Positions 1-64,000 of a DNA stretch of 64,000 bases are shown here, in pieces (positions within the stretch are counted from its first letter, which is position 1; each line of letters begins with the position of its first letter). The notes beneath the pieces were generated by a model, which saw nothing but the letters and a program-made list of their open reading frames with translations, had not been told where the DNA came from and made no database searches. The DNA comes from Paramacrobiotus metropolitanus (taxonomy: Eukaryota; Tardigrada; Eutardigrada; Parachela; Macrobiotidae). The stretch spans positions 1 through 64,000 of the forward strand of contig NW_026570462.1 in assembly GCF_019649055.1 (NCBI RefSeq), in the 5' to 3' direction. A program made the position numbers and the translations under genes.

Positions 1-462
1 TACCCACTGGAATCGGGGCCTGTGGCTTTGCCGGCTCAGCTGGTGTTGCTTTGCTTTCTGTGGGCTTCTTTGTTCGCTGCCCTTTCTTATCAGTTTCTTT
101 TGGGCTTATCGTCGGTGATCTTGCTCTTTTCCTCTTCGTGGTGCCGCTGGATGGTTCTGTAACCGAACTGTACGTCCACGTCCACATCCTCTGGTCAAGG
201 CTGGCCCGTGACCTTTCTGCTCGTTCCGTTAATTCGGCATCAATCTTCTCTTTGTTGCCAAAGGTCCTCGTCCGTCATTTCATCAACGGGGCATCTTCAG
301 CTCTGGTTTAGATGGTCCCGCGACGCTGGTAGGATGCATCTGTCTTGTTTCCGGGAACACTTTAAGATACCTAGGATCTTTCGACGTCGAGCCATGGCCT
401 ACCATTTAGCGACGGGTGAAATTGCCACATCGCAACTTTATCGCGTATTCCTGCGCTCTTTT

Positions 463-651
463 TCAATCCTGTTTGTCTTTTCCAGGGCGATATGGCATGG
501 TTTGATAACGGCTTCCAGGCTGATCAACTTTCCATACGCGTGCTTTCGTCTTCCAACTCGCATGTGATTCTATAAAGTTCGCGGCATTTTCGATTAAGTC
601 TCGGATAGCTTCCGTCGTTTCCGTCAGTTTGTCCTCCTTATTCGGAATCAT
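463..651 (-). CDS. small ORF in the 3' part of E1, unrecognised
   Basis: A 62-residue frame rich in charged residues, past the integrase of E1. Its helical stretch followed by basic and tyrosine-rich sequence loosely resembles the middle of the 848-residue downstream ORF of E2, so it could be a decayed fragment of the same accessory protein. That resemblance is by eye and weak. Bases 1-462 hold no frame I can support. Confidence 0.25.
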   Translation of the reverse strand: MIPNKEDKLTETTEAIRDLIENAANFIESHASWKTKARVWKVDQPGSRYQTMPYRPGKDKQD

Positions 652-849
652 ATTTAAGCACGTCGTCTTCTCTCAAATCAAAGGAAGCTTCGGTGCGTAT
701 GCGTGTGAAGGTTCACCTGGGGGCGTAAGCCGTGAACCATCTAGTCCAGTCTCGTCAAGTTTGGACCCAGTGACGGTAGAATGCCTCTCGGTCGCCTTCC
801 TCTGTGTGAATTACGATGAGGCGCTGCGCTCCCAGTTGCTGCGGTGTTC

Positions 850-1200
850 TCATGCGAGGCGCTCGATATCCGACAGTGACAAGCCTCCCGTCTCCGGAAA
901 AGGCGGTAATATCGGAGATGACCTTTGTGATCGTGGGTGGATCATTCCGCTGAATCCCATGTCCCGTAAATCGATTCGGTGGGTCTGTTGCGGTGGCGGC
1001 ATCAGCATTCTTGCCGGTCCCATTATCACCCGATGGTCCGCCGGTGGGGTATACGATCCTGGATACGGTTGATAAGGGGCGCCCGTTGCTTGTCCCGAAT
1101 ACTGGGTTCCGGCAGGTGAGCCGTGGTGCACCCAGTTAACCGTGTCCTGATAACTCGTCTGCTGTCCTGGATCGTGATACATAATATCCCTGGCCGCCAT
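850..1200 (-). CDS. proline/tyrosine-rich accessory ORF of E1
   Basis: A 116-codon frame with an ATG at 1200 and a stop at 850. The protein is rich in Pro, Tyr, Gln and Gly in its first half, resembling in composition the Q/P/Y-rich N-terminal third of the E2 downstream ORF at 40368-42914. No signal peptide, membrane segment or zinc motif is visible. It sits about 1 kb downstream of the integrase end in E1 sense. It may be the N-terminal exon or fragment of a larger broken accessory ORF. Function unknown. Confidence 0.35.
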   Translation of the reverse strand: MAARDIMYHDPGQQTSYQDTVNWVHHGSPAGTQYSGQATGAPYQPYPGSYTPPADHRVIMGPARMLMPPPQQTHRIDLRDMGFSGMIHPRSQRSSPILPPFPETGGLSLSDIERLA

Positions 1201-1535
1201 AGTAACCTCCTTGACTTGTTCGGTTCATTCTGAGCCGTTCCACTGACGACGTCGATCCTTCACCATATGAGGTGTCATAACCGTATTCACCTTCCATTCT
1301 TATAGGTAGGTGTTTGCTTGTTGGGTTTCCGATACTTTCAGGTCTGAATTATCCGAGTTTTGTCGTTCCAATCTGTCCATTAACTGTGCTTACCTTCTAT
1401 AAAACGAAACAATAAAGGTTAACTTTTGCACAGTGGTGACCTTTTTTTTGCCTTCCAGCTCCTATTTTTTTAATTAGTGTGACCCCTTATTTATGTCTAT
1501 GTGGTTATTTGTTCTCTCGTCCTTTAGTTATCCGA

Positions 1536-2160
1536 TCAAAGTTCTTTCTCGGCTGCATCCTCAGGTTCGCCTTTTTGGGTCAATAAGTCCGTAGGGGTCG
1601 GTTTCTTTTTCTTCTGTTTGGCTTTCCGCTCGTTAATTGCTTTCGCTATATCACGGCCCAATTGTTCAGCTTTTGATTTGACCGCTTCTATCTCCTCTTC
1701 TCTCGTTTTTGTGAGGTCATTCTCATTACCGGTAACAGTGCGTGGTTCGAAAAAATTCGGGTCACGCTCTGACATCTCAGCGTCCGTACGCTGTTTCGAA
1801 AGGTCATCCTTATCTTCGGTAGCAGTGCGTGGTTCGAAAAAGTTGTTGCAGGTCCTTTTGAGTACGCTCTGGTACTTTAGAAGTCGGTTCGTTGTCTTGT
1901 TCCAGTGACCTTTCTGCCAAATTACCAGCCTCCGCGTTCAACTTGATTGTGACTGCTGTTTCGAAATCCTTATCCTCTTTCTTCTTTCTTCCTCTTTTCT
2001 TTGAGTTTGTTTCTTTCCATTTCAGGTAGCGGAGGTGGTTCGAAAAAGGTTCTTTTGAGGAGTATGCTCTGCGCCCTTATCCACTTTCCTTTCAGGTAGC
2101 AGAGGTGGTTCGAAAAATTGATTGGTACCATTTTTCGAAGCAAGCTCGGCTTCTCCATTC
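1536..2160 (-). pseudogene. broken accessory frame of E1 with repeated FFEP motifs
   Basis: Two overlapping frames (1536-1775 and 1970-2158) encode charged, Lys/Glu-rich sequence with the short motif FFEPR or FFEPP. The same motif recurs in the pol linker at 7740-7850. Frames are interrupted by small indels. It lies directly after the integrase C-terminus, where E2 has its extra ORFs. No known domain. Confidence 0.3.
1740..2118 (-). repeat. recurrent GTGGTTCGAAAAA word (four copies here, two more at 7.75-7.85 kb)
   Basis: On the plus strand GTGGTTCGAAAA follows GGTAGCAG or GGTAACAG at about 1742, 1829, 2037 and 2104, and again near 7753 and 7841. In E1 sense it encodes FFEPR or FFEPP. The DNA word is more constant than its surroundings. 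The core GGTTCGA equals the start of a Pol III B box, but the terminal C residues of a full B box are missing. Confidence 0.6.
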
Positions 2161-2214
2161 TTTTCGTTCAACGTTCGTTGCGAATCTTTCTCGTCGGGTA
2201 ATGGCGGATGCCAC

Positions 2215-3651
2215 GGCTTTAACCGATCAATGAAACCACTTTAGATCCGCTTCCTTCTTCGGATTCTGCTCGATGACCTCCGCTTCGTTTGTTCGCGGGA
2301 AGCTAAGAATTTTCCACACTTTATCGTACTTCGACTTGAAATCCGACTGGTTTCTTTTCCTTGTTTAGTATCTTTTGGAAGTCGTATAAGTACCAAATCG
2401 CCCACTTTGAAATTCGGCTCGATTTCTTCTTATTATAAATTTCCGCATTTTCTCATATGCGTCTTTGATGTTACATCTCGCCACTTCTTCGGCAAAGGTC
2501 AAGTTCTTTTTCATGGTCTCCACCCATTCGTCTGGAGTTCCGTAATCATCGGGTATATTCGTTTTGTAACCACATCTTCCGGCATTGTCATTTCTCTGCC
2601 GTGTAGCATATAGTATGCTGAATATCCCGTTGTGGCGTGCACGACTCTGTTCATCGCCGAAATAACATATGGGAGATACTTGTTAAACTTTCGCTCATTT
2701 CCGCTTTAGGTATTGCGCCAAGCCATCAGCAATCGTCTGCATCTGTCTCTCCACTTGGCCTTGACCTTCTGGGTGATACGCCGTTCCAAATGTGTGTTTA
2801 ATTTTAAACACATTGGTGACCTTTGCCAATACTTCAGCTGTAAAGTGTCGTCCGCGATCCGTATGCAGGATGTGCGGTGCTCCGTGTACCAATATCACGT
2901 GCTTCACGAACACTTTAGCGAATTCTTTAGCCGTTGCTGTCTTCATCGGTACCGCGATCACGTATTTCGTCAGTTGGTCGATAAATACCGCTATGTACTT
3001 GTATCCACGTTTCTTCGTCGGTAACAAAGGTCCTTTCAAGTCAGCATATACTCGGAAGAACGGATGTCCACTTTAATCTCTTGCAATTTTCCAGGTGGAC
3101 ATTTCCTCGGTGTTTTACGGAACTGACATCCTTGACAGGCGAGTATGTAATTCTTCACGTCTGTACTCATCCTGTCCCAGTAATATCGGAGTCTTATTGC
3201 TGACAATGTTTTCTCAAATCCCAGATGTCCGCTGCTTTCTCGTCGTGCAGTGCGTGGATTATTGCTCTTCGCATTGACAACGGTACAACATATGACCTTT
3301 CAAGTTTTCCATTTTATCCTTTACTCGGTATAATATACCATTCCATAACTGGTAATGCACTTCAAATTTCGATCTTGTTTCCGCGTCTGGTAGGTGTTCC
3401 AATTCGTCTATGATCATTGCCAGATGGGGATCTTTCAACTGTTTATTCCGCAATTGCAAGTTTGAGTCATCAACCTCTTCTTCGTCACCTTGCAGGTTGA
3501 CAATGCGAACTGTCGCTGTACTGAGTTCATTCCAATCCTTGATGACCTTGCATCGTGGTAACGGTTTATACCGCTTTTCGCCTGTTTTGGGAATCTCAAC
3601 AGTTTGATTGGGCATTCGTTCAACGCTTGTGCCACTTTGTCCGTTTCCCAA
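2215..3651 (-). pseudogene. E1 integrase, frameshifted
   Basis: Fragments give a gypsy integrase: the segment before the zinc finger (3259-3651), then an HHCC finger readable in another frame around 3120-3260 (HALHDE, then CxxC), then the catalytic core at 2695-3039 with LHTDRGRHF (second Asp) and VERQMQT (catalytic Glu). The C-terminal part can be followed to about 2215 by similarity to the E2 integrase. At least three frame changes are needed, each consistent with one missing or extra base; one lies in a short G run near 3232. It should catalyse integration of E1 cDNA if the breaks are assembly errors. Residues around KVTNV in the core carry the element's AAAGGTCAC word. Confidence 0.75.
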
Positions 3652-3792
3652 AGGTCATCTCTATTCTCCGCTCTATCATCAAGTCCCGTGACCTTTCCAT
3701 TCTGCATTTGAGATTCCGCGTCAAGTCCGGTGACCTTTAAGTCACTAACGGCGGGCAACCAGCTTCTCACTCGGTTCACTTTTGCTTCGTTT

Positions 3793-4490
3793 TCAGCCGA
3801 CTCGTTCGCCGTAGCTGAAGTGACCTTTAATCGTTCTCCTCTGTTCCACCATCTGCAGGAACAGCTGTCCAACAGTCAATTGCCGGTTCCTTCGTATCAA
3901 ACTCCTTCTTGTAATCCTCGAAATTCGGAATCTCGTCAAATTCTTCTTCGTGACACGTCGGACCTTCAATTGGCGCTCTTGATAACGCGTCCGCGTTGTC
4001 ACAATATTTTCCGGTTTGTATTCGATTTTAAATTGGTGACCTTGTAATGCCATTGCCCATCTTGTCAGGCGTGGGTTCATTCCGACTTTATTCGTCTCTG
4101 ACCTTAACAAATTGGTGAGCGCCTGATGATCCGTCCTTACGGTGAATTCAGCATAATCAATGTACGGCTTGAATTTTCTGACAGCAAACACGACTGCCAG
4201 ACATTCCCATTCTGTTACACCGTAATTCTTCTCCGCTCCATGTAGGACACGACTGGCGTACGCGATCGGATGTCCATCTTGTGACAGTACGGCTCCGATT
4301 CCTCTTTGCTCGCGTCGCATTCAATAACGGTCGGTTTCGCGGGGTCAAACTTTGCCAGTACTGGACCTTCACACAACAACTTCTTCAAACTATTGAACTC
4401 TTCTTCATGTACTGCAGTCCAGTCCTTTTTCACGTGTTTATCTTGTCTCAGCAACTCATACAAGTGGCAAGTCTTCTGTGCGTATCCCAT
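3793..4490 (-). pseudogene. E1 RNase H domain, frameshifted
   Basis: Two frames (4215-4490 and 3793-4320) together cover the RT connection and RNase H: FDPAKPTVIECDAS (first catalytic Asp), then in the next frame GIGAVLSQDGHPIAYASR, a WECLAVVFA segment (catalytic Glu) and RTDHQALTNLL. One frame change near 4300 separates the first Asp from the rest. The protein would degrade the RNA strand during reverse transcription. The tail near 3800-3960 is Arg/Thr-rich and may be out of frame. Confidence 0.75.
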
Positions 4491-5277
4491 TATGAACTTG
4501 CGATAATAATTCGCCAGTCAAGGAATGACCTTAACTGCCTTTCTGTTTGAGGCCGTTTGAACTCTGAGACCGCGGTGACCTTTTCGGGTCCATACGAATT
4601 CCGTCTTCGCTGAGTATATGACCCAGAAATCCCATTTGTCTCATTCAAATTCGCATTTCGTTGGCTTAATCGTGAATCCCTTCCACCAGACTCATTAAAA
4701 CATTTCGCAGATTCTGCATGAAAATTTCCCAAGTTTTTCCGGCGAAGATCACGTCGTCGATATACCCGAAAACGCAACCCTTTCTTTTCGCTTTCGAGAA
4801 TACTTTATCCATACACAATTGAAATGTTGCTGGTCCGTTGCAAACTCCAAATGGCATTCTTTTAAACCGATACATTCCATCTTGTGTTACAAAGGTCGTC
4901 TTATTGATTGACGCTGGGTCCATTGGTATCTGCCAGAATCCACTTTGTAAATCCATTTTTCCGTAATATTTGTTGCCTGCGCATGCGTCGAGCAACTCAT
5001 CCGGATTTGGTAACGGGTAATTATTCTTTCTCGTTAACTTGTTAAGCATGATGTAATTGACGCAAAATCTTGTTCCCATTGTTCCGTCGCCGTTTTTCTT
5101 TACTGCCAATACGACTGGGAAACTCCACTCGGCGTCTGACGGTTCAATTACATCTTGTGCCAACATCTCTTCGATATGCTTTGTTATAAACTCGCGGCCT
5201 GTCCAACTCGTTCTGGCCGGGTTACATTTTACTGGTTTCGCATCTCCCGTATCAATTACGTGGGTGACCCCTTTCAC
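4490..5277 (-). pseudogene. E1 reverse transcriptase, frameshifted at its C-terminal side
   Basis: The frame 4666-5277 carries the gypsy RT fingers and palm: RFCVNYIMLNKLT, YPLPNPDELLDA, KMDLQSGFWQIPMD, RMPFGVCNGPATFQ and the catalytic FGYIDD box near residue 165. It ends early at 4666. The thumb continues in another frame (4490-4777) with PEKVTAVSEF and RQLRSFL. The break is about one base. The IDD variant of the YxDD box is usual for Ty3/gypsy. Upstream, PVKCNPARTSW aligns with the same place in E2 and E3. Confidence 0.85.
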
Positions 5278-5399
5278 ATCTCCATACGGTTTCCTTGATG
5301 TGGGTAAGACTTTCCAGAATTCCCAAAACGCGTTGTACGTCGTTTTTCTGCTCTTAAGGTAAGGTCAGGTCCCAATTTCAGGTTTTCGATTATCTTTTA

Positions 5400-6400
5400 A
5401 GTTCAGCTTTCGTTGTCTCATCCACCTCAGGGTCTTCGAGTACGTTCTTTACTGTCCCTGCGTTGACCTTTACATTCTCCATATGTTCATACGGCTCAAC
5501 GTAGCCGAAGCTGATTTTCTTCACGATTCGGTATTTGCTACTATGATTTGCGATGACGATTTCGAAGTATTTTCCCTGTGGTCCGTCACTCCTGCCAACG
5601 GTTGCACTTCAGTTTCCACTTGTGGGACCGGTGTAAACATCAGCTTGTTTTGAGCCGGTGCATATTTTCCCATCTTGACCTTTACGCGTGTGCAATTTGA
5701 CGGTTTCAACTTGATTCGTTGGTCACTGTAGACTTTGATCACGTCTTTGGACATTCTGGCTTTTTCCACTTTCAATCTTCTGACTTTAATATCCTTTTCT
5801 TTTTCTTCATCCACTTCGTCATCCTCATCCAAGTCCATTAAATCCTCTTGCTCCGAAAGGTCGCTGACACCTGAATCTTCCGAAGTTGTTGAGTTATCAC
5901 TTGAACTCGTCCACTCTGAATCCGAATTACTGCTCTCATATTCCTGTGCAGTGGCTTGACCTTTGTCAGCCTTTTCAAGTGGGCGCTCATCAACTCCTTC
6001 GTCTTCCGATGAAAGGTCACTTTCATTTTCCCGCGAATCGCTAAGTTTTTCGCTTTCGAATTTTTTGAGCAGAGGTTTGTCCCTTCTTTTGCCTTTCGCC
6101 CGTTTCGTGCGGCGACTCTTGGTGACTCCTTGCTACCCGAATTCTCGTTGGTGACCTTTCTGATTGGTCGGAGTTTGACCTTTCTTCGTCCGATTTTGAC
6201 TTTTCCAGTTCATTTATTTCTTCGCGGCTCGTTAATGGCTTTTCGGTCAACTCGACCGGCGGACATTCCTCACCGTTATCGAGTGACCTTTCCCCGTTTT
6301 TTGCCTCAGTTACTGGGTTTTGTTGTTCGTTCGATATCCTTTCAACTTCCTCTTTGAACCTTTTCCACATTTCACCTCTGTCCGTTAACATTTGCGCAAT
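5400..6400 (-). pseudogene. E1 pol linker and beta-rich domain before RT, broken
   Basis: Frames 6041-6391 and 5521-5838 are acidic and Ser/Glu-rich, then give a short beta-type segment (VIKVYSDQRIKLKPSN...). E2 and E3 have a similar segment immediately before RT that looks like a dUTPase-like beta-barrel module. About 100 bases between frames cannot be read in one frame. Role unknown. Confidence 0.45.
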
Positions 6401-6450
6401 ATCGAAAGCCGACTTTGAACTTTCTTCTGTTTCATTCGATTGTCCTTCGG

Positions 6451-8451
6451 CTATCTCTTTAACTGGTTCCTCTTTCTCTGCTTCTTTGACCTCCCTTTAT
6501 TGGTTTCATCCTGTTGAACTGTTTCGTAACCTTTAGGTCGTTTAGGACCAACGAAAATGCAGTTTGCCATCAGTTCTTCGGTGACCCATTCATCATTCGG
6601 AATCGTTTCATACATGCACCATGTATCGCCACCTCGTTCTGGGTAGTCCACTCCATCTGGATCTGGTGCAAAGGTCACCTTTTTCTTTTGCATTAATCCC
6701 GGTAACCTTCTTTTCCGGGTTACCTGTAGTTCTCGCATTTCTTTTACGTCAAATTTGGGGATTTCTTCCTCGAATTTCTTCCAATATTTCTCGAATGCTT
6801 TTTCGTTTCCTTCTTTTAACGCGTTGTAGTACACTTCAAGTGATTCGTAGACAGGTGTACCGAGTCCTGCTGGGAAGATGATCGTTCTCCCCTCGCCTTT
6901 ATACATGTGGTTCACACGGAAGTCCCAGAAAAGGTCAACTCTCGCTTCTTCCCACATTTCTCCTTCCTCGGTCATTTCTTCTATCTCTCGTTCAAATCTC
7001 TTTTCCGTTGCTACCGGATCGAGAGGATCTTGGATTCCTTTCTCGACACGTTGCAACCAATGGTTTAGCCATCTGCCTCTTCCAATTATAAAACTTTCTA
7101 CACATGACAACCACGTTCGATATCTATTCCAGTGATACCGTTCGATATGTGGTTTCCACATTTCGTTTGTCCGCATGATGCTTTTCGCTTTCTTTTGGGC
7201 ATGACCTTTAAGGTCTGCTAATGCGGCATTACATCTTGGCCATTCTGAAGGGTCATCTTGAGAGGCATTTTCACAACACTCCGCGCATTCCCATTGTCGT
7301 TGCACTCTGCACGGATCCTCAAAGTAACCGTGGTGACAACTCCCGGCTCGTTCTTCTGGAGTTAATGTCCTTTGACTCGCTTCAGGTTTAACCTGTTCCT
7401 GTACTGTGGTATCTTCCTCACATTCGATTGGAGTCACGCTTTTATCCTCAGAGGATATTTCAATGACCTCTGGTTCTTTTTCTGTTCGGTGACCTTTCAA
7501 TTGTTCGAGTGCCTTGTCGCGGATTTCGCTTGTAAACATCTGTTCCTCTTCAACTATTCGTTTCAAAACTCGTAACCTTTCACTCTTTTTATCCTTCCCC
7601 ACTTTAGCCGTCTTTATTTCCAGTGCCTCTGGTACTGGGATAGGCTTTGCCCACTCCATGTCTGGCACAAGAGATTGTTTCGCTGCAACTGCCGCTTCTT
7701 TCTGTGTGGCAATTATCTCTTCAAGCGTTGGTGACCTTTCGGTAGCAGGTCGTGGTTCGAAAAAGGGTTCCTTTTGAGAGTCACGTTCTGTTACTTCCTC
7801 TTTGGCTTTATCTGGTAGCCTTTCATTTTGGGTAGCAGATCGTGGTTCGAAAAGGTTCGAAGTACGCTCTGGTTCCAAGTTCTCAGCTGTCGCTGGTGAC
7901 CTTTCGTCTTCCTTTCCCAGTGCCTCTGGTACTGGGATAACTTTTTCGACACATTCTTTTTCTGTGGCTCCTTGTTCACGGTCATCTGCGATCATACTTC
8001 TCCCGTCCGGGAGAAATATGATCGCCTCATCCATGTCTGGCGCGAGCGGTTCCTTTTTCCTTTCGTTGACTTTTTTGACATTTACGCTTTCGCTTTTCTT
8101 ATCCGGTGCCTCTGGTACCGGGATTATCCGTTGGCTAATCTCGTTCTGCTGCACTCTCGTCATTCCCGGTGCCTCTGGTACTGGGATGACCTTCTCTCTT
8201 CCCTTTTGTGTCAGCATTGTCCGGTTTAACGTGTTTTCGATCTCCTGCTGAATCATTTGCAACTGCTCAAATGGTGACAATTCTTTTCGCGTCCTCTTTT
8301 TCTTTTCGTTTCCCGGTGCCTCTGGTACTGGGATTAGCGTTTTATTAGCAGTTTGAACATTTTCCTGTTTTACAAGTTCGGTGACCTTTCCGACTTGAAC
8401 TTTGGCGACTGGTTTGGGGTCATCTTCTTTTCTTCTTCCCTTCGTTATCCA
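6451..8451 (-). CDS. E1 pol linker ORF between protease and RT
   Basis: An open frame of about 660 codons that overlaps the end of the protease frame (stop at 8420) by about 30 bases in the +1 phase, so a single base separates it from the protease reading frame. The protein is Glu/Lys-rich with a Cys/His patch in the middle (CHHGYFEDPC ... CAECCE), four copies of an IPVPEA peptide plus one just upstream in the same frame, and two FFEPR motifs. Many ERSP and KGH tripeptides come from the AAAGGTCAC word. No enzyme motif is visible. It may be a cleaved spacer or a structural protein. Confidence 0.6.
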   Translation of the reverse strand, partial: WITKGRRKEDDPKPVAKVQVGKVTELVKQENVQTANKTLIPVPEAPGNEKKKRTRKELSPFEQLQMIQQEIENTLNRTMLTQKGREKVIPVPEAPGMTRVQQNEISQRIIPVPEAPDKKSESVNVKKVNERKKEPLAPDMDEAIIFLPDGRSMIADDREQGATEKECVEKVIPVPEALGKEDERSPATAENLEPERTSNLFEPRSATQNERLPDKAKEEVTERDSQKEPFFEPRPATERSPTLEEIIATQKEAAVAAKQSLVPDMEWAKPIPVPEALEIKTAKVGKDKKSERLRVLKRIVEEEQMFTSEIRDKALEQLKGHRTEKEPEVIEISSEDKSVTPIECEEDTTVQEQVKPEASQRTLTPEERAGSCHHGYFEDPCRVQRQWECAECCENASQDDPSEWPRCNAALADLKGHAQKKAKSIMRTNEMWKPHIERYHWNRYRTWLSCVESFIIGRGRWLNHWLQRVEKGIQDPLDPVATEKRFEREIEEMTEEGEMWEEARVDLFWDFRVNHMYKGEGRTIIFPAGLGTPVYESLEVYYNALKEGNEKAFEKYWKKFEEEIPKFDVKEMRELQVTRKRRLPGLMQKKKVTFAPDPDGVDYPERGGDTWCMYETIPNDEWVTEELMANCIFVGPKRPKGYETVQQDETNKGRSKKQRKRNQLKR
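7618..8333 (-). repeat. five-copy hairpin family with loop ACCAGAGGC, encoding IPVPEA
   Basis: Copies at 7618-7640, 7915-7937, 8103-8121, 8164-8186 and 8311-8333. Each has a 9-nt loop (ACCAGAGGC in sense) between two arms of 5-7 bp. Arms are CCCAGT with ACTGGG in the 7.9-kb copy and CCGGT with ACCGG in the 8.1-kb copy, so both sides change together. The two copies near 8.17 and 8.32 kb have one A-C mismatch in sense. The same peptide and loop occur in E3 at 58.4 and 58.6 kb, with arms CCCGAT and ATCGGG. Confidence 0.75.
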
Positions 8452-10775
8452 TCAGTACGAACTTCTTCTCTAAGTCGAATCCCAATAACACCTGTACGTC
8501 GTCGCACTTCGGTCGGACGTAGAATGAATGTTCGCTAGTCTTTTTTCTTAAGGTCACTGGTGCTACACAGTAATGCGTCACCAGGAATCCTGACGTCCCG
8601 CTAATTCCATTTATTTTCACCAATCTGTCTGGTGGTAATGGGAGCATGTGGAGTCCATTCTTCTCGCAAAACGGTTTGCTGATCAGCAACGTCTCAGCGC
8701 CGGTGTCCAACATTGCGTTGACCTTTATGTCTCCCACTTTCACTTCGTGTGTGTACGCTTCAATTCTCTTGGGCAGTTTTCCATTTTGAATCTTCAAAGT
8801 GTGAATCTTACATTTCACAGGAATGAGCGATACTGGTCCCGGATCCATATCGGGAAGCACTTGTCCTTTTGCTGGAGTGCTATGACCTTTCAATATCTCG
8901 CTCAACTTATCAATCCTGTGTGGGACGTCAGTTCGAACATCGTAATATTTTCGCGGCTTTGTCTTTTCCGATTGCTTCTCTGGAGCCATTTTACCACTGG
9001 TGGCCTTTTGCACATTCCGCACTTGCTCATTTGCTTTTGTGCTGTGCACGTGACCTTTAGTCACTTCATTTATCGTCTGATGGATTAATTCCTCTTTACG
9101 GTTTTCATTTCGCTTATCTTGCATCTTCTCAATAACTTTGCTTGTTATTTGGTCAGCTTGTTTCAGTTCATCTGCTTCGCTGTCTTTCATCTCATCTGGT
9201 GACCTTTCATATGTAACCATGTCATATCCTTTTCCGGTCATCCATTCGATCACCTTCGCGGACACTTCATTGTTCGTTTTCGTTTGATCAATTTGCGAGG
9301 ACATCCCGTCTGTTCGGGCTGGTGACTTGTCATTGGCATCCTTTTGCAGTGCCTCCGATAAGTCCCGTGACCTTTCAACTGTGCCACTCTGTTGCATTTG
9401 CGCCATTTCATTTGACCTTCCTTTCTGTTCATTTTGCGCTAAGTCCTGTGACCTTTCGTTGCGCTTCATGACAAATCCGCCGTTTGTCAGCTTTTGTATA
9501 GGGACTTTTTCTCCATAATTCGGCGGTTTATCCTGTGGCGGAGCATTACGTGAATGATTCCAGTCAGCGCATGTCTTCTTATATTCCTCTGCGTTGAATG
9601 CTGGGACTGGGTTCGGTGACCCCTGCGCTGGTTTCCCGGTAACCAACTCTTCCAGTCGCTTTCTTTCACATTGCGTTCGCAACTGTTGCATGTCCCAGTA
9701 ATCCTCCTGTGACATTCCCGCTTTCTGCTTCGCTTTTGGCGTTACGGGTATCCACATCCCGTGATTGCCGTTCGGTCTGTAGGCCACTTTTTGCCACTTC
9801 TCCTTCTGTTGTAGTGTTACTGCGTCCACAAGTGAGTCGTCGGAGTTCTGTGCCATTTCCTTATTCTTTTGCTGCGCTGTTCGCAGTGTCAAGTCTGTTT
9901 CTTGACCTTTTAACACGACGCTGTCGCCGTGACCTTTTGCATTCGCACTCGCTCCTTGACCTTTAACTTGGGCTTTTCCAACAGAAGGTGACCTTTCATC
10001 TATACTAATAACGTTGATATTCTGCTTAATCCATTCTTGCCTTATTCGCTTCTCTTCTTCGTGTTCTGAACAATTCCAAAACTTTGGCTTTGGCTCCCCG
10101 TAACAATCGCAACTTGGCTCCTTCGCCTTATCGTTTTCTGCCAAAAATTTCCGGAATTTCGCGTGTTGCTCATTTTCCTCTTGCGCAGTATCGTTCTGCG
10201 GTGGTGAATTTTGGTCTTTCGATTTGCCATTTATCTGTTTCCGAAACCATTCGTGGTGCATTTCCACTTCTTCTGCGGTTTCGGTTTGCGGTTTCTTTTG
10301 GTTTAACAGCGCTTGTCGAATCTTGGCATTACGTAATGCACGACGTTCAGCTAACACTTTCTCGCTGCAATACGGTGACCTTTCATTTTGCTGCACTTTT
10401 TGCAGTGTCGCGCTACCGTCACGACAATTCCCACTCGCAGTACCATTCTGCGGTGACCTTTGGTCCCGTTGCACGTTTCCACTCGCAGTACCATTCTGCG
10501 GTGACCTTTGGTTCTGTGACGGTATCCCCATAACCGTTCCATTTCCTTTTTGTGATGACGGCATCCATATAGCCGTCTCTCTTTGCTGTGGCGGCATCCA
10601 TCTAGCCGTTTCTTGTGGTTGCGGCATCCATATAGCCGGTCCATTTTGCTTTTTCGCTAACGGCATCCATATAGCCGTTGCAGTGGTCACATTCACTGCA
10701 GTACCATTCTGCAGTGGTGACCTTTCCCTTTTATCCGGTGGTTTAGGGTCGGGACGATCAGTAGGCTCACCGGTG
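8420..10775 (-). CDS. E1 pol frame start: repeat-rich region and aspartic protease
   Basis: This frame has no ATG at its beginning. It is open from inside the gag stop-codon hairpin (about 10775) and lies in the -1 phase relative to gag, so it is expected as a Gag-Pol fusion. The N-terminal part holds five AIWMP/MGIP-like repeats, long Gln/Lys/Glu-rich sequence and dozens of RSP, KGH and KVT tripeptides. The C-terminal 150 residues are a retropepsin: MLDTGAETLLIS (catalytic Asp, near plus-strand 8705), then a flap-like segment and VLLGFD before the stop at 8420. The protease would process the polyprotein. Confidence 0.85.
9744..10677 (-). repeat. six-copy hairpin family with covarying stem, encoding (I/M)W(M/I)P
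   Basis: Plus-strand copies: 9744-9762 (arms ACGGG, CCCGT), 10519-10537 (ACGGT, ACCGT), 10557-10577 (GACGGC, GCCGTC), 10589-10607 (GCGGC, GCCGT), 10620-10636 (CGGC, GCCG) and 10657-10677 (AACGGC, GCCGTT). The loop is 9 nt, ATCCATATA or a close variant. The innermost pair is C-G, T-A or G-C in different copies, and the outermost pair is G-C or A-T, so pairing is kept while sequence changes. Confidence 0.75.
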
Positions 10776-10798
10776 CCTACTGATCTTGCCCGTTTCCC
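10735..10798 (-). promoter_or_regulatory. E1 gag-pol -1 ribosomal frameshift signal with pseudoknot
   Basis: In sense the gag codons CAG GGA AAC form the canonical slippery heptamer GGGAAAC (10792-10798) in the correct phase. A 6-nt spacer follows (10786-10791), then a perfect 11-bp stem (arms 10775-10785 and 10756-10766) with loop ACCGGTGA. Fifteen nt further, CACCGG (10735-10740) can pair with CCGGTG in the loop, giving an H-type pseudoknot. The gag stop TAG lies inside the first stem, and the -1 frame leads straight into the protease frame. E2 and E3 have the same layout with different stem sequences. Confidence 0.88.
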
Positions 10799-13700
10799 TG
10801 AACCGGCGCTCCACCTTGTTGCGCGCCCTGCACATTTCCTTGTTGTTGTCCGATATCATTTGCCGGGTTAGGATTCTGTCCGCCACCGTTATTATATTGG
10901 CCACCACCCTGCTGGTAGTTTCCTTGGCCGCCGCCATTGTTCAGGCCTCCTCTGAAGTTTCCGCGGCCATAGCCTCTGTTCCTTCCTCTGAAGCCGCCGC
11001 GGCCGAAGCCACCACGGCCGTAGCCACCGTTCTGGCCACCGCCATTTCCTTTTCCGTAATTTCCGTTTCCATTCCCTTGTTGGTTTTGGAAGTTTGCTTT
11101 GTGCTGATACCATTGGGTGATGAGGTCATATCCGTTTGCGACCGCTGGGCGCCAGCCACCTATAGCTCGGAGGCGTTGCCACTCGTTAAAGGCAAACAGA
11201 TTCGGGTTCTGTTCTGGTGGTGTATTGGCGAACTTGCACCCCTGTGTCTGATGGTTGCCGTACATACAGTACTGGCACATCTGCGCGTTGTTCGCCACCC
11301 ATCCGTCGATCATCTGAAACTTGAATTCAGTTCGTGACCCTTGTTGCTGTTGGTTTCCTCTGAAGTTTCCTTGACCTTGACCTTGTCCCTGATTCTGGAA
11401 GTTTCCTTGACCTCCGTTCCAATTTCCGTTTCCGTACCCATTTCCGCCAAAGTTTCCGTTACCCCCTCCTTGTTGTGGTAACACGACATTCGTAGGGACC
11501 ATATTCTGTGGTGCGGGTGGGGCTACATTCTGGGGAGCCACGTTCTGGGCTACTGGTCTCACTTGAGCTGCTGCCTGTATCGCCGCCACCATCGCATATG
11601 TTATCGGTTGTCCCGTCTGACTGTCGATAAAGGTCACTTCTTTGGTGACCTCTGGTGCCGGGGCCTCCCTGCGGTATTCGACCGGCTGCTGGACTGGTGC
11701 AGCTGCCATCCTCTGTTGTGGTACGTTTTCGACTTGACCTTGGCGGATGGTCACGTATTCCTGATTACGTTGACCTTTAGGCGCTTTATATTTATCTTCT
11801 CCCGCTGACCAGTGACGGAAGAAATCTTTGATTTCGGTTGGAGTCCTGCACTGTTGCGTGCGCAGTGCTTTATAAAGGTCATTGTCCACTCTGCATCCTT
11901 CGATCAGGAAACCGACTGCTTGCTTTTCAGTGATGATCCTTTTCGCCTTGTATTTCATGATCGCTTGGTAAAACTGATCAAGAGATTCTTTTCCAAGGTC
12001 AAATTTTCTTGCCATGGCTTCTCGTAATCCAAGGACTTCTTCATCACGATCTCCATATTCATCTTTGAATTTGGCCAGCCATTCCGTTATTGTATATTCT
12101 GTTTCCTCCTGGAGTGCGATCTCTCTCTCTCCTTCGAACCAGGTTTTCGCTGGTCCTTTCACCGCGCTGGCTATCTCAATTAATATCTGGTCGTCGGTGA
12201 GGTGGTACGTTCGCTGGGTATCTCTAACCAGTTGTGTCCAGCCATTCACTGCGTCGCGACTTCCATCAAAGGTCACTAGGTTTGTCTTGCGCCCCATCGA
12301 TTGGAGTGCGTTCACTAATCTCTGTGTCGCATCATTGTCTTCTGCCGTGCTGGAGTCACTATCGTCATCGTCCTTATTTCGCTTCGCTTTTCCGTAGCGG
12401 GACTTCCTTGGGCGTTCTTGCCGGCTAGACGGTCTATCCTGTTTCCTTTCATCAATAAAGATTTTCGTTTCAATATGTGGATGAAATTGGGTGGGATCAC
12501 CACGATTCGAATGGGAATAAGTTTCCGATGGTGGCTCCTTGTCATCCATGACCATTTCCCCGTCCTTTTCGTTTTTGACACTTCCTCTGCCAGTACCGGT
12601 TCGTAGCGGCATATCAAAGTGGAAGCTTTTGCCCGTGCCCGTTTCGTGCGCCTTGCTGTAACTGGGCGGGGGCGACCCCACTGTTGAAGTCCTAACTCCA
12701 TATTGCAGAAGCTGTTCATCTTTGTGCTTATTAGACATAACAAGCGCCTTATTCTCATCCTCAAGGCGACGGACTTTCAACTGGACTTCCTCTTTCTCCG
12801 TTTTCAAGTTCTGATTCTCCTCCTTGACCTTTAACATATGTTGGTGGAGTTGGAAAGTCTTCTCCTGAATGACCTTTTCAGTGTCATTCTCCACCTTTTT
12901 AATGTGTTCCGCCAACTGGGTCACATCCCTTTCCAGCTTCGTGTATTCCTCGACTGCTGCTTTCAGTTGATTTTTCGTCTGGGTGACCTCATCTTCTTTT
13001 GTCATCACCGTTTGGGTCATATCGATCAGCTCCGTGTTGAGCTTGATAATCTCCTGCGTCTTCTGGTGGACTGATTGTTGCCACTCCTTATCTTTCAGTT
13101 CATGTACCGTGACCTTTTCATCCAGGAGGTGTGCCTCGTGTTCCCACCTCATGCCTTGCTCGGCGATTGTCTTAGCAGTCTTTTTCAACTCGGTATTCTC
13201 TTCGGTGACCTTTTGAACATCTGCTTTCAACGACTTGTTCTCTTCCATCACCTGCTTAATTTCGTTCTTCAACCGCACACCTTCAGTGGCTGTAAGCTCC
13301 CTCAGGTCCTTAGCCACTTTGACAGCGTCGTCGGCTCTCCTCTGATGATCCTGTGATTCTTTTTGAAGGGTTCCGATGTTCTCGTCCCGTAACTTCAATT
13401 CGTTTCTCAGCTTAAACACCTCATTGGTGTTTGTCAACAATCGTTGAGTAGCGTCGACGAGTTTGGCCGCGTATTCATCTCGCTTGGCTTCCGCTTCGGT
13501 GACCTTAAGTTTCAGTGAGTCACATTCATCCTTCAATTCGGCTAAGTGCCGTGACCTTTCCGCTGATTCTTCTGACATGCTCTCATTAAGGTCACTAACT
13601 GCAAGATGACCTTCCATTTCTCTGTCATCTGCCATTTTCAAATATTCATCAGCCAATTCCTTCTGTCTTTCATATTTCACCTTCCAACCGTCTGCGGCAC

Positions 13701-14613
13701 TTTGAAGGTCACCCTGTTGCTGCTCCAGATCGAACAGGCGTGCTTCAAGTGTCGTCAGTCTTTCCCGATATTCCTGTTTTCGCTTATCCGCTTGACGTTC
13801 ATTGACTTCAAGTTCATTTTCCAATTCACTGACACGTCTCCTCAAAGTTGACGTGGGACTGTTCGGTGACGGTGGTCGTACACTGATGACCTTTCCAAAT
13901 TTTGTCCGTTCAATGAGGTGCTCCGGTATGTCCTTGAATGGTGTCATACCTTCAGCACGGTCAGCTTCCTTCATGGCAGTTTGAAAAGACATATTCATCG
14001 TTGCTTCATCATCCGTGAAGTAGGACTCGTTCGATTCGTCTGAGACCATTGGAGTTGCCCAAAGGTCATCACCTGCGGTCTTATCGTCCAATGAAAGGTC
14101 ATCCAGTCCCAGTTCAGCCAAATTCTCTTCGGTGACCTTTATGTTTCCATCTTCCACTTGGGCCAGGTTTACATTTTTATCCTGCTCGTTTGTTCCGCTG
14201 GTGGTAGCATCCAGCTGTGATGCTGCCACTGCTTCCGCTCTTCTTTCAGTGGATTTTTCCTCCCCAGTGACCTTTGTCTGGTTCATCGGTTCACTTCCCG
14301 CCGTAGACGCGGGAGTGTGCTTCTGGTCGTCGCTTGAACTTTCCTGATTGGCGACCGCCTCGAGCGCCTTCTGATAAGTGCTATCAGAGCCTCGTGAATC
14401 CTTCTTCTCGAATGCCTTGGGCGCTCGAGTGTTCCGCTCATGTCCAACTGGACGTGAGTACGGGTACAGATCCTTTTTGTACGGATTTGGTGCGCTTTGC
14501 TGTGAGCTGCGGGAGCTTTTGCTTCCCTGACTGCTGTTGGATGTCGGTTCCTCTTGGTCTTTGTCCATGTTGATCGGATAACTTGGACGCTCCTGCCAAT
14601 TGTTCTCACACAC
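10777..14613 (-). CDS. gag: E1 Gag polyprotein (coiled coil, capsid-like domain, zinc knuckle)
   Basis: Intact 1278-codon frame. Residues about 1-240 are Ser/Thr/Glu-rich and disordered; about 250-640 form a long coiled coil with heptads and repeated KVTEEN; about 780-930 match the retrotransposon Gag fold (VKGPAKTWFEGE, then YQAIMKYKAKR). A single CX2CX4HX4C knuckle lies near residue 1110 (MCQYCMYGNH), followed by a Gly/Arg/Asn/Gln-rich tail. It should form particles and bind RNA. It is about three times the usual Gag size because the coiled coil, a separate ORF in E2 and E3, is fused here. Several tripeptides arise from the AAAGGTCAC word. The start codon choice within the first residues is open. 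Confidence 0.9.
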   Translation of the reverse strand: MCENNWQERPSYPINMDKDQEEPTSNSSQGSKSSRSSQQSAPNPYKKDLYPYSRPVGHERNTRAPKAFEKKDSRGSDSTYQKALEAVANQESSSDDQKHTPASTAGSEPMNQTKVTGEEKSTERRAEAVAASQLDATTSGTNEQDKNVNLAQVEDGNIKVTEENLAELGLDDLSLDDKTAGDDLWATPMVSDESNESYFTDDEATMNMSFQTAMKEADRAEGMTPFKDIPEHLIERTKFGKVISVRPPSPNSPTSTLRRRVSELENELEVNERQADKRKQEYRERLTTLEARLFDLEQQQGDLQSAADGWKVKYERQKELADEYLKMADDREMEGHLAVSDLNESMSEESAERSRHLAELKDECDSLKLKVTEAEAKRDEYAAKLVDATQRLLTNTNEVFKLRNELKLRDENIGTLQKESQDHQRRADDAVKVAKDLRELTATEGVRLKNEIKQVMEENKSLKADVQKVTEENTELKKTAKTIAEQGMRWEHEAHLLDEKVTVHELKDKEWQQSVHQKTQEIIKLNTELIDMTQTVMTKEDEVTQTKNQLKAAVEEYTKLERDVTQLAEHIKKVENDTEKVIQEKTFQLHQHMLKVKEENQNLKTEKEEVQLKVRRLEDENKALVMSNKHKDEQLLQYGVRTSTVGSPPPSYSKAHETGTGKSFHFDMPLRTGTGRGSVKNEKDGEMVMDDKEPPSETYSHSNRGDPTQFHPHIETKIFIDERKQDRPSSRQERPRKSRYGKAKRNKDDDDSDSSTAEDNDATQRLVNALQSMGRKTNLVTFDGSRDAVNGWTQLVRDTQRTYHLTDDQILIEIASAVKGPAKTWFEGEREIALQEETEYTITEWLAKFKDEYGDRDEEVLGLREAMARKFDLGKESLDQFYQAIMKYKAKRIITEKQAVGFLIEGCRVDNDLYKALRTQQCRTPTEIKDFFRHWSAGEDKYKAPKGQRNQEYVTIRQGQVENVPQQRMAAAPVQQPVEYRREAPAPEVTKEVTFIDSQTGQPITYAMVAAIQAAAQVRPVAQNVAPQNVAPPAPQNMVPTNVVLPQQGGGNGNFGGNGYGNGNWNGGQGNFQNQGQGQGQGNFRGNQQQQGSRTEFKFQMIDGWVANNAQMCQYCMYGNHQTQGCKFANTPPEQNPNLFAFNEWQRLRAIGGWRPAVANGYDLITQWYQHKANFQNQQGNGNGNYGKGNGGGQNGGYGRGGFGRGGFRGRNRGYGRGNFRGGLNNGGGQGNYQQGGGQYNNGGGQNPNPANDIGQQQGNVQGAQQGGAPVQGNGQDQ

Positions 14614-14643
14614 ACGTTATTGTATGGTTTATTCAAGTATCCT

Positions 14644-15117
14644 AAAGGTCACTCTGTACCTCCGAAATTTTTCTAAGTCCTTATTAAAGGTCACTTTTCG
14701 ACTGAAAATTTCGACTAAGTCCCTTGTAAAGGTCACTTTTTCGGTAAAAAGTTCGAGAGATTTGCCCTAAAAGGTCACTTTCGGACAAAACTTCGAAACA
14801 GCTTTTACGGTTCCAAACACGTTAGTGAATGAAATCCTACAGCTGCTGATATCGCTGTACCACTATTCAGTTCAATTTCACTTCGATAAAGGTCACCGTT
14901 CGTCAGTTTCAGATCATAAAGGTCACTTAAATTGGTCAATTTGGTCAATTCCAACTTTTCAGTAAAGGTCACTTTCCAACTCAACTTCTGTTAAAAGGTC
15001 ACTTCTCAACTCAATTTCAGGTTAAAGGTCAATTTCCAGCTCAATTATATCAAGGTCACTTTCTAGCTCGACTTTGGTCAAAGGTCACTTTTCCTTTGTC
15101 TGAACTCAAAAGGTCAC
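14644..15117 (-). repeat. AAAGGTCAC array in the E1 leader, about 30-bp spacing
   Basis: On the plus strand AAAGGTCAC (or one-base variants) starts at 14644, 14686, 14728, 14770, 14888, 14918, 14964, 14994, 15024, 15051, 15080 and 15109. From 14888 on, spacing is mostly 27-30 bp, with a shared TTTCCAACTCAATTT-like filler between copies. The word equals the nuclear-receptor monomer site AAAGGTCA. Confidence 0.9.
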
Positions 15118-15248
15118 CTTTCGTCTCAATTTTGTTATCTCAAATCAATTTTCCCCTTACAGCTAGAGTTCAGCGGAAAATCCCCATTCGGGTTGTTTAC
15201 TTCTTTCTGATTGGTCCGCTAGCTCAAAATATTCAATTCAAATTTCGG

Positions 15249-15417
15249 CCAATCACGGCTCAGATAACTGACCAATCACGTTAATCCGTTAAAAATTTTT
15301 ATCTGCCTGACGTCACGGTCAACGGCCAGACATGCGCGCCGCGTGCAAAACTCCGCCTACTTTTACGCTCAGCTCAGTACGGACCAATAAAATTGCCAAT
15401 TTTACCAACTAGCCAAT
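15249..15417. promoter_or_regulatory. CRE plus CCAAT cluster in the E1 leader
   Basis: A perfect TGACGTCA palindrome at 15308-15315 and five CCAAT pentamers at 15249, 15272, 15384, 15396 and 15413 lie about 690 nt downstream of the primer site in E1 sense. E3 has two TGACGTCA sites and a CCAAT at the matching place in its leader. This could be an internal promoter for a gag transcript. No clear TATA box was found. Confidence 0.45.
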
Positions 15418-15686
15418 CTCGTAATTATTAACGGTTTTCTACCTGTTAACCGTCCGTCCGTTCCGCGTTCCACGGGGAAATGATCCAAATGATCCAGATT
15501 CTTCTTCCACTATCCGTTCCCGCGCTGCCGCCGGTTTTACCGTAACGGTGGTGCCGCACGCTTTTAATGGGTTACTGTGCCGGCTGACTGCCGTAGCAAC
15601 AGTGGTGGCGCTCTACTCCAGTTTGGAGGAGTCTGATCTGTCTTTTCCCGTGCGCCCCTTTTAGCGCTTCGCCGCTTGTGGCCCAC

Positions 15687-15837
15687 GGCTTAGGATTCGC
15701 TGAATCCTTGCCGAGTATCAGCGACACCAGTGTAGGTCTTCGCTGAAGACTCTACACCGAGGAACGCTGACGACTGAACTCTTTGACTCTTGCACAGCTA
15801 AGGAAACAGTACGGTTCTTCGCTGAAGATCCCGTACC
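15687..15837. other. three leader stem-loops sharing the TTC-GCT-GAA apex
   Basis: Near 15687-15715 arms GGATTC and GAATCC flank GCT, with an outer CGGC/GCCG pair. Near 15732-15758 the arms are 12 bp long (GTGTAG plus GTCTTC against GAAGAC plus CTACAC) with one bulged T. Near 15809-15837 arms GTACGG and CCGTAC enclose TCTTC-GCT-GAAGA. They lie between the primer site and gag, where packaging or dimerisation structures of LTR elements usually sit. Confidence 0.6.
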
Positions 15838-15993
15838 GAAAACCGAAGCTGGAAAATCCACGTCAGATGAGGCAGTTCACCGCTTGTGGTGTGCGCTTTG
15901 CTGTGAGTACAGACCTGTGCCTTACTGGTCGGGTTCCACGTCAATAACAGGCCAACTTTGCCTGACACAAATCAAATCAGAGGACCGCTGTCG

Positions 15994-16005
15994 GCTCTGC
16001 TACCA
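15994..16005 (-). other. candidate E1 primer-binding site (initiator tRNA-Met type)
   Basis: In sense TGGTAGCAGAGC matches the complement of the 3' end of invertebrate initiator tRNA-Met over 12 nt and then diverges. This primer is common in Ty3 and copia-like elements. The base before it in sense is the A of an ATTAGA end, comparable with the CCGAGA end of the E2 LTR. The second LTR is not in the window to confirm it. Confidence 0.5.
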
Positions 16006-16334
16006 TCTAATGCTAGATCCAGCAGTGATCCAGATACGGAGACCTAAACGGAATAGATCCGTGGAGTGAGCTATGCGATAAGTATAGCGAACTACGCGGA
16101 ATCGCGAAACGTCGCACCGCTAATAGCTGACTTTTAATAATATTGAAAATTCCGACAACAGAAAATCAATAATGATCGGCGCAGCTCGATCGTAAAGCGT
16201 GGAGCCCATTCAACAGTGTGTAACACTGTGCAGCACGCGCTATGCCGCGCCCACTAACACAACTCAAGCCAATCAGAAGAGACACAACACAGACACGTAA
16301 TCCTAAGGCGTAGCGCCACAGGCGTAGCGCCACT
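16006..16334 (-). repeat. candidate E1 5' LTR, boundaries uncertain
   Basis: This stretch lies between the candidate primer site and the first recognisable host sequence (the broken BTB copy A). It contains a CCAAT at 16269-16273 and ends in a 14-bp tandem duplication (16307-16320 and 16321-16334), each unit holding GGCG-TAG-CGCC. Without the other LTR neither edge can be fixed. Confidence 0.3.
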
Positions 16335-16477
16335 CACGTGAACGCTAGTGATCCCGGTCTCACAGTCCCTTCAAAGATGTTGGTTACGATTATACCGCTA
16401 TGGATGCCTAAGGTCGATTTACCATATGCAAAAGGCAGCGGTCTTGAATGGTGCCAGTACGTTAGCTCTTTTTCCAG

Positions 16478-17641
16478 TTGCTTGTCCACGGACACACCGG
16501 AGAACCTGACCATGGACAACGTCTTCCAGACGATGAACTGCGCTGATAAGTACGATTTTGCGCCGCTGGTCGGTTTTTGTCTGGAGATAATTCACAGCGA
16601 GCTTAGCGTCGACCGCTGTTTGTCCGTTTTGGAAGAGGTGCGTACCTGTAACACAGGAAAAGCAGGTAGAAAAAGGCAAGACAGCATGACAACCAGGAAG
16701 TTGCAGGCACTCCACTGGCATGCGGACGCGATCGTGGAGAAGTGCTTCAGTTTGGTGGATAAGGAAAGCAGCGCGGTTCTCAAGTCGGAAGAGTTCACGG
16801 CGATTATGGTACCCTGCAGATTATTCTGCAGCGCAATACGCTGTCTGCTGCGGAAAATGACATTTACCTGGCTGTTGAACGGTAAATACATCTTTTACGC
16901 TTGTCGCTCCCAGCTTTAATAGCGTCCGGTTTGCTGGTTTTTTGTTGTTCGGCGGGAGAACTTAAGCCGATACTTGACGGAATACAGTTTTAAAAGTGCT
17001 TGGTCGCAGTTTGTATCATTTGGCATGGTTGCAGATGGGCTACCGAAGCTTGCCGTCGCCACGGTTTGGAGCCATCCGCTGTCCATCGTCGTCAAATGTT
17101 AAGAGACGCCTTGTACCTGGTTCGCTTTCCGTTGCTGAGTGGCGTGCAGCTGGCTGACGGTCCCGCCAAGGTTAGCTGTAAATTTATTTATTCTTCTAAT
17201 GCCTTGTAATTTACGTGCATTGAGGAGCAGTGCAAGGCGTTTTTCTCGTGGCAGAGTGGTCTGCTGACGGAATCCGAGCTGCTGAACATCTTCTTGTACC
17301 AGAATGCCGCCGTGAAAGCGTCACTGCCATTTCCCACGCAATGCCGTCAAAATCAAAAGGGTCGTCCGCTGCCAACCGATTTTCGACTGGGAGATGAAGT
17401 GTTCATCCGTGATAAGCGCACATACACGTGGAAACCAGCCGTGATTGCCGGGATGCGCCAGTCGACATTGGTATTCACTTGGCTCAGCAATGGCCAGGAA
17501 GGAACCGCGGCGCCACAAAAGGTCATCCGCTTCGTGGATGTTACGATCAGCGAGGGTTTTTTGGAACGTTACAGCCGATACAAACCTGGCAAAACAGTAT
17601 TTGTCCGTCAGGATTGGGACGGTCACGAAAGTGATGATTAG
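16478..17641 (+). pseudogene. BTB-BACK copy A, 5' truncated and frameshifted
   Basis: Exons corresponding to 3-6 of the intact copies D and E are present: 16478-16637 (160 bp, same length as in D and E), 16707-16881 (175 bp, 4 bp shorter than the conserved 179, which breaks the frame near 16805), 17035-17170 (136 bp, conserved) and 17255-17641. They encode the second half of the BTB domain (MNCADKYDFAPL), the BACK helices (HWHADAIVEKC), the linker ADGPAK-SGLLTESELL and a 100-residue C-terminus. Exons 1 and 2 are missing. The copy starts just past the inferred right edge of E1, so insertion or deletion at that edge may have removed them. Confidence 0.8.
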
Positions 17642-18949
17642 CCAACTTCATTGTCCGAGCTTGATATGCCTTGATCTCCAACTTATCAGGCATAGTTTTA
17701 ATGAAACAATTTGATGTTTATTTTTTTTTTAGAAGCAGCAGTCAATGGTATTTACGGTATTTCTGAAGTTTGATTATGAAGCACGAAGTGCCCTTCTCAT
17801 TGAAAGAGGAAGTGTTGTTCATAGATGAAATATGCCGTCGTTAAAAGAACAGAAAATAATGCTGTTGCACAACAAATCCGAAATTTCTTGATGGCACAGC
17901 ATAATACAGTAATGCACGCGTTGCCGTGTTTGGTACATACTCGTATTCTGTGGGGAAAAGCCGGCAATAAGCTGTGTTGCCAAGTAAAGGCTGAGCGCAG
18001 CGCTATAGCGTTTGTGGCACGGCAGAGTAGCTTTCATGGCAGTGAGGCCAGTGACGGCGGTGTTTGTTTGAATTTGAAGTCAACAATACGGCAAACATCG
18101 CAACTCTAATTTACAAACAGCAAAACCAAATTCCGGTTGGGGACTTTTACATTATTTTGACTACCAAGGATTTGTCGCGAATTAAAACTCGATAACACGA
18201 GTTTCTGAGAAACAGTGAAAATGCTTTTTTCTCCCCTTTTTTATTATGAAAAGGTTGCAGACACCGTGCAAGACGGACATCCGATGGCGGAGAACAACAG
18301 TTCGACAACGTATTAGGCCGCCCCTCCCGATTGATGCTTAAATAAGTGAATGTCTTTTACAATAAGTTACTGTAAACGTTTTGGTGAGGAAAAAATATAA
18401 TAATAAAAATATCTCAGTAAAAAAACGTATCAAATGAAAAGAAATACGAATGCAACGGTTGCGCGTCGCTGGCCGGTTCTTGAAATGGTCTGGCCTGCTA
18501 CCTAGAGTAGAATTTTTCGGAAACGCCTTCTGAAAATTATCGACGCGTAAGATGAGCCAGATGACCATTCGAAACGAAGCTAAAGACTACGAAGATTTAA
18601 CCAGAAGAATAAAATGATGTCCCTATTGAATGATCAAAAAATCTTGCAGTCGATTCAAACAGAGACTTCATTGACCCATTAAAAGAAGGGTACCCTTATA
18701 GGCACCCCCTAAAACCCCCGTTTATTATAGGCACCCCTTTTCACACCCCGTTTATTATAGGCACCCTTTTTTGAATTAAAAGTTATAATAGTATTATGTG
18801 AAAGGAATATAATTCACATATTCCAAAAATTTATTTTATCATTTTATGCAGTTGCTATGACCGTAAAAACTTACTTTTAACAAAAGGTCAGTGTAATACA
18901 TACAATCAATAATTTGGTTCTCAATACCGGCAATGGCAAATATCATATT
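17642..18949. other. intergenic, no gene supported
   Basis: AT-rich sequence with only short frames that lack codon structure. The only ordered feature is a short GGCACCCC repeat at 18695-18770, listed separately. Confidence 0.6.
18695..18770. repeat. three copies of a TTATAGGCACCCC unit
   Basis: TTATAGGCACCC occurs near 18696, 18725 and 18755. The last two copies are 30 bp apart and share CCCCGTTTATTATAGGCACC. It lies about 180 bp upstream of the SWIM/FAR1-like fragment. Confidence 0.7.
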
Positions 18950-19727
18950 ATGGCGGATTCAAGCAGCCCTCCGGCATCGGGGCCATCGGAAGCCTTAACT
19001 GATTTAGTATTCCCCTCACTCGACAACGTCGCTGACCTGAAGGACGAATACCCTTCATTTGAAGAACTCGAGAAATACTTCAAGACGTATCAGGAAGCAA
19101 CGTTCCAAACATTTATAATACGACGGTCCGAAAAGTTCAAGAACGGAGAAGCTCTGGAGCCGTCCCTTAAGTACAGAAAGATTTTCTACGAATGCGTGCA
19201 CCACAAAGAATACGAAAAGAAGGGCGTTGGCGCTCGGAAATTTTCTCATAGCCGACGAAACCAGTGCCCAGCTCGCGCCAGGCTTGCAGCCAGCATTCGC
19301 GGCCACGTCCTACGGATGATTTTGGAACGAGAAATTGGCCATAATCATCCACTGACAGCAGACAGGTGGAAAAATCTACCGGAAAATCGTCGCCTAAGCC
19401 ATGTTCAGGCAGAAAAGGTAGTTAGTACAAATGCGGAAATCATTCATCCCTGCACGGACAATTCAACGTCAAATTGCTAAAGAGACTGGCAAAGCTGTAA
19501 CAGCCCAAGACATACAAAATGTCCGCAACAAAGCGGAAAAAGTGGACCGAGGTGGCCGTACGGAAGAGGGAATGGTTAATCACGATTTAAACGAAATACG
19601 TGTGAAAGATCTCTGGAGTATCGCCAGCGAGCAGACAACTGTTATCGTAGTGATGAACGATTCGGCGGTTTCTGTCACACATGCACTTTATTATTTTACT
19701 GTACAGCTTGACACGTTGTACAGGTAG
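18950..19727 (+). pseudogene. FAR1/ZSWIM-like N-terminal fragment, frameshifted
   Basis: From ATG 18950 the frame (to 19480) contains a FAR1-type DNA-binding segment: FEELEKYFKTYQEATFQTFIIRRSEK, then YECVHH, then EREIGHNHPLT, which are the conserved Cys/His positions of MULE-transposase-linked and SWIM zinc-finger proteins. The expected continuation (SFIPARTIQRQIAKETG, then a DIQNVRNK helix) is in another frame at 19431-19727, so one base has changed near 19430. No transposase core or SWIM finger follows before the BTB copy B. It is either a decayed transposon N-terminus or a truncated host gene. Confidence 0.6.
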
Positions 19728-19754
19728 TTTAACACGTCATATACTTAATCTGAC

Positions 19755-20695
19755 ACCTTGCCGGCGCCTCACGTACCGTTCAGTAGCCAAGTACATAACT
19801 TGCTCCTCCGCTGACAGCGTTTCGCGATTGAGATGGCGTGCAAGGTATCCAGCGCAACTTCGGTAAATCGATCCAGCTGAAAATCGCTGCAACATTTGCG
19901 TCCAGGAATGCCAGGCATTTTGCCACGATGTCGTCGGTATGCCATAAACAGCCTGTAGACAATTCGATATTTTTAGTTCATGCACTACATAATGGCACAT
20001 AAAAGTAGAAACTAGAAACTCGTGCCTCTTTTCCTGTCGATAGACATGCAGTTCTCGCTTGTATATGGCATTCAAAAAAGTCAGAGCAAATCTGTACCAG
20101 CGGCGGCAAATCGTGCTTTAATGCTTATCGGCGCAGCTCATGGTGGCGAAAACATTGTCAGTACTGGGATGATCAAATGAGTCCGTGTAAAAGAAATTGT
20201 GAAACGAAAAAAAACAATATACGTGCAAGGTTTCATGCAGTTTTGGCCAATTCACTAAAAGAAAATAAAAATCTTTAAGGTACCTGAGCATATTGGCAAA
20301 AGCGTCCGGATGCACATCAGGAATGCGGATAGGTGCATCACATTTATCAGGCAAGCTTCCGTAGAACATCGCTAGAAACACAGCGCTTCGGCTCAACATG
20401 AGTCTGGACACAGTTATAGAAGAACATTTTGTTATAGTGGATCTTTTACCAAGCTACACAAACATCAAATTGCGGAATGGCAGTTTTAAGAAGAACTCGG
20501 TTAAGCCATAGATAAAACGAGTCATCTTACTTGTATGCGGAAACGTTCTGCACTTTTCCAAAGTCATGTCCCACGGCGAAACACACATCGGTGAATTCTC
20601 CACGCGCCAGTATGTGTTGCATGTAATGAGGGATTTGGTCGTTGTCCAGCTCTTGCTTCTCAGCAGCTTTCGGTAACGTTGAAATGGAGGATATG
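19755..20695 (-). pseudogene. BTB-BACK copy B, frameshifted
   Basis: Reading on the minus strand, exon 1 (about 20540-20690) gives the BTB start with YMQHILARGEFTDVCFAVG but has ATA where the initiator would be. Exon 2 (about 20282-20405) gives LMLSRSAVFLAMFYGSLPDK. Exon 3 (around 20120-20190) reaches MSCADKH and stops because about 8 extra bases follow the conserved lysine. The BACK exon at 19737-19962 must be read in two frames. Exons 5 and 6 are absent; the copy abuts the SWIM-like fragment. Order and motifs match copies D and E. Confidence 0.75.
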
Positions 20696-20699
20696 GCAG

Positions 20700-21363
20700 A
20701 TAGCTAACAAAAAGATTTGTAAGGGTTCACGGCATGGAGATTAACACAGATCGACACGACCAGTTCCTGAGAATTGTTGAAATCGGAAACAAAAGGTCGC
20801 CTCGCCTTGCGGCAAGGTGTACGGTAGGTAGTATTACGTATTTGCACTGCGTGCTCGCACGTGCTGTGCTGGCTCATCCCACTCTATCATTTCACTCTTT
20901 GCTGCATTTCCGACTTTACGCAGGAGTCATTGTCGTTACCCGATTGGGCTAAAATATATGTACCTGCAGTGCACTCCTGGATGACTCGATTCGTATTGCG
21001 TTGCAGGATGACTCGAGTCGTGTTCCTCATGCAGGCGAATAAAGGTGATGGCAACGGAAGGAACTTTACTTGTGATGCTTATGACAAAGTTAGTGCGCCA
21101 CCGCAGATGCAGTAAACGGATTTCGTTTCGGGAAAAAGCGAGAATATTGTACCACCGCGTAAAGCAACGCGTACAATAAAACCAGTCAACCACCGTATTC
21201 ATTCAAAGAAATAAAACTTCAAATACAAAATGTCCGAAATTCAGCCCATAGGAGTGCAAACAATCCAGTACTTTCATGAGTTTCATTGGCAAACCGAAAA
21301 CCATGTGACAGTCGGTTCTACAGAAAGTGTCTCATTCAGGGCCAGCAAGGTTTGCTCAGCGAT
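20700..21363. other. intergenic, no gene supported
   Basis: Sequence between broken BTB copies B and C. Only short shadow frames. No repeat family or RNA gene recognised. Confidence 0.5.
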
Positions 21364-23304
21364 TCAGTTCATTTTCCGTCTTTTTTCTTCCATGACGGTA
21401 GATCTAATTTTCGAATCAGCAAATTCAACAGTCCAACTGTTTCCTCCGCGGCTAACCCGGTGCAGTCCACCCATCTCGGCCCCCTCGTAATGCTCATAGC
21501 TATAATCGTTGTAAAACACTCCCTGCCCATTTTCCAGGAAATGCTCAGCGCGAAACACTCTGTTGGCAAATGCAATTCCTTCCAGGCCGCTGCTATACCA
21601 AATGAACACCACGTGTTGCAGGTGCACTGCGGTTAATCTTTCCGGCTTCCACCAATCACTGTCCTGAACAAACACGTCAGCTCCCGTAAACAAAACCTTC
21701 CGTTGTCCCGTTCGGCGCTGGCATTCTAGCCTAGTTGGCATTCTTCCGGCTTCGCTGTGGCGTTCTGGTATATAAACAGCCCGTATAACTCCAATTCCGT
21801 AAGCAAGCCGCTCTGCCGTTAAGAAATAACCACCGAAACAATTAATAATCGAAGCCAAAGAAGACAAACCTAAATTCCAACGCGAATAACGTCGACTTGC
21901 CTTGCCAGGGCCGTCAGCCAGTTGGGTGTTAGTTAGGAGGGGATACCTCACGAGGTACAGCGCGGCGCCCAACATCTGACGTCGGTTAGCGCCCGAAGTG
22001 TCCATACCATTGCGGGCGCAGGCCGCCGCTGCCCACCTAGAACAAAATTCAGTAAAACAGCAAACAGTTCAAGTGAATGCGTCAACCTTGTCCTTCTGTA
22101 CCTTTCTGTAGAAAATCGTACCAGTTATTTCAAATTTTGCGATCAGTGCTGACGTCCGGGTACATGTCCGTCCGGGTACATGCATCACCAACTACCAGGC
22201 TCAACATTTTACCGAACGCATTGCCTACCATTCAACAGCCAGGTAAATAACGTGCTCCTCCGCAGACAGCGTATTGCGCTTCAATATAATTTCCAGTTCA
22301 TCCCGAGAGATGCCGGTAAATTCGCCAGACTGCAGAACCGCCTTGGTATTGGCGTCCAAAAAAGCCAGGCACTTCTCCACGGCGCTGTCAGCATGCCATG
22401 AAACAGCCTGCATACACCGATAAATTTACCGATACGTGCAAGCAAAATACAGTCACTCTAAACAGAAGACAATCGTGCCTGTTTCGACAACAGAAGTTCG
22501 ACATCGTGCCTGTCACTCTAAACAGAAGACAATCGTGCCTCCACATGGTAAGGCAGTTCTCGGCATTTAGATGGCCCTCGATGAAGTCCGAACAAATCTG
22601 CATCAGCTGCGAGAGATCGTACTTATTGGCGCAGACCATGGTCGGGAATACATTGCCAGCGCCGAGATTATCAACCGCGTCCGTGTACATAAAACTGCAA
22701 GACGGTGAACAGTCACCGGGTGACCATAATTCAAATACTGGAGGCCCATAAGATAATTAGGGGAAGTTAAAATCTCAACAGGACTTTCACTGCGCGGTGT
22801 GCCGGGTATAACTTACGTAGCAGGCTAGCAGCACAACCGTGCCATGCTATTAAAGGAATGGACTCTCGACGCAATCTGACATGTCAAGGATTCCTCAACG
22901 CACCTGAGCATGTTGGCGAAGGCGTCTGGATGAACATCGGGAATATCGATGACATCGGCACAGTTTCAGGCAGACTCCCGTGGAACATGGTACGGAATAA
23001 AGTGCTGCGAATGCTTAAGACGAGTCTAAACAAAATGGACGAACCACTTCAACTAGTATCGGAGCTCACTTCAAAGCATATGTCCAGCGGAATATTGATA
23101 AGCATCGGGTAAAGCCCGAAAAGCACAGAGTACTCTTACCTGTGGGCGGAAAAGTGCTGCGCTATGCCAAAATGGTGTAACAACGGAGAAGCACACATCG
23201 CTGAATTCTCCACGCGCCAAGATTCGTTTCATGCAGTCTGCGATTCGGCCACTGCCCAACTGTTGCTCCTCAAAAGCCTTCGATGAGCTTGCATTCGTGG
23301 ACAT
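21364..23304 (-). pseudogene. BTB-BACK copy C, multiply frameshifted
   Basis: All six exon positions are visible on the minus strand from ATG 23304. The N-terminus reads MSTNASSSKAFEE and ILARGEFSDVCFSV, then loses frame. Exon 2 near 22910-23030 holds PDVHPDAFANML after a frame change. Exon 3 near 22540-22694 has YTDAVDNLGAGNVF. The BACK exon is 22225-22413. Exon 5 near 21895-22037 has GANRRQMLGAALYLVRYPLL. The last exon is split by a frameshift near 21740 before RRTGQRKVLFTGADVF. Intron 3 contains a 60-bp duplication. The reading is clear enough to place it in the family, but no single product can be read. Confidence 0.8.
22452..22540. repeat. 60-bp tandem duplication in copy C
   Basis: A 29-bp string beginning GTCACTCTAAACAGAAGACA occurs at 22452-22480 and again at 22512-22540, so the period is 60 bp. 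It lies at the end of exon 3 and start of intron 3 of the broken BTB copy C. Intact copies D and E lack it. Confidence 0.85.
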
Positions 23305-24174
23305 GGCTGGCTGATTTGATGGGTAACTAATCAATGAACTTTGGTAGAAATTTAGGAAAAAAAGTACTGTCTACGGCATGGAAAAGTATAAAATGCGATA
23401 CTGTACCAGAGTTCTGCATCGCATCGCAGTATGAATTATCGCATCGCAGCATCGGTGTAGAATAAACCGAAAACGATGACAGAAAAGAGAGGGATCAACT
23501 TCAGCCCATACGCACTTGACTGGATCACTGTAGCCAATCAAAAGTCCCAGGAGCTTTGCAATCGTTCAAATAATTTGTTTTTACACAGCTAGTAAACTCA
23601 CCGTGTGAAGGCCTGGTAACACCGTATCAGCTAGCGAATATCCGAACTGATTGCCAGAATGGTAGTTTGTTAATAATTTTCTGATTTCCGAGCTCATTGT
23701 GTTTTACTGTTTATTGTTTGTATAATTGTTTTTTACAGCGAGAAGGGCAAAATGCAGATCATACCCTGGCTGATAGCGAACATCGGCAAGACGCGCTAAC
23801 GAGCTTTTATTATTTTGCCCGATCGGCGATCGTAAATTTTATTATGGATTACTCCCAAACTCTACCGCGGATGCTTTAAGAGCATTAAGTTTTGGAAAGT
23901 TATATGCTGACGGCTGAATCACAAAACCCGAGCGGTACAAAAAAACACAAAAAATCACTCAAAAAATCAAAAAGATCACTGTACAAAAAGCTGACCATAG
24001 AAAATGTAGCTAAAGGTCATCAAGGTCGAAAGTCATGCGCTCCCTTGTAAACGGAAACAATAATCCGACAAATGCGGTTACAGAGACAGGCACGTAAAAA
24101 GGCCACAAGTACACTGTTAGAAATACTTACGCAAATAAATAAACGCTGAGAAAGATGTCTGGCTAGAACCCAGT

Positions 24175-25862
24175 TCATTTCCTATTGGTTCTCTTCCATG
24201 ACTTAACATACGCCTCATGAATCTTCAAATCAGCCATTTCAACCGTCCGGTCTCCGTTCAGACTGACCCGATGCAGCCCATTTTCCTCGGCGCTGACGTA
24301 ATTTCCATATTCGTTCAAGGAGATGACAAATACCCGCAGACCCCTTTGCAAAATCTCCTGAGCCCGAACCACCTTGTCAATTGTTGCAACGTTCCCCTCG
24401 CCGTCGACCCACCACGTGAACACCACGTACTTCTGATGGACCCCGGTAATTCTGGCTGGAACCCAAAAACCAGTGCGCTCAACACTCACAAACACTTCCT
24501 CTCCCGTACTCAACACCCTTTGCTGGTTCCTTCGAGGCTCCGTGGAAAACACAACCTGCGGCTTCACTGTGGCGTTCTGGTACACGAACAAACTCAACAA
24601 TTCCGAATCCGTCAGCAGGCCGCTCTGTTGTGAAGGAAAGATCGACAACTTTGTAACGAAAGCCGAGGTAACACATCTGCAGTAAAATTCTACTGCCCAA
24701 AATGTCCACGAACCTTGGTGAGACCGTTTGCGAGTTCGGTGTTGGTCAGGAGCGGAAATCGGACATGGAATAACGCGGCGCCCAACATCTGACGCCGGTT
24801 AGCGCCCGAAGCGTCGATACCGTTGCGAGTGCAGGCTGCTGCTGCCCATCTACAACATCGTGTATTAGTGTCACTCTACAACGTACCAACTGTCAGGCTT
24901 AGCATTCTACCCACGCTTCACGCACCGGTCGACAGCGAGGTAAATGTCATGTTCCTCCGCAGACAGTGTGTCGCGCTGCAAAACGGCTTCCAACGCTTCC
25001 GGAGAGATGTCAGTAAATTCATCGGATTGCAGGACTGCATCAGTGTTCGCATCCACGAAAGTTAGGCACAACTCTTCGAGGCTGTCAGCATGCCAACTCA
25101 AGGCCTGCTGACACAAAAACATATCATTAGTGTCCGTAAAGTATGCATTACAGTCTTTACAAATACTCCAAAAAGAATGCAACCGTGCCTGTTGCCATGT
25201 GGCCAGACAGTTCTCGGCATTCAAATTGCTCCCGATGAAGGTGGAGCAAATCCGTATCAGCTTCGGCAGATCGTACTTGTCGGCACAGCTCATGGTGGCG
25301 AAGACGGTGTCCGCAGTGAGATGATCAACCGCGTCCGTATACATGAAACTGCGAGACAGTGAAAATGATCAACATCCCGCAAAACCTTCCTAAAGTTTAA
25401 TTTATTCTGGAATTCCAGGTGTACGTAAACTGTAAAGCAGTGCGATGACAGTGCACATTGTGAAGCTTACCAGCAGCGAAACATACGCAAAACCGCGAGT
25501 CAGCGTACCTGAGCATATTGGCAAATGCGTCTGTGTGAACATCTGGAATCTCGATGGCATCGGCGCACTTTTCTGGCAGGCTTCCGAAGAACATCGTGCG
25601 GAACACAGCGCTCCGACCGCTTAGGATGAGTCTATACACGTTTATAAAACATTTCTTGAAACTTTTATAGACAAACTCGGGACAAGCAGCTGTCTTACTT
25701 GTGTGCGGGAAAGGTCTGCACTTTGCCGAAGTCACGTCCCACTGTAAAGCATACATCGCTGAGTTCTCCGCTCGCTAACGTTCGTTTCATCAAGTCAACT
25801 ATTCCGTCACTGTCCAACTTTTGTCTCTTCGCTCGCTTGGTGGGAGTTGCATTCGTCGACAT
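24175..25862 (-). CDS. intact BTB-BACK protein D (BTBD2/3/6-like), six exons
   Basis: Exons on the minus strand: 25699-25862, 25509-25631, 25189-25348, 24926-25104, 24714-24849 and 24175-24624. Together they give 403 codons without a stop. Residues 1-130 form the BTB/POZ domain (ASGELSDVCFTVG, RSAVFRTMFFGSLPEK, PDVHTDAFANML, MSCADKYDLPKL); about 150-265 form BACK (SWHADSLEELC, ANRRQMLGAALFHVRFPLL); then SGLLTDSELLSLF as in BTBD3/6. The PHR domain usual in that family is replaced by about 100 residues of a beta-rich tail (STGEEVFVSVERTGFWVPARI). BTB-BACK proteins commonly serve as Cullin-3 substrate adaptors. Intron 3 starts with GC, supported by exon lengths identical to gene E. Confidence 0.88.
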
Positions 25863-26328
25863 GGTTGATAATATCATCCATAGATCAAACAAACCCACGA
25901 AATATACGAAGATAGATAGAAAACAAAATTACACGCACTTGTACCGACAAAAGCGGAACCATAAGAAATGAGAAGTCACGTTGCAACGAATGACCATCGT
26001 ACTGTAGTTTTAAATACCGACTCGAAAGCCAAGTAAAGCCTGTAAAGGCCGAACCAGGATGTTGATTTTAGATGGATAGTCAGCTACCCAGAGGAGGTGC
26101 CATGGAGAGCTCTTTTAACTTGCAACGTCCACATGGATTGCTTTAAGTTTAATGTTTAAGTTTAATGGTTTAACGTCCGCACACATTCAGGGAAAAATCC
26201 CAATTCGGGGCAGCAGACACTCACAACAACACCAGTTCTCCAGAATACACAGTATTTCAGATCAAGCTTCAAACAATAATACAGCAGCTTTTTAAACAAG
26301 AATACTGCAGCGTATTTAAACACACAAC
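25863..26328. other. gene D upstream region, no further gene
   Basis: About 470 bp between the start of gene D and the stop of the LINE ORF1-like gene. It includes short TTTAAGTTTAATG repeats near 26140-26170. No promoter motif stands out. Confidence 0.4.
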
Positions 26329-27246
26329 TCAGTATACCCACTCCCTTACAAACACATTTGTAGGCCAAATCTCAGGTTCCAAAATTTTTTTCGCCATGTC
26401 TTTAAACGTACCGATGCGGGCAAACGTGGAAGATCGTCTATCTCCACGAGCAGGAACGTATACACTCACAAATCTTGTGGGAATTCCTACATCTTCCAGC
26501 TGTTTGGCAATGAACGCATTGTAGTCCTTAACACTGTCAAACTTCGAATCCTCAACCCGTGGGATACCTCTCACACAAAAGTCCGCATGTGGCTGGTGCT
26601 TGGCTTGTAGTGTTTCCGTCAGTTCTCTCGAGGGTCCCTCACTCGTTCCAGTACGCGTGCCACGCACAACCTTCGGTGCCTTCTTGATAACGGATGCGTA
26701 AGACTGTGGTTTCATCGCCAGTGTAGGATGGTTCGTGGATGTGGTGGGGTTCTTCGATTGTGACTGGGCAAGCTGTCTTTTTCCGAGTTTCGCAGGGACA
26801 ATCCTCTTAGGGCTCCAGACTTTACCCGCTTGCTTCAAGCCAGAAATGTCTACCGAATAGTCCGTCACTCCAAAATGTTCGTCCACAGTTTGCACATAAT
26901 CGGGGTCTTCCTTCATGTACTCATCCATCCCATTCCACTGGTGACCAACTGCACACTCAACCAGAAACACTCTTTCACACAATTCCTCAATATTTTTATC
27001 AATCGCTTCCACATTAACCAGGGACGGAGGTGCATCAGGGGAGTGATGAGCTACAGAAGAAGACGACACATCGACGTGCTGAGCCAACTGCTCTGTTAGG
27101 GTCTTGTTGAGGGCCGTCAGCTGCTCTACCTTCTCATTCAGGATTTCCACAAAGCTAACCAACGTTTTAAACTGAGGTATGAATTTTGTCCAAACAACAC
27201 TAGAACCATTTAAGTCATACAGAGAACGGGGGAAACTCATTTTCAC
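26329..27246 (-). CDS. coiled coil plus RRM-like protein, LINE ORF1-like
   Basis: A 305-codon single-exon frame with ATG at 27246. Residues about 30-60 form a coiled coil (VEILNEKVEQLTALNKTLTEQ). The middle is basic and disordered and contains SYASVIKK. Residues about 220-305 (FCVRGIPRVEDS, then VSVYVPARGDRRSSTFARIGTF) resemble the RRM-like domain of LINE ORF1 proteins, which bind RNA. No reverse transcriptase frame follows within the 460 bp before gene D, so this would be a LINE with the 3' part lost, or a captured ORF1. It starts 235 bp from gene E on the other strand. Confidence 0.45.
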   Translation of the reverse strand: MKMSFPRSLYDLNGSSVVWTKFIPQFKTLVSFVEILNEKVEQLTALNKTLTEQLAQHVDVSSSSVAHHSPDAPPSLVNVEAIDKNIEELCERVFLVECAVGHQWNGMDEYMKEDPDYVQTVDEHFGVTDYSVDISGLKQAGKVWSPKRIVPAKLGKRQLAQSQSKNPTTSTNHPTLAMKPQSYASVIKKAPKVVRGTRTGTSEGPSRELTETLQAKHQPHADFCVRGIPRVEDSKFDSVKDYNAFIAKQLEDVGIPTRFVSVYVPARGDRRSSTFARIGTFKDMAKKILEPEIWPTNVFVREWVY

Positions 27247-27481
27247 AAAATATTCAAAAAATGTTGTTGCTGAAAATAGTGCGTACTTTGTTCCTTTTTC
27301 GGAAGTGTGTTAGTTAATGCTTTGAGTGCTTTCCAGTTTGAAGTTGTTGTCTTCTGCTAGTAAGCTGTGTGGTTTTTCACTTGCTCTTCGTGTCAGTCCT
27401 GGAAGCCAGTTAGTCATACTCCGACTGCCACAACATTATTTGATCAGAGACTACTCACTGTTGTCAGTGTTCAACATCAAA

Positions 27482-30400
27482 ATGGCCTCCATCCCTCCTG
27501 CATCGCGGACGGTTACTCCACAGGACGATCCTGCCTCCAGCGTTCTGGGTTGCCTGAAAGAGACATTAAGCAGCGGAGAATTTAGTGATATGCAGTTCGC
27601 CCTTGGACGTCAGTTTGGCCCAGTGAAGATCTTCCAAGCGCACAAGTAATGTTCCTATAGCATTCAATCGTTGATGGGATGCTTGTGGAACCGAGCTGCT
27701 ACGAGTTCCATTCTTATCTTGCTTTATTCTAGATACATTCTGAGTATGCGCAGCCCCGTTTTCCGTGCCATGTTCTTTGGCAGTTTGCCCGAAAGCTGCG
27801 ACGGTCCCATCGAGATCGCGGATTTTATTCCCGACGCGTTCGCCAATTTGCTGAGGTGCACTCGTGGTACCCTGATTTTTTGAATTGCGCCCGAAAAACA
27901 TTAAGAGGCTCCGCGTGTGTTGAGTATCAATGGAGTGCTTGATTTGCAGTTACATGTACACGGATAAAGCGGAGAATCTGAGCGCAGACAACGTGTTCCA
28001 CACGATGAACTCTGCTGACAAGTACGACTTTGCGCCATTGATACAGGTGTGCCTGGAGATGATCTACAGCCAGCTGAACGTCGACAACTGTCTATCCGCC
28101 TTGGAACAAGTGCGACCTGTGAAGCTCGTAACAGCTAGCCAGATTGCTGACTGCTGAAGTGTACTGACTACGAGGAGAAAATTGCAGGCGCTTCACTGGC
28201 ATGCAGACGGTATCGTGGAGAAGTGCTTGAATTTGCTGGATGAGGAGAGTCTGGCGATCTTGCAGTCGCCGACATTTACTGCCATCAGTAAGGACCTGCT
28301 AGAGATAATTCTGGAGCGCGAAACCTTGTCCGCTGAGGAGTATGACATCTATTTGGCTGTTGAAGAGTAAGTAACTGTGTGATTACATCCATATCAGTGA
28401 CATTTTCACTGCGGGAGTTTGCCGTAAAACTGTGTTGTTGCAGATGGGACCATGAAGCTTGTCAGCGGGAGGGTATGGATACATCCGCCGATAATCGGCG
28501 CCAGATGCTCGGCTCCGCATTGTACATGCTGCGGTTCCCTCTGTTGACCAGCGGACAACTGGCTGACGGCCCCGCACAGGTTGGCTCCTGTTTTCTTGAC
28601 GCATTTTTATTTTACGAGTGTCAGAGTGTTGTGCGTATAGCACAGGGATATTGGCACGGACGCCTCACCATCATTGGCCCGGCTCACCATCTGCCAGCTT
28701 TCCAAACACGACTGATCGTGTTTGCCATTCGAGTGCCAGCATCGGAATCGACAACATCGATTCCTTCTTAGCCTTCTGATTTCATGCCCTTTTCCCCATT
28801 AGATTTTGTTTTTGAGGATGTTTTAGCATTTATTTCTATGAAATAAAGCGATCATTTCGAGGAGATGTTGTTTCCGTTGTCGTTTCTCTGTACAGCGTAG
28901 ACGCTTCTCCGAGATGGTGGAGATGCCTTAAGATCCCTGTCATTCCCTCTAGTTTTGCACTCGATAACAGCGTTCTCTGGTAAACGCTGTAGCACGGGAG
29001 TTTCCTCCTTCTCAGTGGAGACCTCGGTCCACCAGCGATAGCCCACATCAACCAGCAGCAGAAGAATTTCATCAACTGAAGCAAGGAGCGTCGCTGGTTC
29101 GGAAGGCACGCGGCCGCCAGCAAGGAGAAGAACCGCGGACAACGTATCGAAGTGGTAGGCATTAAGCCTATAATTTTGAATCTAATAGGATAAATTCCTT
29201 AAAGGACGGATTATTTCTGCCAAGAAAATAGTGTCTTATAGAAACTAGCGTTTTACAAAAACGGGGAAGGAAGAGAACGATCGTTCTTGACTAAACTGGA
29301 TATTGTATAGTTAAAAGTTTGACCAAAATGAAGAAAGTTTTGGCTATCGTAATAGATGGCAGAGTTGTGCGGATTATTGTAACAGATATCGTTGTGGTGT
29401 ATTTGGATGACATCCTTCTGTAAGAGAACGATCGTTCTATTTTGAGAATATCGTTTGATTTGATTATTAACAGAGCGCACAAATTACTGTTCGCAAAGGT
29501 TATTTGTAACGGAGCGATGGCTCAGTGGAGCGGAATTCCCCATTCTGTCTGAAAGTCATGTCAAAGAACTAGCTGATTCCTATCAGCGATAGCCGTTCTT
29601 TCGTGTAAGTATAGCTGCAGAGCAGCTCAATAGAATTGTGTGGGGCAGGCCATTCATAGCCGCCCAGGCCAATCTTCTGAACTGTACAAAATCGAAAACT
29701 GCAAAGCAGTCCTGTAGCATAACAGAAAAATAAGTTTAGATTTTGACGATAACTACTATCATTTGATATTTCTCGAGTTCGACAATACCGTAGCGGATGG
29801 CATAATGCCGATACACCGCTCCCCGACCAGAAAACAACCAGCCATTGATAGGCTGAAGCAAGGCGTGGAGGACGTGTTAAAGTCGGCCAGTAAAGTGTTA
29901 AATCGAATAACCGAAGACCCAGCAAAGGCTGGTACGAGCGGGGCTCCACAACCGGACAAAGTAACCCGTAGTAAGGCAAATCAGCTGAAAGAGGCAGGTG
30001 TGGAAATTACCCACAAAGTCCTCCAGGATAAAACCCGTAAGCCGCGTAAGGCAACCGTAATGGATCAAGGAGATAATCTCCTTGATACACCAGTAATGGA
30101 GCCGCCTGATCAGTTGTTTTTCAGGCCGCTAACGCCAGATAAAGTTAGACAGGTCAATCCCGATAATCGGGAAGAGGAACGCGCGCCTGCGCCGGAACGA
30201 TCTGAATGTGCTACAGAGTCAACGGCCACGACAGGGTCGTTTTCTCAAGTGAGCGAAAGCGAGCTGAATAAGTCCGCAACGACGGACGAAGAGGAGGAAC
30301 CGGTAACAGTTGTGCCTACCACATTGCGTAAAACGCAATCATACACTGCTAATCTAAATGAATTGCTGAATTCTGCGGCTAAGCCGGCAACAGGTTCCAC

Positions 30401-33400
30401 TATTGTGGAATTAAAACAGGCGACCGAAACTATTTCGGCAAACCAAGTGTTGATAAAAGATGTGCAGAGGAAGCTAGAAGTAGCTGAGGACGAAGTCCAG
30501 CACCACAAAAATCAGTACCAGCACGCCCATAGCTCCTTTAAAAATATGGAGAAAATTGTGTTGGGCTTGCGGGCCGTAATAGGCGAAAAGGATGCGGCGA
30601 TTGCCGAGTTAAAAGCGAAAGTAGACGAGGGTCGTGTCAGAAATTCCGAAATGAATCAGCAATTAGCTGAGAAGGACACCATGCTTGATCAAGTGTGGCA
30701 AGAAAACCAGCGATTAAAGACCGTTAATTTCAATCATGTAACGGATTTGAAGAATGTGCAGTCGATGCTGCATGAAAGTCAAACCGAACATAAGTCCCTT
30801 GTTGGGAGATTCAATTCACTAGCAAAAGACTACCGAGTGTTGTACGACCGGCAGATGAACCCGGAGGCCGTAGAATACGGCGAGCGACCGCTCAGCAGGG
30901 CATATGCCGGTAATACCAAGCAGAATCATCCGTGTACAGCAGGCAATGAACACGAGTGCTGACAGCAATCGGCAATGAACGAGAGTGGCTTTCGGGAAAT
31001 GCCGAGTGCTGATAAGCAGCAATATCTCCGCAGTATTTTGCGGGAAGAAATTCAACGAGCAGGCATTGGACAAAGCAGGACAGTAAGTCCTGTAAGAAAA
31101 TCGGACTTGGTTGATGTAATGCGCCAACCAGTACCGCGCCCGAGCTACAATGGTAGCAAAGAAGATATCGACAGCTTTATAATAAAGTTTGATCAAGCAG
31201 CCACCGCAAATCGGTGGACTACAGATGAGAGAAAAATAACGGAGTTGGCGTATTGCCTAAAGGATGAAGCTATCGTATGGTATAATGGACTGAACACGTC
31301 GAACGCTGCTCCCACCACGTATCGTGAATGGAAACAGCAGTTAATCGCCAGATTTGGCGATTCAAAACGATCGGTTAACGCGTTAGCAGAGCTGACAAAT
31401 CGTAACTACCGACCTGGCCAGGAAACTCTAGAAAGTTACTACCAGGCCATGATGACTTTGCGCGATCGCGCGGGGTTTAAAGGCACACCTGAACAATTCG
31501 TGTCATTTTTAATGCGCGGATTAAAACCGCATGAGAAACTCCATGATAAAATGGAAGTCATGCGACCAGATACTCCCGAGAGATTTCTCGAAATACTGCG
31601 ATATTTGTCATCAAATAATCCGGAAAAATACGTTATTCCGATCGGCAATGTCCGACGCAAGCAGGAGAGGGATACCGATGCAGTCACTGTGCGAACAGCA
31701 CAAGTCCAATCGAAGTCATACGCGGCAGCGGCAGCCAGCCCGCCGCGACCAAATAGCAAGAACGGTGGAAAACCGAGTTACGGTAATCGTAACAGTAATA
31801 ATAACAACATTCGCAGCAATATCAGCAAAGCTGACAGTAATGATAGTCGAATTAGCCAAGACGATAACCGTGCGCCGTCTCGTAAGGAGCAATGGGCAAA
31901 TAACATTAATAGAATACAAGAAGTGACCGATCGGTCACCGGCCCTGCAGAAAACTCTGCGTGGCAACCGAGTGGTGAAGTACTGCCAGCACTGTGATTTG
32001 TGCGGACATTACTTCCGTGACTGTCAGTTTCGCGATAAACCGCGATGTGAAAACCCAACTTACTTGGCCTACCATGATCCAGAAACTGGGAATCGGCGAT
32101 ATGCCGCCGATTTCTATCAGCGCCGTAGTGGTAGTCAGTCAGGGAGCGAACCTAATTCGCCGGCAAGGCCGAGGAGTAATTCCCGGCAAAGTATCGGCCC
32201 GGTGGAAGATCGGATACGTCCGACTCCAGGATCACCGTTACCGGATAATAATCCGTTTTCGGGTTTGGCTGATCAGGAAAACGAGGAAGGGCGGTAAATT
32301 CCGGCTTTACCGACCCGATTCCGCCCAAACCGCCGGACAAAATCGAAAGAGTTACAATCAACGGATTGCGCATCGTTGAACCCGATGAATCATCGGATAG
32401 CAGCAATGCTACTATTAACTTTTGTACTGCTGTAATCAATTACTGAACCTAGACGCGCACATCCACTAATGTTGGATGCAACTATAAACGGGCGCGAAGC
32501 GCCAGTAATGATAGACACAGGAGCAGAAACATCGTTAATCTCTAGCGAATTTGCTACGGAAATATGCGCTGCGAAAATTCCACTAATTAAGTCTCTGCAT
32601 ATCCGCGGTATTGGCGGAGTGCGCGGCTTTTTAGTAACGCATTACTGCCGGATAATTATTAAAATACGCGACTTTGAAGCCATCCATTCGGTTTATATTA
32701 AACCGACGACCGATGAAATTAAAGTCTTGCTAGGTCAGGACTTCTTGCAGCATACTTTCTATGCAGTACGGAACAATAAATTGCGTTATCTGGAGTATCA
32801 ACCAGATGGAAAATCAGGCCCGCTTATAATAAGTGAATCGGTGTCGCCTGTTATTCAGACGATAAACACCGTGGAGGAGAAAGTCTTCCCGATACCCGTG
32901 GCAACGGGAAAAGTACAGGCTAACGGGCCAAATGAATTATCAGAAAAAGACGGTAATGTACAAAAAGGGAGCAAAGTCTTCCCGATACCCGTGGCAAAAG
33001 CCACAATCAAATCCGTATTAAAAAAACCAGCGAAAATCCGCTTGGCAACAAAATCAACGTTCAGACGCTTATGGGGTGAATACAGAATTTTGGTAAAAGA
33101 AATTCAGGAACTAGTAGAAGCGAAGGAGAGCGGTACAAACGTTATGTACCTTTTTATGGATGAGGACGTACCAATCCCGGGGATCGACTCTGTAAAAGCA
33201 GAAGAAATTGTCCGCAACCTAGCGAAGCAGTATAAAGCGGAATATTCCGCTCTGGAAGAAAAACAACGTCAGTTAAATGAAATATTTAGGCATTTAAAAA
33301 TACCACTACCGTACGTACTACGGACACCTTTGCGCGTATTAGCGCAATTAGAACGGCGTAAGCTACCAGTATTGCCTTACCAGTTGAAGGAGTGTAAACC

Positions 33401-36400
33401 GCTCGATAATTATGTTAATGAAACGGTTGTAAAAACCATAGCTAACCATAATCGGTCAGTCAGTTTTGCGCCGATGGCGCGGGTAGTTGAATTTTTAAAA
33501 GACGATCCGTCTATCGTAGTGAGGAATACTCTCGATACTGCCGCCACTAACAAAACTAATAATAATTTAATTAATCAAGCTAGCATCGAAGTAGTACCGC
33601 ATCCTAATAATTTAATTATCGTAAATGCAGAATTGGTAGGGCCCACTGATTCTGCCGAGATCACTAATGAATCTCCGACTTGGGAATTTTCCCAGTCTCC
33701 GAACATTAACCCTTCTTACCGCGGTACACGCGCTAAGCCTATCAAAGTCTTCGCCGGCGATAAACTATTAATTAATCCGGGTACTAATCGGGCGACAGTG
33801 AATGTCCAATTCGATGCAAATGAGCAGTTCGATACCGATAAGTTTTTATTCCTTCCCAGTCCGCACCTGTATATAGAGCGGCGGATAAGGCCGATGGAGG
33901 GAGTGGTTAAACCACAAAATAAAAAGTTTGATATGGTATTCGTTAACTTTCAACATCAGCGGCAGTCAATTAAGAAAGGCCAATTTATTGGCTATTTAGA
34001 ACCGTATGAGGATATTCCCGATATAGATATTCAAGTTAATGCCACAATGTTGGCAGAAATGACACCTGAAGAGCAGGAGACTGTGATAAAAGCGGTGGAT
34101 GAATTAAAATTAATCCGGAATTAACCGCACAAGAAATTAGAGAAATTAAGGAAATATTTCTCGAATATCCCGGTTTATTCGCGACGAAAACCCGTCCGTT
34201 TGGCGATGTCCAAATAGTCAAGCATCAAATCGACACCGGTGACATTGCACCGATAAAATGTAAACCGCACAGAACCTCGTGGCGAGGCCGCGAGATTATT
34301 CAAGAACATGTAAATGAAATGCTGGAGAAAGGGATAATTCGAAAATCGAATTCTCCCTGGTGTTTTCTCGTAGTATTAGCTAGTAAGAAAAATCCCGATG
34401 GAACCATCGGTACGCGATTTTGCGTTAATTATATTAAGTTAAATGACGCCACAAAAAAGAATAATTATCCTCTTCCTAACCCGGATGAATTATTGCAGGC
34501 AGTAGCTGACAATAAGTATTATTGTGGCTTTGACTGCAATGCAGGATTTTGGCAAGTGCAAATGCACGAAGACTCCATCGAAAAAACTGCGTTTATTACG
34601 CAGGATGGACTTTACGAATTTTTAAGGATGCCGTTTGGTGTCTGTAATGGCCCTGCAACGTTTCAGGAAGCCATGAATAGGACGTTATCGGACGTCCACT
34701 GCGAAAATATTTTCGCTTATTTGGATGATATCATTGCCGCCGCTAAAGACTTCGCAGATCTCAAACGTAAAATACGTTTAATGTGTGAGTGCCTTTTAAA
34801 GGTTGGTTTTACATTGAAACCGAGCAAGTGCCATATAGGCGAAACGGAGTTACATTTCCTTGGACATATTGTTTCCAAGGACGGGATAAAAACGGATCCC
34901 GATAAAATAGCGGCCATTGAGAAATACCCGAAGCCAGAGACAGAGAAAGATCTGAGGTCATTCCTCGGACTCTGTAATTACTATCGTAAATTCGTTAAGG
35001 ATTTTGCCGGTAGAACGCGCCGTTTATACGGCCTACTAAAAGGAGAAATCGATGTAAAATCGAATTGGACCGTAGATCACGATAGTGAATTTGCTGATTT
35101 GAAATCAGCATTAATTAACGCACCAGTACTGGCGAAATTTGATCCAAGTAAACCAACCGTAATCGAATGCGATGCATCGACGGTAGGAATCGGCGCTATA
35201 TTGCACCAAGACGGTCACCCAATCATTTATGCGAGCAAATTGCTCACAGACGCTGAAAAGAAATATCCAATTACAGAATTGGAATGTATGGCAGTAGTTT
35301 TCGCGTGTCGGAAATTTCGACACTTCATTGAGTACTCACACTTTTCAGTACAGACTGATCATCAAGCTTTAACTAATTTATTGAGATCGGTTTCCGTAAA
35401 GAGGGACTGAATGGCCGTTTAACGCGCTGGGCACTCCAGCTAAGCAGTCATAAAATGACTATATTATACCGACCGGGAAAACAGTGTGATAACGCTGACG
35501 CGTTAAGTAGGCACCCGGTAGGAGAAGCCACTGAATGCCCAGACGATGACTGGGATGAGTTTAAAGATTCTAAATTCAGTACTCCGACTATTCGTGTAGT
35601 AACGATAAGGGATGGAGCAGAACATGAGGAAGAGGAGGACAACTTTAAGTTTTATCGCACCGAACAGGAGAAAGATCCTAATATTGAACGCATAATTCAC
35701 GCGTTAGAGGGACGCGTAGAAAGCGTCCATTTGCTTAAACGTCCCGGTTATTCCGGTTATGAATTGTGGAATGGTGTACTGTATAAAATATCGGAAAAAG
35801 ATGGTCGTATTAACCGTCGATTTGTTGTGCCAAAGCACATGCGTGTGGATATTATGCATGCAATGCATGATGCACTGGCTAGCGGTCATCTAGGCCGTGC
35901 TAAAACTTATCAGGCGATCGCCCTACGTTATTTCTGGGAGAATATGGTCTCTCAAATTATCAAGTACGTAGATCACTGTTTTGCATGCCAGCACCGCAAG
36001 ACACTGCGCAAAGCGCCACCCGGCAAACTACAGCAGATCGCCATCGGCGAGCCGTGGTTTAGAATGCAAGTGGATTTGAAAGGGCCATTGCCCAAAACAA
36101 CACGGGGAAATACCTACATCGCTGTGGCGGTAGATGAACTTACGAAATTCGTAATTGCAAAACCAATACCCGACGCAAAGGCAGAAACTGTCGCTAATTT
36201 CTTGATTTATGACGTGTTCCTGCCGTATGGAACACCACAAATTCTGAACACCGATAGAGGAACACATTTCCATAATTACTTATTGGAAGCAATAAATAAA
36301 AGGCTAAGAATACAGCACCATTTTGGTGCTGCGTATCACCCGATCGGGCGTGGACTTGTCGAAAGACAAATGCAAACAATTGCTGATTCACTCGCGATGT

Positions 36401-39400
36401 ACGCCAGTGACGGCCGGGAACGTAATTGGGACAAAGTCCTACCATTTGTAATTGCCGGAAAAAACCGTGTAGCGAATAAAACGACAAATTTGTCGCCGTA
36501 TTTTATGCTATACGGTAGAGAGCAGGTTATTCCTGCAGATACGGAAACAAAAACGAACCTCCCGGTAGATCACGCGACAATTCGCGACTATATGGAGGAA
36601 TTACGCTATAATTTGAGTCGCGCTCAGGATATCGCGGAATTGCATATTCGTAATGAGTTTGATAAAAACGCCGAGCGATTCGACAAAGGTCGGTCGGAAG
36701 ACACCTATAATATAGGTGACATGGTTATGCTGAAAATTGAGAAGAAAAAAGGCGAAACGGAGTCATTCCGTCGGAAATATGAGCTCGAACCGTGGGAAAT
36801 CATTGGGTTTCCCTACACTAATGCTGTCGAAATTAAACGAATAAATTTCGATAAAACAGAGGAGATACGAGTCGTAAATTGTGAACGGCTAAAGCCGTAC
36901 AAAACCACCGAAGAAGATCGCAAGAGAGAAACCTTATTGGTTCAGGACTTGTTGGAGAATCATAAATTAAGGGAAACCCCTGCGAACGATGTGGTCCGTA
37001 CCTCTGCAGATAATTCTGCGAGTAATTCCCCTGTAGCTGATACAGAAGAGTGGGAAACAGTAGATAACGACGACAACGATAATAAGCGCAATACCGCTAA
37101 TAAACCGGTACCAAGAAAGCGCTTTATGCTAAAGTTACGCAAAAGCGCTAATGGATATGTTAAAATTCATCGTATAACAGTAGGATCGAAGCACACAAAG
37201 TGAAAAACCGTCAAACAGTATTAACTGTTTAAATAAAAATAACGAGCGTTATTTCAACACCGTAATACCGTATCAAAAAAATTTCACAATTAAATTGTGT
37301 AATTTTTTCCATTGCAGATATTTTCGCAATGGACCGCGATCAGCGACCGAACCGACCGGTTGGCAGAGGTAATCCTCGATTCTTCGCCCCACCCGTAGCG
37401 GGAAATCAAGCTTATCGCCCGACGCAGCGATTTGCTGCCCCGAATGTCCAGAACGTTCAAAATGCCGGTAATTTGCCCAACGTGGCACCAGAAGTAATTC
37501 CAGTGACTATGTCACGTAGCACGCAAACTGATCCAGTAATAGTGGCATCATATGCCGAATACGAGCTACTGTTGCGCAGTAATCGGGAACGCGACTTGGC
37601 ATCTTACAGACACTCGTTAGCAGCGACTGCTGCCCAACCAGAGGAAATAGCCGCAGTTGATCAACAGCATATTACTCCGCCAGCAGAAAGAGTGGCAAAG
37701 GCCATGATAGCGCGTGCAAAGGCACAGAGTGACGCGGCAGAAGCCTCAAAGGAAGTTGAAGAGGTGCCGTACGAATCAATTGTAAAAAAATCTATTAAAT
37801 CGCCTGCAAAAGCAGGAGTAGCAACAGCGTTAAAGGCAAAGCCTAAACGGAGTAAATCACCGAAACCACCGGCAGACGCCAACGAGCGATTAGCAAAGCT
37901 GATCGCCGACCATGAGCAGCAAGAAGCCAGAGATAGGCAGCGTTGGGGACAATCCTTTATAATGGAAGGTCCGTTTACCCCGACGAAAACAGACGCCCCT
38001 AATGGGAAGGAATTACGAGTAGTTACGATACCACAGCATGTGTATAATCGACCGGAGCGTAGCGAAGGTCCTCTATATTCAAGACCAATGCAATGGTTGA
38101 TTTCTGTCCGTTACGAAAATCCGTTACGGAAGTTCGTTACGGAAGTTTGTTACGGAAGTGTGTTACGGAAGTGCGTTACGGAAGTTGGATATGGAAGTGA
38201 GACTACGGGATCATGCAGCTGACCGGTGTGATGCAGTCGCAGCCAGTGCTCTACGACATCGTGGTTCGCTGCCGTTGCCCATGGCGTCTCGGCTACAGAA
38301 TACACAGCGGCACTGCAACCCTTGAATTGTTTCCGTTACAAAAGACTTTTACGGGATAACGCTATGACCTCAGGATATTTAACCTAATGCCACTTGTGGT
38401 GCCTGTTGCTGTGGGTCTGTACGAAATCTAGAAGCTCACCGCTTTGTCGTCATTTTTGACTGCCGTGACCCAGCGCAGCTTCACTACATAAATACTCGTA
38501 ATATTCTTTGCTTCTCGACAATTCACATCGGTCTGATCAACTGTAATAAATAACTCCCGACAAAATTTCCTTCTGAAAATTTTACTCCTGTTCCCTACGC
38601 TACCGTCGCTGAAATAGTAGGTCATAATGGTCATGATGGCGAAACCCAGGACTGGCATGGGTTTTCGTTTAGCTTATGGTATTAATAGTAACCTTGGGCC
38701 GCGTACTTGTACGCTCATCCTCGTCCGTGCGTCCCCTACCTCGTGCATCTTGTGAAACCTACTTACTTAAAAAAAACTACGTAAGAAAATTATTTTCGTC
38801 GGCCATGGTTAAGAGGGCGTGGCTAAACTCGATTCCATTGCACAATACATGCAACAGTATGTATCGGGAACACCGTAATAGTGGCAACAGATACGTGTTG
38901 TCAGTAGTCCGATCCTTCTAAAAATTCTTCTGAAAATTACTGCTATTAATAATCGAGAACAACTTAACAAAAGTTGTGAAGCTAGTGATTAGTGATAATG
39001 CGTTTTGTATTTGCGCCAACACTCATGACGTATGATACTACGTATATCGCGGGGCTTATTCTTATTTTCCAATACAAACTAGCACAGTACTACATAATTC
39101 TTCTCGATAATTTGCACAGTAATTTTTAGAAGGATCTGACTTTGATCACACGTATTGGTCACAAACCTCTGACATTGTACGGTACACTATTTCGGTATTC
39201 CCAGTAAATAGTGCTGTATGTATTAATGCACTGGAATTAAATGTTGCCACGCCCACTTAACCGTCGCCGATGAAAATACCTTTTATGAGTATACCCAAAA
39301 ATTATTCTGTCTTCCTGCAAAAAACGAAATTTTTCGGGGCCGGTGACCGGGGCTTGGTAAGTCACGCTCCGGTCTGCCAATGCACGCTAACGTGCATTTT

Positions 39401-42400
39401 TCTAGTACACCACAAGTTTTAACGCAAATACGGCCACAGTTGCAAGTGCAACCGCCCCCGGCGTTTTGGAAGGAGACTGGCTTAAAACCAGCTGTAATCA
39501 GATTCCCTACTCCGATGGGAGTGGTACAAGCACCGGTCGAACACCAGCAAATAGCTGGAACTCTTAAACGGGGTCCGAACCCGGTACGAATTAAGGAAGA
39601 ACTGAGTTACATTATCCCGAAATTAACGGGATCGCGAACGCCGTCGCCAGCCGTTAGTGTTAGTGCAATATCCAGTAAGACGCGTCCTTATCGCGTGCAA
39701 AGCACGCCCTCGCCAGGGGAAGAGGAAAAGAAGCGTATAAGTGATCAAATTCACGACTGATCGTGTTTGCCTTATTGGCACAGCCGTCACGTAATGAATT
39801 GGCAATCGCCATATACAAAATTGAACAGAGAGGGGAAAATCCCACAGCGCAGCGTATAAGTGATCATTTTGGCACTTATCAACCATACGCTGTGCAGTCT
39901 ATGATTCGTACAATGTACGAGGATGCGCAAATAACCCGCCGTTATAACGGCGAAACTTCGCCGTCTTATTATTTCGGCCGTAAGGGATTATCTTTTCTGC
40001 AAAGAGTGCAGTTCGATAAAGTTCCCCAGTGGGATGAAATCGTTGTAAAAACGATCGCAGAAATTGGTGATCCTTCGGGATCGTCACCTGACGAAATCAT
40101 ACAATATATTAGGACTGTATGTCCAGCAATAGCTGAACAAGTAGACGATGCCGTAACTTTGGCGATAAGTCGCTTAATTACTGATCCGAGAATTATCGGA
40201 TTAAACGATCCACACCGCGGGATGGTTTTATCCGTAGTGTTAGATCACGTTAGCGAGGAAGATAATTAAAAGCAGTATCTCCGAGGTGGTGAATGCATAT
40301 AATATGCAATAAGATAAATGCCGTAGTTGCAGAATAATTTAATTAATTTAAATTATTTGCAGAAGGAATGGAGGAATTACCGTACGCCTATGCGCCAATG
40401 CGCTCCTGCAGGCGATGCCAACATAACACTAATAATCGGAAATGTGTGGAATGCACACTGGGGCCGAATTTCCGATCGGAAAATCCGCAGGTTACCGTAT
40501 CTCGTCTGTATGACGAAGTGCTGCTACGCAGCTTGGATGCCTACCGCACTATCACATTGCCAGAATACTGGACAATAGTCTGCGCCACGCCGTATTATTA
40601 TCGTGGCGTTTTTGACAGCGCGGTGCAGTTTATCGGCGAGGGCACCGATGAGTGGTCCTATGCGATTCACCCGGAAAATTTCGGGCGATGCACAGTGGAT
40701 TTGATGAAGCGCGTAACTGCGCCACCGAATCAGGTAAATTTACCGGTAATCAGCGATTGTGGAAATTTTGAGATATTTCCCTTGAATCAAGATATTCAGT
40801 ACTTGCCGGGCAGGGATAATTCCCATAATTTGCAGAATTATCCGACGAATGTCGGCGGACAGCAAATGCCGTCCCAGCAACCAGCATATGGCCAACGGCA
40901 GCCGGCAGTTATGTTTTCACCGCAGCAGCCATACCAGCAGCAAAGTCTGCCATCAATGGGATATCAGCAGCAACAGCCAGTTCGGTATACGAATATGGCA
41001 TTACAAATACCGCCGGGTGCTTTGCCACCGGAGCATATTGCTCATTTGCAGCAGAGTCTTCCCAGCGGAAGCTATCAATACGACCCGGAGACGAAAACGA
41101 TAACTCCGTGTCCATGGCCGGCTGGAACAGCACCGAAAGAGCCACAACAACGGCAAGCTAATCCGTTGTTAGCGAATCTTCCGCCACTGACCAGGAAACC
41201 GCCAGTGAATCAACAAACGCCTTTAGAGTTGCTGCGAGTGCAGCCTGCGTCTGTAAGTGAACCAGTTTTGGAATCTGAGCCGAACTCAGGCGCTAGTTAT
41301 TCTAGCAACACTAGCAATGCTAGTGGTAAAACTCGACAGAAAATTACTTATAACTTACCGAATGTGGGGAAAACTCCAAATAATTCTTTTGTAGAAGGCG
41401 ATATTATGCCCGGCAAGCTAAATTCAGCAGCTGTTAAATTTCAGAGAAAGAAAACGCCGAACTGGAATGTCCGCGCAACGCGCGGTGAGCCGGTTAAATA
41501 CCAACCAGACGCATCTGTATTGTTGATGCCAGAACGACAGACGCATCCACAGTACATCCGCCGTGATATCGACGTTATTCGTCGAGACCTAGATCAGTAT
41601 ATTGATCGCGTTGTGTCAGTAATTGGCACCGTTAATGCCGAACAGAGAACCGAAATTGGCAAAGCCATAACAGATACTCTGGATCTGTTGCGTATTATTG
41701 GATACGATATTCGTATCAAGAACTCGATCAATATGTATAAAATTGATCTGTTCCGCCAGATGGAAATCAGGCGATATGAAACGCCGCGCCGTCATGGACT
41801 GCGTAGTGCGCTGGATATTTCCCAGCTAAAAGGAAAACTTATTGAAATTACCGTTGTAGATTGGGAATTATTTTCCCAGTTTAAAATCCTATATACCGAA
41901 CAACCGGAGGAATTCCTCTTACAGTTCATCTTACCGGACACGGATCCAGCAAAGTTCTGGTTCTTTTGCCGTGCCGCATGTGCGATGCAGCAAAAAATTG
42001 CTCCCATGAAAATTACATGGGATACAATCCCTATCGGATGGGGATTAAAGAAGTACATTCTGGTTATCCTCTCAGCATTAATGGGCAATTGCCACGCTCA
42101 TCACTGGGCCCGGACATACCGACAAGAGGAACAGAATCGCCGATTAAAAAGCTACGTTAATCGCCTGGGTGAACCTCTAAATGAGGAACAACAAGCGAAA
42201 GTCTTAAATGACATTCTGAGTGTCATGCAAATCGATGCATTGAAGACCGAAGCTATCCATAATGGACATTATGATGGAATTTACGATCTCGTTAAACGAT
42301 TTGCTGAACGTCAGGGCCAAGGAAAGCGCAAAGTCGCCCCAAATTCCCCTGACACTCCGTCGACTAGTAAGACGGTTCAACCCGAACCGAAGAAAACGGT

Positions 42401-44831
42401 AGTGTCAATGGACACTGAAGAAACTGCTGAAACGCCGGCGACAGCTACTGCTGCACCAGTAGTCGCAGATAACACTGCAACCGTACCGCCGACTGTGAGT
42501 ACCGAATCTGCAGTGATCACTGCGCCACCTAGCGAAATTCCGCGAACGGATGTCGTGGCGTCAGTGGAATCACTGACGATTTCAGGGAATGCGCAGAAAC
42601 TGCTGGAAGAAGCAGTAATGGAGACGGACGAGAAGCCGTCCATAGAGAATAATTTTCTCTATCCATCCAGACAAGCCCTGCGGGATAGACAATGCGAACT
42701 GGAAGCAATGGGCCAGGATTCGACTTTCACCGATGTGGACCATCTTATTTTTGCGGTACCCATCCCGGATAACGATACCGACCCGTTGTACTATCCAGGA
42801 GGCAACGGAGGAGTGGATATGCTGGACGGTAGTGCCGACATCAAGACTACGTCTGTCGTACTGAGCAACGCTCTTAACGTACTAAATGCCGAACCGCAGA
42901 TGGAAATGCCGTAAAAGCATTAAATGCTAAAAAATTAAATCGCCGTAGTACACTGTGTGTATACCGGAATTTAATCGCCGTATAAGCCCAACGAGTGCAT
43001 CAAAAATCGAATTTATTTCGATCAATTCTAAACAAAAAATTGAAAAGCCGTAGACGCACAAATCTGTCCACAATACTTGGTTAACGAATTGCCGTAGTGC
43101 ATTAATTGCATAACAGATGAACAAAATTGCCGAAGATGCACAAAGCTGCATAAATGTCGTGGATCGACGCAACAATGCGTATGATTGGAGGAAAACTCCG
43201 GAATGGATTGGAAAACCTGCAACATAACAGGGATTAATGCAGGATTGGATTTAACTGGAATGGGATTTTACCGGAATAATTACCGGATTTTTGTTACGAG
43301 TTTAGAACTCGTTTTGATTAATTTTACGCCGCATTTTGCAGCGTGTGTTCTCACTAACCTGTGATGGAATAATTGGCACAATTTTTTAATAAAACCTGCT
43401 CATTATGTTGCATTTAACATGCATTTCCTTGTTTTTCTCATTCCTGTTTTTGAGCCTCAAGGGGCCTCGGCATCCCGTCCCGTGGCATGTCAGAGTGTTG
43501 TGCGTATAGCACAGGGATATTGGCACGGACGCCTCACCATCATTGGCCCGGCTCACCATCTGCCAGCTTTCCAAACACGACTGATCGTGTTTGCCATTCG
43601 AGTGCCAGCATCGGAATCGACAACATCGATTCCTTCTTAGCCTTCTGATTTCATGCCCTTTTCCCCATTAGATTTTGTTTTTGAGGATGTTTTAGCATTT
43701 ATTTCTATGAAATAAAGCGATCATTTCGAGGAGATGTTGTTTCCGTTGTCGTTTCTCTGTACAGCGTAGACGCTTCTCCGAGACGAGTATAATTAATGTG
43801 GCAATCAAATTTTGTGGGGCGGTCGGACTCGGTAGTAGTGGAAGATGACATGAACCAACTATTCGTAGCAAAACTGCCGCTCTTCGATAACTGAAATTCA
43901 AAATAAACAGATCGCATTTTCTGGCAGCATGGCAGTGCTGCAGCTGCTGATATACTCTGTGCTGAGCAACAGGAACATAATATCAAATAGGCAGAAGAAC
44001 GATGAAATAATGATTAGAGCGTTATTAAACATAGGGGCGTCACCCGGGCGTGGCAATGAAGAGATGTGAATTTTGTATGCTGGCTGTAATCTACCGTTAT
44101 CACTCGTATCTTTGACGGTTTGACCTTTTACCAATAACGTGCTACCGCTGTGAGGGGTTGAAGGGACTGGCGGACTGCACAACGGTCGGCTACATCAGCA
44201 CTCTCGCATATTTGTACAGAAAGGACGGCAGCCGCCCTCTTGTGTATGCGAAAGTGATGACGTCAAGCAGTTGGTAGTCCCTTTCACACTACTTGTATCG
44301 TAAATAGTTGCTTTTACAAAGCGAGTTTGAATTTTAACTGCTTCGTTGTGCCTTTGACCACTGGTTTTCTTTCGTCTACGACAGAGCGGTCTGCTGACGG
44401 ATTCGGAATTGTCCTGCTTGTTTGTGTACCAGAATGCCGCAGTTAAGCCTGATGTCCCGTTTCCCACACAGCGTCGAACGGGTCAAAGGATGTTGAGTAC
44501 GGGAGATGAGGTGTTTGTGCACAGCCCTGGCACAAACTACTGGTCTGCAGCCAAGTTGACCGCGGTGCAGAAGGAGTTTGTCTTGTTCACCTGGTGCTCC
44601 AGCGGCAAGGAAGGCATTGAATGGGCAGACAAGGTGATTCGTGCTCTGGACATCGTCGTAAAAGATCAGCGAGTGTGTATCGACGCGTTTGGAACATATG
44701 GGAAATACGTCCGTCTCGAGAAGGATGGACGGCATCGGGTTGATTTGGGCGGAGGAGATCGGTTGGTTGCGTTTGCTGATCTGATGCTGGCTGATCGTCA
44801 TGTAGCCGCATGGATTGCTGACCGTGAATAA
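27482..44831 (+). CDS. intact BTB-BACK protein E, with element E2 in its last intron
   Basis: Exons: 27482-27645, 27733-27855, 27950-28109, 28188-28366, 28444-28579 and 44385-44831. The first five have exactly the lengths of gene D (164, 123, 160, 179, 136). Joined, they give 402 codons and no stop. Domains: BTB (SSGEFSDMQFALG, RSPVFRAMFFGSLPES, MNSADKYDFAPL in the family pattern), BACK (HWHADGIVEKCLNLLDEE, NRRQMLGSALYMLRFPLL), linker DGPAQ-SGLLTDSEL, then a beta-rich tail (STGDEVFVHS). Intron 5 is phase 0 and 15.8 kb long; without E2 it would be about 640 bp. E2 is in the same orientation and carries polyadenylation signals, so truncated transcripts are possible. Confidence 0.87.
28615..28618. 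other. target-site duplication CGAG, 5' side of E2
   Basis: CGAG directly precedes the first LTR base (TG at 28619) and is repeated directly after the last LTR base at 43784-43787. Four to six bases is the normal duplication size for Ty3/gypsy integrase. Confidence 0.8.
28619..28914 (+). repeat. E2 5' LTR (296 bp)
   Basis: Starts TGTCAGAGTG and ends CTTCTCCGAGA. The copy at 43488-43783 is offset by exactly 14869 bp and shows no difference by eye. It has AATAAA at 28842-28847 and an 8-bp inverted repeat AAACACGA-ctga-TCGTGTTT at 28704-28723. The 3' end is GA rather than the usual CA. Confidence 0.95.
28915..28932 (+). other. E2 primer-binding site
   Basis: TGGTGGAGATGCC starts directly after the LTR and begins with the TGG complementary to the CCA end of a tRNA. 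I cannot name the tRNA from memory. It differs from the sites proposed for E1 and E3, so the three elements use different primers. Confidence 0.6.
28933..29804 (+). other. E2 untranslated leader with two identical 14-bp palindromes
   Basis: No supported gene. The perfect palindrome AGAACGATCGTTCT occurs at 29274-29287 and 29425-29438, in both places preceded by AAG. Palindromes between primer site and gag often act in genome dimerisation of LTR elements; binding by a host factor is an alternative. Confidence 0.55.
29805..30962 (+). CDS. E2 ORF1: coiled-coil pre-Gag protein
   Basis: From ATG 29805 to TGA 30960-30962, about 385 codons. The first 200 residues are disordered and charged; about 215-360 form a coiled coil (VQRKLEVAEDEVQHHKNQYQ and following heptads). 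It matches in position and character the coiled-coil N-terminal half of E1 Gag and ORF1 of E3. It is in the same frame as Gag, separated by one TGA and a 12-bp gap to the Gag ATG, so read-through would yield an E1-like long Gag. Probable role: particle assembly or protein interaction. Confidence 0.7.
   Translation: MPIHRSPTRKQPAIDRLKQGVEDVLKSASKVLNRITEDPAKAGTSGAPQPDKVTRSKANQLKEAGVEITHKVLQDKTRKPRKATVMDQGDNLLDTPVMEPPDQLFFRPLTPDKVRQVNPDNREEERAPAPERSECATESTATTGSFSQVSESELNKSATTDEEEEPVTVVPTTLRKTQSYTANLNELLNSAAKPATGSTIVELKQATETISANQVLIKDVQRKLEVAEDEVQHHKNQYQHAHSSFKNMEKIVLGLRAVIGEKDAAIAELKAKVDEGRVRNSEMNQQLAEKDTMLDQVWQENQRLKTVNFNHVTDLKNVQSMLHESQTEHKSLVGRFNSLAKDYRVLYDRQMNPEAVEYGERPLSRAYAGNTKQNHPCTAGNEHEC
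30975..32297 (+). CDS. gag: E2 Gag (capsid-like domain and zinc knuckle)
   Basis: 440 codons from ATG 30975. Residues about 50-250 match the retrotransposon Gag fold (KDEAIVWYNGLNTS, then YYQAMMTLRDRAGFKG, then LMRGLKPHEKLHD). A basic Ser/Asn-rich region follows, then CX2CX4HX4C near residue 335 (YCQHCDLCGHYFRDC). It should form the particle and bind genomic RNA. The last codons, GAA AAC before the stop, overlap the frameshift signal; the TAA at 32295-32297 lies in the first stem. Confidence 0.9.
   Translation: MNESGFREMPSADKQQYLRSILREEIQRAGIGQSRTVSPVRKSDLVDVMRQPVPRPSYNGSKEDIDSFIIKFDQAATANRWTTDERKITELAYCLKDEAIVWYNGLNTSNAAPTTYREWKQQLIARFGDSKRSVNALAELTNRNYRPGQETLESYYQAMMTLRDRAGFKGTPEQFVSFLMRGLKPHEKLHDKMEVMRPDTPERFLEILRYLSSNNPEKYVIPIGNVRRKQERDTDAVTVRTAQVQSKSYAAAAASPPRPNSKNGGKPSYGNRNSNNNNIRSNISKADSNDSRISQDDNRAPSRKEQWANNINRIQEVTDRSPALQKTLRGNRVVKYCQHCDLCGHYFRDCQFRDKPRCENPTYLAYHDPETGNRRYAADFYQRRSGSQSGSEPNSPARPRSNSRQSIGPVEDRIRPTPGSPLPDNNPFSGLADQENEEGR
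32276..32337 (+). promoter_or_regulatory. E2 gag-pol frameshift pseudoknot
   Basis: GGAAAAC at 32276-32282 stands where E1 and E3 have GGGAAAC, so the slippery site carries one substitution. A 6-nt spacer is followed by a 10-bp stem (GGG-CGGTAAA against TTTACCG-a-CCC, 32289-32298 and 32306-32316, one bulged A) with loop TTCCGGC. GCCGGA at 32332-32337, 15 nt further, can pair with TCCGGC of the loop. The -1 frame then reads on through a PPDK motif shared with E1 and E3. Both stems differ in sequence from E1 and E3 but keep pairing. Confidence 0.8.
32299..34124 (+). CDS. E2 protease and pol linker, with a beta-rich domain
   Basis: The frame 32469-34124 begins just before MIDTGAETSLIS, the retropepsin active site, followed by IRGIGGVRGFLVTHYC and VLLGQDF. 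Between 32299 and about 32440 the coding continues in the -1 frame from Gag, and one base change near 32440 is needed to reach the protease. After the protease come two copies of a VFPIPVA peptide, a helical Lys/Glu-rich stretch and, at about 33730-34030, a beta-rich module (IKVFAGDKLLINPG ... IKKGQFIGYLEP) resembling the dUTPase-like barrel seen before RT in E3. A frame change at about 34115 leads into RT. Confidence 0.8.
32880..33002 (+). repeat. two-copy PIPVA repeat after the E2 protease
   Basis: GTCTTCCCGATACCCGTGGC occurs at 32883-32902 and 32976-32995 and encodes VFPIPVA. It matches the IPVPEA and IPIPEA repeats of E1 and E3 in position (first copy directly after the protease) and in sequence. 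Copy one can fold as CCCGT-ggca-ACGGG; copy two as GTGGC-aaaa-GCCAC. Confidence 0.75.
34109..35410 (+). CDS. E2 reverse transcriptase and start of RNase H
   Basis: Gypsy RT in a -1 phase relative to the protease frame, open from about 34109; the first in-frame ATG is 34319. Motifs: RFCVNYIKLND, YPLPNPDELLQA, FDCNAGFWQVQM, RMPFGVCNGPATFQ, FAYLDDII (catalytic YLDD, near 34720), GFTLKPSKCHIG, LRSFLGLCNYYRKF. RNase H follows with VIECDAST (catalytic Asp), GAILHQDGHPI, ITELECMAVVFA and QTDHQALTNLL. It stops at 35410 because one base is missing near 35400. It copies the RNA into DNA and removes the RNA strand. Confidence 0.93.
   Translation: MNPELTAQEIREIKEIFLEYPGLFATKTRPFGDVQIVKHQIDTGDIAPIKCKPHRTSWRGREIIQEHVNEMLEKGIIRKSNSPWCFLVVLASKKNPDGTIGTRFCVNYIKLNDATKKNNYPLPNPDELLQAVADNKYYCGFDCNAGFWQVQMHEDSIEKTAFITQDGLYEFLRMPFGVCNGPATFQEAMNRTLSDVHCENIFAYLDDIIAAAKDFADLKRKIRLMCECLLKVGFTLKPSKCHIGETELHFLGHIVSKDGIKTDPDKIAAIEKYPKPETEKDLRSFLGLCNYYRKFVKDFAGRTRRLYGLLKGEIDVKSNWTVDHDSEFADLKSALINAPVLAKFDPSKPTVIECDASTVGIGAILHQDGHPIIYASKLLTDAEKKYPITELECMAVVFACRKFRHFIEYSHFSVQTDHQALTNLLRSVSVKRD
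35405..37203 (+). CDS. E2 RNase H end and integrase
   Basis: Continues the polyprotein after the frame change: WALQLSSHK, then DNADALSRHP, the usual link between RNase H and integrase. The HHCC zinc finger is at about residues 140-185 of the 35455 frame (HDALASGHLGRAKTYQ, then CFACQ). The core has VDLKGPLP (first Asp), ILNTDRGTHF (second Asp) and GLVERQMQT (catalytic Glu) with about 35 residues between the last two. The C-terminal part has a GDMVMLKIEKKK beta segment typical of gypsy integrases. It inserts the cDNA; the 4-bp duplication around E2 is its signature. Confidence 0.92.
37329..38222 (+). CDS. E2 extra ORF a, downstream of integrase, unrecognised
   Basis: 297 codons from ATG 37329, 125 bp after the integrase stop. 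The protein is basic, Pro/Ala-rich and mostly disordered, with helical Ala/Glu/Lys stretches in the middle (residues about 110-200) and repeated SPAK/SPKPP patches. The last 40 residues are a 13-bp tandem repeat read in shifting frames. No signal peptide, membrane segment or zinc finger is present, so it is not a typical envelope. Base composition matches the rest of E2. Confidence 0.6.
   Translation: MDRDQRPNRPVGRGNPRFFAPPVAGNQAYRPTQRFAAPNVQNVQNAGNLPNVAPEVIPVTMSRSTQTDPVIVASYAEYELLLRSNRERDLASYRHSLAATAAQPEEIAAVDQQHITPPAERVAKAMIARAKAQSDAAEASKEVEEVPYESIVKKSIKSPAKAGVATALKAKPKRSKSPKPPADANERLAKLIADHEQQEARDRQRWGQSFIMEGPFTPTKTDAPNGKELRVVTIPQHVYNRPERSEGPLYSRPMQWLISVRYENPLRKFVTEVCYGSVLRKCVTEVGYGSETTGSCS
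38109..38199 (+). repeat. seven units of a 13-bp tandem repeat
   Basis: CGTTACGGAAGTT and variants in seven head-to-tail 13-bp units near the end of extra ORF a. Because 13 is not a multiple of three, successive units encode different peptides (VTEV, YGS, LRK). Confidence 0.9.
38223..39379 (+). other. 1.2-kb non-coding stretch inside E2
   Basis: No supported ORF. Near the end a GTAAGT at 39357-39362 and a TTTTTCTAG at 39396-39404 could be a 48-bp intron, but the inferred intron would remove the first ATG of the next ORF. The stretch may hold an internal promoter or splice acceptor for the downstream ORFs. Confidence 0.4.
39380..40269 (+). CDS. E2 extra ORF b, two winged-helix-like domains, interrupted
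   Basis: Frame 39380-39760 (disordered, Pro-rich) ends in a stop, and the frame from about 39745 to 40269 follows in a -1 phase. The second part contains ELAIAIYKIEQRGENPTAQRISDHFG and PSYYFGRKGLSFLQ, a helix-turn-helix followed by a beta wing, then a second similar unit (DEIVVKTIAEIG ... AISRLITDPRIIG). A DNA- or RNA-binding role is plausible but is inference. A 14-bp string, CGTATAAGTGATCA, is repeated 119 bp apart across the break (39734 and 39853). The first ATG sits in an 8-bp hairpin (39379-39398). Confidence 0.5.
40368..42914 (+). CDS. E2 extra ORF c, 848 residues, unrecognised
   Basis: Long intact frame from ATG 40368. The N-terminus has CRRCQ ... CVEC (two CxxC pairs, a likely zinc ribbon), followed by about 100 folded-looking residues with Trp/Tyr. 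Residues about 160-300 are Gln/Pro/Tyr-rich, about 390-640 are mainly helical and probably globular (DIDVIRRDLDQYIDRVVSVIG ... WGLKKYILVILSALMGN), and the rest is acidic and Thr/Pro-rich. No signal peptide or convincing membrane anchor, so not an envelope. It is the largest accessory frame and keeps its reading frame although pol has three breaks. Function unknown. Confidence 0.7.
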   Translation: MEELPYAYAPMRSCRRCQHNTNNRKCVECTLGPNFRSENPQVTVSRLYDEVLLRSLDAYRTITLPEYWTIVCATPYYYRGVFDSAVQFIGEGTDEWSYAIHPENFGRCTVDLMKRVTAPPNQVNLPVISDCGNFEIFPLNQDIQYLPGRDNSHNLQNYPTNVGGQQMPSQQPAYGQRQPAVMFSPQQPYQQQSLPSMGYQQQQPVRYTNMALQIPPGALPPEHIAHLQQSLPSGSYQYDPETKTITPCPWPAGTAPKEPQQRQANPLLANLPPLTRKPPVNQQTPLELLRVQPASVSEPVLESEPNSGASYSSNTSNASGKTRQKITYNLPNVGKTPNNSFVEGDIMPGKLNSAAVKFQRKKTPNWNVRATRGEPVKYQPDASVLLMPERQTHPQYIRRDIDVIRRDLDQYIDRVVSVIGTVNAEQRTEIGKAITDTLDLLRIIGYDIRIKNSINMYKIDLFRQMEIRRYETPRRHGLRSALDISQLKGKLIEITVVDWELFSQFKILYTEQPEEFLLQFILPDTDPAKFWFFCRAACAMQQKIAPMKITWDTIPIGWGLKKYILVILSALMGNCHAHHWARTYRQEEQNRRLKSYVNRLGEPLNEEQQAKVLNDILSVMQIDALKTEAIHNGHYDGIYDLVKRFAERQGQGKRKVAPNSPDTPSTSKTVQPEPKKTVVSMDTEETAETPATATAAPVVADNTATVPPTVSTESAVITAPPSEIPRTDVVASVESLTISGNAQKLLEEAVMETDEKPSIENNFLYPSRQALRDRQCELEAMGQDSTFTDVDHLIFAVPIPDNDTDPLYYPGGNGGVDMLDGSADIKTTSVVLSNALNVLNAEPQMEMP
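42915..43487 (+). other. E2 3' untranslated region with a recurrent GCCGTAG word
   Basis: GCCGTAG, GCCGTAT or GCCGAAG, usually after AAT/ATT and before a GCA, occurs near 42936, 42971, 43048, 43092 and 43123, and also just before extra ORF c at 40320. AATAAA is at 43388-43393. No purine tract directly abuts the 3' LTR; the nearest, AAGGGG, is about 25 bp away. Confidence 0.5.
43488..43783 (+). repeat. E2 3' LTR (296 bp)
   Basis: Identical by eye to 28619-28914. Followed directly by the CGAG target duplication and then by intron sequence of gene E. AATAAA at 43711-43716 would serve as the polyadenylation signal. Confidence 0.95.
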
Positions 44832-46521
44832 TGAACCGGACAGCCCTGTTCTAATGAAACTACGACATATTACGCACTACACAGCACATCAAGAATGATT
44901 TGGCCAGCGCCTAATTGGTGTCGGCTTGCAGTTGCGACTTCATGTACACGCCTGTGAAGAAATCTTTGATTTTTAACCTTCTGCATTTTTTCGGTCTCTG
45001 TCGGTTGGTGTTTTGTGGTCAAGCTGGCAGCATCCGTAGATTTCATAAACTGTCGACCACTTGCATTTACTCCAGTTGAACTAAGAAAATGTGCGAATCG
45101 GTACGGAGGTTAAGGAATGCTGCTCGCGACAACACGAAGCTTGAGATGAAACTTACGCGACATTACTAGCACTGTATCACATGTACTTGTATTGTATGAC
45201 TATAGAGCTGCTGTAATCGTCACATGTTGCAAAATTAATTGCTTGATGGGCAATGTTCTTCGTCAAGTTGGAATGTATGGTAATCAAACATGGCAAATCC
45301 TTTCTATAACGATAAAATTTATTGTTATGGTAAAGAACCTTTTCAATCGGTTTCAATTTGGCACCGAGATGTTTTTCGTAGCGCTGCAAGTAGCGAGCGA
45401 AACGCAGTGACTAGGTCCTCTAATTGTTCCGTAATTTTCCTGTCTACTACGGAACACCGATGACCTTGTTAGTAACTTTCCCCTATCATGTCACCCTGTT
45501 TTCTAAGATAGTGATTGACCTTTATAAAGTAAAAGGTGTAATCACTTACATATTCCAATCTATTTGGTCAAGTATGGATTCAGCCTTTTTCGTGCAAGCT
45601 GCATAATTAAATCCGTAGACTGTAAATTCATAAATTACTGATGTTCTTTTTACATGGATGCATAAAGTTCATTTGAATAAATGCATAAAATTTATTTTCC
45701 GTACATGTATAAGCTCGTGCATAAATCAGCAACACACTATTAGGTTTCTTTGTAATGTGTAAATGCGTGAGGAAATAAATGCACCAAAGCTAAAATAAGT
45801 GAACCCATTATCTGTAATCGTCTTACGCGCAAATGAAAATCCACTAAGAAAATGCACAGAAGTTTTCATTCACTTCATTTCTTACTGGCAGACGGATTTT
45901 TAAAAGCAGCCTCTGCAGTGTGTGATACAATAGGTATTCCCGTTTTACCATGACGGACTTTTCGCTTTGTGTAGGTAATATGCGTTCATTAATAACGAAC
46001 CCTTGCAGTTCAATTTTCACTGGTTCACTTATGTTGTACGTACAGTACATGGCAGATGCGTTGTACCATGAGCAGAAATTTAAAAATGCGCCGATGAGTA
46101 TGTCAGTATTAGATCAATAAAAAAAATCAATAAGACCTTCGGAGCCGGTTTGCCCCACTTTCGTGCAATACAACAAATACTACTCTCAGCGTACGCAGAC
46201 CTGTTAGAAGCAATCCCGTTGGAAGTACAGGGGAGAGAGCGAAAAAGTATTGATCGGGCTGTGAGTTAACATTACCAGACCGCAACTGCCGTGAGAGCCT
46301 GGTTACTCTGTTGAACACTATCCGGAAACAATTTCACAATATGTGCGAGTACGTAAGTATTGTATAATTACAACTGTCAAATTTACCACGTATTGGGATT
46401 CAGATGCGAATTGTATCTAGGTCAAAACGCTCGAATGCGCTCCAACTCACGCACTGATTTGTGAGTCAGACAGATTCACTGATAATGCTGCGCGCATTGG
46501 TCAGATGGAGAATCAGTTGCT
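44832..46521. other. AT-rich intergenic region, no gene supported
   Basis: Follows the stop of gene E. Short frames only, no domain, no repeat family recognised. Confidence 0.5.
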
Positions 46522-46561
46522 GAATTATAAAACCGAGCTGTTGAGCTCGGTTTTATAATTC
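46522..46561. repeat. perfect 18-bp inverted repeat with 4-nt loop
   Basis: Left arm GAATTATAAAACCGAGCT (46522-46539), loop GTTG, right arm the exact complement (46544-46561). It stands alone in intergenic AT-rich DNA. It could be a cruciform site, the stem of a small hairpin RNA or the remnant of a palindromic mobile element. Confidence 0.9.
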
Positions 46562-46787
46562 GTGGCCACATTGGCACATTCACGACCGCACATCAACTCG
46601 TTAAAGTTATCCTGAGCTGCTTATAAATGTTCGTGATGATTCCGTGCTGCATTAAACTGTATGAAATTACGCTGTAGTCCGTAATTAATTGTTGAGAGAA
46701 TATGGTTTAATTAACTTAATTATTAATTACTAATTAAGCAAAACTTTGATGAACAGTTATAACTAGAATCATTTACGCCTTATTAGG

Positions 46788-46876
46788 GTATTTAGCACCT
46801 AATTAATTAGCAAATTTTGCACCTAATTAGTAATTTTGCACCTGAATTTTTAGCACCTGTTTAGCAAATTTTGCCC
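46788..46876. repeat. short TTTTGCACCTAATTAG repeats
   Basis: TTTAGCACCT or TTTTGCACCT occurs four times, and AGCAAATTTTGC twice, within 90 bp, interleaved with AATTAG. Low-complexity AT-rich block upstream of gene F. Confidence 0.7.
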
Positions 46877-47298
46877 ACATGAAGAAAAACTTAATTATTG
46901 CATGTCATTAAGCTTAAATTATTTTTCTCATTAAGTTTGCACTTGTGTTGCGTTGATCATGGCAGTAAACGGCAATGAAGGCTGATTTATTGCAGAATTC
47001 ACGGTGCTCTCAGATATGCTATTTATTTCCACTCGTGTATCCGTTATCACTGGTGGGAACATATTTCAATTTTTTTCTCTTAGTCATAGAAGAAAGATGA
47101 GTAACAGATACGTGCGCAGCAGTCGTGTCGCAGATACAAGCGGGCTGCTGATATTTGACAGTTGCTAGTGTGTATAGGCCGATACGCGCTGAGGTTGAAT
47201 GAATATTAAGGTATTAAGAATGATTCTTTGGAGTCTGCGTTTTTCTGTTTTCAACACTTACCGAATGATTAGGACTGCAAATTATCTCAGCATCCGCC

Positions 47299-49782
47299 AT
47301 GGAAAACCTTCTTATCTACCGTATACACACCCGACCAAATATATCGGGGCTGTATTCTCAGTTTTTTGTAGATGTTCAAGGAGATGACGGTAATGTTTAT
47401 CGTGGATACGTTTACGGCGCTGTTGAAAATGGTCTGTTAGTAAGAATCGGCTCGATACAGAAAGAACAGCTGGTTCCTTTTGAACGAATTCGGCTAATCG
47501 ACAGGAAGAGCGCTGACCCTTTTGGTGATTGCGGGGACGACAGCATTTGCCCAGAAGTTGACGTGCTAATTAGCACCTGTTCCAAGCAGCCAGAATCGTG
47601 GCAGCCGGCTCGCATGAATAACTGGAAGGAATTCGATAACCGGTATCATCTCGTGAATCTGGATGTTTTTCTGTCGGACGGTGTCACCGCACGCTATGCT
47701 GTCATCCATAGAATGTACAGTGAGGAGATGCAGTTACTCCGCAAACGTAATAATCTTGGCCCCACCGTTACCGACAAAATGTATCGCAACTTCACAATCC
47801 CGGCATCCACATCATCGTTTTGGGATACCCGCGCACGCCTGGCTCACTGGAAGATGGCCCACACGGAAACAGGATTTCGTAGTTTCTGGCTGTTACAAAC
47901 GGGAACAATGATTGTGGATTTCCATGATAATGAAGTGGAAGTTTTTGCTTTGACGTGCCAGGTTCCAGTTTTTACGGAACTGGTAGAACAGGGCACTATT
48001 TTCACGGATGCGATGACATTTCTAGAATCTTGCGATGAGAAACTGAATAACCAACTGTCTGAATTAATGCAGGACTTGGTTGTTGCTGTTATGGAGCAAT
48101 CAGGTAAGACTGCCTTTTTTGTGAAGCGATGAATTATTACTAAATTACGTATGCTATTTTGATCGCAATAAACGTAGACATTCGTTTTTTTTACAAAAAA
48201 TAAAAGACCAGACATCATAACAGGAACAAGAGCATTGATTAAGCGTAAATTATCGTATATCTGAGTCGGCAGTAAACAAGTCGCAGCTTTTTTATACTTT
48301 TGCCGCTAAATACTTAATTATCACAGATGTCACATACCATTGCAAGCGATATTCAGCAGTCACAGCTGCAAGTACTTATTTATGCAAGTTCCTATGACAG
48401 TGTAAAGGTCATGTACTGTCACTGGAGAATTTAGCGTCTTGTCGGTTCACACGTGTGTTATTGGGGTTTGAATTCATAATTATATGATTATTTTTTTATC
48501 AGTTCATGATTTTTCTTAACTGATTTTCTTTTCAGACAGAAAGCAGGATGACTTGCGCATTTATGACTTGCCTTTGGATGTACACCTGACCGTATGCTCA
48601 CATTTGGATGTCTATAACCAAGGGTCACTTAAGAGGTAGCACTACTATTTTGCAACTACTTAATATTACTAACGGCGTAATATTTTAGCAAGTTTCTAGG
48701 TAGTACGATCCAATTTAAAATGCATTGGACAATGGCCAAGACAATTCCTGCGCCATCGAATCTTAACGTTGCGAAGTCGTCAAGTTTACTTTATACAACT
48801 CTTCTTTAGGGTGTCCAGTTTTTTCCATAAAATTCTAACTTCTCCTGTGATCCAGTCCAGTGTGATCCTACCTCGGAATTCTAATTGCGTCGCTGCTATG
48901 CTGGAATCACTGCAGTTGACGACAGTTATTATATCGCTCGCCCAACTGGTAGCTCGATCAGTCACTAAGATCATCAAAGTGGTTTATTTAACCGGAAACT
49001 GGCGGAATTGTCTGCTGTTCCTTACTGATTTGCTGGCCATGGTTGAGATAAAACCTGACTGGCTGATTATTGCCAATAACCGAAAGCTACAGTTCAACGA
49101 TTTTTTTCAATTTCCCAAAGGAGGATTCAGTCACATAATTGTCACACCGGACGATGCTCCGACACTTGCCGGGCGGAACATATTACCTGCTCCGGTTTAT
49201 GGCAATATGTGTCACAATCTTTTACTGAAGAACTGCTCCTTCAACAGCCATAAATCTATTTGCTTTGGAACAGGTATACAGAATCATTTTGTTAGCTGGC
49301 CGTTAGAATTGCGGTGCTGTACGGATCCGTTTATCATCCGGGTTCCTTGTTGGCATTTCACTTTTTCCCGTTCAACGGAAAATTTTGCTACTGCAATCGA
49401 AGCCATGCTTATCGAATTTTGCGAACCTTTGAACGAAGAAAAAATGAAATGCCTCTCCGGTTGGTTGGGCTCCCTATGTGCCGAGGACGAAAAGTTTTTT
49501 TGGCCGTTTGTTATCCTATCATTTGGAATGTAAGTATAAAAACTAAAATCTTCTTAAAACCGAGTACTCTGTATATCTTAAAAAACAAAAAATAATGGTC
49601 GTCTCTTTTTATGTAAACACCAGACAAAGTCATGGAACGTATGATGTCTTGCAGGTGGAATGTAGACCCACCGGAAGATGTAGAGCATCTTCGGCAAATG
49701 GTTTCCGGGACAATTTCCCGACGGAGTTTACTATTGCTTACTATTGCGCTTATGGTACCTGTATGACTCCTGCAGAATGCTA
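47299..49782 (+). CDS. gene F: FMRP-like tandem Agenet domains joined to an F-box
   Basis: Exon 1 is 47299-48103 from ATG 47299. Its first 130 residues read like the tandem Agenet/Tudor start of FMRP: DDGNVYRGYVYGAVENG with VPFERIRLI, then a second unit EVDVLISTCSKQPESWQPARM. Later MYRNFTIPAS and a helical part resemble the following KH0-like region. A strong donor (CAG|GTAAGA at 48103/48104) joins in frame to an acceptor at 48535/48536. That exon, 48536-48635, encodes LPLDVHLTVCSHLDVYNQGSLK, an F-box. Later exons (about 48689 on, 48790-49529 and 49656-49717 region) encode a folded C-terminal part; the join between 48689 and 48790 is uncertain. If exon 1 is not spliced it ends at 48132. Confidence 0.55.
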
Positions 49783-50300
49783 AGTTTACGTGATTCTTGT
49801 CCTTCTAATTTACTCCCCTGTTTCTAACCGTTGTTATGTCTTCTGAGCAGCTTCTGTTTTTTGTTACGAGTTTCGTTTTGTTCGGTTTAATTCCCTAACC
49901 TTTAAATAAAGCTACAACATCAAAATGCTTGTTAAAAACATGACAATTTTAGCTCGACGTTTTGCGCTTCTGTGGCCACTGATTTGCTTTTTGCTTGGTG
50001 AGCGCTAGCATTACCTTCGGCTATGTACCTGCACATTCTACGCCCTGTATTTGCAATTCGCATTGGATAGTGCATTAAATTTCGGGCGTTGTTTTTTGTT
50101 CCGTTTGCTACATTTGGCACTACATTTCGTTCGGCGCTGGGCGCAGTATCATAAGCGAAAGTTTGAATACGCAAACATCGAAATTGCCTACTGAGCTCCT
50201 CCGTATGGATTCACATCAAATCACGATCCTATTCACCTTTTTAATAAATATGAGTAACAAATAAACTAGAATACGCAAACTAAACACAGCAGTCATGCGC
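49783..50300. other. intergenic, no gene supported
   Basis: Between gene F and the inferred start of E3. Contains AATAAA at about 49905, a possible polyadenylation signal for gene F. No other feature seen. Confidence 0.4.
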
Positions 50301-50399
50301 TCATAGCATAGTTGTCAACTTGTCATGCATACAGATACATTGCACCTTTGATATAATTATCATCATTCTAAACAGGCCAGATTTCAGTTGTTAGAGGCA

Positions 50400-50836
50400 C
50401 GACAGCCTGCGTGATAGATACGCCACTTTGCGTATGCGTATCACTGCACACATGCTGATTCGCCCTCTCTTGTACGTACGTGAGTGGCTGCACTGCACTC
50501 TCCGCCTAGCGGATACACCGCGGGCGCACTCACTGAGCATACTTGCTCTCGCTCCTCTCTCTCGCTGTATGACTCAGCGCATATACGCTCGCGTTGGATA
50601 CGAGTCCAGTCTGCGCACTCACATTCCATGTGTCTGGACTGCGTGACGCCGTTGCCGCCAGCACATTTCTTTCTCTACATTTCATTACGCTCTAGAACTA
50701 GCTCGCAGCAACTTGACTTGCTGATTTCTGCCAGACACTGGCCTTTGTTGTGTTTTCCCCCGCATTCACGCGGCATTTGCTCCACTTTATTTGTACAATA
50801 AAGTCATCTGTGAGCTCTCTGTGCTTGCCTGTCACA
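50400..50836 (+). repeat. candidate E3 5' LTR, left edge uncertain
   Basis: Ends CTGTCACA directly before TGGTAAGCAGATCG. It contains AATAAA at 50797-50802, 35 bp before the end, as expected for R/U5. The matching LTR is not in the window, so the left edge cannot be set. Confidence 0.45.
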
Positions 50837-50854
50837 TGGTAAGCAGATCGTCTG
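50837..50854 (+). other. E3 primer-binding site
   Basis: TGGTAAGCAGATCG follows a CACA end. TGG pairs with a tRNA CCA end; the remaining bases differ from the E1 and E2 sites. I do not recognise the tRNA. Confidence 0.45.
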
Positions 50855-52087
50855 GTTTTTCGTTCTACCGGATCCTTTGAGGAGACGGTAAAGGCATAAT
50901 TTCGCGGAGAACTTTGGAGAACCCACGGTTGAAATCAGATTGACTGCGGACGCAGCCTCTGTTTCGACCTGCTCTTTGCTGTCTAGCGACTGTGGTAGCA
51001 ACAGGTTGATCGCAAAAGCGATCCCTGCCACCTTCGCTTGCCCTATCTTTTGGCTCTTCCACACAAGGAGAGCACTTCGGCTGACTGCCCCAGACGGACG
51101 AACGGGAACTACCCCACCGCAACTGACGGAACAAGCTCAGAAGAAAGCCTGCAGCGCGCAAGGATCCTCACAACAATCGGGGACCTTCTCCTTGAACGGA
51201 GACCCGCAACTTTAACGGCGGAATTCGACCTCCCAACAGCGGATCACCGACCTCCACGGACACCGTAACGAACCGGTAAAGTCCTGGTTACAGGTCAATA
51301 CTAGGTAGAATTCCTAGTTTATAACGGCTAAAAGTAATTTCTAACAAAGAAATTTTACTTTCCTACGGAAAAAACTTAATTTTCGTCGGAGAAACCGACC
51401 TAAAAAGTTACTTTTACCGACCTAACGGACCACTGTGTAACTGACCACAGGTCGGTCATACTCTTACTTTGTTGATTTGACGGATTTTCCACCGTCGGAA
51501 AAATATCTAAAGAACCTAGAAATTATTTCTAACGGTTAGAAATTAAAATTTCGACCAGAAAACATCTCTGATCGACCTCGAAAATAATTTGTTTTTCCGC
51601 GAAAATAAGCGTGAAAATCCTTGAATTTCCTTGTGACGTCAGAACGCTCGATTTTCAGTACTTTGAGGCTAGCCAATCAGCGTGCAGGGGAAACTTCCCA
51701 TACGCTTAACATAGGCGTGAATCATCAATTTTTTTAAATTTTGCACGCGGCTCGCATTCTGTGACGTAGGCAGTGAAGTGCAAGACCACTTAGCCCTGTG
51801 ACGTCATACTGGTCAGCACAGTAGTATAGGACGTACTCTACTGTAGTACCTTATCGTACTGTACTGCACCATAGTACTGTATTGTAACGTTGTGTACTGA
51901 GTCATACACAGACACATCAACACAACAACAACAACAACAAGTCGGACCATCCTGACCCTCGGAAGTTCCTGAACCCAAAGACGTTCCTGATTTCACTGAA
52001 CATCCCCACATAAGGGATTGTTCAATTTACTGTACAACAGTACAAGTCTCTCGTTGGTTCCACTTGAACCGACCTAACCCGACAACA
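50855..52087 (+). promoter_or_regulatory. E3 leader with CRE, CCAAT, hairpins and AGGTCGG words
   Basis: TGACGTCA occurs at 51634-51641 and 51799-51806 and CCAAT at 51673-51677, mirroring the E1 leader. ATTTCTAAC-g-GTTAGAAAT is a 9-bp inverted repeat at about 51524-51542, and AAAGTAATTTCT can pair with the segment at about 51346-51359 with a 2-nt bulge. ACCGACCT or AGGTCGGT appears several times between 51395 and 51455. A CAACAACAA run at 51922-51940 precedes the ORF1 start, as in many unstructured 5' leaders. Confidence 0.5.
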
Positions 52088-55000
52088 ATGTCGAACCCGA
52101 AGGAAAACGAATACGCCCGAAAGTTCAACACGGACTATTCGCGGCGCCTGACTTCCAACGCGCCGTATGCACTACGGCACTCCGGTCAGGATAAAAGTCA
52201 GCCGTCATCAACGGACTCAACGAAGTCGGCTGAGGCACGGGAGAAGCGCAACGAGCGGATCCTCCTCGCCGATTCCAACCCAACGTCCGATGACAGCTTC
52301 GAGGACGCCCACGACAAGACGTTCCTCGAGCCCCGAGCTGGCTTAGCAGCCCCGTCCCACCCGACCGGGGGGGAATCGGAGAAGCTGCAGGCTGAGACCA
52401 CATTGTCTCATGCCGAGGCGGAACACCCACATGGTGTACCGACCTCCACGGACCCAACAGAAGGACTTCAACTGAGCTCACAGAAAGCTCAGGAGTCGGT
52501 AACGACTACGAAAGTCACCGACGCCGGACACACATCACCCAACCAGACGGATGACGTGAAGAGGTCGACATCGCCCAACTCGGGTAGAGCGACTTCACCG
52601 ACCTCGAAGGTCGGAGAGAAGCAACCGATAACGGAAATCGGTCAAGTCCAACCGACCACAGAAGTCGGTAGGGCTTCACCAACCTCTAAGGACGGTCAAC
52701 GGAAACCGACCTCGGAGGTCGGTTACCCTCAACCGGAGGTCGGACCTCATCTGACAACACAAGTCGGAATTGAGGTCGGAAGACTACAGCAATCACCAAC
52801 CAAGGAAGTTGGCCAAGTCCAACCGACAACAGAAGTCGGGAGGATTTCGCCGACCAAGACGGATGGAAGTCCACCGACCAAGGAGATTAATCAACAGAAG
52901 CCGCCTACCGAGGTCGGACCTCACCCGACAACACAAGTCGGAACCGAGGTTGGACCACTTTCACCGACCAAGGTTGGTCAACAAAGGAAGACCATGGAGG
53001 TCGGACCTCGTCCGACAACACAAGTCGGAACCGAGGTCGAACAACTCCCACCAACTTCAAGGATCGGACAACAGCAGGTCGGTAAAGTCCAACCGACCTC
53101 CCTGGAACGGAAGCCAGCGGATAACAGGTCGGATATGGACATCCAGTGGCCTAAACTACCGGCCAAAACGGGAGAAACTGAGGCCCCGCCACGAAGCGGA
53201 CCTCACCCGGCTGGATCACCGACCAATATACCGATGCCTAACGAAAAGGCTATCTCACCGCTAAGTCGACCTTCGCCAACGGAAGGCAGGTCGACCCAAG
53301 CAACAGAGAAGTCCGACAAGTCGCCAACAAGTCGACCTGTCGACCTACTGAAGAAGAAGTCGCCACTCATGTTTGAACTTGGCGACTCGGGTAGTGGAAC
53401 ACCACCACCCATGGACGACGTATTTGACACGACACAAGTGTCACGTCCCAGCAGCCGGGATGGATTCTTCCGAACGCCAGTGGCACCCCACTTGGGTAAC
53501 CACAGGTACCAAGCAAGCACGCTTGAGTACACGGCACGGAAGTGGATTGCATCCACACCTCCAGAAAAGATCGAAGACATCGATCGACTCCGGAAACGAT
53601 GCCAGGATTTGATAACACAAATCGTCCTGGCCGACCAAATCGTTAACTCCACAGAAAATCAGATGTCGCGATCGGAGGACACCCATAAGCTCGAACGGAA
53701 GCGATGGGAGAAGGAACCAGCCGAGGCCAACAATGGCATAGCTGCGCAACAGCGCCGCATTGAACACTTGGAGAGTCACCTCAAGAGGTCCGACAATCCA
53801 TGTCGGTATGACTTCGAGGAGATTGAACGTCTTCAAAGTACACTTGCAACGTCAGTGGAGTCGGTCTTCGAACTGAAGAGACGCCTTGCCACCGTAGAAA
53901 AAGACCTGGCTGACACACAAACAGCCTTGGTCGAATCGGAACTGGCAGCAGGGACGTTCCACCAACAGCTGAAGCAGGCCAATGAAGAGGCCGAAGTGTA
54001 CCGGAACGAGGTCGACAGATACATCGTCGAACTCAAGCAGGCCGACGACGAGGTCGACCGGCAGAAATATCGAATCGAACAACTCGAAAGGGAGATGGAA
54101 ACTCTCCTGGTCAGGGCAGGACGACAGCTAATGGCTCACTACGGCCAGCAACCTGCCTCACCCGACCGAAGTAGAGCCACCACCGACCTGGAACAAGCAA
54201 ACGCCCAATTGGCCGACCAGGTCTACGGACTCAATGATGCGCTGAAGGAGGAACAACGACTCCGAGCACAGCTGGAACACAGCCTGGCAGAAGCCCAGAA
54301 GGTGTACGAAGCGCAACAGAACCGCATCGCACACTTGGAAGTCCGCGAAAACGACCTGTACAACTACGGTCTGGACGCGGATAAATATATCGATGACTTA
54401 AATCGATATATTGACGAGATGACCACGTATACCGACGACTTGGATACGGAGGTACGCTGTCTCCAGGAGGAAACGAAACACTTGGAACAATCCAGGACGG
54501 AGCCTCCATCCTACAGGACTTCGATGGCAACGGATTTCCACTTTGAACCGTCGCAAACAGTTCGAGAAATCCTGTGGGACATCAAACCCAAAGAGGAGAA
54601 GAAGGAACAGAACTTCTTCGTGGGCGTGGTGACAACTAACCCGCTCATCGGAACTCCTCCGCAGCAACAGCCTCTGCCCCACCGTCCAGAACCGGAACGG
54701 AATACGTCGACTGCGGCACCACATGTGCCAACGTCAAACGTGCCGACAACGACGACGGCCACGTCAGGTACCTATACTAGTACCACGTATGCAACACACA
54801 CATCGATGCATGCGCCAGCGCCCACCACGTCCCACCCGAATGGACCAGCGCCTAATCAATGGGGCGCAGGACGGCGACTAGGAGAGCGAACAAGCTCACA
54901 TCCCAACATGGATGACTTCGGCCGCTTGACGATAAGCGACTCGACTATCGCCGTGAACGAGCTAGGTCATATAATAACGACCTACCTCCAGGAGGACGAA

Positions 55001-55129
55001 GCGGACAACAGAATCCGGAACGCCCTCCCGCCGATTACCCACAAGACTCGCAGAACGTGCCTCGGTTCCGACCAACAGAAGGTCGGGCACCACCGAGAAG
55101 GCCGTTCAGAAGTCAGCATGGAAGGGTGA
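52088..55129 (+). CDS. E3 ORF1: repeat-rich coiled-coil pre-Gag protein
   Basis: About 1013 codons from ATG 52088. Residues about 150-360 are built of PTTEVG, PTSKVG and similar units from the GAGGTCGG word. The central part is disordered. Residues about 520-820 form a long coiled coil (LRKRCQDLITQIVLADQ onwards) with Tyr/Asp-rich heptads near the end (DKYIDDLNRYIDEMTTYTDD). The C-terminus overlaps the Gag frame by 214 bp in a -1 phase. It corresponds to the N-terminal half of E1 Gag. Likely structural. Confidence 0.75.
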   Translation: MSNPKENEYARKFNTDYSRRLTSNAPYALRHSGQDKSQPSSTDSTKSAEAREKRNERILLADSNPTSDDSFEDAHDKTFLEPRAGLAAPSHPTGGESEKLQAETTLSHAEAEHPHGVPTSTDPTEGLQLSSQKAQESVTTTKVTDAGHTSPNQTDDVKRSTSPNSGRATSPTSKVGEKQPITEIGQVQPTTEVGRASPTSKDGQRKPTSEVGYPQPEVGPHLTTQVGIEVGRLQQSPTKEVGQVQPTTEVGRISPTKTDGSPPTKEINQQKPPTEVGPHPTTQVGTEVGPLSPTKVGQQRKTMEVGPRPTTQVGTEVEQLPPTSRIGQQQVGKVQPTSLERKPADNRSDMDIQWPKLPAKTGETEAPPRSGPHPAGSPTNIPMPNEKAISPLSRPSPTEGRSTQATEKSDKSPTSRPVDLLKKKSPLMFELGDSGSGTPPPMDDVFDTTQVSRPSSRDGFFRTPVAPHLGNHRYQASTLEYTARKWIASTPPEKIEDIDRLRKRCQDLITQIVLADQIVNSTENQMSRSEDTHKLERKRWEKEPAEANNGIAAQQRRIEHLESHLKRSDNPCRYDFEEIERLQSTLATSVESVFELKRRLATVEKDLADTQTALVESELAAGTFHQQLKQANEEAEVYRNEVDRYIVELKQADDEVDRQKYRIEQLEREMETLLVRAGRQLMAHYGQQPASPDRSRATTDLEQANAQLADQVYGLNDALKEEQRLRAQLEHSLAEAQKVYEAQQNRIAHLEVRENDLYNYGLDADKYIDDLNRYIDEMTTYTDDLDTEVRCLQEETKHLEQSRTEPPSYRTSMATDFHFEPSQTVREILWDIKPKEEKKEQNFFVGVVTTNPLIGTPPQQQPLPHRPEPERNTSTAAPHVPTSNVPTTTTATSGTYTSTTYATHTSMHAPAPTTSHPNGPAPNQWGAGRRLGERTSSHPNMDDFGRLTISDSTIAVNELGHIITTYLQEDEADNRIRNALPPITHKTRRTCLGSDQQKVGHHREGRSEVSMEG

Positions 55130-56919
55130 ACGACCTTCCACCGGGATTCTACCAACAGCCACAACGGCCCCCACGAGCACCAGCTCCTCAACCGGAACAT
55201 TACCCGGCTGGATACCCAGACCAACAAGGTCAGGGATATCAAGATCAACAGGGTCGGGGATATCCACAGCAACAGAACTACGGATATCCGGACCAACAGA
55301 ATCAGTATTACCCAGACCAACAAGGTCGGGGATACCACGCGGATCAAGGTTGGGAAGCAAACCCTCCCCCACCACCCTATGCCGCGGACGCCCAACAAGC
55401 GGCTACCCGGGCATTCCAGGAAACAATGATACGCGTATGTGCCCGCGGACGCACACAGAAGCTACCGGAATTCGATGGGGACCATAACAAACTTGAAGGA
55501 TGGTTAAAACAAATCCGTCGATTCTACGCGGAAGCACAGGAATGGCATGAATCGGACCACACGTTCATGACCGACCTCATCTCACGACTCGAAGGCCAAG
55601 CCGCCCAATGGCACCGGGACACAGCCGGAGCCGAACCTGACGGAGGATGGCCAGTCAACGTGTGGTTGACTAAATTCGAAGAGCGGTTCGGAGATAAGAA
55701 CAAGGAAATTAACGCCGTAACCGCCATGGCTAAACGAAAGTACCGTTTCGGACAAGAGACACCGGAACAGTACTATGACGCCATGATGAATATCAAGTCC
55801 CGATGTGACACCATCACGGACCAGATGGCACTTTTCCATCTGAAGGACAACATTCACGAACCCAAGCTACGAGAAGCCTTGGAGATTCGTATGCCGGCGA
55901 CTCCGGTAGAACTGCGTGACTACATACGTCAGTTCGTGAACGGAAAGGAGATGTACGATGTGGTGAAGGGATCACGGGATACAGACTATGCCCGGGTCCG
56001 AGCAACAACGCCGACACCAGCTCCTTTACCGCAGGCACCAGTACAAACAGTGTACCAGCCGTACATGATGCCGGGATATCAAAGCCCATCGGCAACATAC
56101 GTGCAACCGACCACACCGATAACGCCACCAGCGCAAATGATGCCGGTCCAGCAACCGACCTGGGCAGGAGTGGCAGCTGTCAACTTGGCAGCACCCCAAC
56201 CAGCAGCCGGAGCCCCAGTAAACAACTACGGAGGCCAAAGTCCTGGCTCTGGAAGCAACCAGAACAACGGAAGTTCTGGGTACAACCAAAACCCAAACCA
56301 GGGATACTCCGCATACGGTCAGAGTCCGACACAAGGATTCGGCGGCGGAGGCTACGGTCGCGGAAGAGGACGTGGCGGCGGAAATCGCGGCCGCGGTAAC
56401 TTTAACCGCGGCGGAGGCGGAAACCAACAGGGTAACCGACCTTCCCAAGCACAACAAGGTGCTCGGCAGTTTACGACTTATGCGGATAAGATGGAACAAC
56501 TGTTCCTTCAGTGGACGCTGGCGGACAGCTTTACTTGCCACTTCTGCAAGTTCGGGAACCATCCCCAGGCACGCTGCGCGTTCATCGGCACTCGGGTACA
56601 AGACAACCCGAATCGCCGTTGGTACGAGGATTGGCATACGCGATACCTGACGGGAGGACCGTTGGGTTCGGCCAACCCGAACTCGGCACAGATCGTGCCA
56701 CCCCCGCGCCAACGCCAACAAGGAGGAGGCTCGGGCGGTGCTGGTAACGGAAACCAGCAGACCGGCTCAGGGAATGGGTCGGGCGGAAACCGCGGGAATA
56801 GCGGTGGAGGTCAACAGGGATCTCCGGAACAGCGGCAAATGCTACCGCCACATCAGCCCTTTGGCTCGCCGTCACCCAACAATGGGCCGGCTCGGGGAAA
56901 CTCCTCGGGAAACGCCTAA
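54916..56919 (+). CDS. gag: E3 Gag, without a start codon near its beginning
   Basis: The frame is open from 54916 and in -1 phase to ORF1. Its first ATG is at 55426, inside conserved-looking sequence, so it is probably made by recoding from ORF1. A Gln/Tyr/Pro-rich stretch comes first. The Gag fold follows (LPEFDGDHNKLEGWLKQIRR, SRLEGQAAQWHRDTAG, YYDAMMNIKSRC), then a Gly/Arg-rich region and CX2CX4HX4C near 56540 (CHFCKFGNHPQARC). The tail is Gly/Gln-rich. The final codons contain two GGGAAAC slippery sites. Confidence 0.87.
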   Translation, partial: LRPLDDKRLDYRRERARSYNNDLPPGGRSGQQNPERPPADYPQDSQNVPRFRPTEGRAPPRRPFRSQHGRVNDLPPGFYQQPQRPPRAPAPQPEHYPAGYPDQQGQGYQDQQGRGYPQQQNYGYPDQQNQYYPDQQGRGYHADQGWEANPPPPPYAADAQQAATRAFQETMIRVCARGRTQKLPEFDGDHNKLEGWLKQIRRFYAEAQEWHESDHTFMTDLISRLEGQAAQWHRDTAGAEPDGGWPVNVWLTKFEERFGDKNKEINAVTAMAKRKYRFGQETPEQYYDAMMNIKSRCDTITDQMALFHLKDNIHEPKLREALEIRMPATPVELRDYIRQFVNGKEMYDVVKGSRDTDYARVRATTPTPAPLPQAPVQTVYQPYMMPGYQSPSATYVQPTTPITPPAQMMPVQQPTWAGVAAVNLAAPQPAAGAPVNNYGGQSPGSGSNQNNGSSGYNQNPNQGYSAYGQSPTQGFGGGGYGRGRGRGGGNRGRGNFNRGGGGNQQGNRPSQAQQGARQFTTYADKMEQLFLQWTLADSFTCHFCKFGNHPQARCAFIGTRVQDNPNRRWYEDWHTRYLTGGPLGSANPNSAQIVPPPRQRQQGGGSGGAGNGNQQTGSGNGSGGNRGNSGGGQQGSPEQRQMLPPHQPFGSPSPNNGPARGNSSGNA

Positions 56920-56973
56920 GGTCGATGAGCCCCGGTGACTCATTCGACCTGCGACATCCCACCGAACCACCGG
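56895..56973 (+). promoter_or_regulatory. E3 gag-pol -1 frameshift signal with two slippery sites and a pseudoknot
   Basis: GGGAAAC occurs in the correct gag phase at 56895-56901 and again at 56907-56913. After the second, a 5-nt spacer is followed by an 11-bp stem (AGGTCGATGAG at 56919-56929 against CTCA-t-TCGACCT at 56939-56950, one bulged T) with loop CCCCGGTGA. CACCGG at 56968-56973, 17 nt further, can pair with CCGGTG of the loop. The -1 frame enters pol exactly at the ORF starting ATG 56925. Confidence 0.88.
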
Positions 56974-59900
56974 ACAAGGATAACCCCACTAACCAACCGC
57001 ACTTTAACCGGAGAGAACCACCTGTCCCCACAACAGAAGGGGAAGTCATCCAACAGATTGATGCATTGGTCAGACAACTAGGTCTGGACCATAACAGTAC
57101 AGAAGAAGAATTCGTGAACGCATTGTTGGCTCCAACAGAAGAAGCCACAATGGCCAGAACAATGGCAGAACGACTTGGAATTTTTGTCAACAATGGCAAA
57201 ATCGAGATCCGGACCAGAACGCAACGAATGCCCGACTCACCCGACCCAGCGCATCAACTCGGCGTTGGAACGTCGGAGGCCGGAACGCAGGGATTGCCCG
57301 GACCGACCGACCCAATACCTCAACTTGGCATTGGAACGTCGGAGGTCGGAACGCAAGAAAGGCCCGACCTACGCAGCACGAACAATGTGACTGCGCCGCC
57401 CGCCACAGAAAGTGACGCAGGACGGACCGGCCACGAAAGCTGGACCGGACTGCCGGTGAGAAGAAACTCAACCGAGCAGCCCAGACAAGGGCCAAGACGC
57501 GGAGGACCGGGACGCCGATTCACGCAAAGGGGCAACAGAAACTTCCCCAATGTATCATCCGGACGCGCAACGGATAGATACGCTGCAACAATGGCAGCTA
57601 TCGACCTCACCGAAGAATCGGAAGGAGAAGTCGAAATATGGGAAACATTCCCTCTGGAAGTACAGGCACCCGCTCACTGGCTGCAGCAGGAGTCGGACCT
57701 CTCCCAGCAACAACCTCAACCGGCTAGAACAGTAGCCGGATCTCGGACGTTCGTCAACCTTGACTACATATGGTCGCAAGTGAGGCCAACGGAAACCTCG
57801 ATAGAAGAACGGATACGAGAACAAACACGACGGTTCGAAACTCCCACCGATGTGCTGGAGGGCGGAGTAGCTAACCGACCTCGGGCACATGAAGTGGTCG
57901 TAACCGAAGTGGAACCAATCCAAGGTACGCTGACGCCAACAGAAGGCGGATCAGTCTCCTTAATTCCCGTCACACCGACTGTACGGGAAGTGACCTTCGA
58001 AAAAGGGACTCACAAGAAACCGAAGACGGTCAGAGCCTGGACACACGAAATCCGGATCGGACCGACGCCCACAATGGCGATGCTCGACACAGGAGCAGAG
58101 ACTTCGCTGATCGAACAACGATTCTGCGAACAAAACGACCTGCCTATGCAACCCCTTGGCCATTACACTCGGATACTTGGCGTAGGCGGACAAGTTGCCT
58201 TCACCGTAACCCACTGCTGCACCGTACCGGTAACGCTGCAGGGATTTACGAGCCATCATACATTCCACGTTCAACCGAACAACGCGGATATCCCAGTGTT
58301 ACTTGGATGCGACTACCTTCATTCCAAGTTCACCTTTGTGTTAACACCCATTCCTAACCCGGAACGACCTGGAGGAATGACGGTAGTGCAGTCTATCCCG
58401 ATACCAGAGGCATCGGGCACGGTAACAAATGAAGCAAGGATAAGTCGGCTTGATCACCCGTCAAACCCCTTGCCCAACATTTGCCGTGACTGCCGGGATA
58501 CCAACCGGACTCTGATCGAGGAAATGCAACTGCACAACTCCATTGAAGCGTACGAAGAACGGATACGGACTGGAAAACTACATCCGAAGAAACGTATACT
58601 GAAGACGGCAGTAAAGTCTATCCCGATACCAGAGGCATCCGCAACGGAAGCGGATGCCATCTTAGAAGTCCAACAAAAGTACCGGACTTGGTTTACGGGA
58701 ACACAACACTTTCTCGACCGACGGACGTTGGAGATGTTGGCCACTCTGCAACAGAACGGAGCGGTGACTACGGACCAGATACAGGAAGCACAACGGACAT
58801 GCGAACCTGTATTGGCTCTCGCCGAAGACATCGACGATGAAGCTTGGGAATGGGAAGACGAACGAGTCCCAATTCATCGGCAGTACATGGAATACGGACT
58901 TCCAGTACCACGCCCTCTGGAGATACCCTGCCAAGAACTAGGCGGAGCACTCTTCAGTTATATGCGACAAGTACAGTTGTACGGAGAATCGACTACAACT
59001 GCGTTTTGGAAACGGTACGGCGAGGACACCTCAATAACAAGGAAGATCCCCGACCCGTTACCGCCAATCACGGAACACTTTCCGAAGGAAGTCAAATTCG
59101 TTAACGACCTGAAGAAGCCAACTGAGCACACGCAAATTGGCGAAACTGACCGACCTGATCGCTGCATAATCTGCAACGATAACATTGATGGAGTCGTCCG
59201 GACGCTGAAGACTCACCATGACTTGACATGGATTGACGGCAGACCGTCGTCACCAGCCCCTCCGCAACCAGAACGGAAGGTAAACTCAAGCCGGAAGACC
59301 AAGTCGGTAGTTAACCAATGGCTGAGCAACATAAGCTCACAGCCACCCGACCTGGAGAAACAGGACGAAGAGAGTCGACCGACCCAACCGAAGGAAACGG
59401 TCGACCAGGGAGTACCGACCACGGAAGTCGGAGAAGGTAGTGCGCCACCGACCACAGAAGTCGGACATGGCGACACACCTGACGCTAACCCTGAAGACGA
59501 GCAAGAATCCGAGGAATATAACTCGGACGTCTCGGACGTACAAAGTTCGAGCGATTCACCGGACACAGACTCCGATAACCAACCTTCGGAAGAATCCGAG
59601 GAAGAGGATGATGATGAGGAATTCGACCCGTCAGTACGAAACTGCAGGTCAGATAAACCGCGGAATGACGACTCGGACGACTCATCCGAGGAGGACGAAG
59701 AACCGACCTACGACGTCCGGCTGACAAAAGCTTTGCGGTCCGTCATCCACACTGAATTCATAGTCGACCTTCCCCCGGAACAAACCGGACAGGAAAAGCC
59801 AGTCGATGTCGAACAACAGGCGGAACTTGAACAACTTCAAATTTTACGGGAATTTGGAGGAGGCCAACCGGAGGAACACGACCTCCGACCTCCAACCATA

Positions 59901-61225
59901 GTAGTCCAGCAGTTGTCAACCGAACAACCGACCTCGGTTAACTTAACTGACCAACAGAAGTCGGAGCAACCGCGCCCACAGAAGGTTCGGATTGCAAAAG
60001 TCAACTCGATTACGGAGCTGAACTTGGGCAACAAGCACCCACAAGTTCACCATCTGGCATTGGACCCGTTTATCGACTCGAAGCCGCTAGACCGACAAGT
60101 TGTCTTCAACAGCGAGCGAGTCTCTCTCCCACCTTACTCAACGTGTTCTATCAAGGTACGGACGGCCAAACCAATGGACCCGATGAGACCCATCTACTTC
60201 TACACTTTACGGCGGAAGCACCGACCTATCCGACCGATAGAAGCTAAGATTGAGATCCGACCTCAGATAGACGCGGCCTGGATAAACATCCAGAACATGA
60301 CCCACCAACCAAGGATATTGAAGAAGGGCATAAAACTTGGCCATATGCAATACAGCGACATGTTCGAACCGGACATCGACAACCAGTACGTCGAATGGGA
60401 ACTCCCACTTGGAATTGCCAAGACTTGGCCACCCAAGCCGGAACCAAAGCCATCGCCGAAATTTGAAATTTTCGAGGCGACAGGAGTTACAGCTCAACGG
60501 AAAGTGAAACTCCTACCTCGGGCGATAACCCAAGTGCATGTCGTAATGGATGTTGCAGTAGCCACCGGACAGAAACTTACGTACCTTGGTGGATCCGACC
60601 CCCAACGAGACGGAGTCGAAATGATGGACGGCGTAACCAAACATGATGGGAGACGATTTACCATCATGGTAGCTAACCACACCCACCGCGAGGTCACCTT
60701 ACGAAAAGGTGCACCCATGGGTCGAGTCGAACCGTTCCAAATGATGACGGACGACCAGAGAATCGAAGAAGCGAGAATACGCTCGGCTCAAGTAGAGGAA
60801 GAAGACGCGGAATCCCAAGAGGAGCGACGAAGAATCATCGACTCCATGAACTTCGGTAAGAACTTAACCGATGAGCAACTTGCCCAACTTAAGGCAGTCG
60901 CCTGGGAATACCGGACCGTCTTCCCGACCTCGAAGAAACCATACGGAGATGTCAAAGGTGTAACACACACCATCGACGTCCAAGGTGCACAGCCGATTAA
61001 GATGAACCCCACCAGAACAAGCTGGAAAGGAAGGGAATTCATCCAGAAACATGTGCAGGAGATGCTCGACCAAGGAGTCATCGAACCCTCATCGGCAGCA
61101 TGGAGCTTCCCCGTCGTCTTAGCCGCGAAACGGAACGGAGACGGCACGGTTGGAACTCGCTTCTGCATCAACTACATAAAGTTGAATGCAGTAACGAAGA
61201 AAAATAATTACCCATTACCGAACCC
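56925..61225 (+). CDS. E3 pol: protease, linker, two beta-rich modules, N-terminal RT
   Basis: One open frame. Residues 1-370 are a disordered linker. The retropepsin has MLDTGAETSLIEQ near residue 386 and VLLGCDY. Two IPIPEA repeats follow (58396 and 58621). A Cys pair segment (CIICND) lies near 59170, then a strongly acidic stretch. Two beta-rich modules at about 60080-60350 and 60490-60740 resemble dUTPase-like barrels. The RT start has TRTSWKGREFIQKH, GTRFCINYIKLN and NYPLPNP, at which point the sequence changes. The palm with the YxDD box is absent. The frame runs on to 61355 in unrelated sequence. Confidence 0.87.
58393..58642 (+). repeat. two IPIPEA hairpin repeats in E3 pol
   Basis: The loop ACCAGAGGC with arms CCCGAT and ATCGGG is perfect in the first copy (58397-58417). 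The second (58622-58642) keeps the left arm and loop but loses two pairs. The first copy stands directly after the protease, as in E1 and E2. Confidence 0.75.
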
Positions 61226-64000
61226 TTGGAGGAACTCCGACAACAACGAGAAGACGCGTGGAACGAAACGGTTGAACTCAGACAGACGCTACATAAGCTG
61301 TCTACTGAACAACCCGATAACCATGCTGCATGGAAAGAGGTCATGGACCAACTAATTGGTTGGGACCATTACATGAGGGATATGGATGAACAAATCGAGA
61401 AAGAGGGAACACCGCTTCCGGAACTCGCCATTGTCCCCCCGACTCAGCAGATACAACCGGTTCAGCCGAGTCCGACCTCGCCAGCTACGGTACCCAATAT
61501 GCCGAACGTGCAACCTCAACCAACACCAAACCCACCGGCCCAACAGGAGGCGGTAGTAGATCCGATTATACAGGAACTACAGTACCTCCAGCGGGTATCA
61601 GACATAATGATGACCCGAATGGAGGCGGTCGGACAAGATCGGAGACTCGAACTGCACGAGTCAACCCGACTGGGAAGGGACTCCCAAGATATTAAGAAAA
61701 CCAATGCCCAGATCCAACACGTGATCAAGAACGGCATCTCCAAGGAACAACTGCCCTTAGCGACTTTCCACCAAAAGATAGCTCACCTTCGGCAGTTAAT
61801 GGACCAGTACCCCCAGTACTCCCAAAACTTAGAAGAGTCAGAAGGGCGATCCGAACAACTACGGATACCCGACCCTGTGGCCATCGCTTCCACGCTGAAC
61901 GAGGCCAGACGACTTCGCCAGGTATGGACCATGGATGAACACATTATGGACTTAGGCGAGGTAATCGGCAACGCACAACGACTTGCCGACCTAGACAGAG
62001 CCATCTACTCGGCAGAACGCCTCAGCAGCCGAGGTCGACCAACAACGGACGACGAAGCTCAACGGCTCATTAACATCCTGGAGCGATTAAAAACTCTGAT
62101 CCAGAACGAACCTTTAATGGCGGAACAACAAGTTCCCCAAAACCGGGATAGGAAGTACCAAGCAATGGCACTCCAAACGGAGGAGTCCAAGCAGAACGAA
62201 GCAGCTTGGAGAGCCATTCTCGAAGGTAAAGAAACGCTTCGGACAATCTACGAACGCGTCTTGCCGGGCACCGAACCAAGGGCCTTGACCAAAATTGCCG
62301 ACCTCCGAGCTTACATAAAACTCGCAGAGGGCCTGGTTAAGAAAGACCCGTCAACTGCAACGGTGCAGGAGAAACACCAGCTTCGGATGGCGGTCGAGTG
62401 GATTGAGAGACAAAATCTCTTTGAAAAGAACCCTCCATCCCAGATACCCCTACCGAACAGGAATTATGTGGTATCCCCGGACTTCTACACACAGTCAGCA
62501 AGTCCAGTGACGTCGCCGAGGACGGCCCTGCACAACAAAGTACAGGAAGACCGCCAAACCCGGATATCCACCCACATCTCGGATGGATGGGATCGGCTTG
62601 ACGACCTTCAACGGGCATATGTACACCTAACACCCACGGATCCAGACGCCATTAGAACGGCGCGTCAGAAGATCGACACCCTGGCTGCTTACTTAAAGCA
62701 AGCCCAGGACCTCTTCGATAAGGTCGATCCGAACGACACTGAAAGCCGACAACTCAGGTCGGTAGTTGAAAGGATCGTAGAAATCCTTGACTCAGAATCG
62801 TCGTGCACTCGGATTGCCACACCATTACCTCCTCAACGGCCAGCACCGACCACAACAGCAGTAATGACGTTGGTACGAACAACGCCGATACCGGACGTCT
62901 TGAAGCACGTGGAGACAATTGCCCACGCAGGTCGGGACTTGGCCGAAATTTACAATTACCAGCTGAATCGACCGATGTCACCAACGAAAGTGACTGACCT
63001 CGAACGAACGGATCGACACTTGCGGATCGAGCTGGATTTCGCTGAAACACTCAGCGAATGGGGAATCCCAACATGTGGCCAACCTAGAGAACGGTTGGAG
63101 GAAGCCCTTCGGTCGATAATCGACCATGTTAAACGGTATCAGCCGGTGCCAACACAAGCACCAGCCAGAGAGGCAACGCCACCTGAAGCGGAACCCTCTC
63201 CAGCCATATCACCGGCACCAGCCGACGGACTTGAATTCGCTGAAGACACCAGAGACCAACAGGAGGTCGACCTGGATGAAGTCGAAAATCAGTACCGAGA
63301 AGCTGTAGATACGCTGGAGAATCTAGCCAAACAGCTTCGTGACCTCAACTCAGCAGACAAGTCAGAGGAACGCCTGAAGGTAGCGCTGGAACAACAGCAT
63401 ACCATTTGCTCCAGACGAGTTGATGACTTATGGAAGATGTTGGAGGCGAATCCACGCTTCAAAACACAAGGCGAACTTGACCGGGAGGAAATGAAGAGGT
63501 TGAAGACGGACTTCGCCCGGGCAGAACAGATAGCTGCCAACCTCCAGGCCCAGATCAACAAGATGGAAGGCCACGACCCAACAATGGCCAACGTGAAGAG
63601 AGCACTGCAGGATCAACTTAGATTCTCGCAGATACGCGTCGCTGACCTCCAAAACAAAATCGATAAACTACGTACTGAAGGTCACCGTAGAATGATGACT
63701 CGGATAGCAGCAAAGCAGAGCCCGACCTCAACGGCAGGACCGGCTCAGCCGAAGCCACCGGTACAGGATCTGGCTACGTTAAGAAGCGCCCTAAGTTACG
63801 CGGAAGAAATCGTCGTCAACATGACAGTGCGACTCGCCGGCATGGATGACAATGATCCAGCCCAAGCAGCCGACAAGAAGGCCGCTGAAGACCGACTGAC
63901 GTCCTCGCAACAACGAGTCCGCGAACTAACGGCAGAAATTGCCGCGCTTCAAAGTCAGCAGTCAGCACCGACCTCGACTAGCTCGACTCAGCCGACCTCT
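61226..64000 (+). CDS. long coiled-coil frame after the RT junction, open to the window edge
   Basis: The frame beginning at 61208 has no stop for the remaining 2.79 kb. Its first ATG is 61343. The product is helical, Gln/Glu/Arg-rich with Pro/Thr spacers, and has no enzyme motif. It carries many GAGGTCGG or CCGACCTC words, so it belongs to the same element family as E3 ORF1. It begins directly where RT homology stops. It may be the downstream accessory ORF of E3, comparable with extra ORF c of E2, brought next to RT by loss of the palm, RNase H and integrase; a second pre-Gag ORF is the alternative. Confidence 0.65.
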   Translation, partial: MEELRQQREDAWNETVELRQTLHKLSTEQPDNHAAWKEVMDQLIGWDHYMRDMDEQIEKEGTPLPELAIVPPTQQIQPVQPSPTSPATVPNMPNVQPQPTPNPPAQQEAVVDPIIQELQYLQRVSDIMMTRMEAVGQDRRLELHESTRLGRDSQDIKKTNAQIQHVIKNGISKEQLPLATFHQKIAHLRQLMDQYPQYSQNLEESEGRSEQLRIPDPVAIASTLNEARRLRQVWTMDEHIMDLGEVIGNAQRLADLDRAIYSAERLSSRGRPTTDDEAQRLINILERLKTLIQNEPLMAEQQVPQNRDRKYQAMALQTEESKQNEAAWRAILEGKETLRTIYERVLPGTEPRALTKIADLRAYIKLAEGLVKKDPSTATVQEKHQLRMAVEWIERQNLFEKNPPSQIPLPNRNYVVSPDFYTQSASPVTSPRTALHNKVQEDRQTRISTHISDGWDRLDDLQRAYVHLTPTDPDAIRTARQKIDTLAAYLKQAQDLFDKVDPNDTESRQLRSVVERIVEILDSESSCTRIATPLPPQRPAPTTTAVMTLVRTTPIPDVLKHVETIAHAGRDLAEIYNYQLNRPMSPTKVTDLERTDRHLRIELDFAETLSEWGIPTCGQPRERLEEALRSIIDHVKRYQPVPTQAPAREATPPEAEPSPAISPAPADGLEFAEDTRDQQEVDLDEVENQYREAVDTLENLAKQLRDLNSADKSEERLKVALEQQHTICSRRVDDLWKMLEANPRFKTQGELDREEMKRLKTDFARAEQIAANLQAQINKMEGHDPTMANVKRALQDQLRFSQIRVADLQNKIDKLRTEGHRRMMTRIAAKQSPTSTAGPAQPKPPVQDLATLRSALSYAEEIVVNMTVRLAGMDDNDPAQAADKKAAEDRLTSSQQRVRELTAEIAALQSQQSAPTSTSSTQPTS

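Follow-up and report, generated by a model that had tools for sequence, protein, structure and literature searches.

Results

A putative frameshift pseudoknot at the gag stop of E1

Positions 10735-10798 of the window, by which we mean the whole stretch of 64,000 nucleotides analysed here, very probably serve as the recoding signal between gag and pol in Ty3/gypsy LTR retrotransposons of Paramacrobiotus metropolitanus, in the form of an H-type -1 frameshift pseudoknot. Judged from sequence, this segment of the gag-pol junction is best read as a -1 frameshift pseudoknot; the module is of a known kind and new in these elements, and frameshifting by it is predicted. On the minus strand, the gag stop of the element E1 carries a slippery heptamer, a spacer and two stems (S1 and S2) in the H-type layout, in the order GGGAAAC, GGGCAA, GATCAGTAGGC, A, CCGGTG, A, GCCTACTGATC, a 15-nt loop and CACCGG. 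The features of E1 were as follows.

10792..10798, minus strand: slippery heptamer G_GGA_AAC, phase checked; GGGAAAC in 37/40 copies
10786-10791, minus strand: 6-nt spacer preceding the S1 5' arm
10775..10785, minus strand: S1 5' arm GATCAGTAGGC, forming a perfect 11 bp with the 3' arm
10777..10779, minus strand: gag stop TAG in the reading frame, within S1
10768..10773, minus strand: S2 5' arm CCGGTG in the S1 loop, pairing with CACCGG
10756..10766, minus strand: S1 3' arm GCCTACTGATC, pairing with GATCAGTAGGC
10741-10755, minus strand: 15-nt loop ahead of the S2 3' arm
10735..10740, minus strand: S2 3' arm CACCGG, over Pro-Pro-Asp codons of the -1 frame
10777..14616, minus strand: gag ORF with a glycine-rich C-terminus and a cysteine-histidine motif
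8420..10855, minus strand: -1-frame ORF with an aspartic protease (PF13650, E=3e-7)

The first-pass annotation had placed an in-phase GGGAAAC, a spacer of 6 nt, an 11-bp stem without mismatches and a second stem of 6 bp at the gag stop; these coordinates were verified, and the protease ORF lies in the -1 frame. Since the gag-frame codons over the site read GGA AAC GGG CAA GAT CAG TAG, the heptamer has the phase G_GGA_AAC, and gag terminates four codons on, within stem 1. The stem-1 hairpin alone had a folding energy of -18.4 kcal/mol compared with a shuffle mean of -5.8 (z -4.9), and none of 200 shuffles equalled it. When both strands of the 64-kb window were scanned strictly, with an unbroken S1 of at least 9 bp, an S2 of at least 5 bp and heptamers of the X_XXY_YYZ type only, the E1 site was the sole match.

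Over the aligned parts, E1 gag was 24% identical to E3 gag and 26% identical to E2 gag, and neither the E1 nor the E3 gag ORF had a Pfam match. For both E1 and E3, the evidence for a Ty3/gypsy assignment consists of gag similarity and the protease only. The window begins at contig base 1, and E1 may be cut there. All 13 database matches to E1 gag in the protein search came from Paramacrobiotus metropolitanus. Gag relatives among the database proteins (P0126, P0131, P0132, P0133) are annotated as bicaudal D-like, myosin-like, paramyosin-like, golgin-like and so on, names that are probably due to coiled coils. Short repeated motifs were observed in E1 (IPVPEAPG; 6451-8451, minus strand) and E3 (SIPIPEAS; 56925-61355, plus strand), and in both elements long tracts around the protease were without a Pfam match.

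The module in E2 and E3

Two further elements of the window, E2 and E3, carry the corresponding features.

32276..32282, plus strand: E2 slippery heptamer G_GAA_AAC, non-canonical; GGAAAAC in 22/24 copies
32289..32298, plus strand: E2 S1 5' arm, with the gag stop TAA (32295-32297) inside it
32300..32305, plus strand: E2 S2 5' arm TCCGGC
32306..32316, plus strand: E2 S1 3' arm, with a single bulged base
32332..32337, plus strand: E2 S2 3' arm GCCGGA
28619..28914, plus strand: E2 5' LTR, identical to 43488-43783
43488..43783, plus strand: E2 3' LTR
30963..32297, plus strand: E2 gag, Retrotrans_gag (PF03732, E=3e-7)
32436..37203, plus strand: E2 pol with protease, RT-RNase H and integrase (PF13975, PF00078, PF17919, PF17921, PF00665)
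56907..56913, plus strand: E3 slippery heptamer G_GGA_AAC; GGGAAAC in 31/40 copies
56920..56929, plus strand: E3 S1 5' arm, with the gag stop TAA (56917-56919) immediately ahead
56932..56937, plus strand: E3 S2 5' arm CCGGTG
56939..56949, plus strand: E3 S1 3' arm, with a single bulged base
56968..56973, plus strand: E3 S2 3' arm CACCGG
55057..56919, plus strand: E3 gag ORF
56925..61355, plus strand: E3 -1-frame ORF with an aspartic protease (PF13975, E=1.5e-8)

The earlier claim that E2 and E3 have the geometry of E1 was borne out, with one bulged S1 base in each, and so was the second stem, CCGGTG/CACCGG in E1 and E3 and TCCGGC/GCCGGA in E2. The E2 heptamer breaks the X_XXY_YYZ pattern in its first codon; one further E2 copy has GGGAAAC. 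As isolated hairpins, E2 (z -1.95; equalled by 9 of 200 shuffles) and E3 (z -2.17; 6 of 200) were weaker than E1. The protease regions of E3 and E1 were 42% identical over 173 matched columns.

E2 can be assigned to the Ty3/gypsy elements because it has LTRs, gag, an aspartic protease, RT-RNase H and integrase, together with RT matches: its RT was 42-43% identical to the best database matches, including spider proteins named after transposon 297. The features of Ty3/gypsy elements (Metaviridae), namely LTRs, gag and the PR-RT-RNase H-IN order, were found together in E2 only. No relatives of E2 gag were found by protein search in the protein database. The two LTRs (296 nt, 14.9 kb apart) are identical, which is a sign of a recent insertion. 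In this copy (28619-43783), the gag and pol frames are broken at several points despite the identical LTRs, and pol is split over three ORFs in different frames; its -1 frame closes 54 codons past the heptamer, whereas 15 of 23 E2-type copies stay open in that frame. Three extra same-strand ORFs of 318, 174 and 855 aa, measured stop to stop, are located after the integrase ORF and ahead of the 3' LTR (37266-42914); they had no Pfam match in the forms scanned and are an unusual cargo for a Ty3/gypsy element.

In E3, a second same-phase GGGAAAC is located at 56895-56901, 12 nt upstream of the slip site, and by the usual spacing it is too distant from the pseudoknot. Six E3 copies (L045, L050, L051, L053, L056 and L061) were missing the first two bases of the heptamer and retained the stem positions, suggesting that an E3 line of copies without a canonical slip site has multiplied.

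Reading frames and further families in the same genome

Similarity searches for the sites gave at least 40 E1, 24 E2 and at least 41 E3 places, from which 40, 24 and 40 copies (n=104) were examined; the E1 and E3 copies were the best 40 of 190 and the best 40 of 177 candidates, respectively. The heptamer was recognised by motif in 93 of the 104 copies and not in 11 (3 E1, 1 E2 and 7 E3). Among the 93 heptamer-bearing copies, frame 0 (gag) met a stop within 4 codons in 91, and the +1 frame closed within 34 codons in 92. The -1 frame was open to the end of the stretch taken in 62 copies, 30 of them for at least 400 codons, and was closed in 31, among which is the E2 copy of the window. A scored heptamer-pseudoknot site was present in 36/40 E1, 21/24 E2 and 30/40 E3 copies, leaving 4, 3 and 10 copies without one. 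Across these genomic copies, which the first-pass annotation had named as the material for checking its proposal, the pairing was retained in nearly all; paired changes were few within a family and more frequent between families.

A pattern search listed 172 forward and 172 reverse matches, compared with none for the reversed-pattern control, and additional stem-1 sequences were seen among them. Since the pattern fixed most of the S2 letters, its S2 counts are no evidence for S2. A protein search of the genome with E2 gag found 71 places with identities down to 28%. Thirty-nine loci were taken downstream of 39 of these gag places; 29 had a scored site, with GGAAAAC in 13, TTTAAAC in 11 and GGGAAAC in 5, and 10 of the 39 had none. 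In gag phase, the X_XXY_YYZ pattern is represented by G_GGA_AAC in E1 and E3 and by U_UUA_AAC in 11/39 gag places. Loci related to L105 had a scored site in 7 of 8 cases. The five groups together (E1, E2, E3, gag places and L105-related loci) had one in 123/151 loci. Altogether 133 sites were scored in 161 loci, two of them being antisense GGGTTTC readings inside E1 copies and so not independent, and none was scored on the reversed sequences of all 161. The proposal that the signal is a defined family of recoding element was supported in that more families of the same genome carry the module. No Rfam match reached the gathering score in the window.

Structure compared with chance and coding

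Family representatives were compared with both dinucleotide shuffles and synonymous recodings of the -1 frame. A scorer widened to take in families with internal loops found the H-type layout, with a stem 1 of 9-12 bp and a stem 2 of 4-7 bp, in 22 of 23 representatives, and no stem 1 in the remaining one (L148). In each of the 22, which are not independent since several come from one family, an equal score was reached by 0-1 of 1000 shuffles and by 0-7 of 1000 recodings, the latter control being somewhat permissive because the scorer leaves the gag-frame codons free in the gag/pol overlap. The first loop was 0-4 nt, the last loop 11-19 nt and the spacer 3-6 nt; among the 22 parsed representatives, 19 had a spacer of 5-6 nt, and in the other three, L031, L106 and L117, it was 3 nt and the outermost pairs may fail to form.

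S2 was less distinctive when taken alone: depending on the family, 6-141 of 1000 synonymous recodings equalled it at its position. The -1-frame peptide is conserved, KR being followed by G and then by PPD, which is replaced by MPD and APD in two families; part of the CCGG signal is therefore coding. The conservation of S2 pairing had earlier been taken as an RNA signal; part of it belongs to protein coding, since the 3' arm lies over the conserved Pro-Pro-Asp codons. Two observations nevertheless argue for an action of RNA pairing besides coding: the codon over alignment column 73 turns from Pro to Met in L118 and from Pro to Ala in L158 with the pairing base unchanged, and the core of the L147/L150 family has CTGGC/GCCAG in place of CCGGC/GCCGG.

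Sequence constraint and covariation

Nucleotide diversity was calculated in 30-nt windows over 29 E1, 23 E2 and 32 E3 copies. Across the 60 nt starting from the heptamer it was 0.019-0.020 in E1, 0.053-0.078 in E2 and 0.043-0.045 in E3, compared with 0.085-0.163, 0.157-0.254 and 0.070-0.228, respectively, over the 150 nt upstream. It recovered to 0.22 by 60 nt in E2 and to 0.31 by 90 nt in E3; the E1 trough was less sharp because E1 diversity remained at 0.026-0.081 to about 240 nt. The trough was also seen at third codon positions, which in E2 are off phase past about 170 nt because the reference copy is frame-broken. The copies had been gathered with a query of about 200 nt surrounding the site, a choice that favours conservation in that stretch; within that query, the E2 and E3 flanks were less conserved than the module. 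The change per stem base was 0.0044 in E1, 0.0169 in E2 and 0.0039 in E3, and the change per unpaired base between the stems was 0.047, 0.080 and 0.057, respectively. The stems thus vary 5-15 times less than the intervening unpaired bases.

For covariation, 24 sequences were aligned without structure information and 17 proposed pairs were evaluated. Pairing was found in 88.0% of the proposed-pair cells, compared with 25-45% when the partner was slid by 1-3 columns. Cells changed on both sides numbered 51, against a shuffled mean of 17.7; both-side changes occurred in 9 of the 17 pairs, a number matched by 12 of 500 shuffles. Additional pair types were not raised above the shuffles in this alignment. 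The six S2 pairs were 98.5% paired in the 24 sequences, and a seven-pair version of S2 was 87.2% paired compared with 13-48% when slid. Columns 37-76 of S2 had CG in 22 sequences and UA in 2, and columns 40-73 had CG in 12, UA in 11 and no pair in 1; the both-side changes in S2 look like about two events.

In a tree-aware, R-scape-like simulation, the kind of covariation test that had been proposed for these copies, no pair reached E<0.05 among all 4095 column pairs; the S1 pair 28-49 ranked first (E 0.067) and the S2 pair 40-73 fourth (E 0.57). When E was rescaled by arithmetic to the 17 proposed pairs, these two passed, at about 0.0003 and 0.002, and the other proposed pairs stayed at 0.05 or above; this scaling is lenient because part of the same sequence set had served to propose the structure. 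The test itself loses power because bulges shift parts of stem 1 between registers. Covariation is modest here, being strong when set against shuffles and slid partners and weak in the tree-aware simulation. The argument from pairing kept while sequence changes is right, although weaker pair by pair than it had appeared, and the synonymous-recoding and conservation tests weigh more for the pseudoknot than covariation does. The first stems, described before as unrelated between elements, are not wholly so: the alignment and intermediate families connect them.

Discussion

The sequences themselves show an in-phase heptamer, the gag stop, an open -1 frame with protease, the two stems and the selective conservation of these stems. 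From these data, we infer the formation of the pseudoknot in cells, the occurrence of frameshifting and its rate. A ribosome translating gag would meet the heptamer G_GGA_AAC, G_GAA_AAC or U_UUA_AAC, and the H-type pseudoknot about 6 nt downstream would pause it while the heptamer occupies the P and A sites. The two tRNAs would then re-pair one base back, so that a fraction of the ribosomes would go on to translate protease and the remainder of pol; all others would terminate within four codons. Slippage on G_GAA_AAC would, as we infer, require a P-site G-U pair. Relaxed first codons like that of G_GAA_AAC are described in the available text of PMC5009743, with G_GA in insect flaviviruses and others and G_UU in equine arteritis virus.

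Among Ty3/gypsy relatives, PEG10 (Edr), a mammalian gene derived from Ty3/gypsy, comes closest in kind; according to the excerpted texts it has GGGAAAC, a 5-nt spacer and a pseudoknot and makes an aspartic protease by -1 frameshifting (PMC2800197, PMC4598141). However, PEG10 is a host gene, and the likeness noted here is one in kind of signal. The pseudoknots of IBV and torovirus, which belong to other viruses and genes, are similar in their UUUAAAC, spacer of 5-6 nt, S1 of 11 bp, S2 of 6-7 bp and first loop of 1-2 nt: in the tabulated part of PMC3835772, spacer/S1/S2/first loop/last loop are 6/11/7/1/32 in IBV, whose loop is much longer, and 5/11/6/2/10 in Berne torovirus. The retroviral GGGAAAC pseudoknots of CAEV, SRV-1 and HERV-K10 share the heptamer and the place in the genome, CAEV (4/10/7/1/15) being the nearest in the same table (PMC3835772), whereas SRV-1 and HERV-K10 have an S1 of 6 bp; all three belong to Retroviridae, not Metaviridae. 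That source gives a typical spacer of 6-9 nt to the structure, yet its tabulated spacers are 4-6 nt, and the tardigrade geometry falls within or near its tabulated coronavirus, torovirus, arterivirus and lentivirus range (PMC3835772). Yeast Ty3, of the same superfamily, also frameshifts at the gag-pol junction, but by +1. Other animal LTR elements resemble the present ones: of 51 surveyed, 28 have pol in -1, and many of them carry classical heptamers (PMC5009743, available text). The view that the signal is exceptional for Ty3/gypsy elements thus holds only in part, given these elements and PEG10 with its GGGAAAC and pseudoknot (PMC2800197, excerpt). No description of this module in tardigrades was found among the titles and abstracts listed in the literature search, and the available text of a tardigrade transposon paper (PMC11071193) names Gypsy once and frameshift never.

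It could be speculated that stem 1 alone stimulates frameshifting and that S2 is a by-product of the conserved -1-frame peptide, with a Gly codon in the loop and Pro-Pro-Asp downstream. This is unlikely: the S2 arms do lie over conserved codons, an S2 by itself arises fairly often when the peptide is held fixed, and both-side changes were found in just two S2 pairs, but the six S2 pairs are almost always complementary in the alignment and the seven-pair version loses its pairing when slid, base 73 still pairs though its codon turns Met or Ala, and one family (L147/L150) has CTGGC/GCCAG for CCGGC/GCCGG. That the hairpin serves another RNA role, such as packaging or dimerisation through a self-complementary CCGG loop, with the heptamer incidental, appears most improbable. 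The palindrome CCGG does occur in the loop of 22 of the 24 aligned sequences; the L147/L150 loop, CCTGGC, is not self-complementary and yet pairs with the downstream arm, and the heptamer, phase, spacing and frame change agree with frameshifting. Kissing-loop dimerisation was set aside since the L147/L150 loop is not self-complementary.

Joining of gag and pol by splicing, transcriptional slippage or re-initiation is very unlikely, since the shift site, its distance to the pseudoknot and the closed frames agree with -1 frameshifting, and runs of identical bases in the heptamers do not exceed 4. Stop-codon readthrough was set aside because the frame open after the site is -1, not 0. A chance resemblance, or an artefact of dead and recently copied elements, is scarcely credible. 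Such an origin might be suspected from the 31/93 copies closed in -1 and the 11/104 without a recognised heptamer; however, the module is retained in diverged families, shuffles equalled it in 0-1 of 1000 cases and reversed sequences in none, and in E2 and E3 the conservation is localised to the module.

Beyond the -1 frameshift pseudoknot itself, it seems fairly likely that tardigrade Ty3/gypsy elements have retained a single ancestral recoding module even as their gag sequences drifted apart to about 25% identity, with heptamers exchanged (G_GGA_AAC, G_GAA_AAC, U_UUA_AAC), stem 1 rewritten pair by pair, stem 2 threaded through conserved -1-frame codons and G_GAA_AAC kept in several lineages. 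If this is true, these elements hold a natural record of which pseudoknot parts can change.

The mechanism is already well known; what makes the case interesting is how broadly the module varies in nature. More than 100 copies of this frameshift module occur in one genome; they span several diverged families and include three heptamers and numerous stem sequences. These natural variants can be used for asking which features set the frameshift rate. The findings suggest that Ty3/gypsy elements beyond the mammalian derived genes use retrovirus-like pseudoknots.
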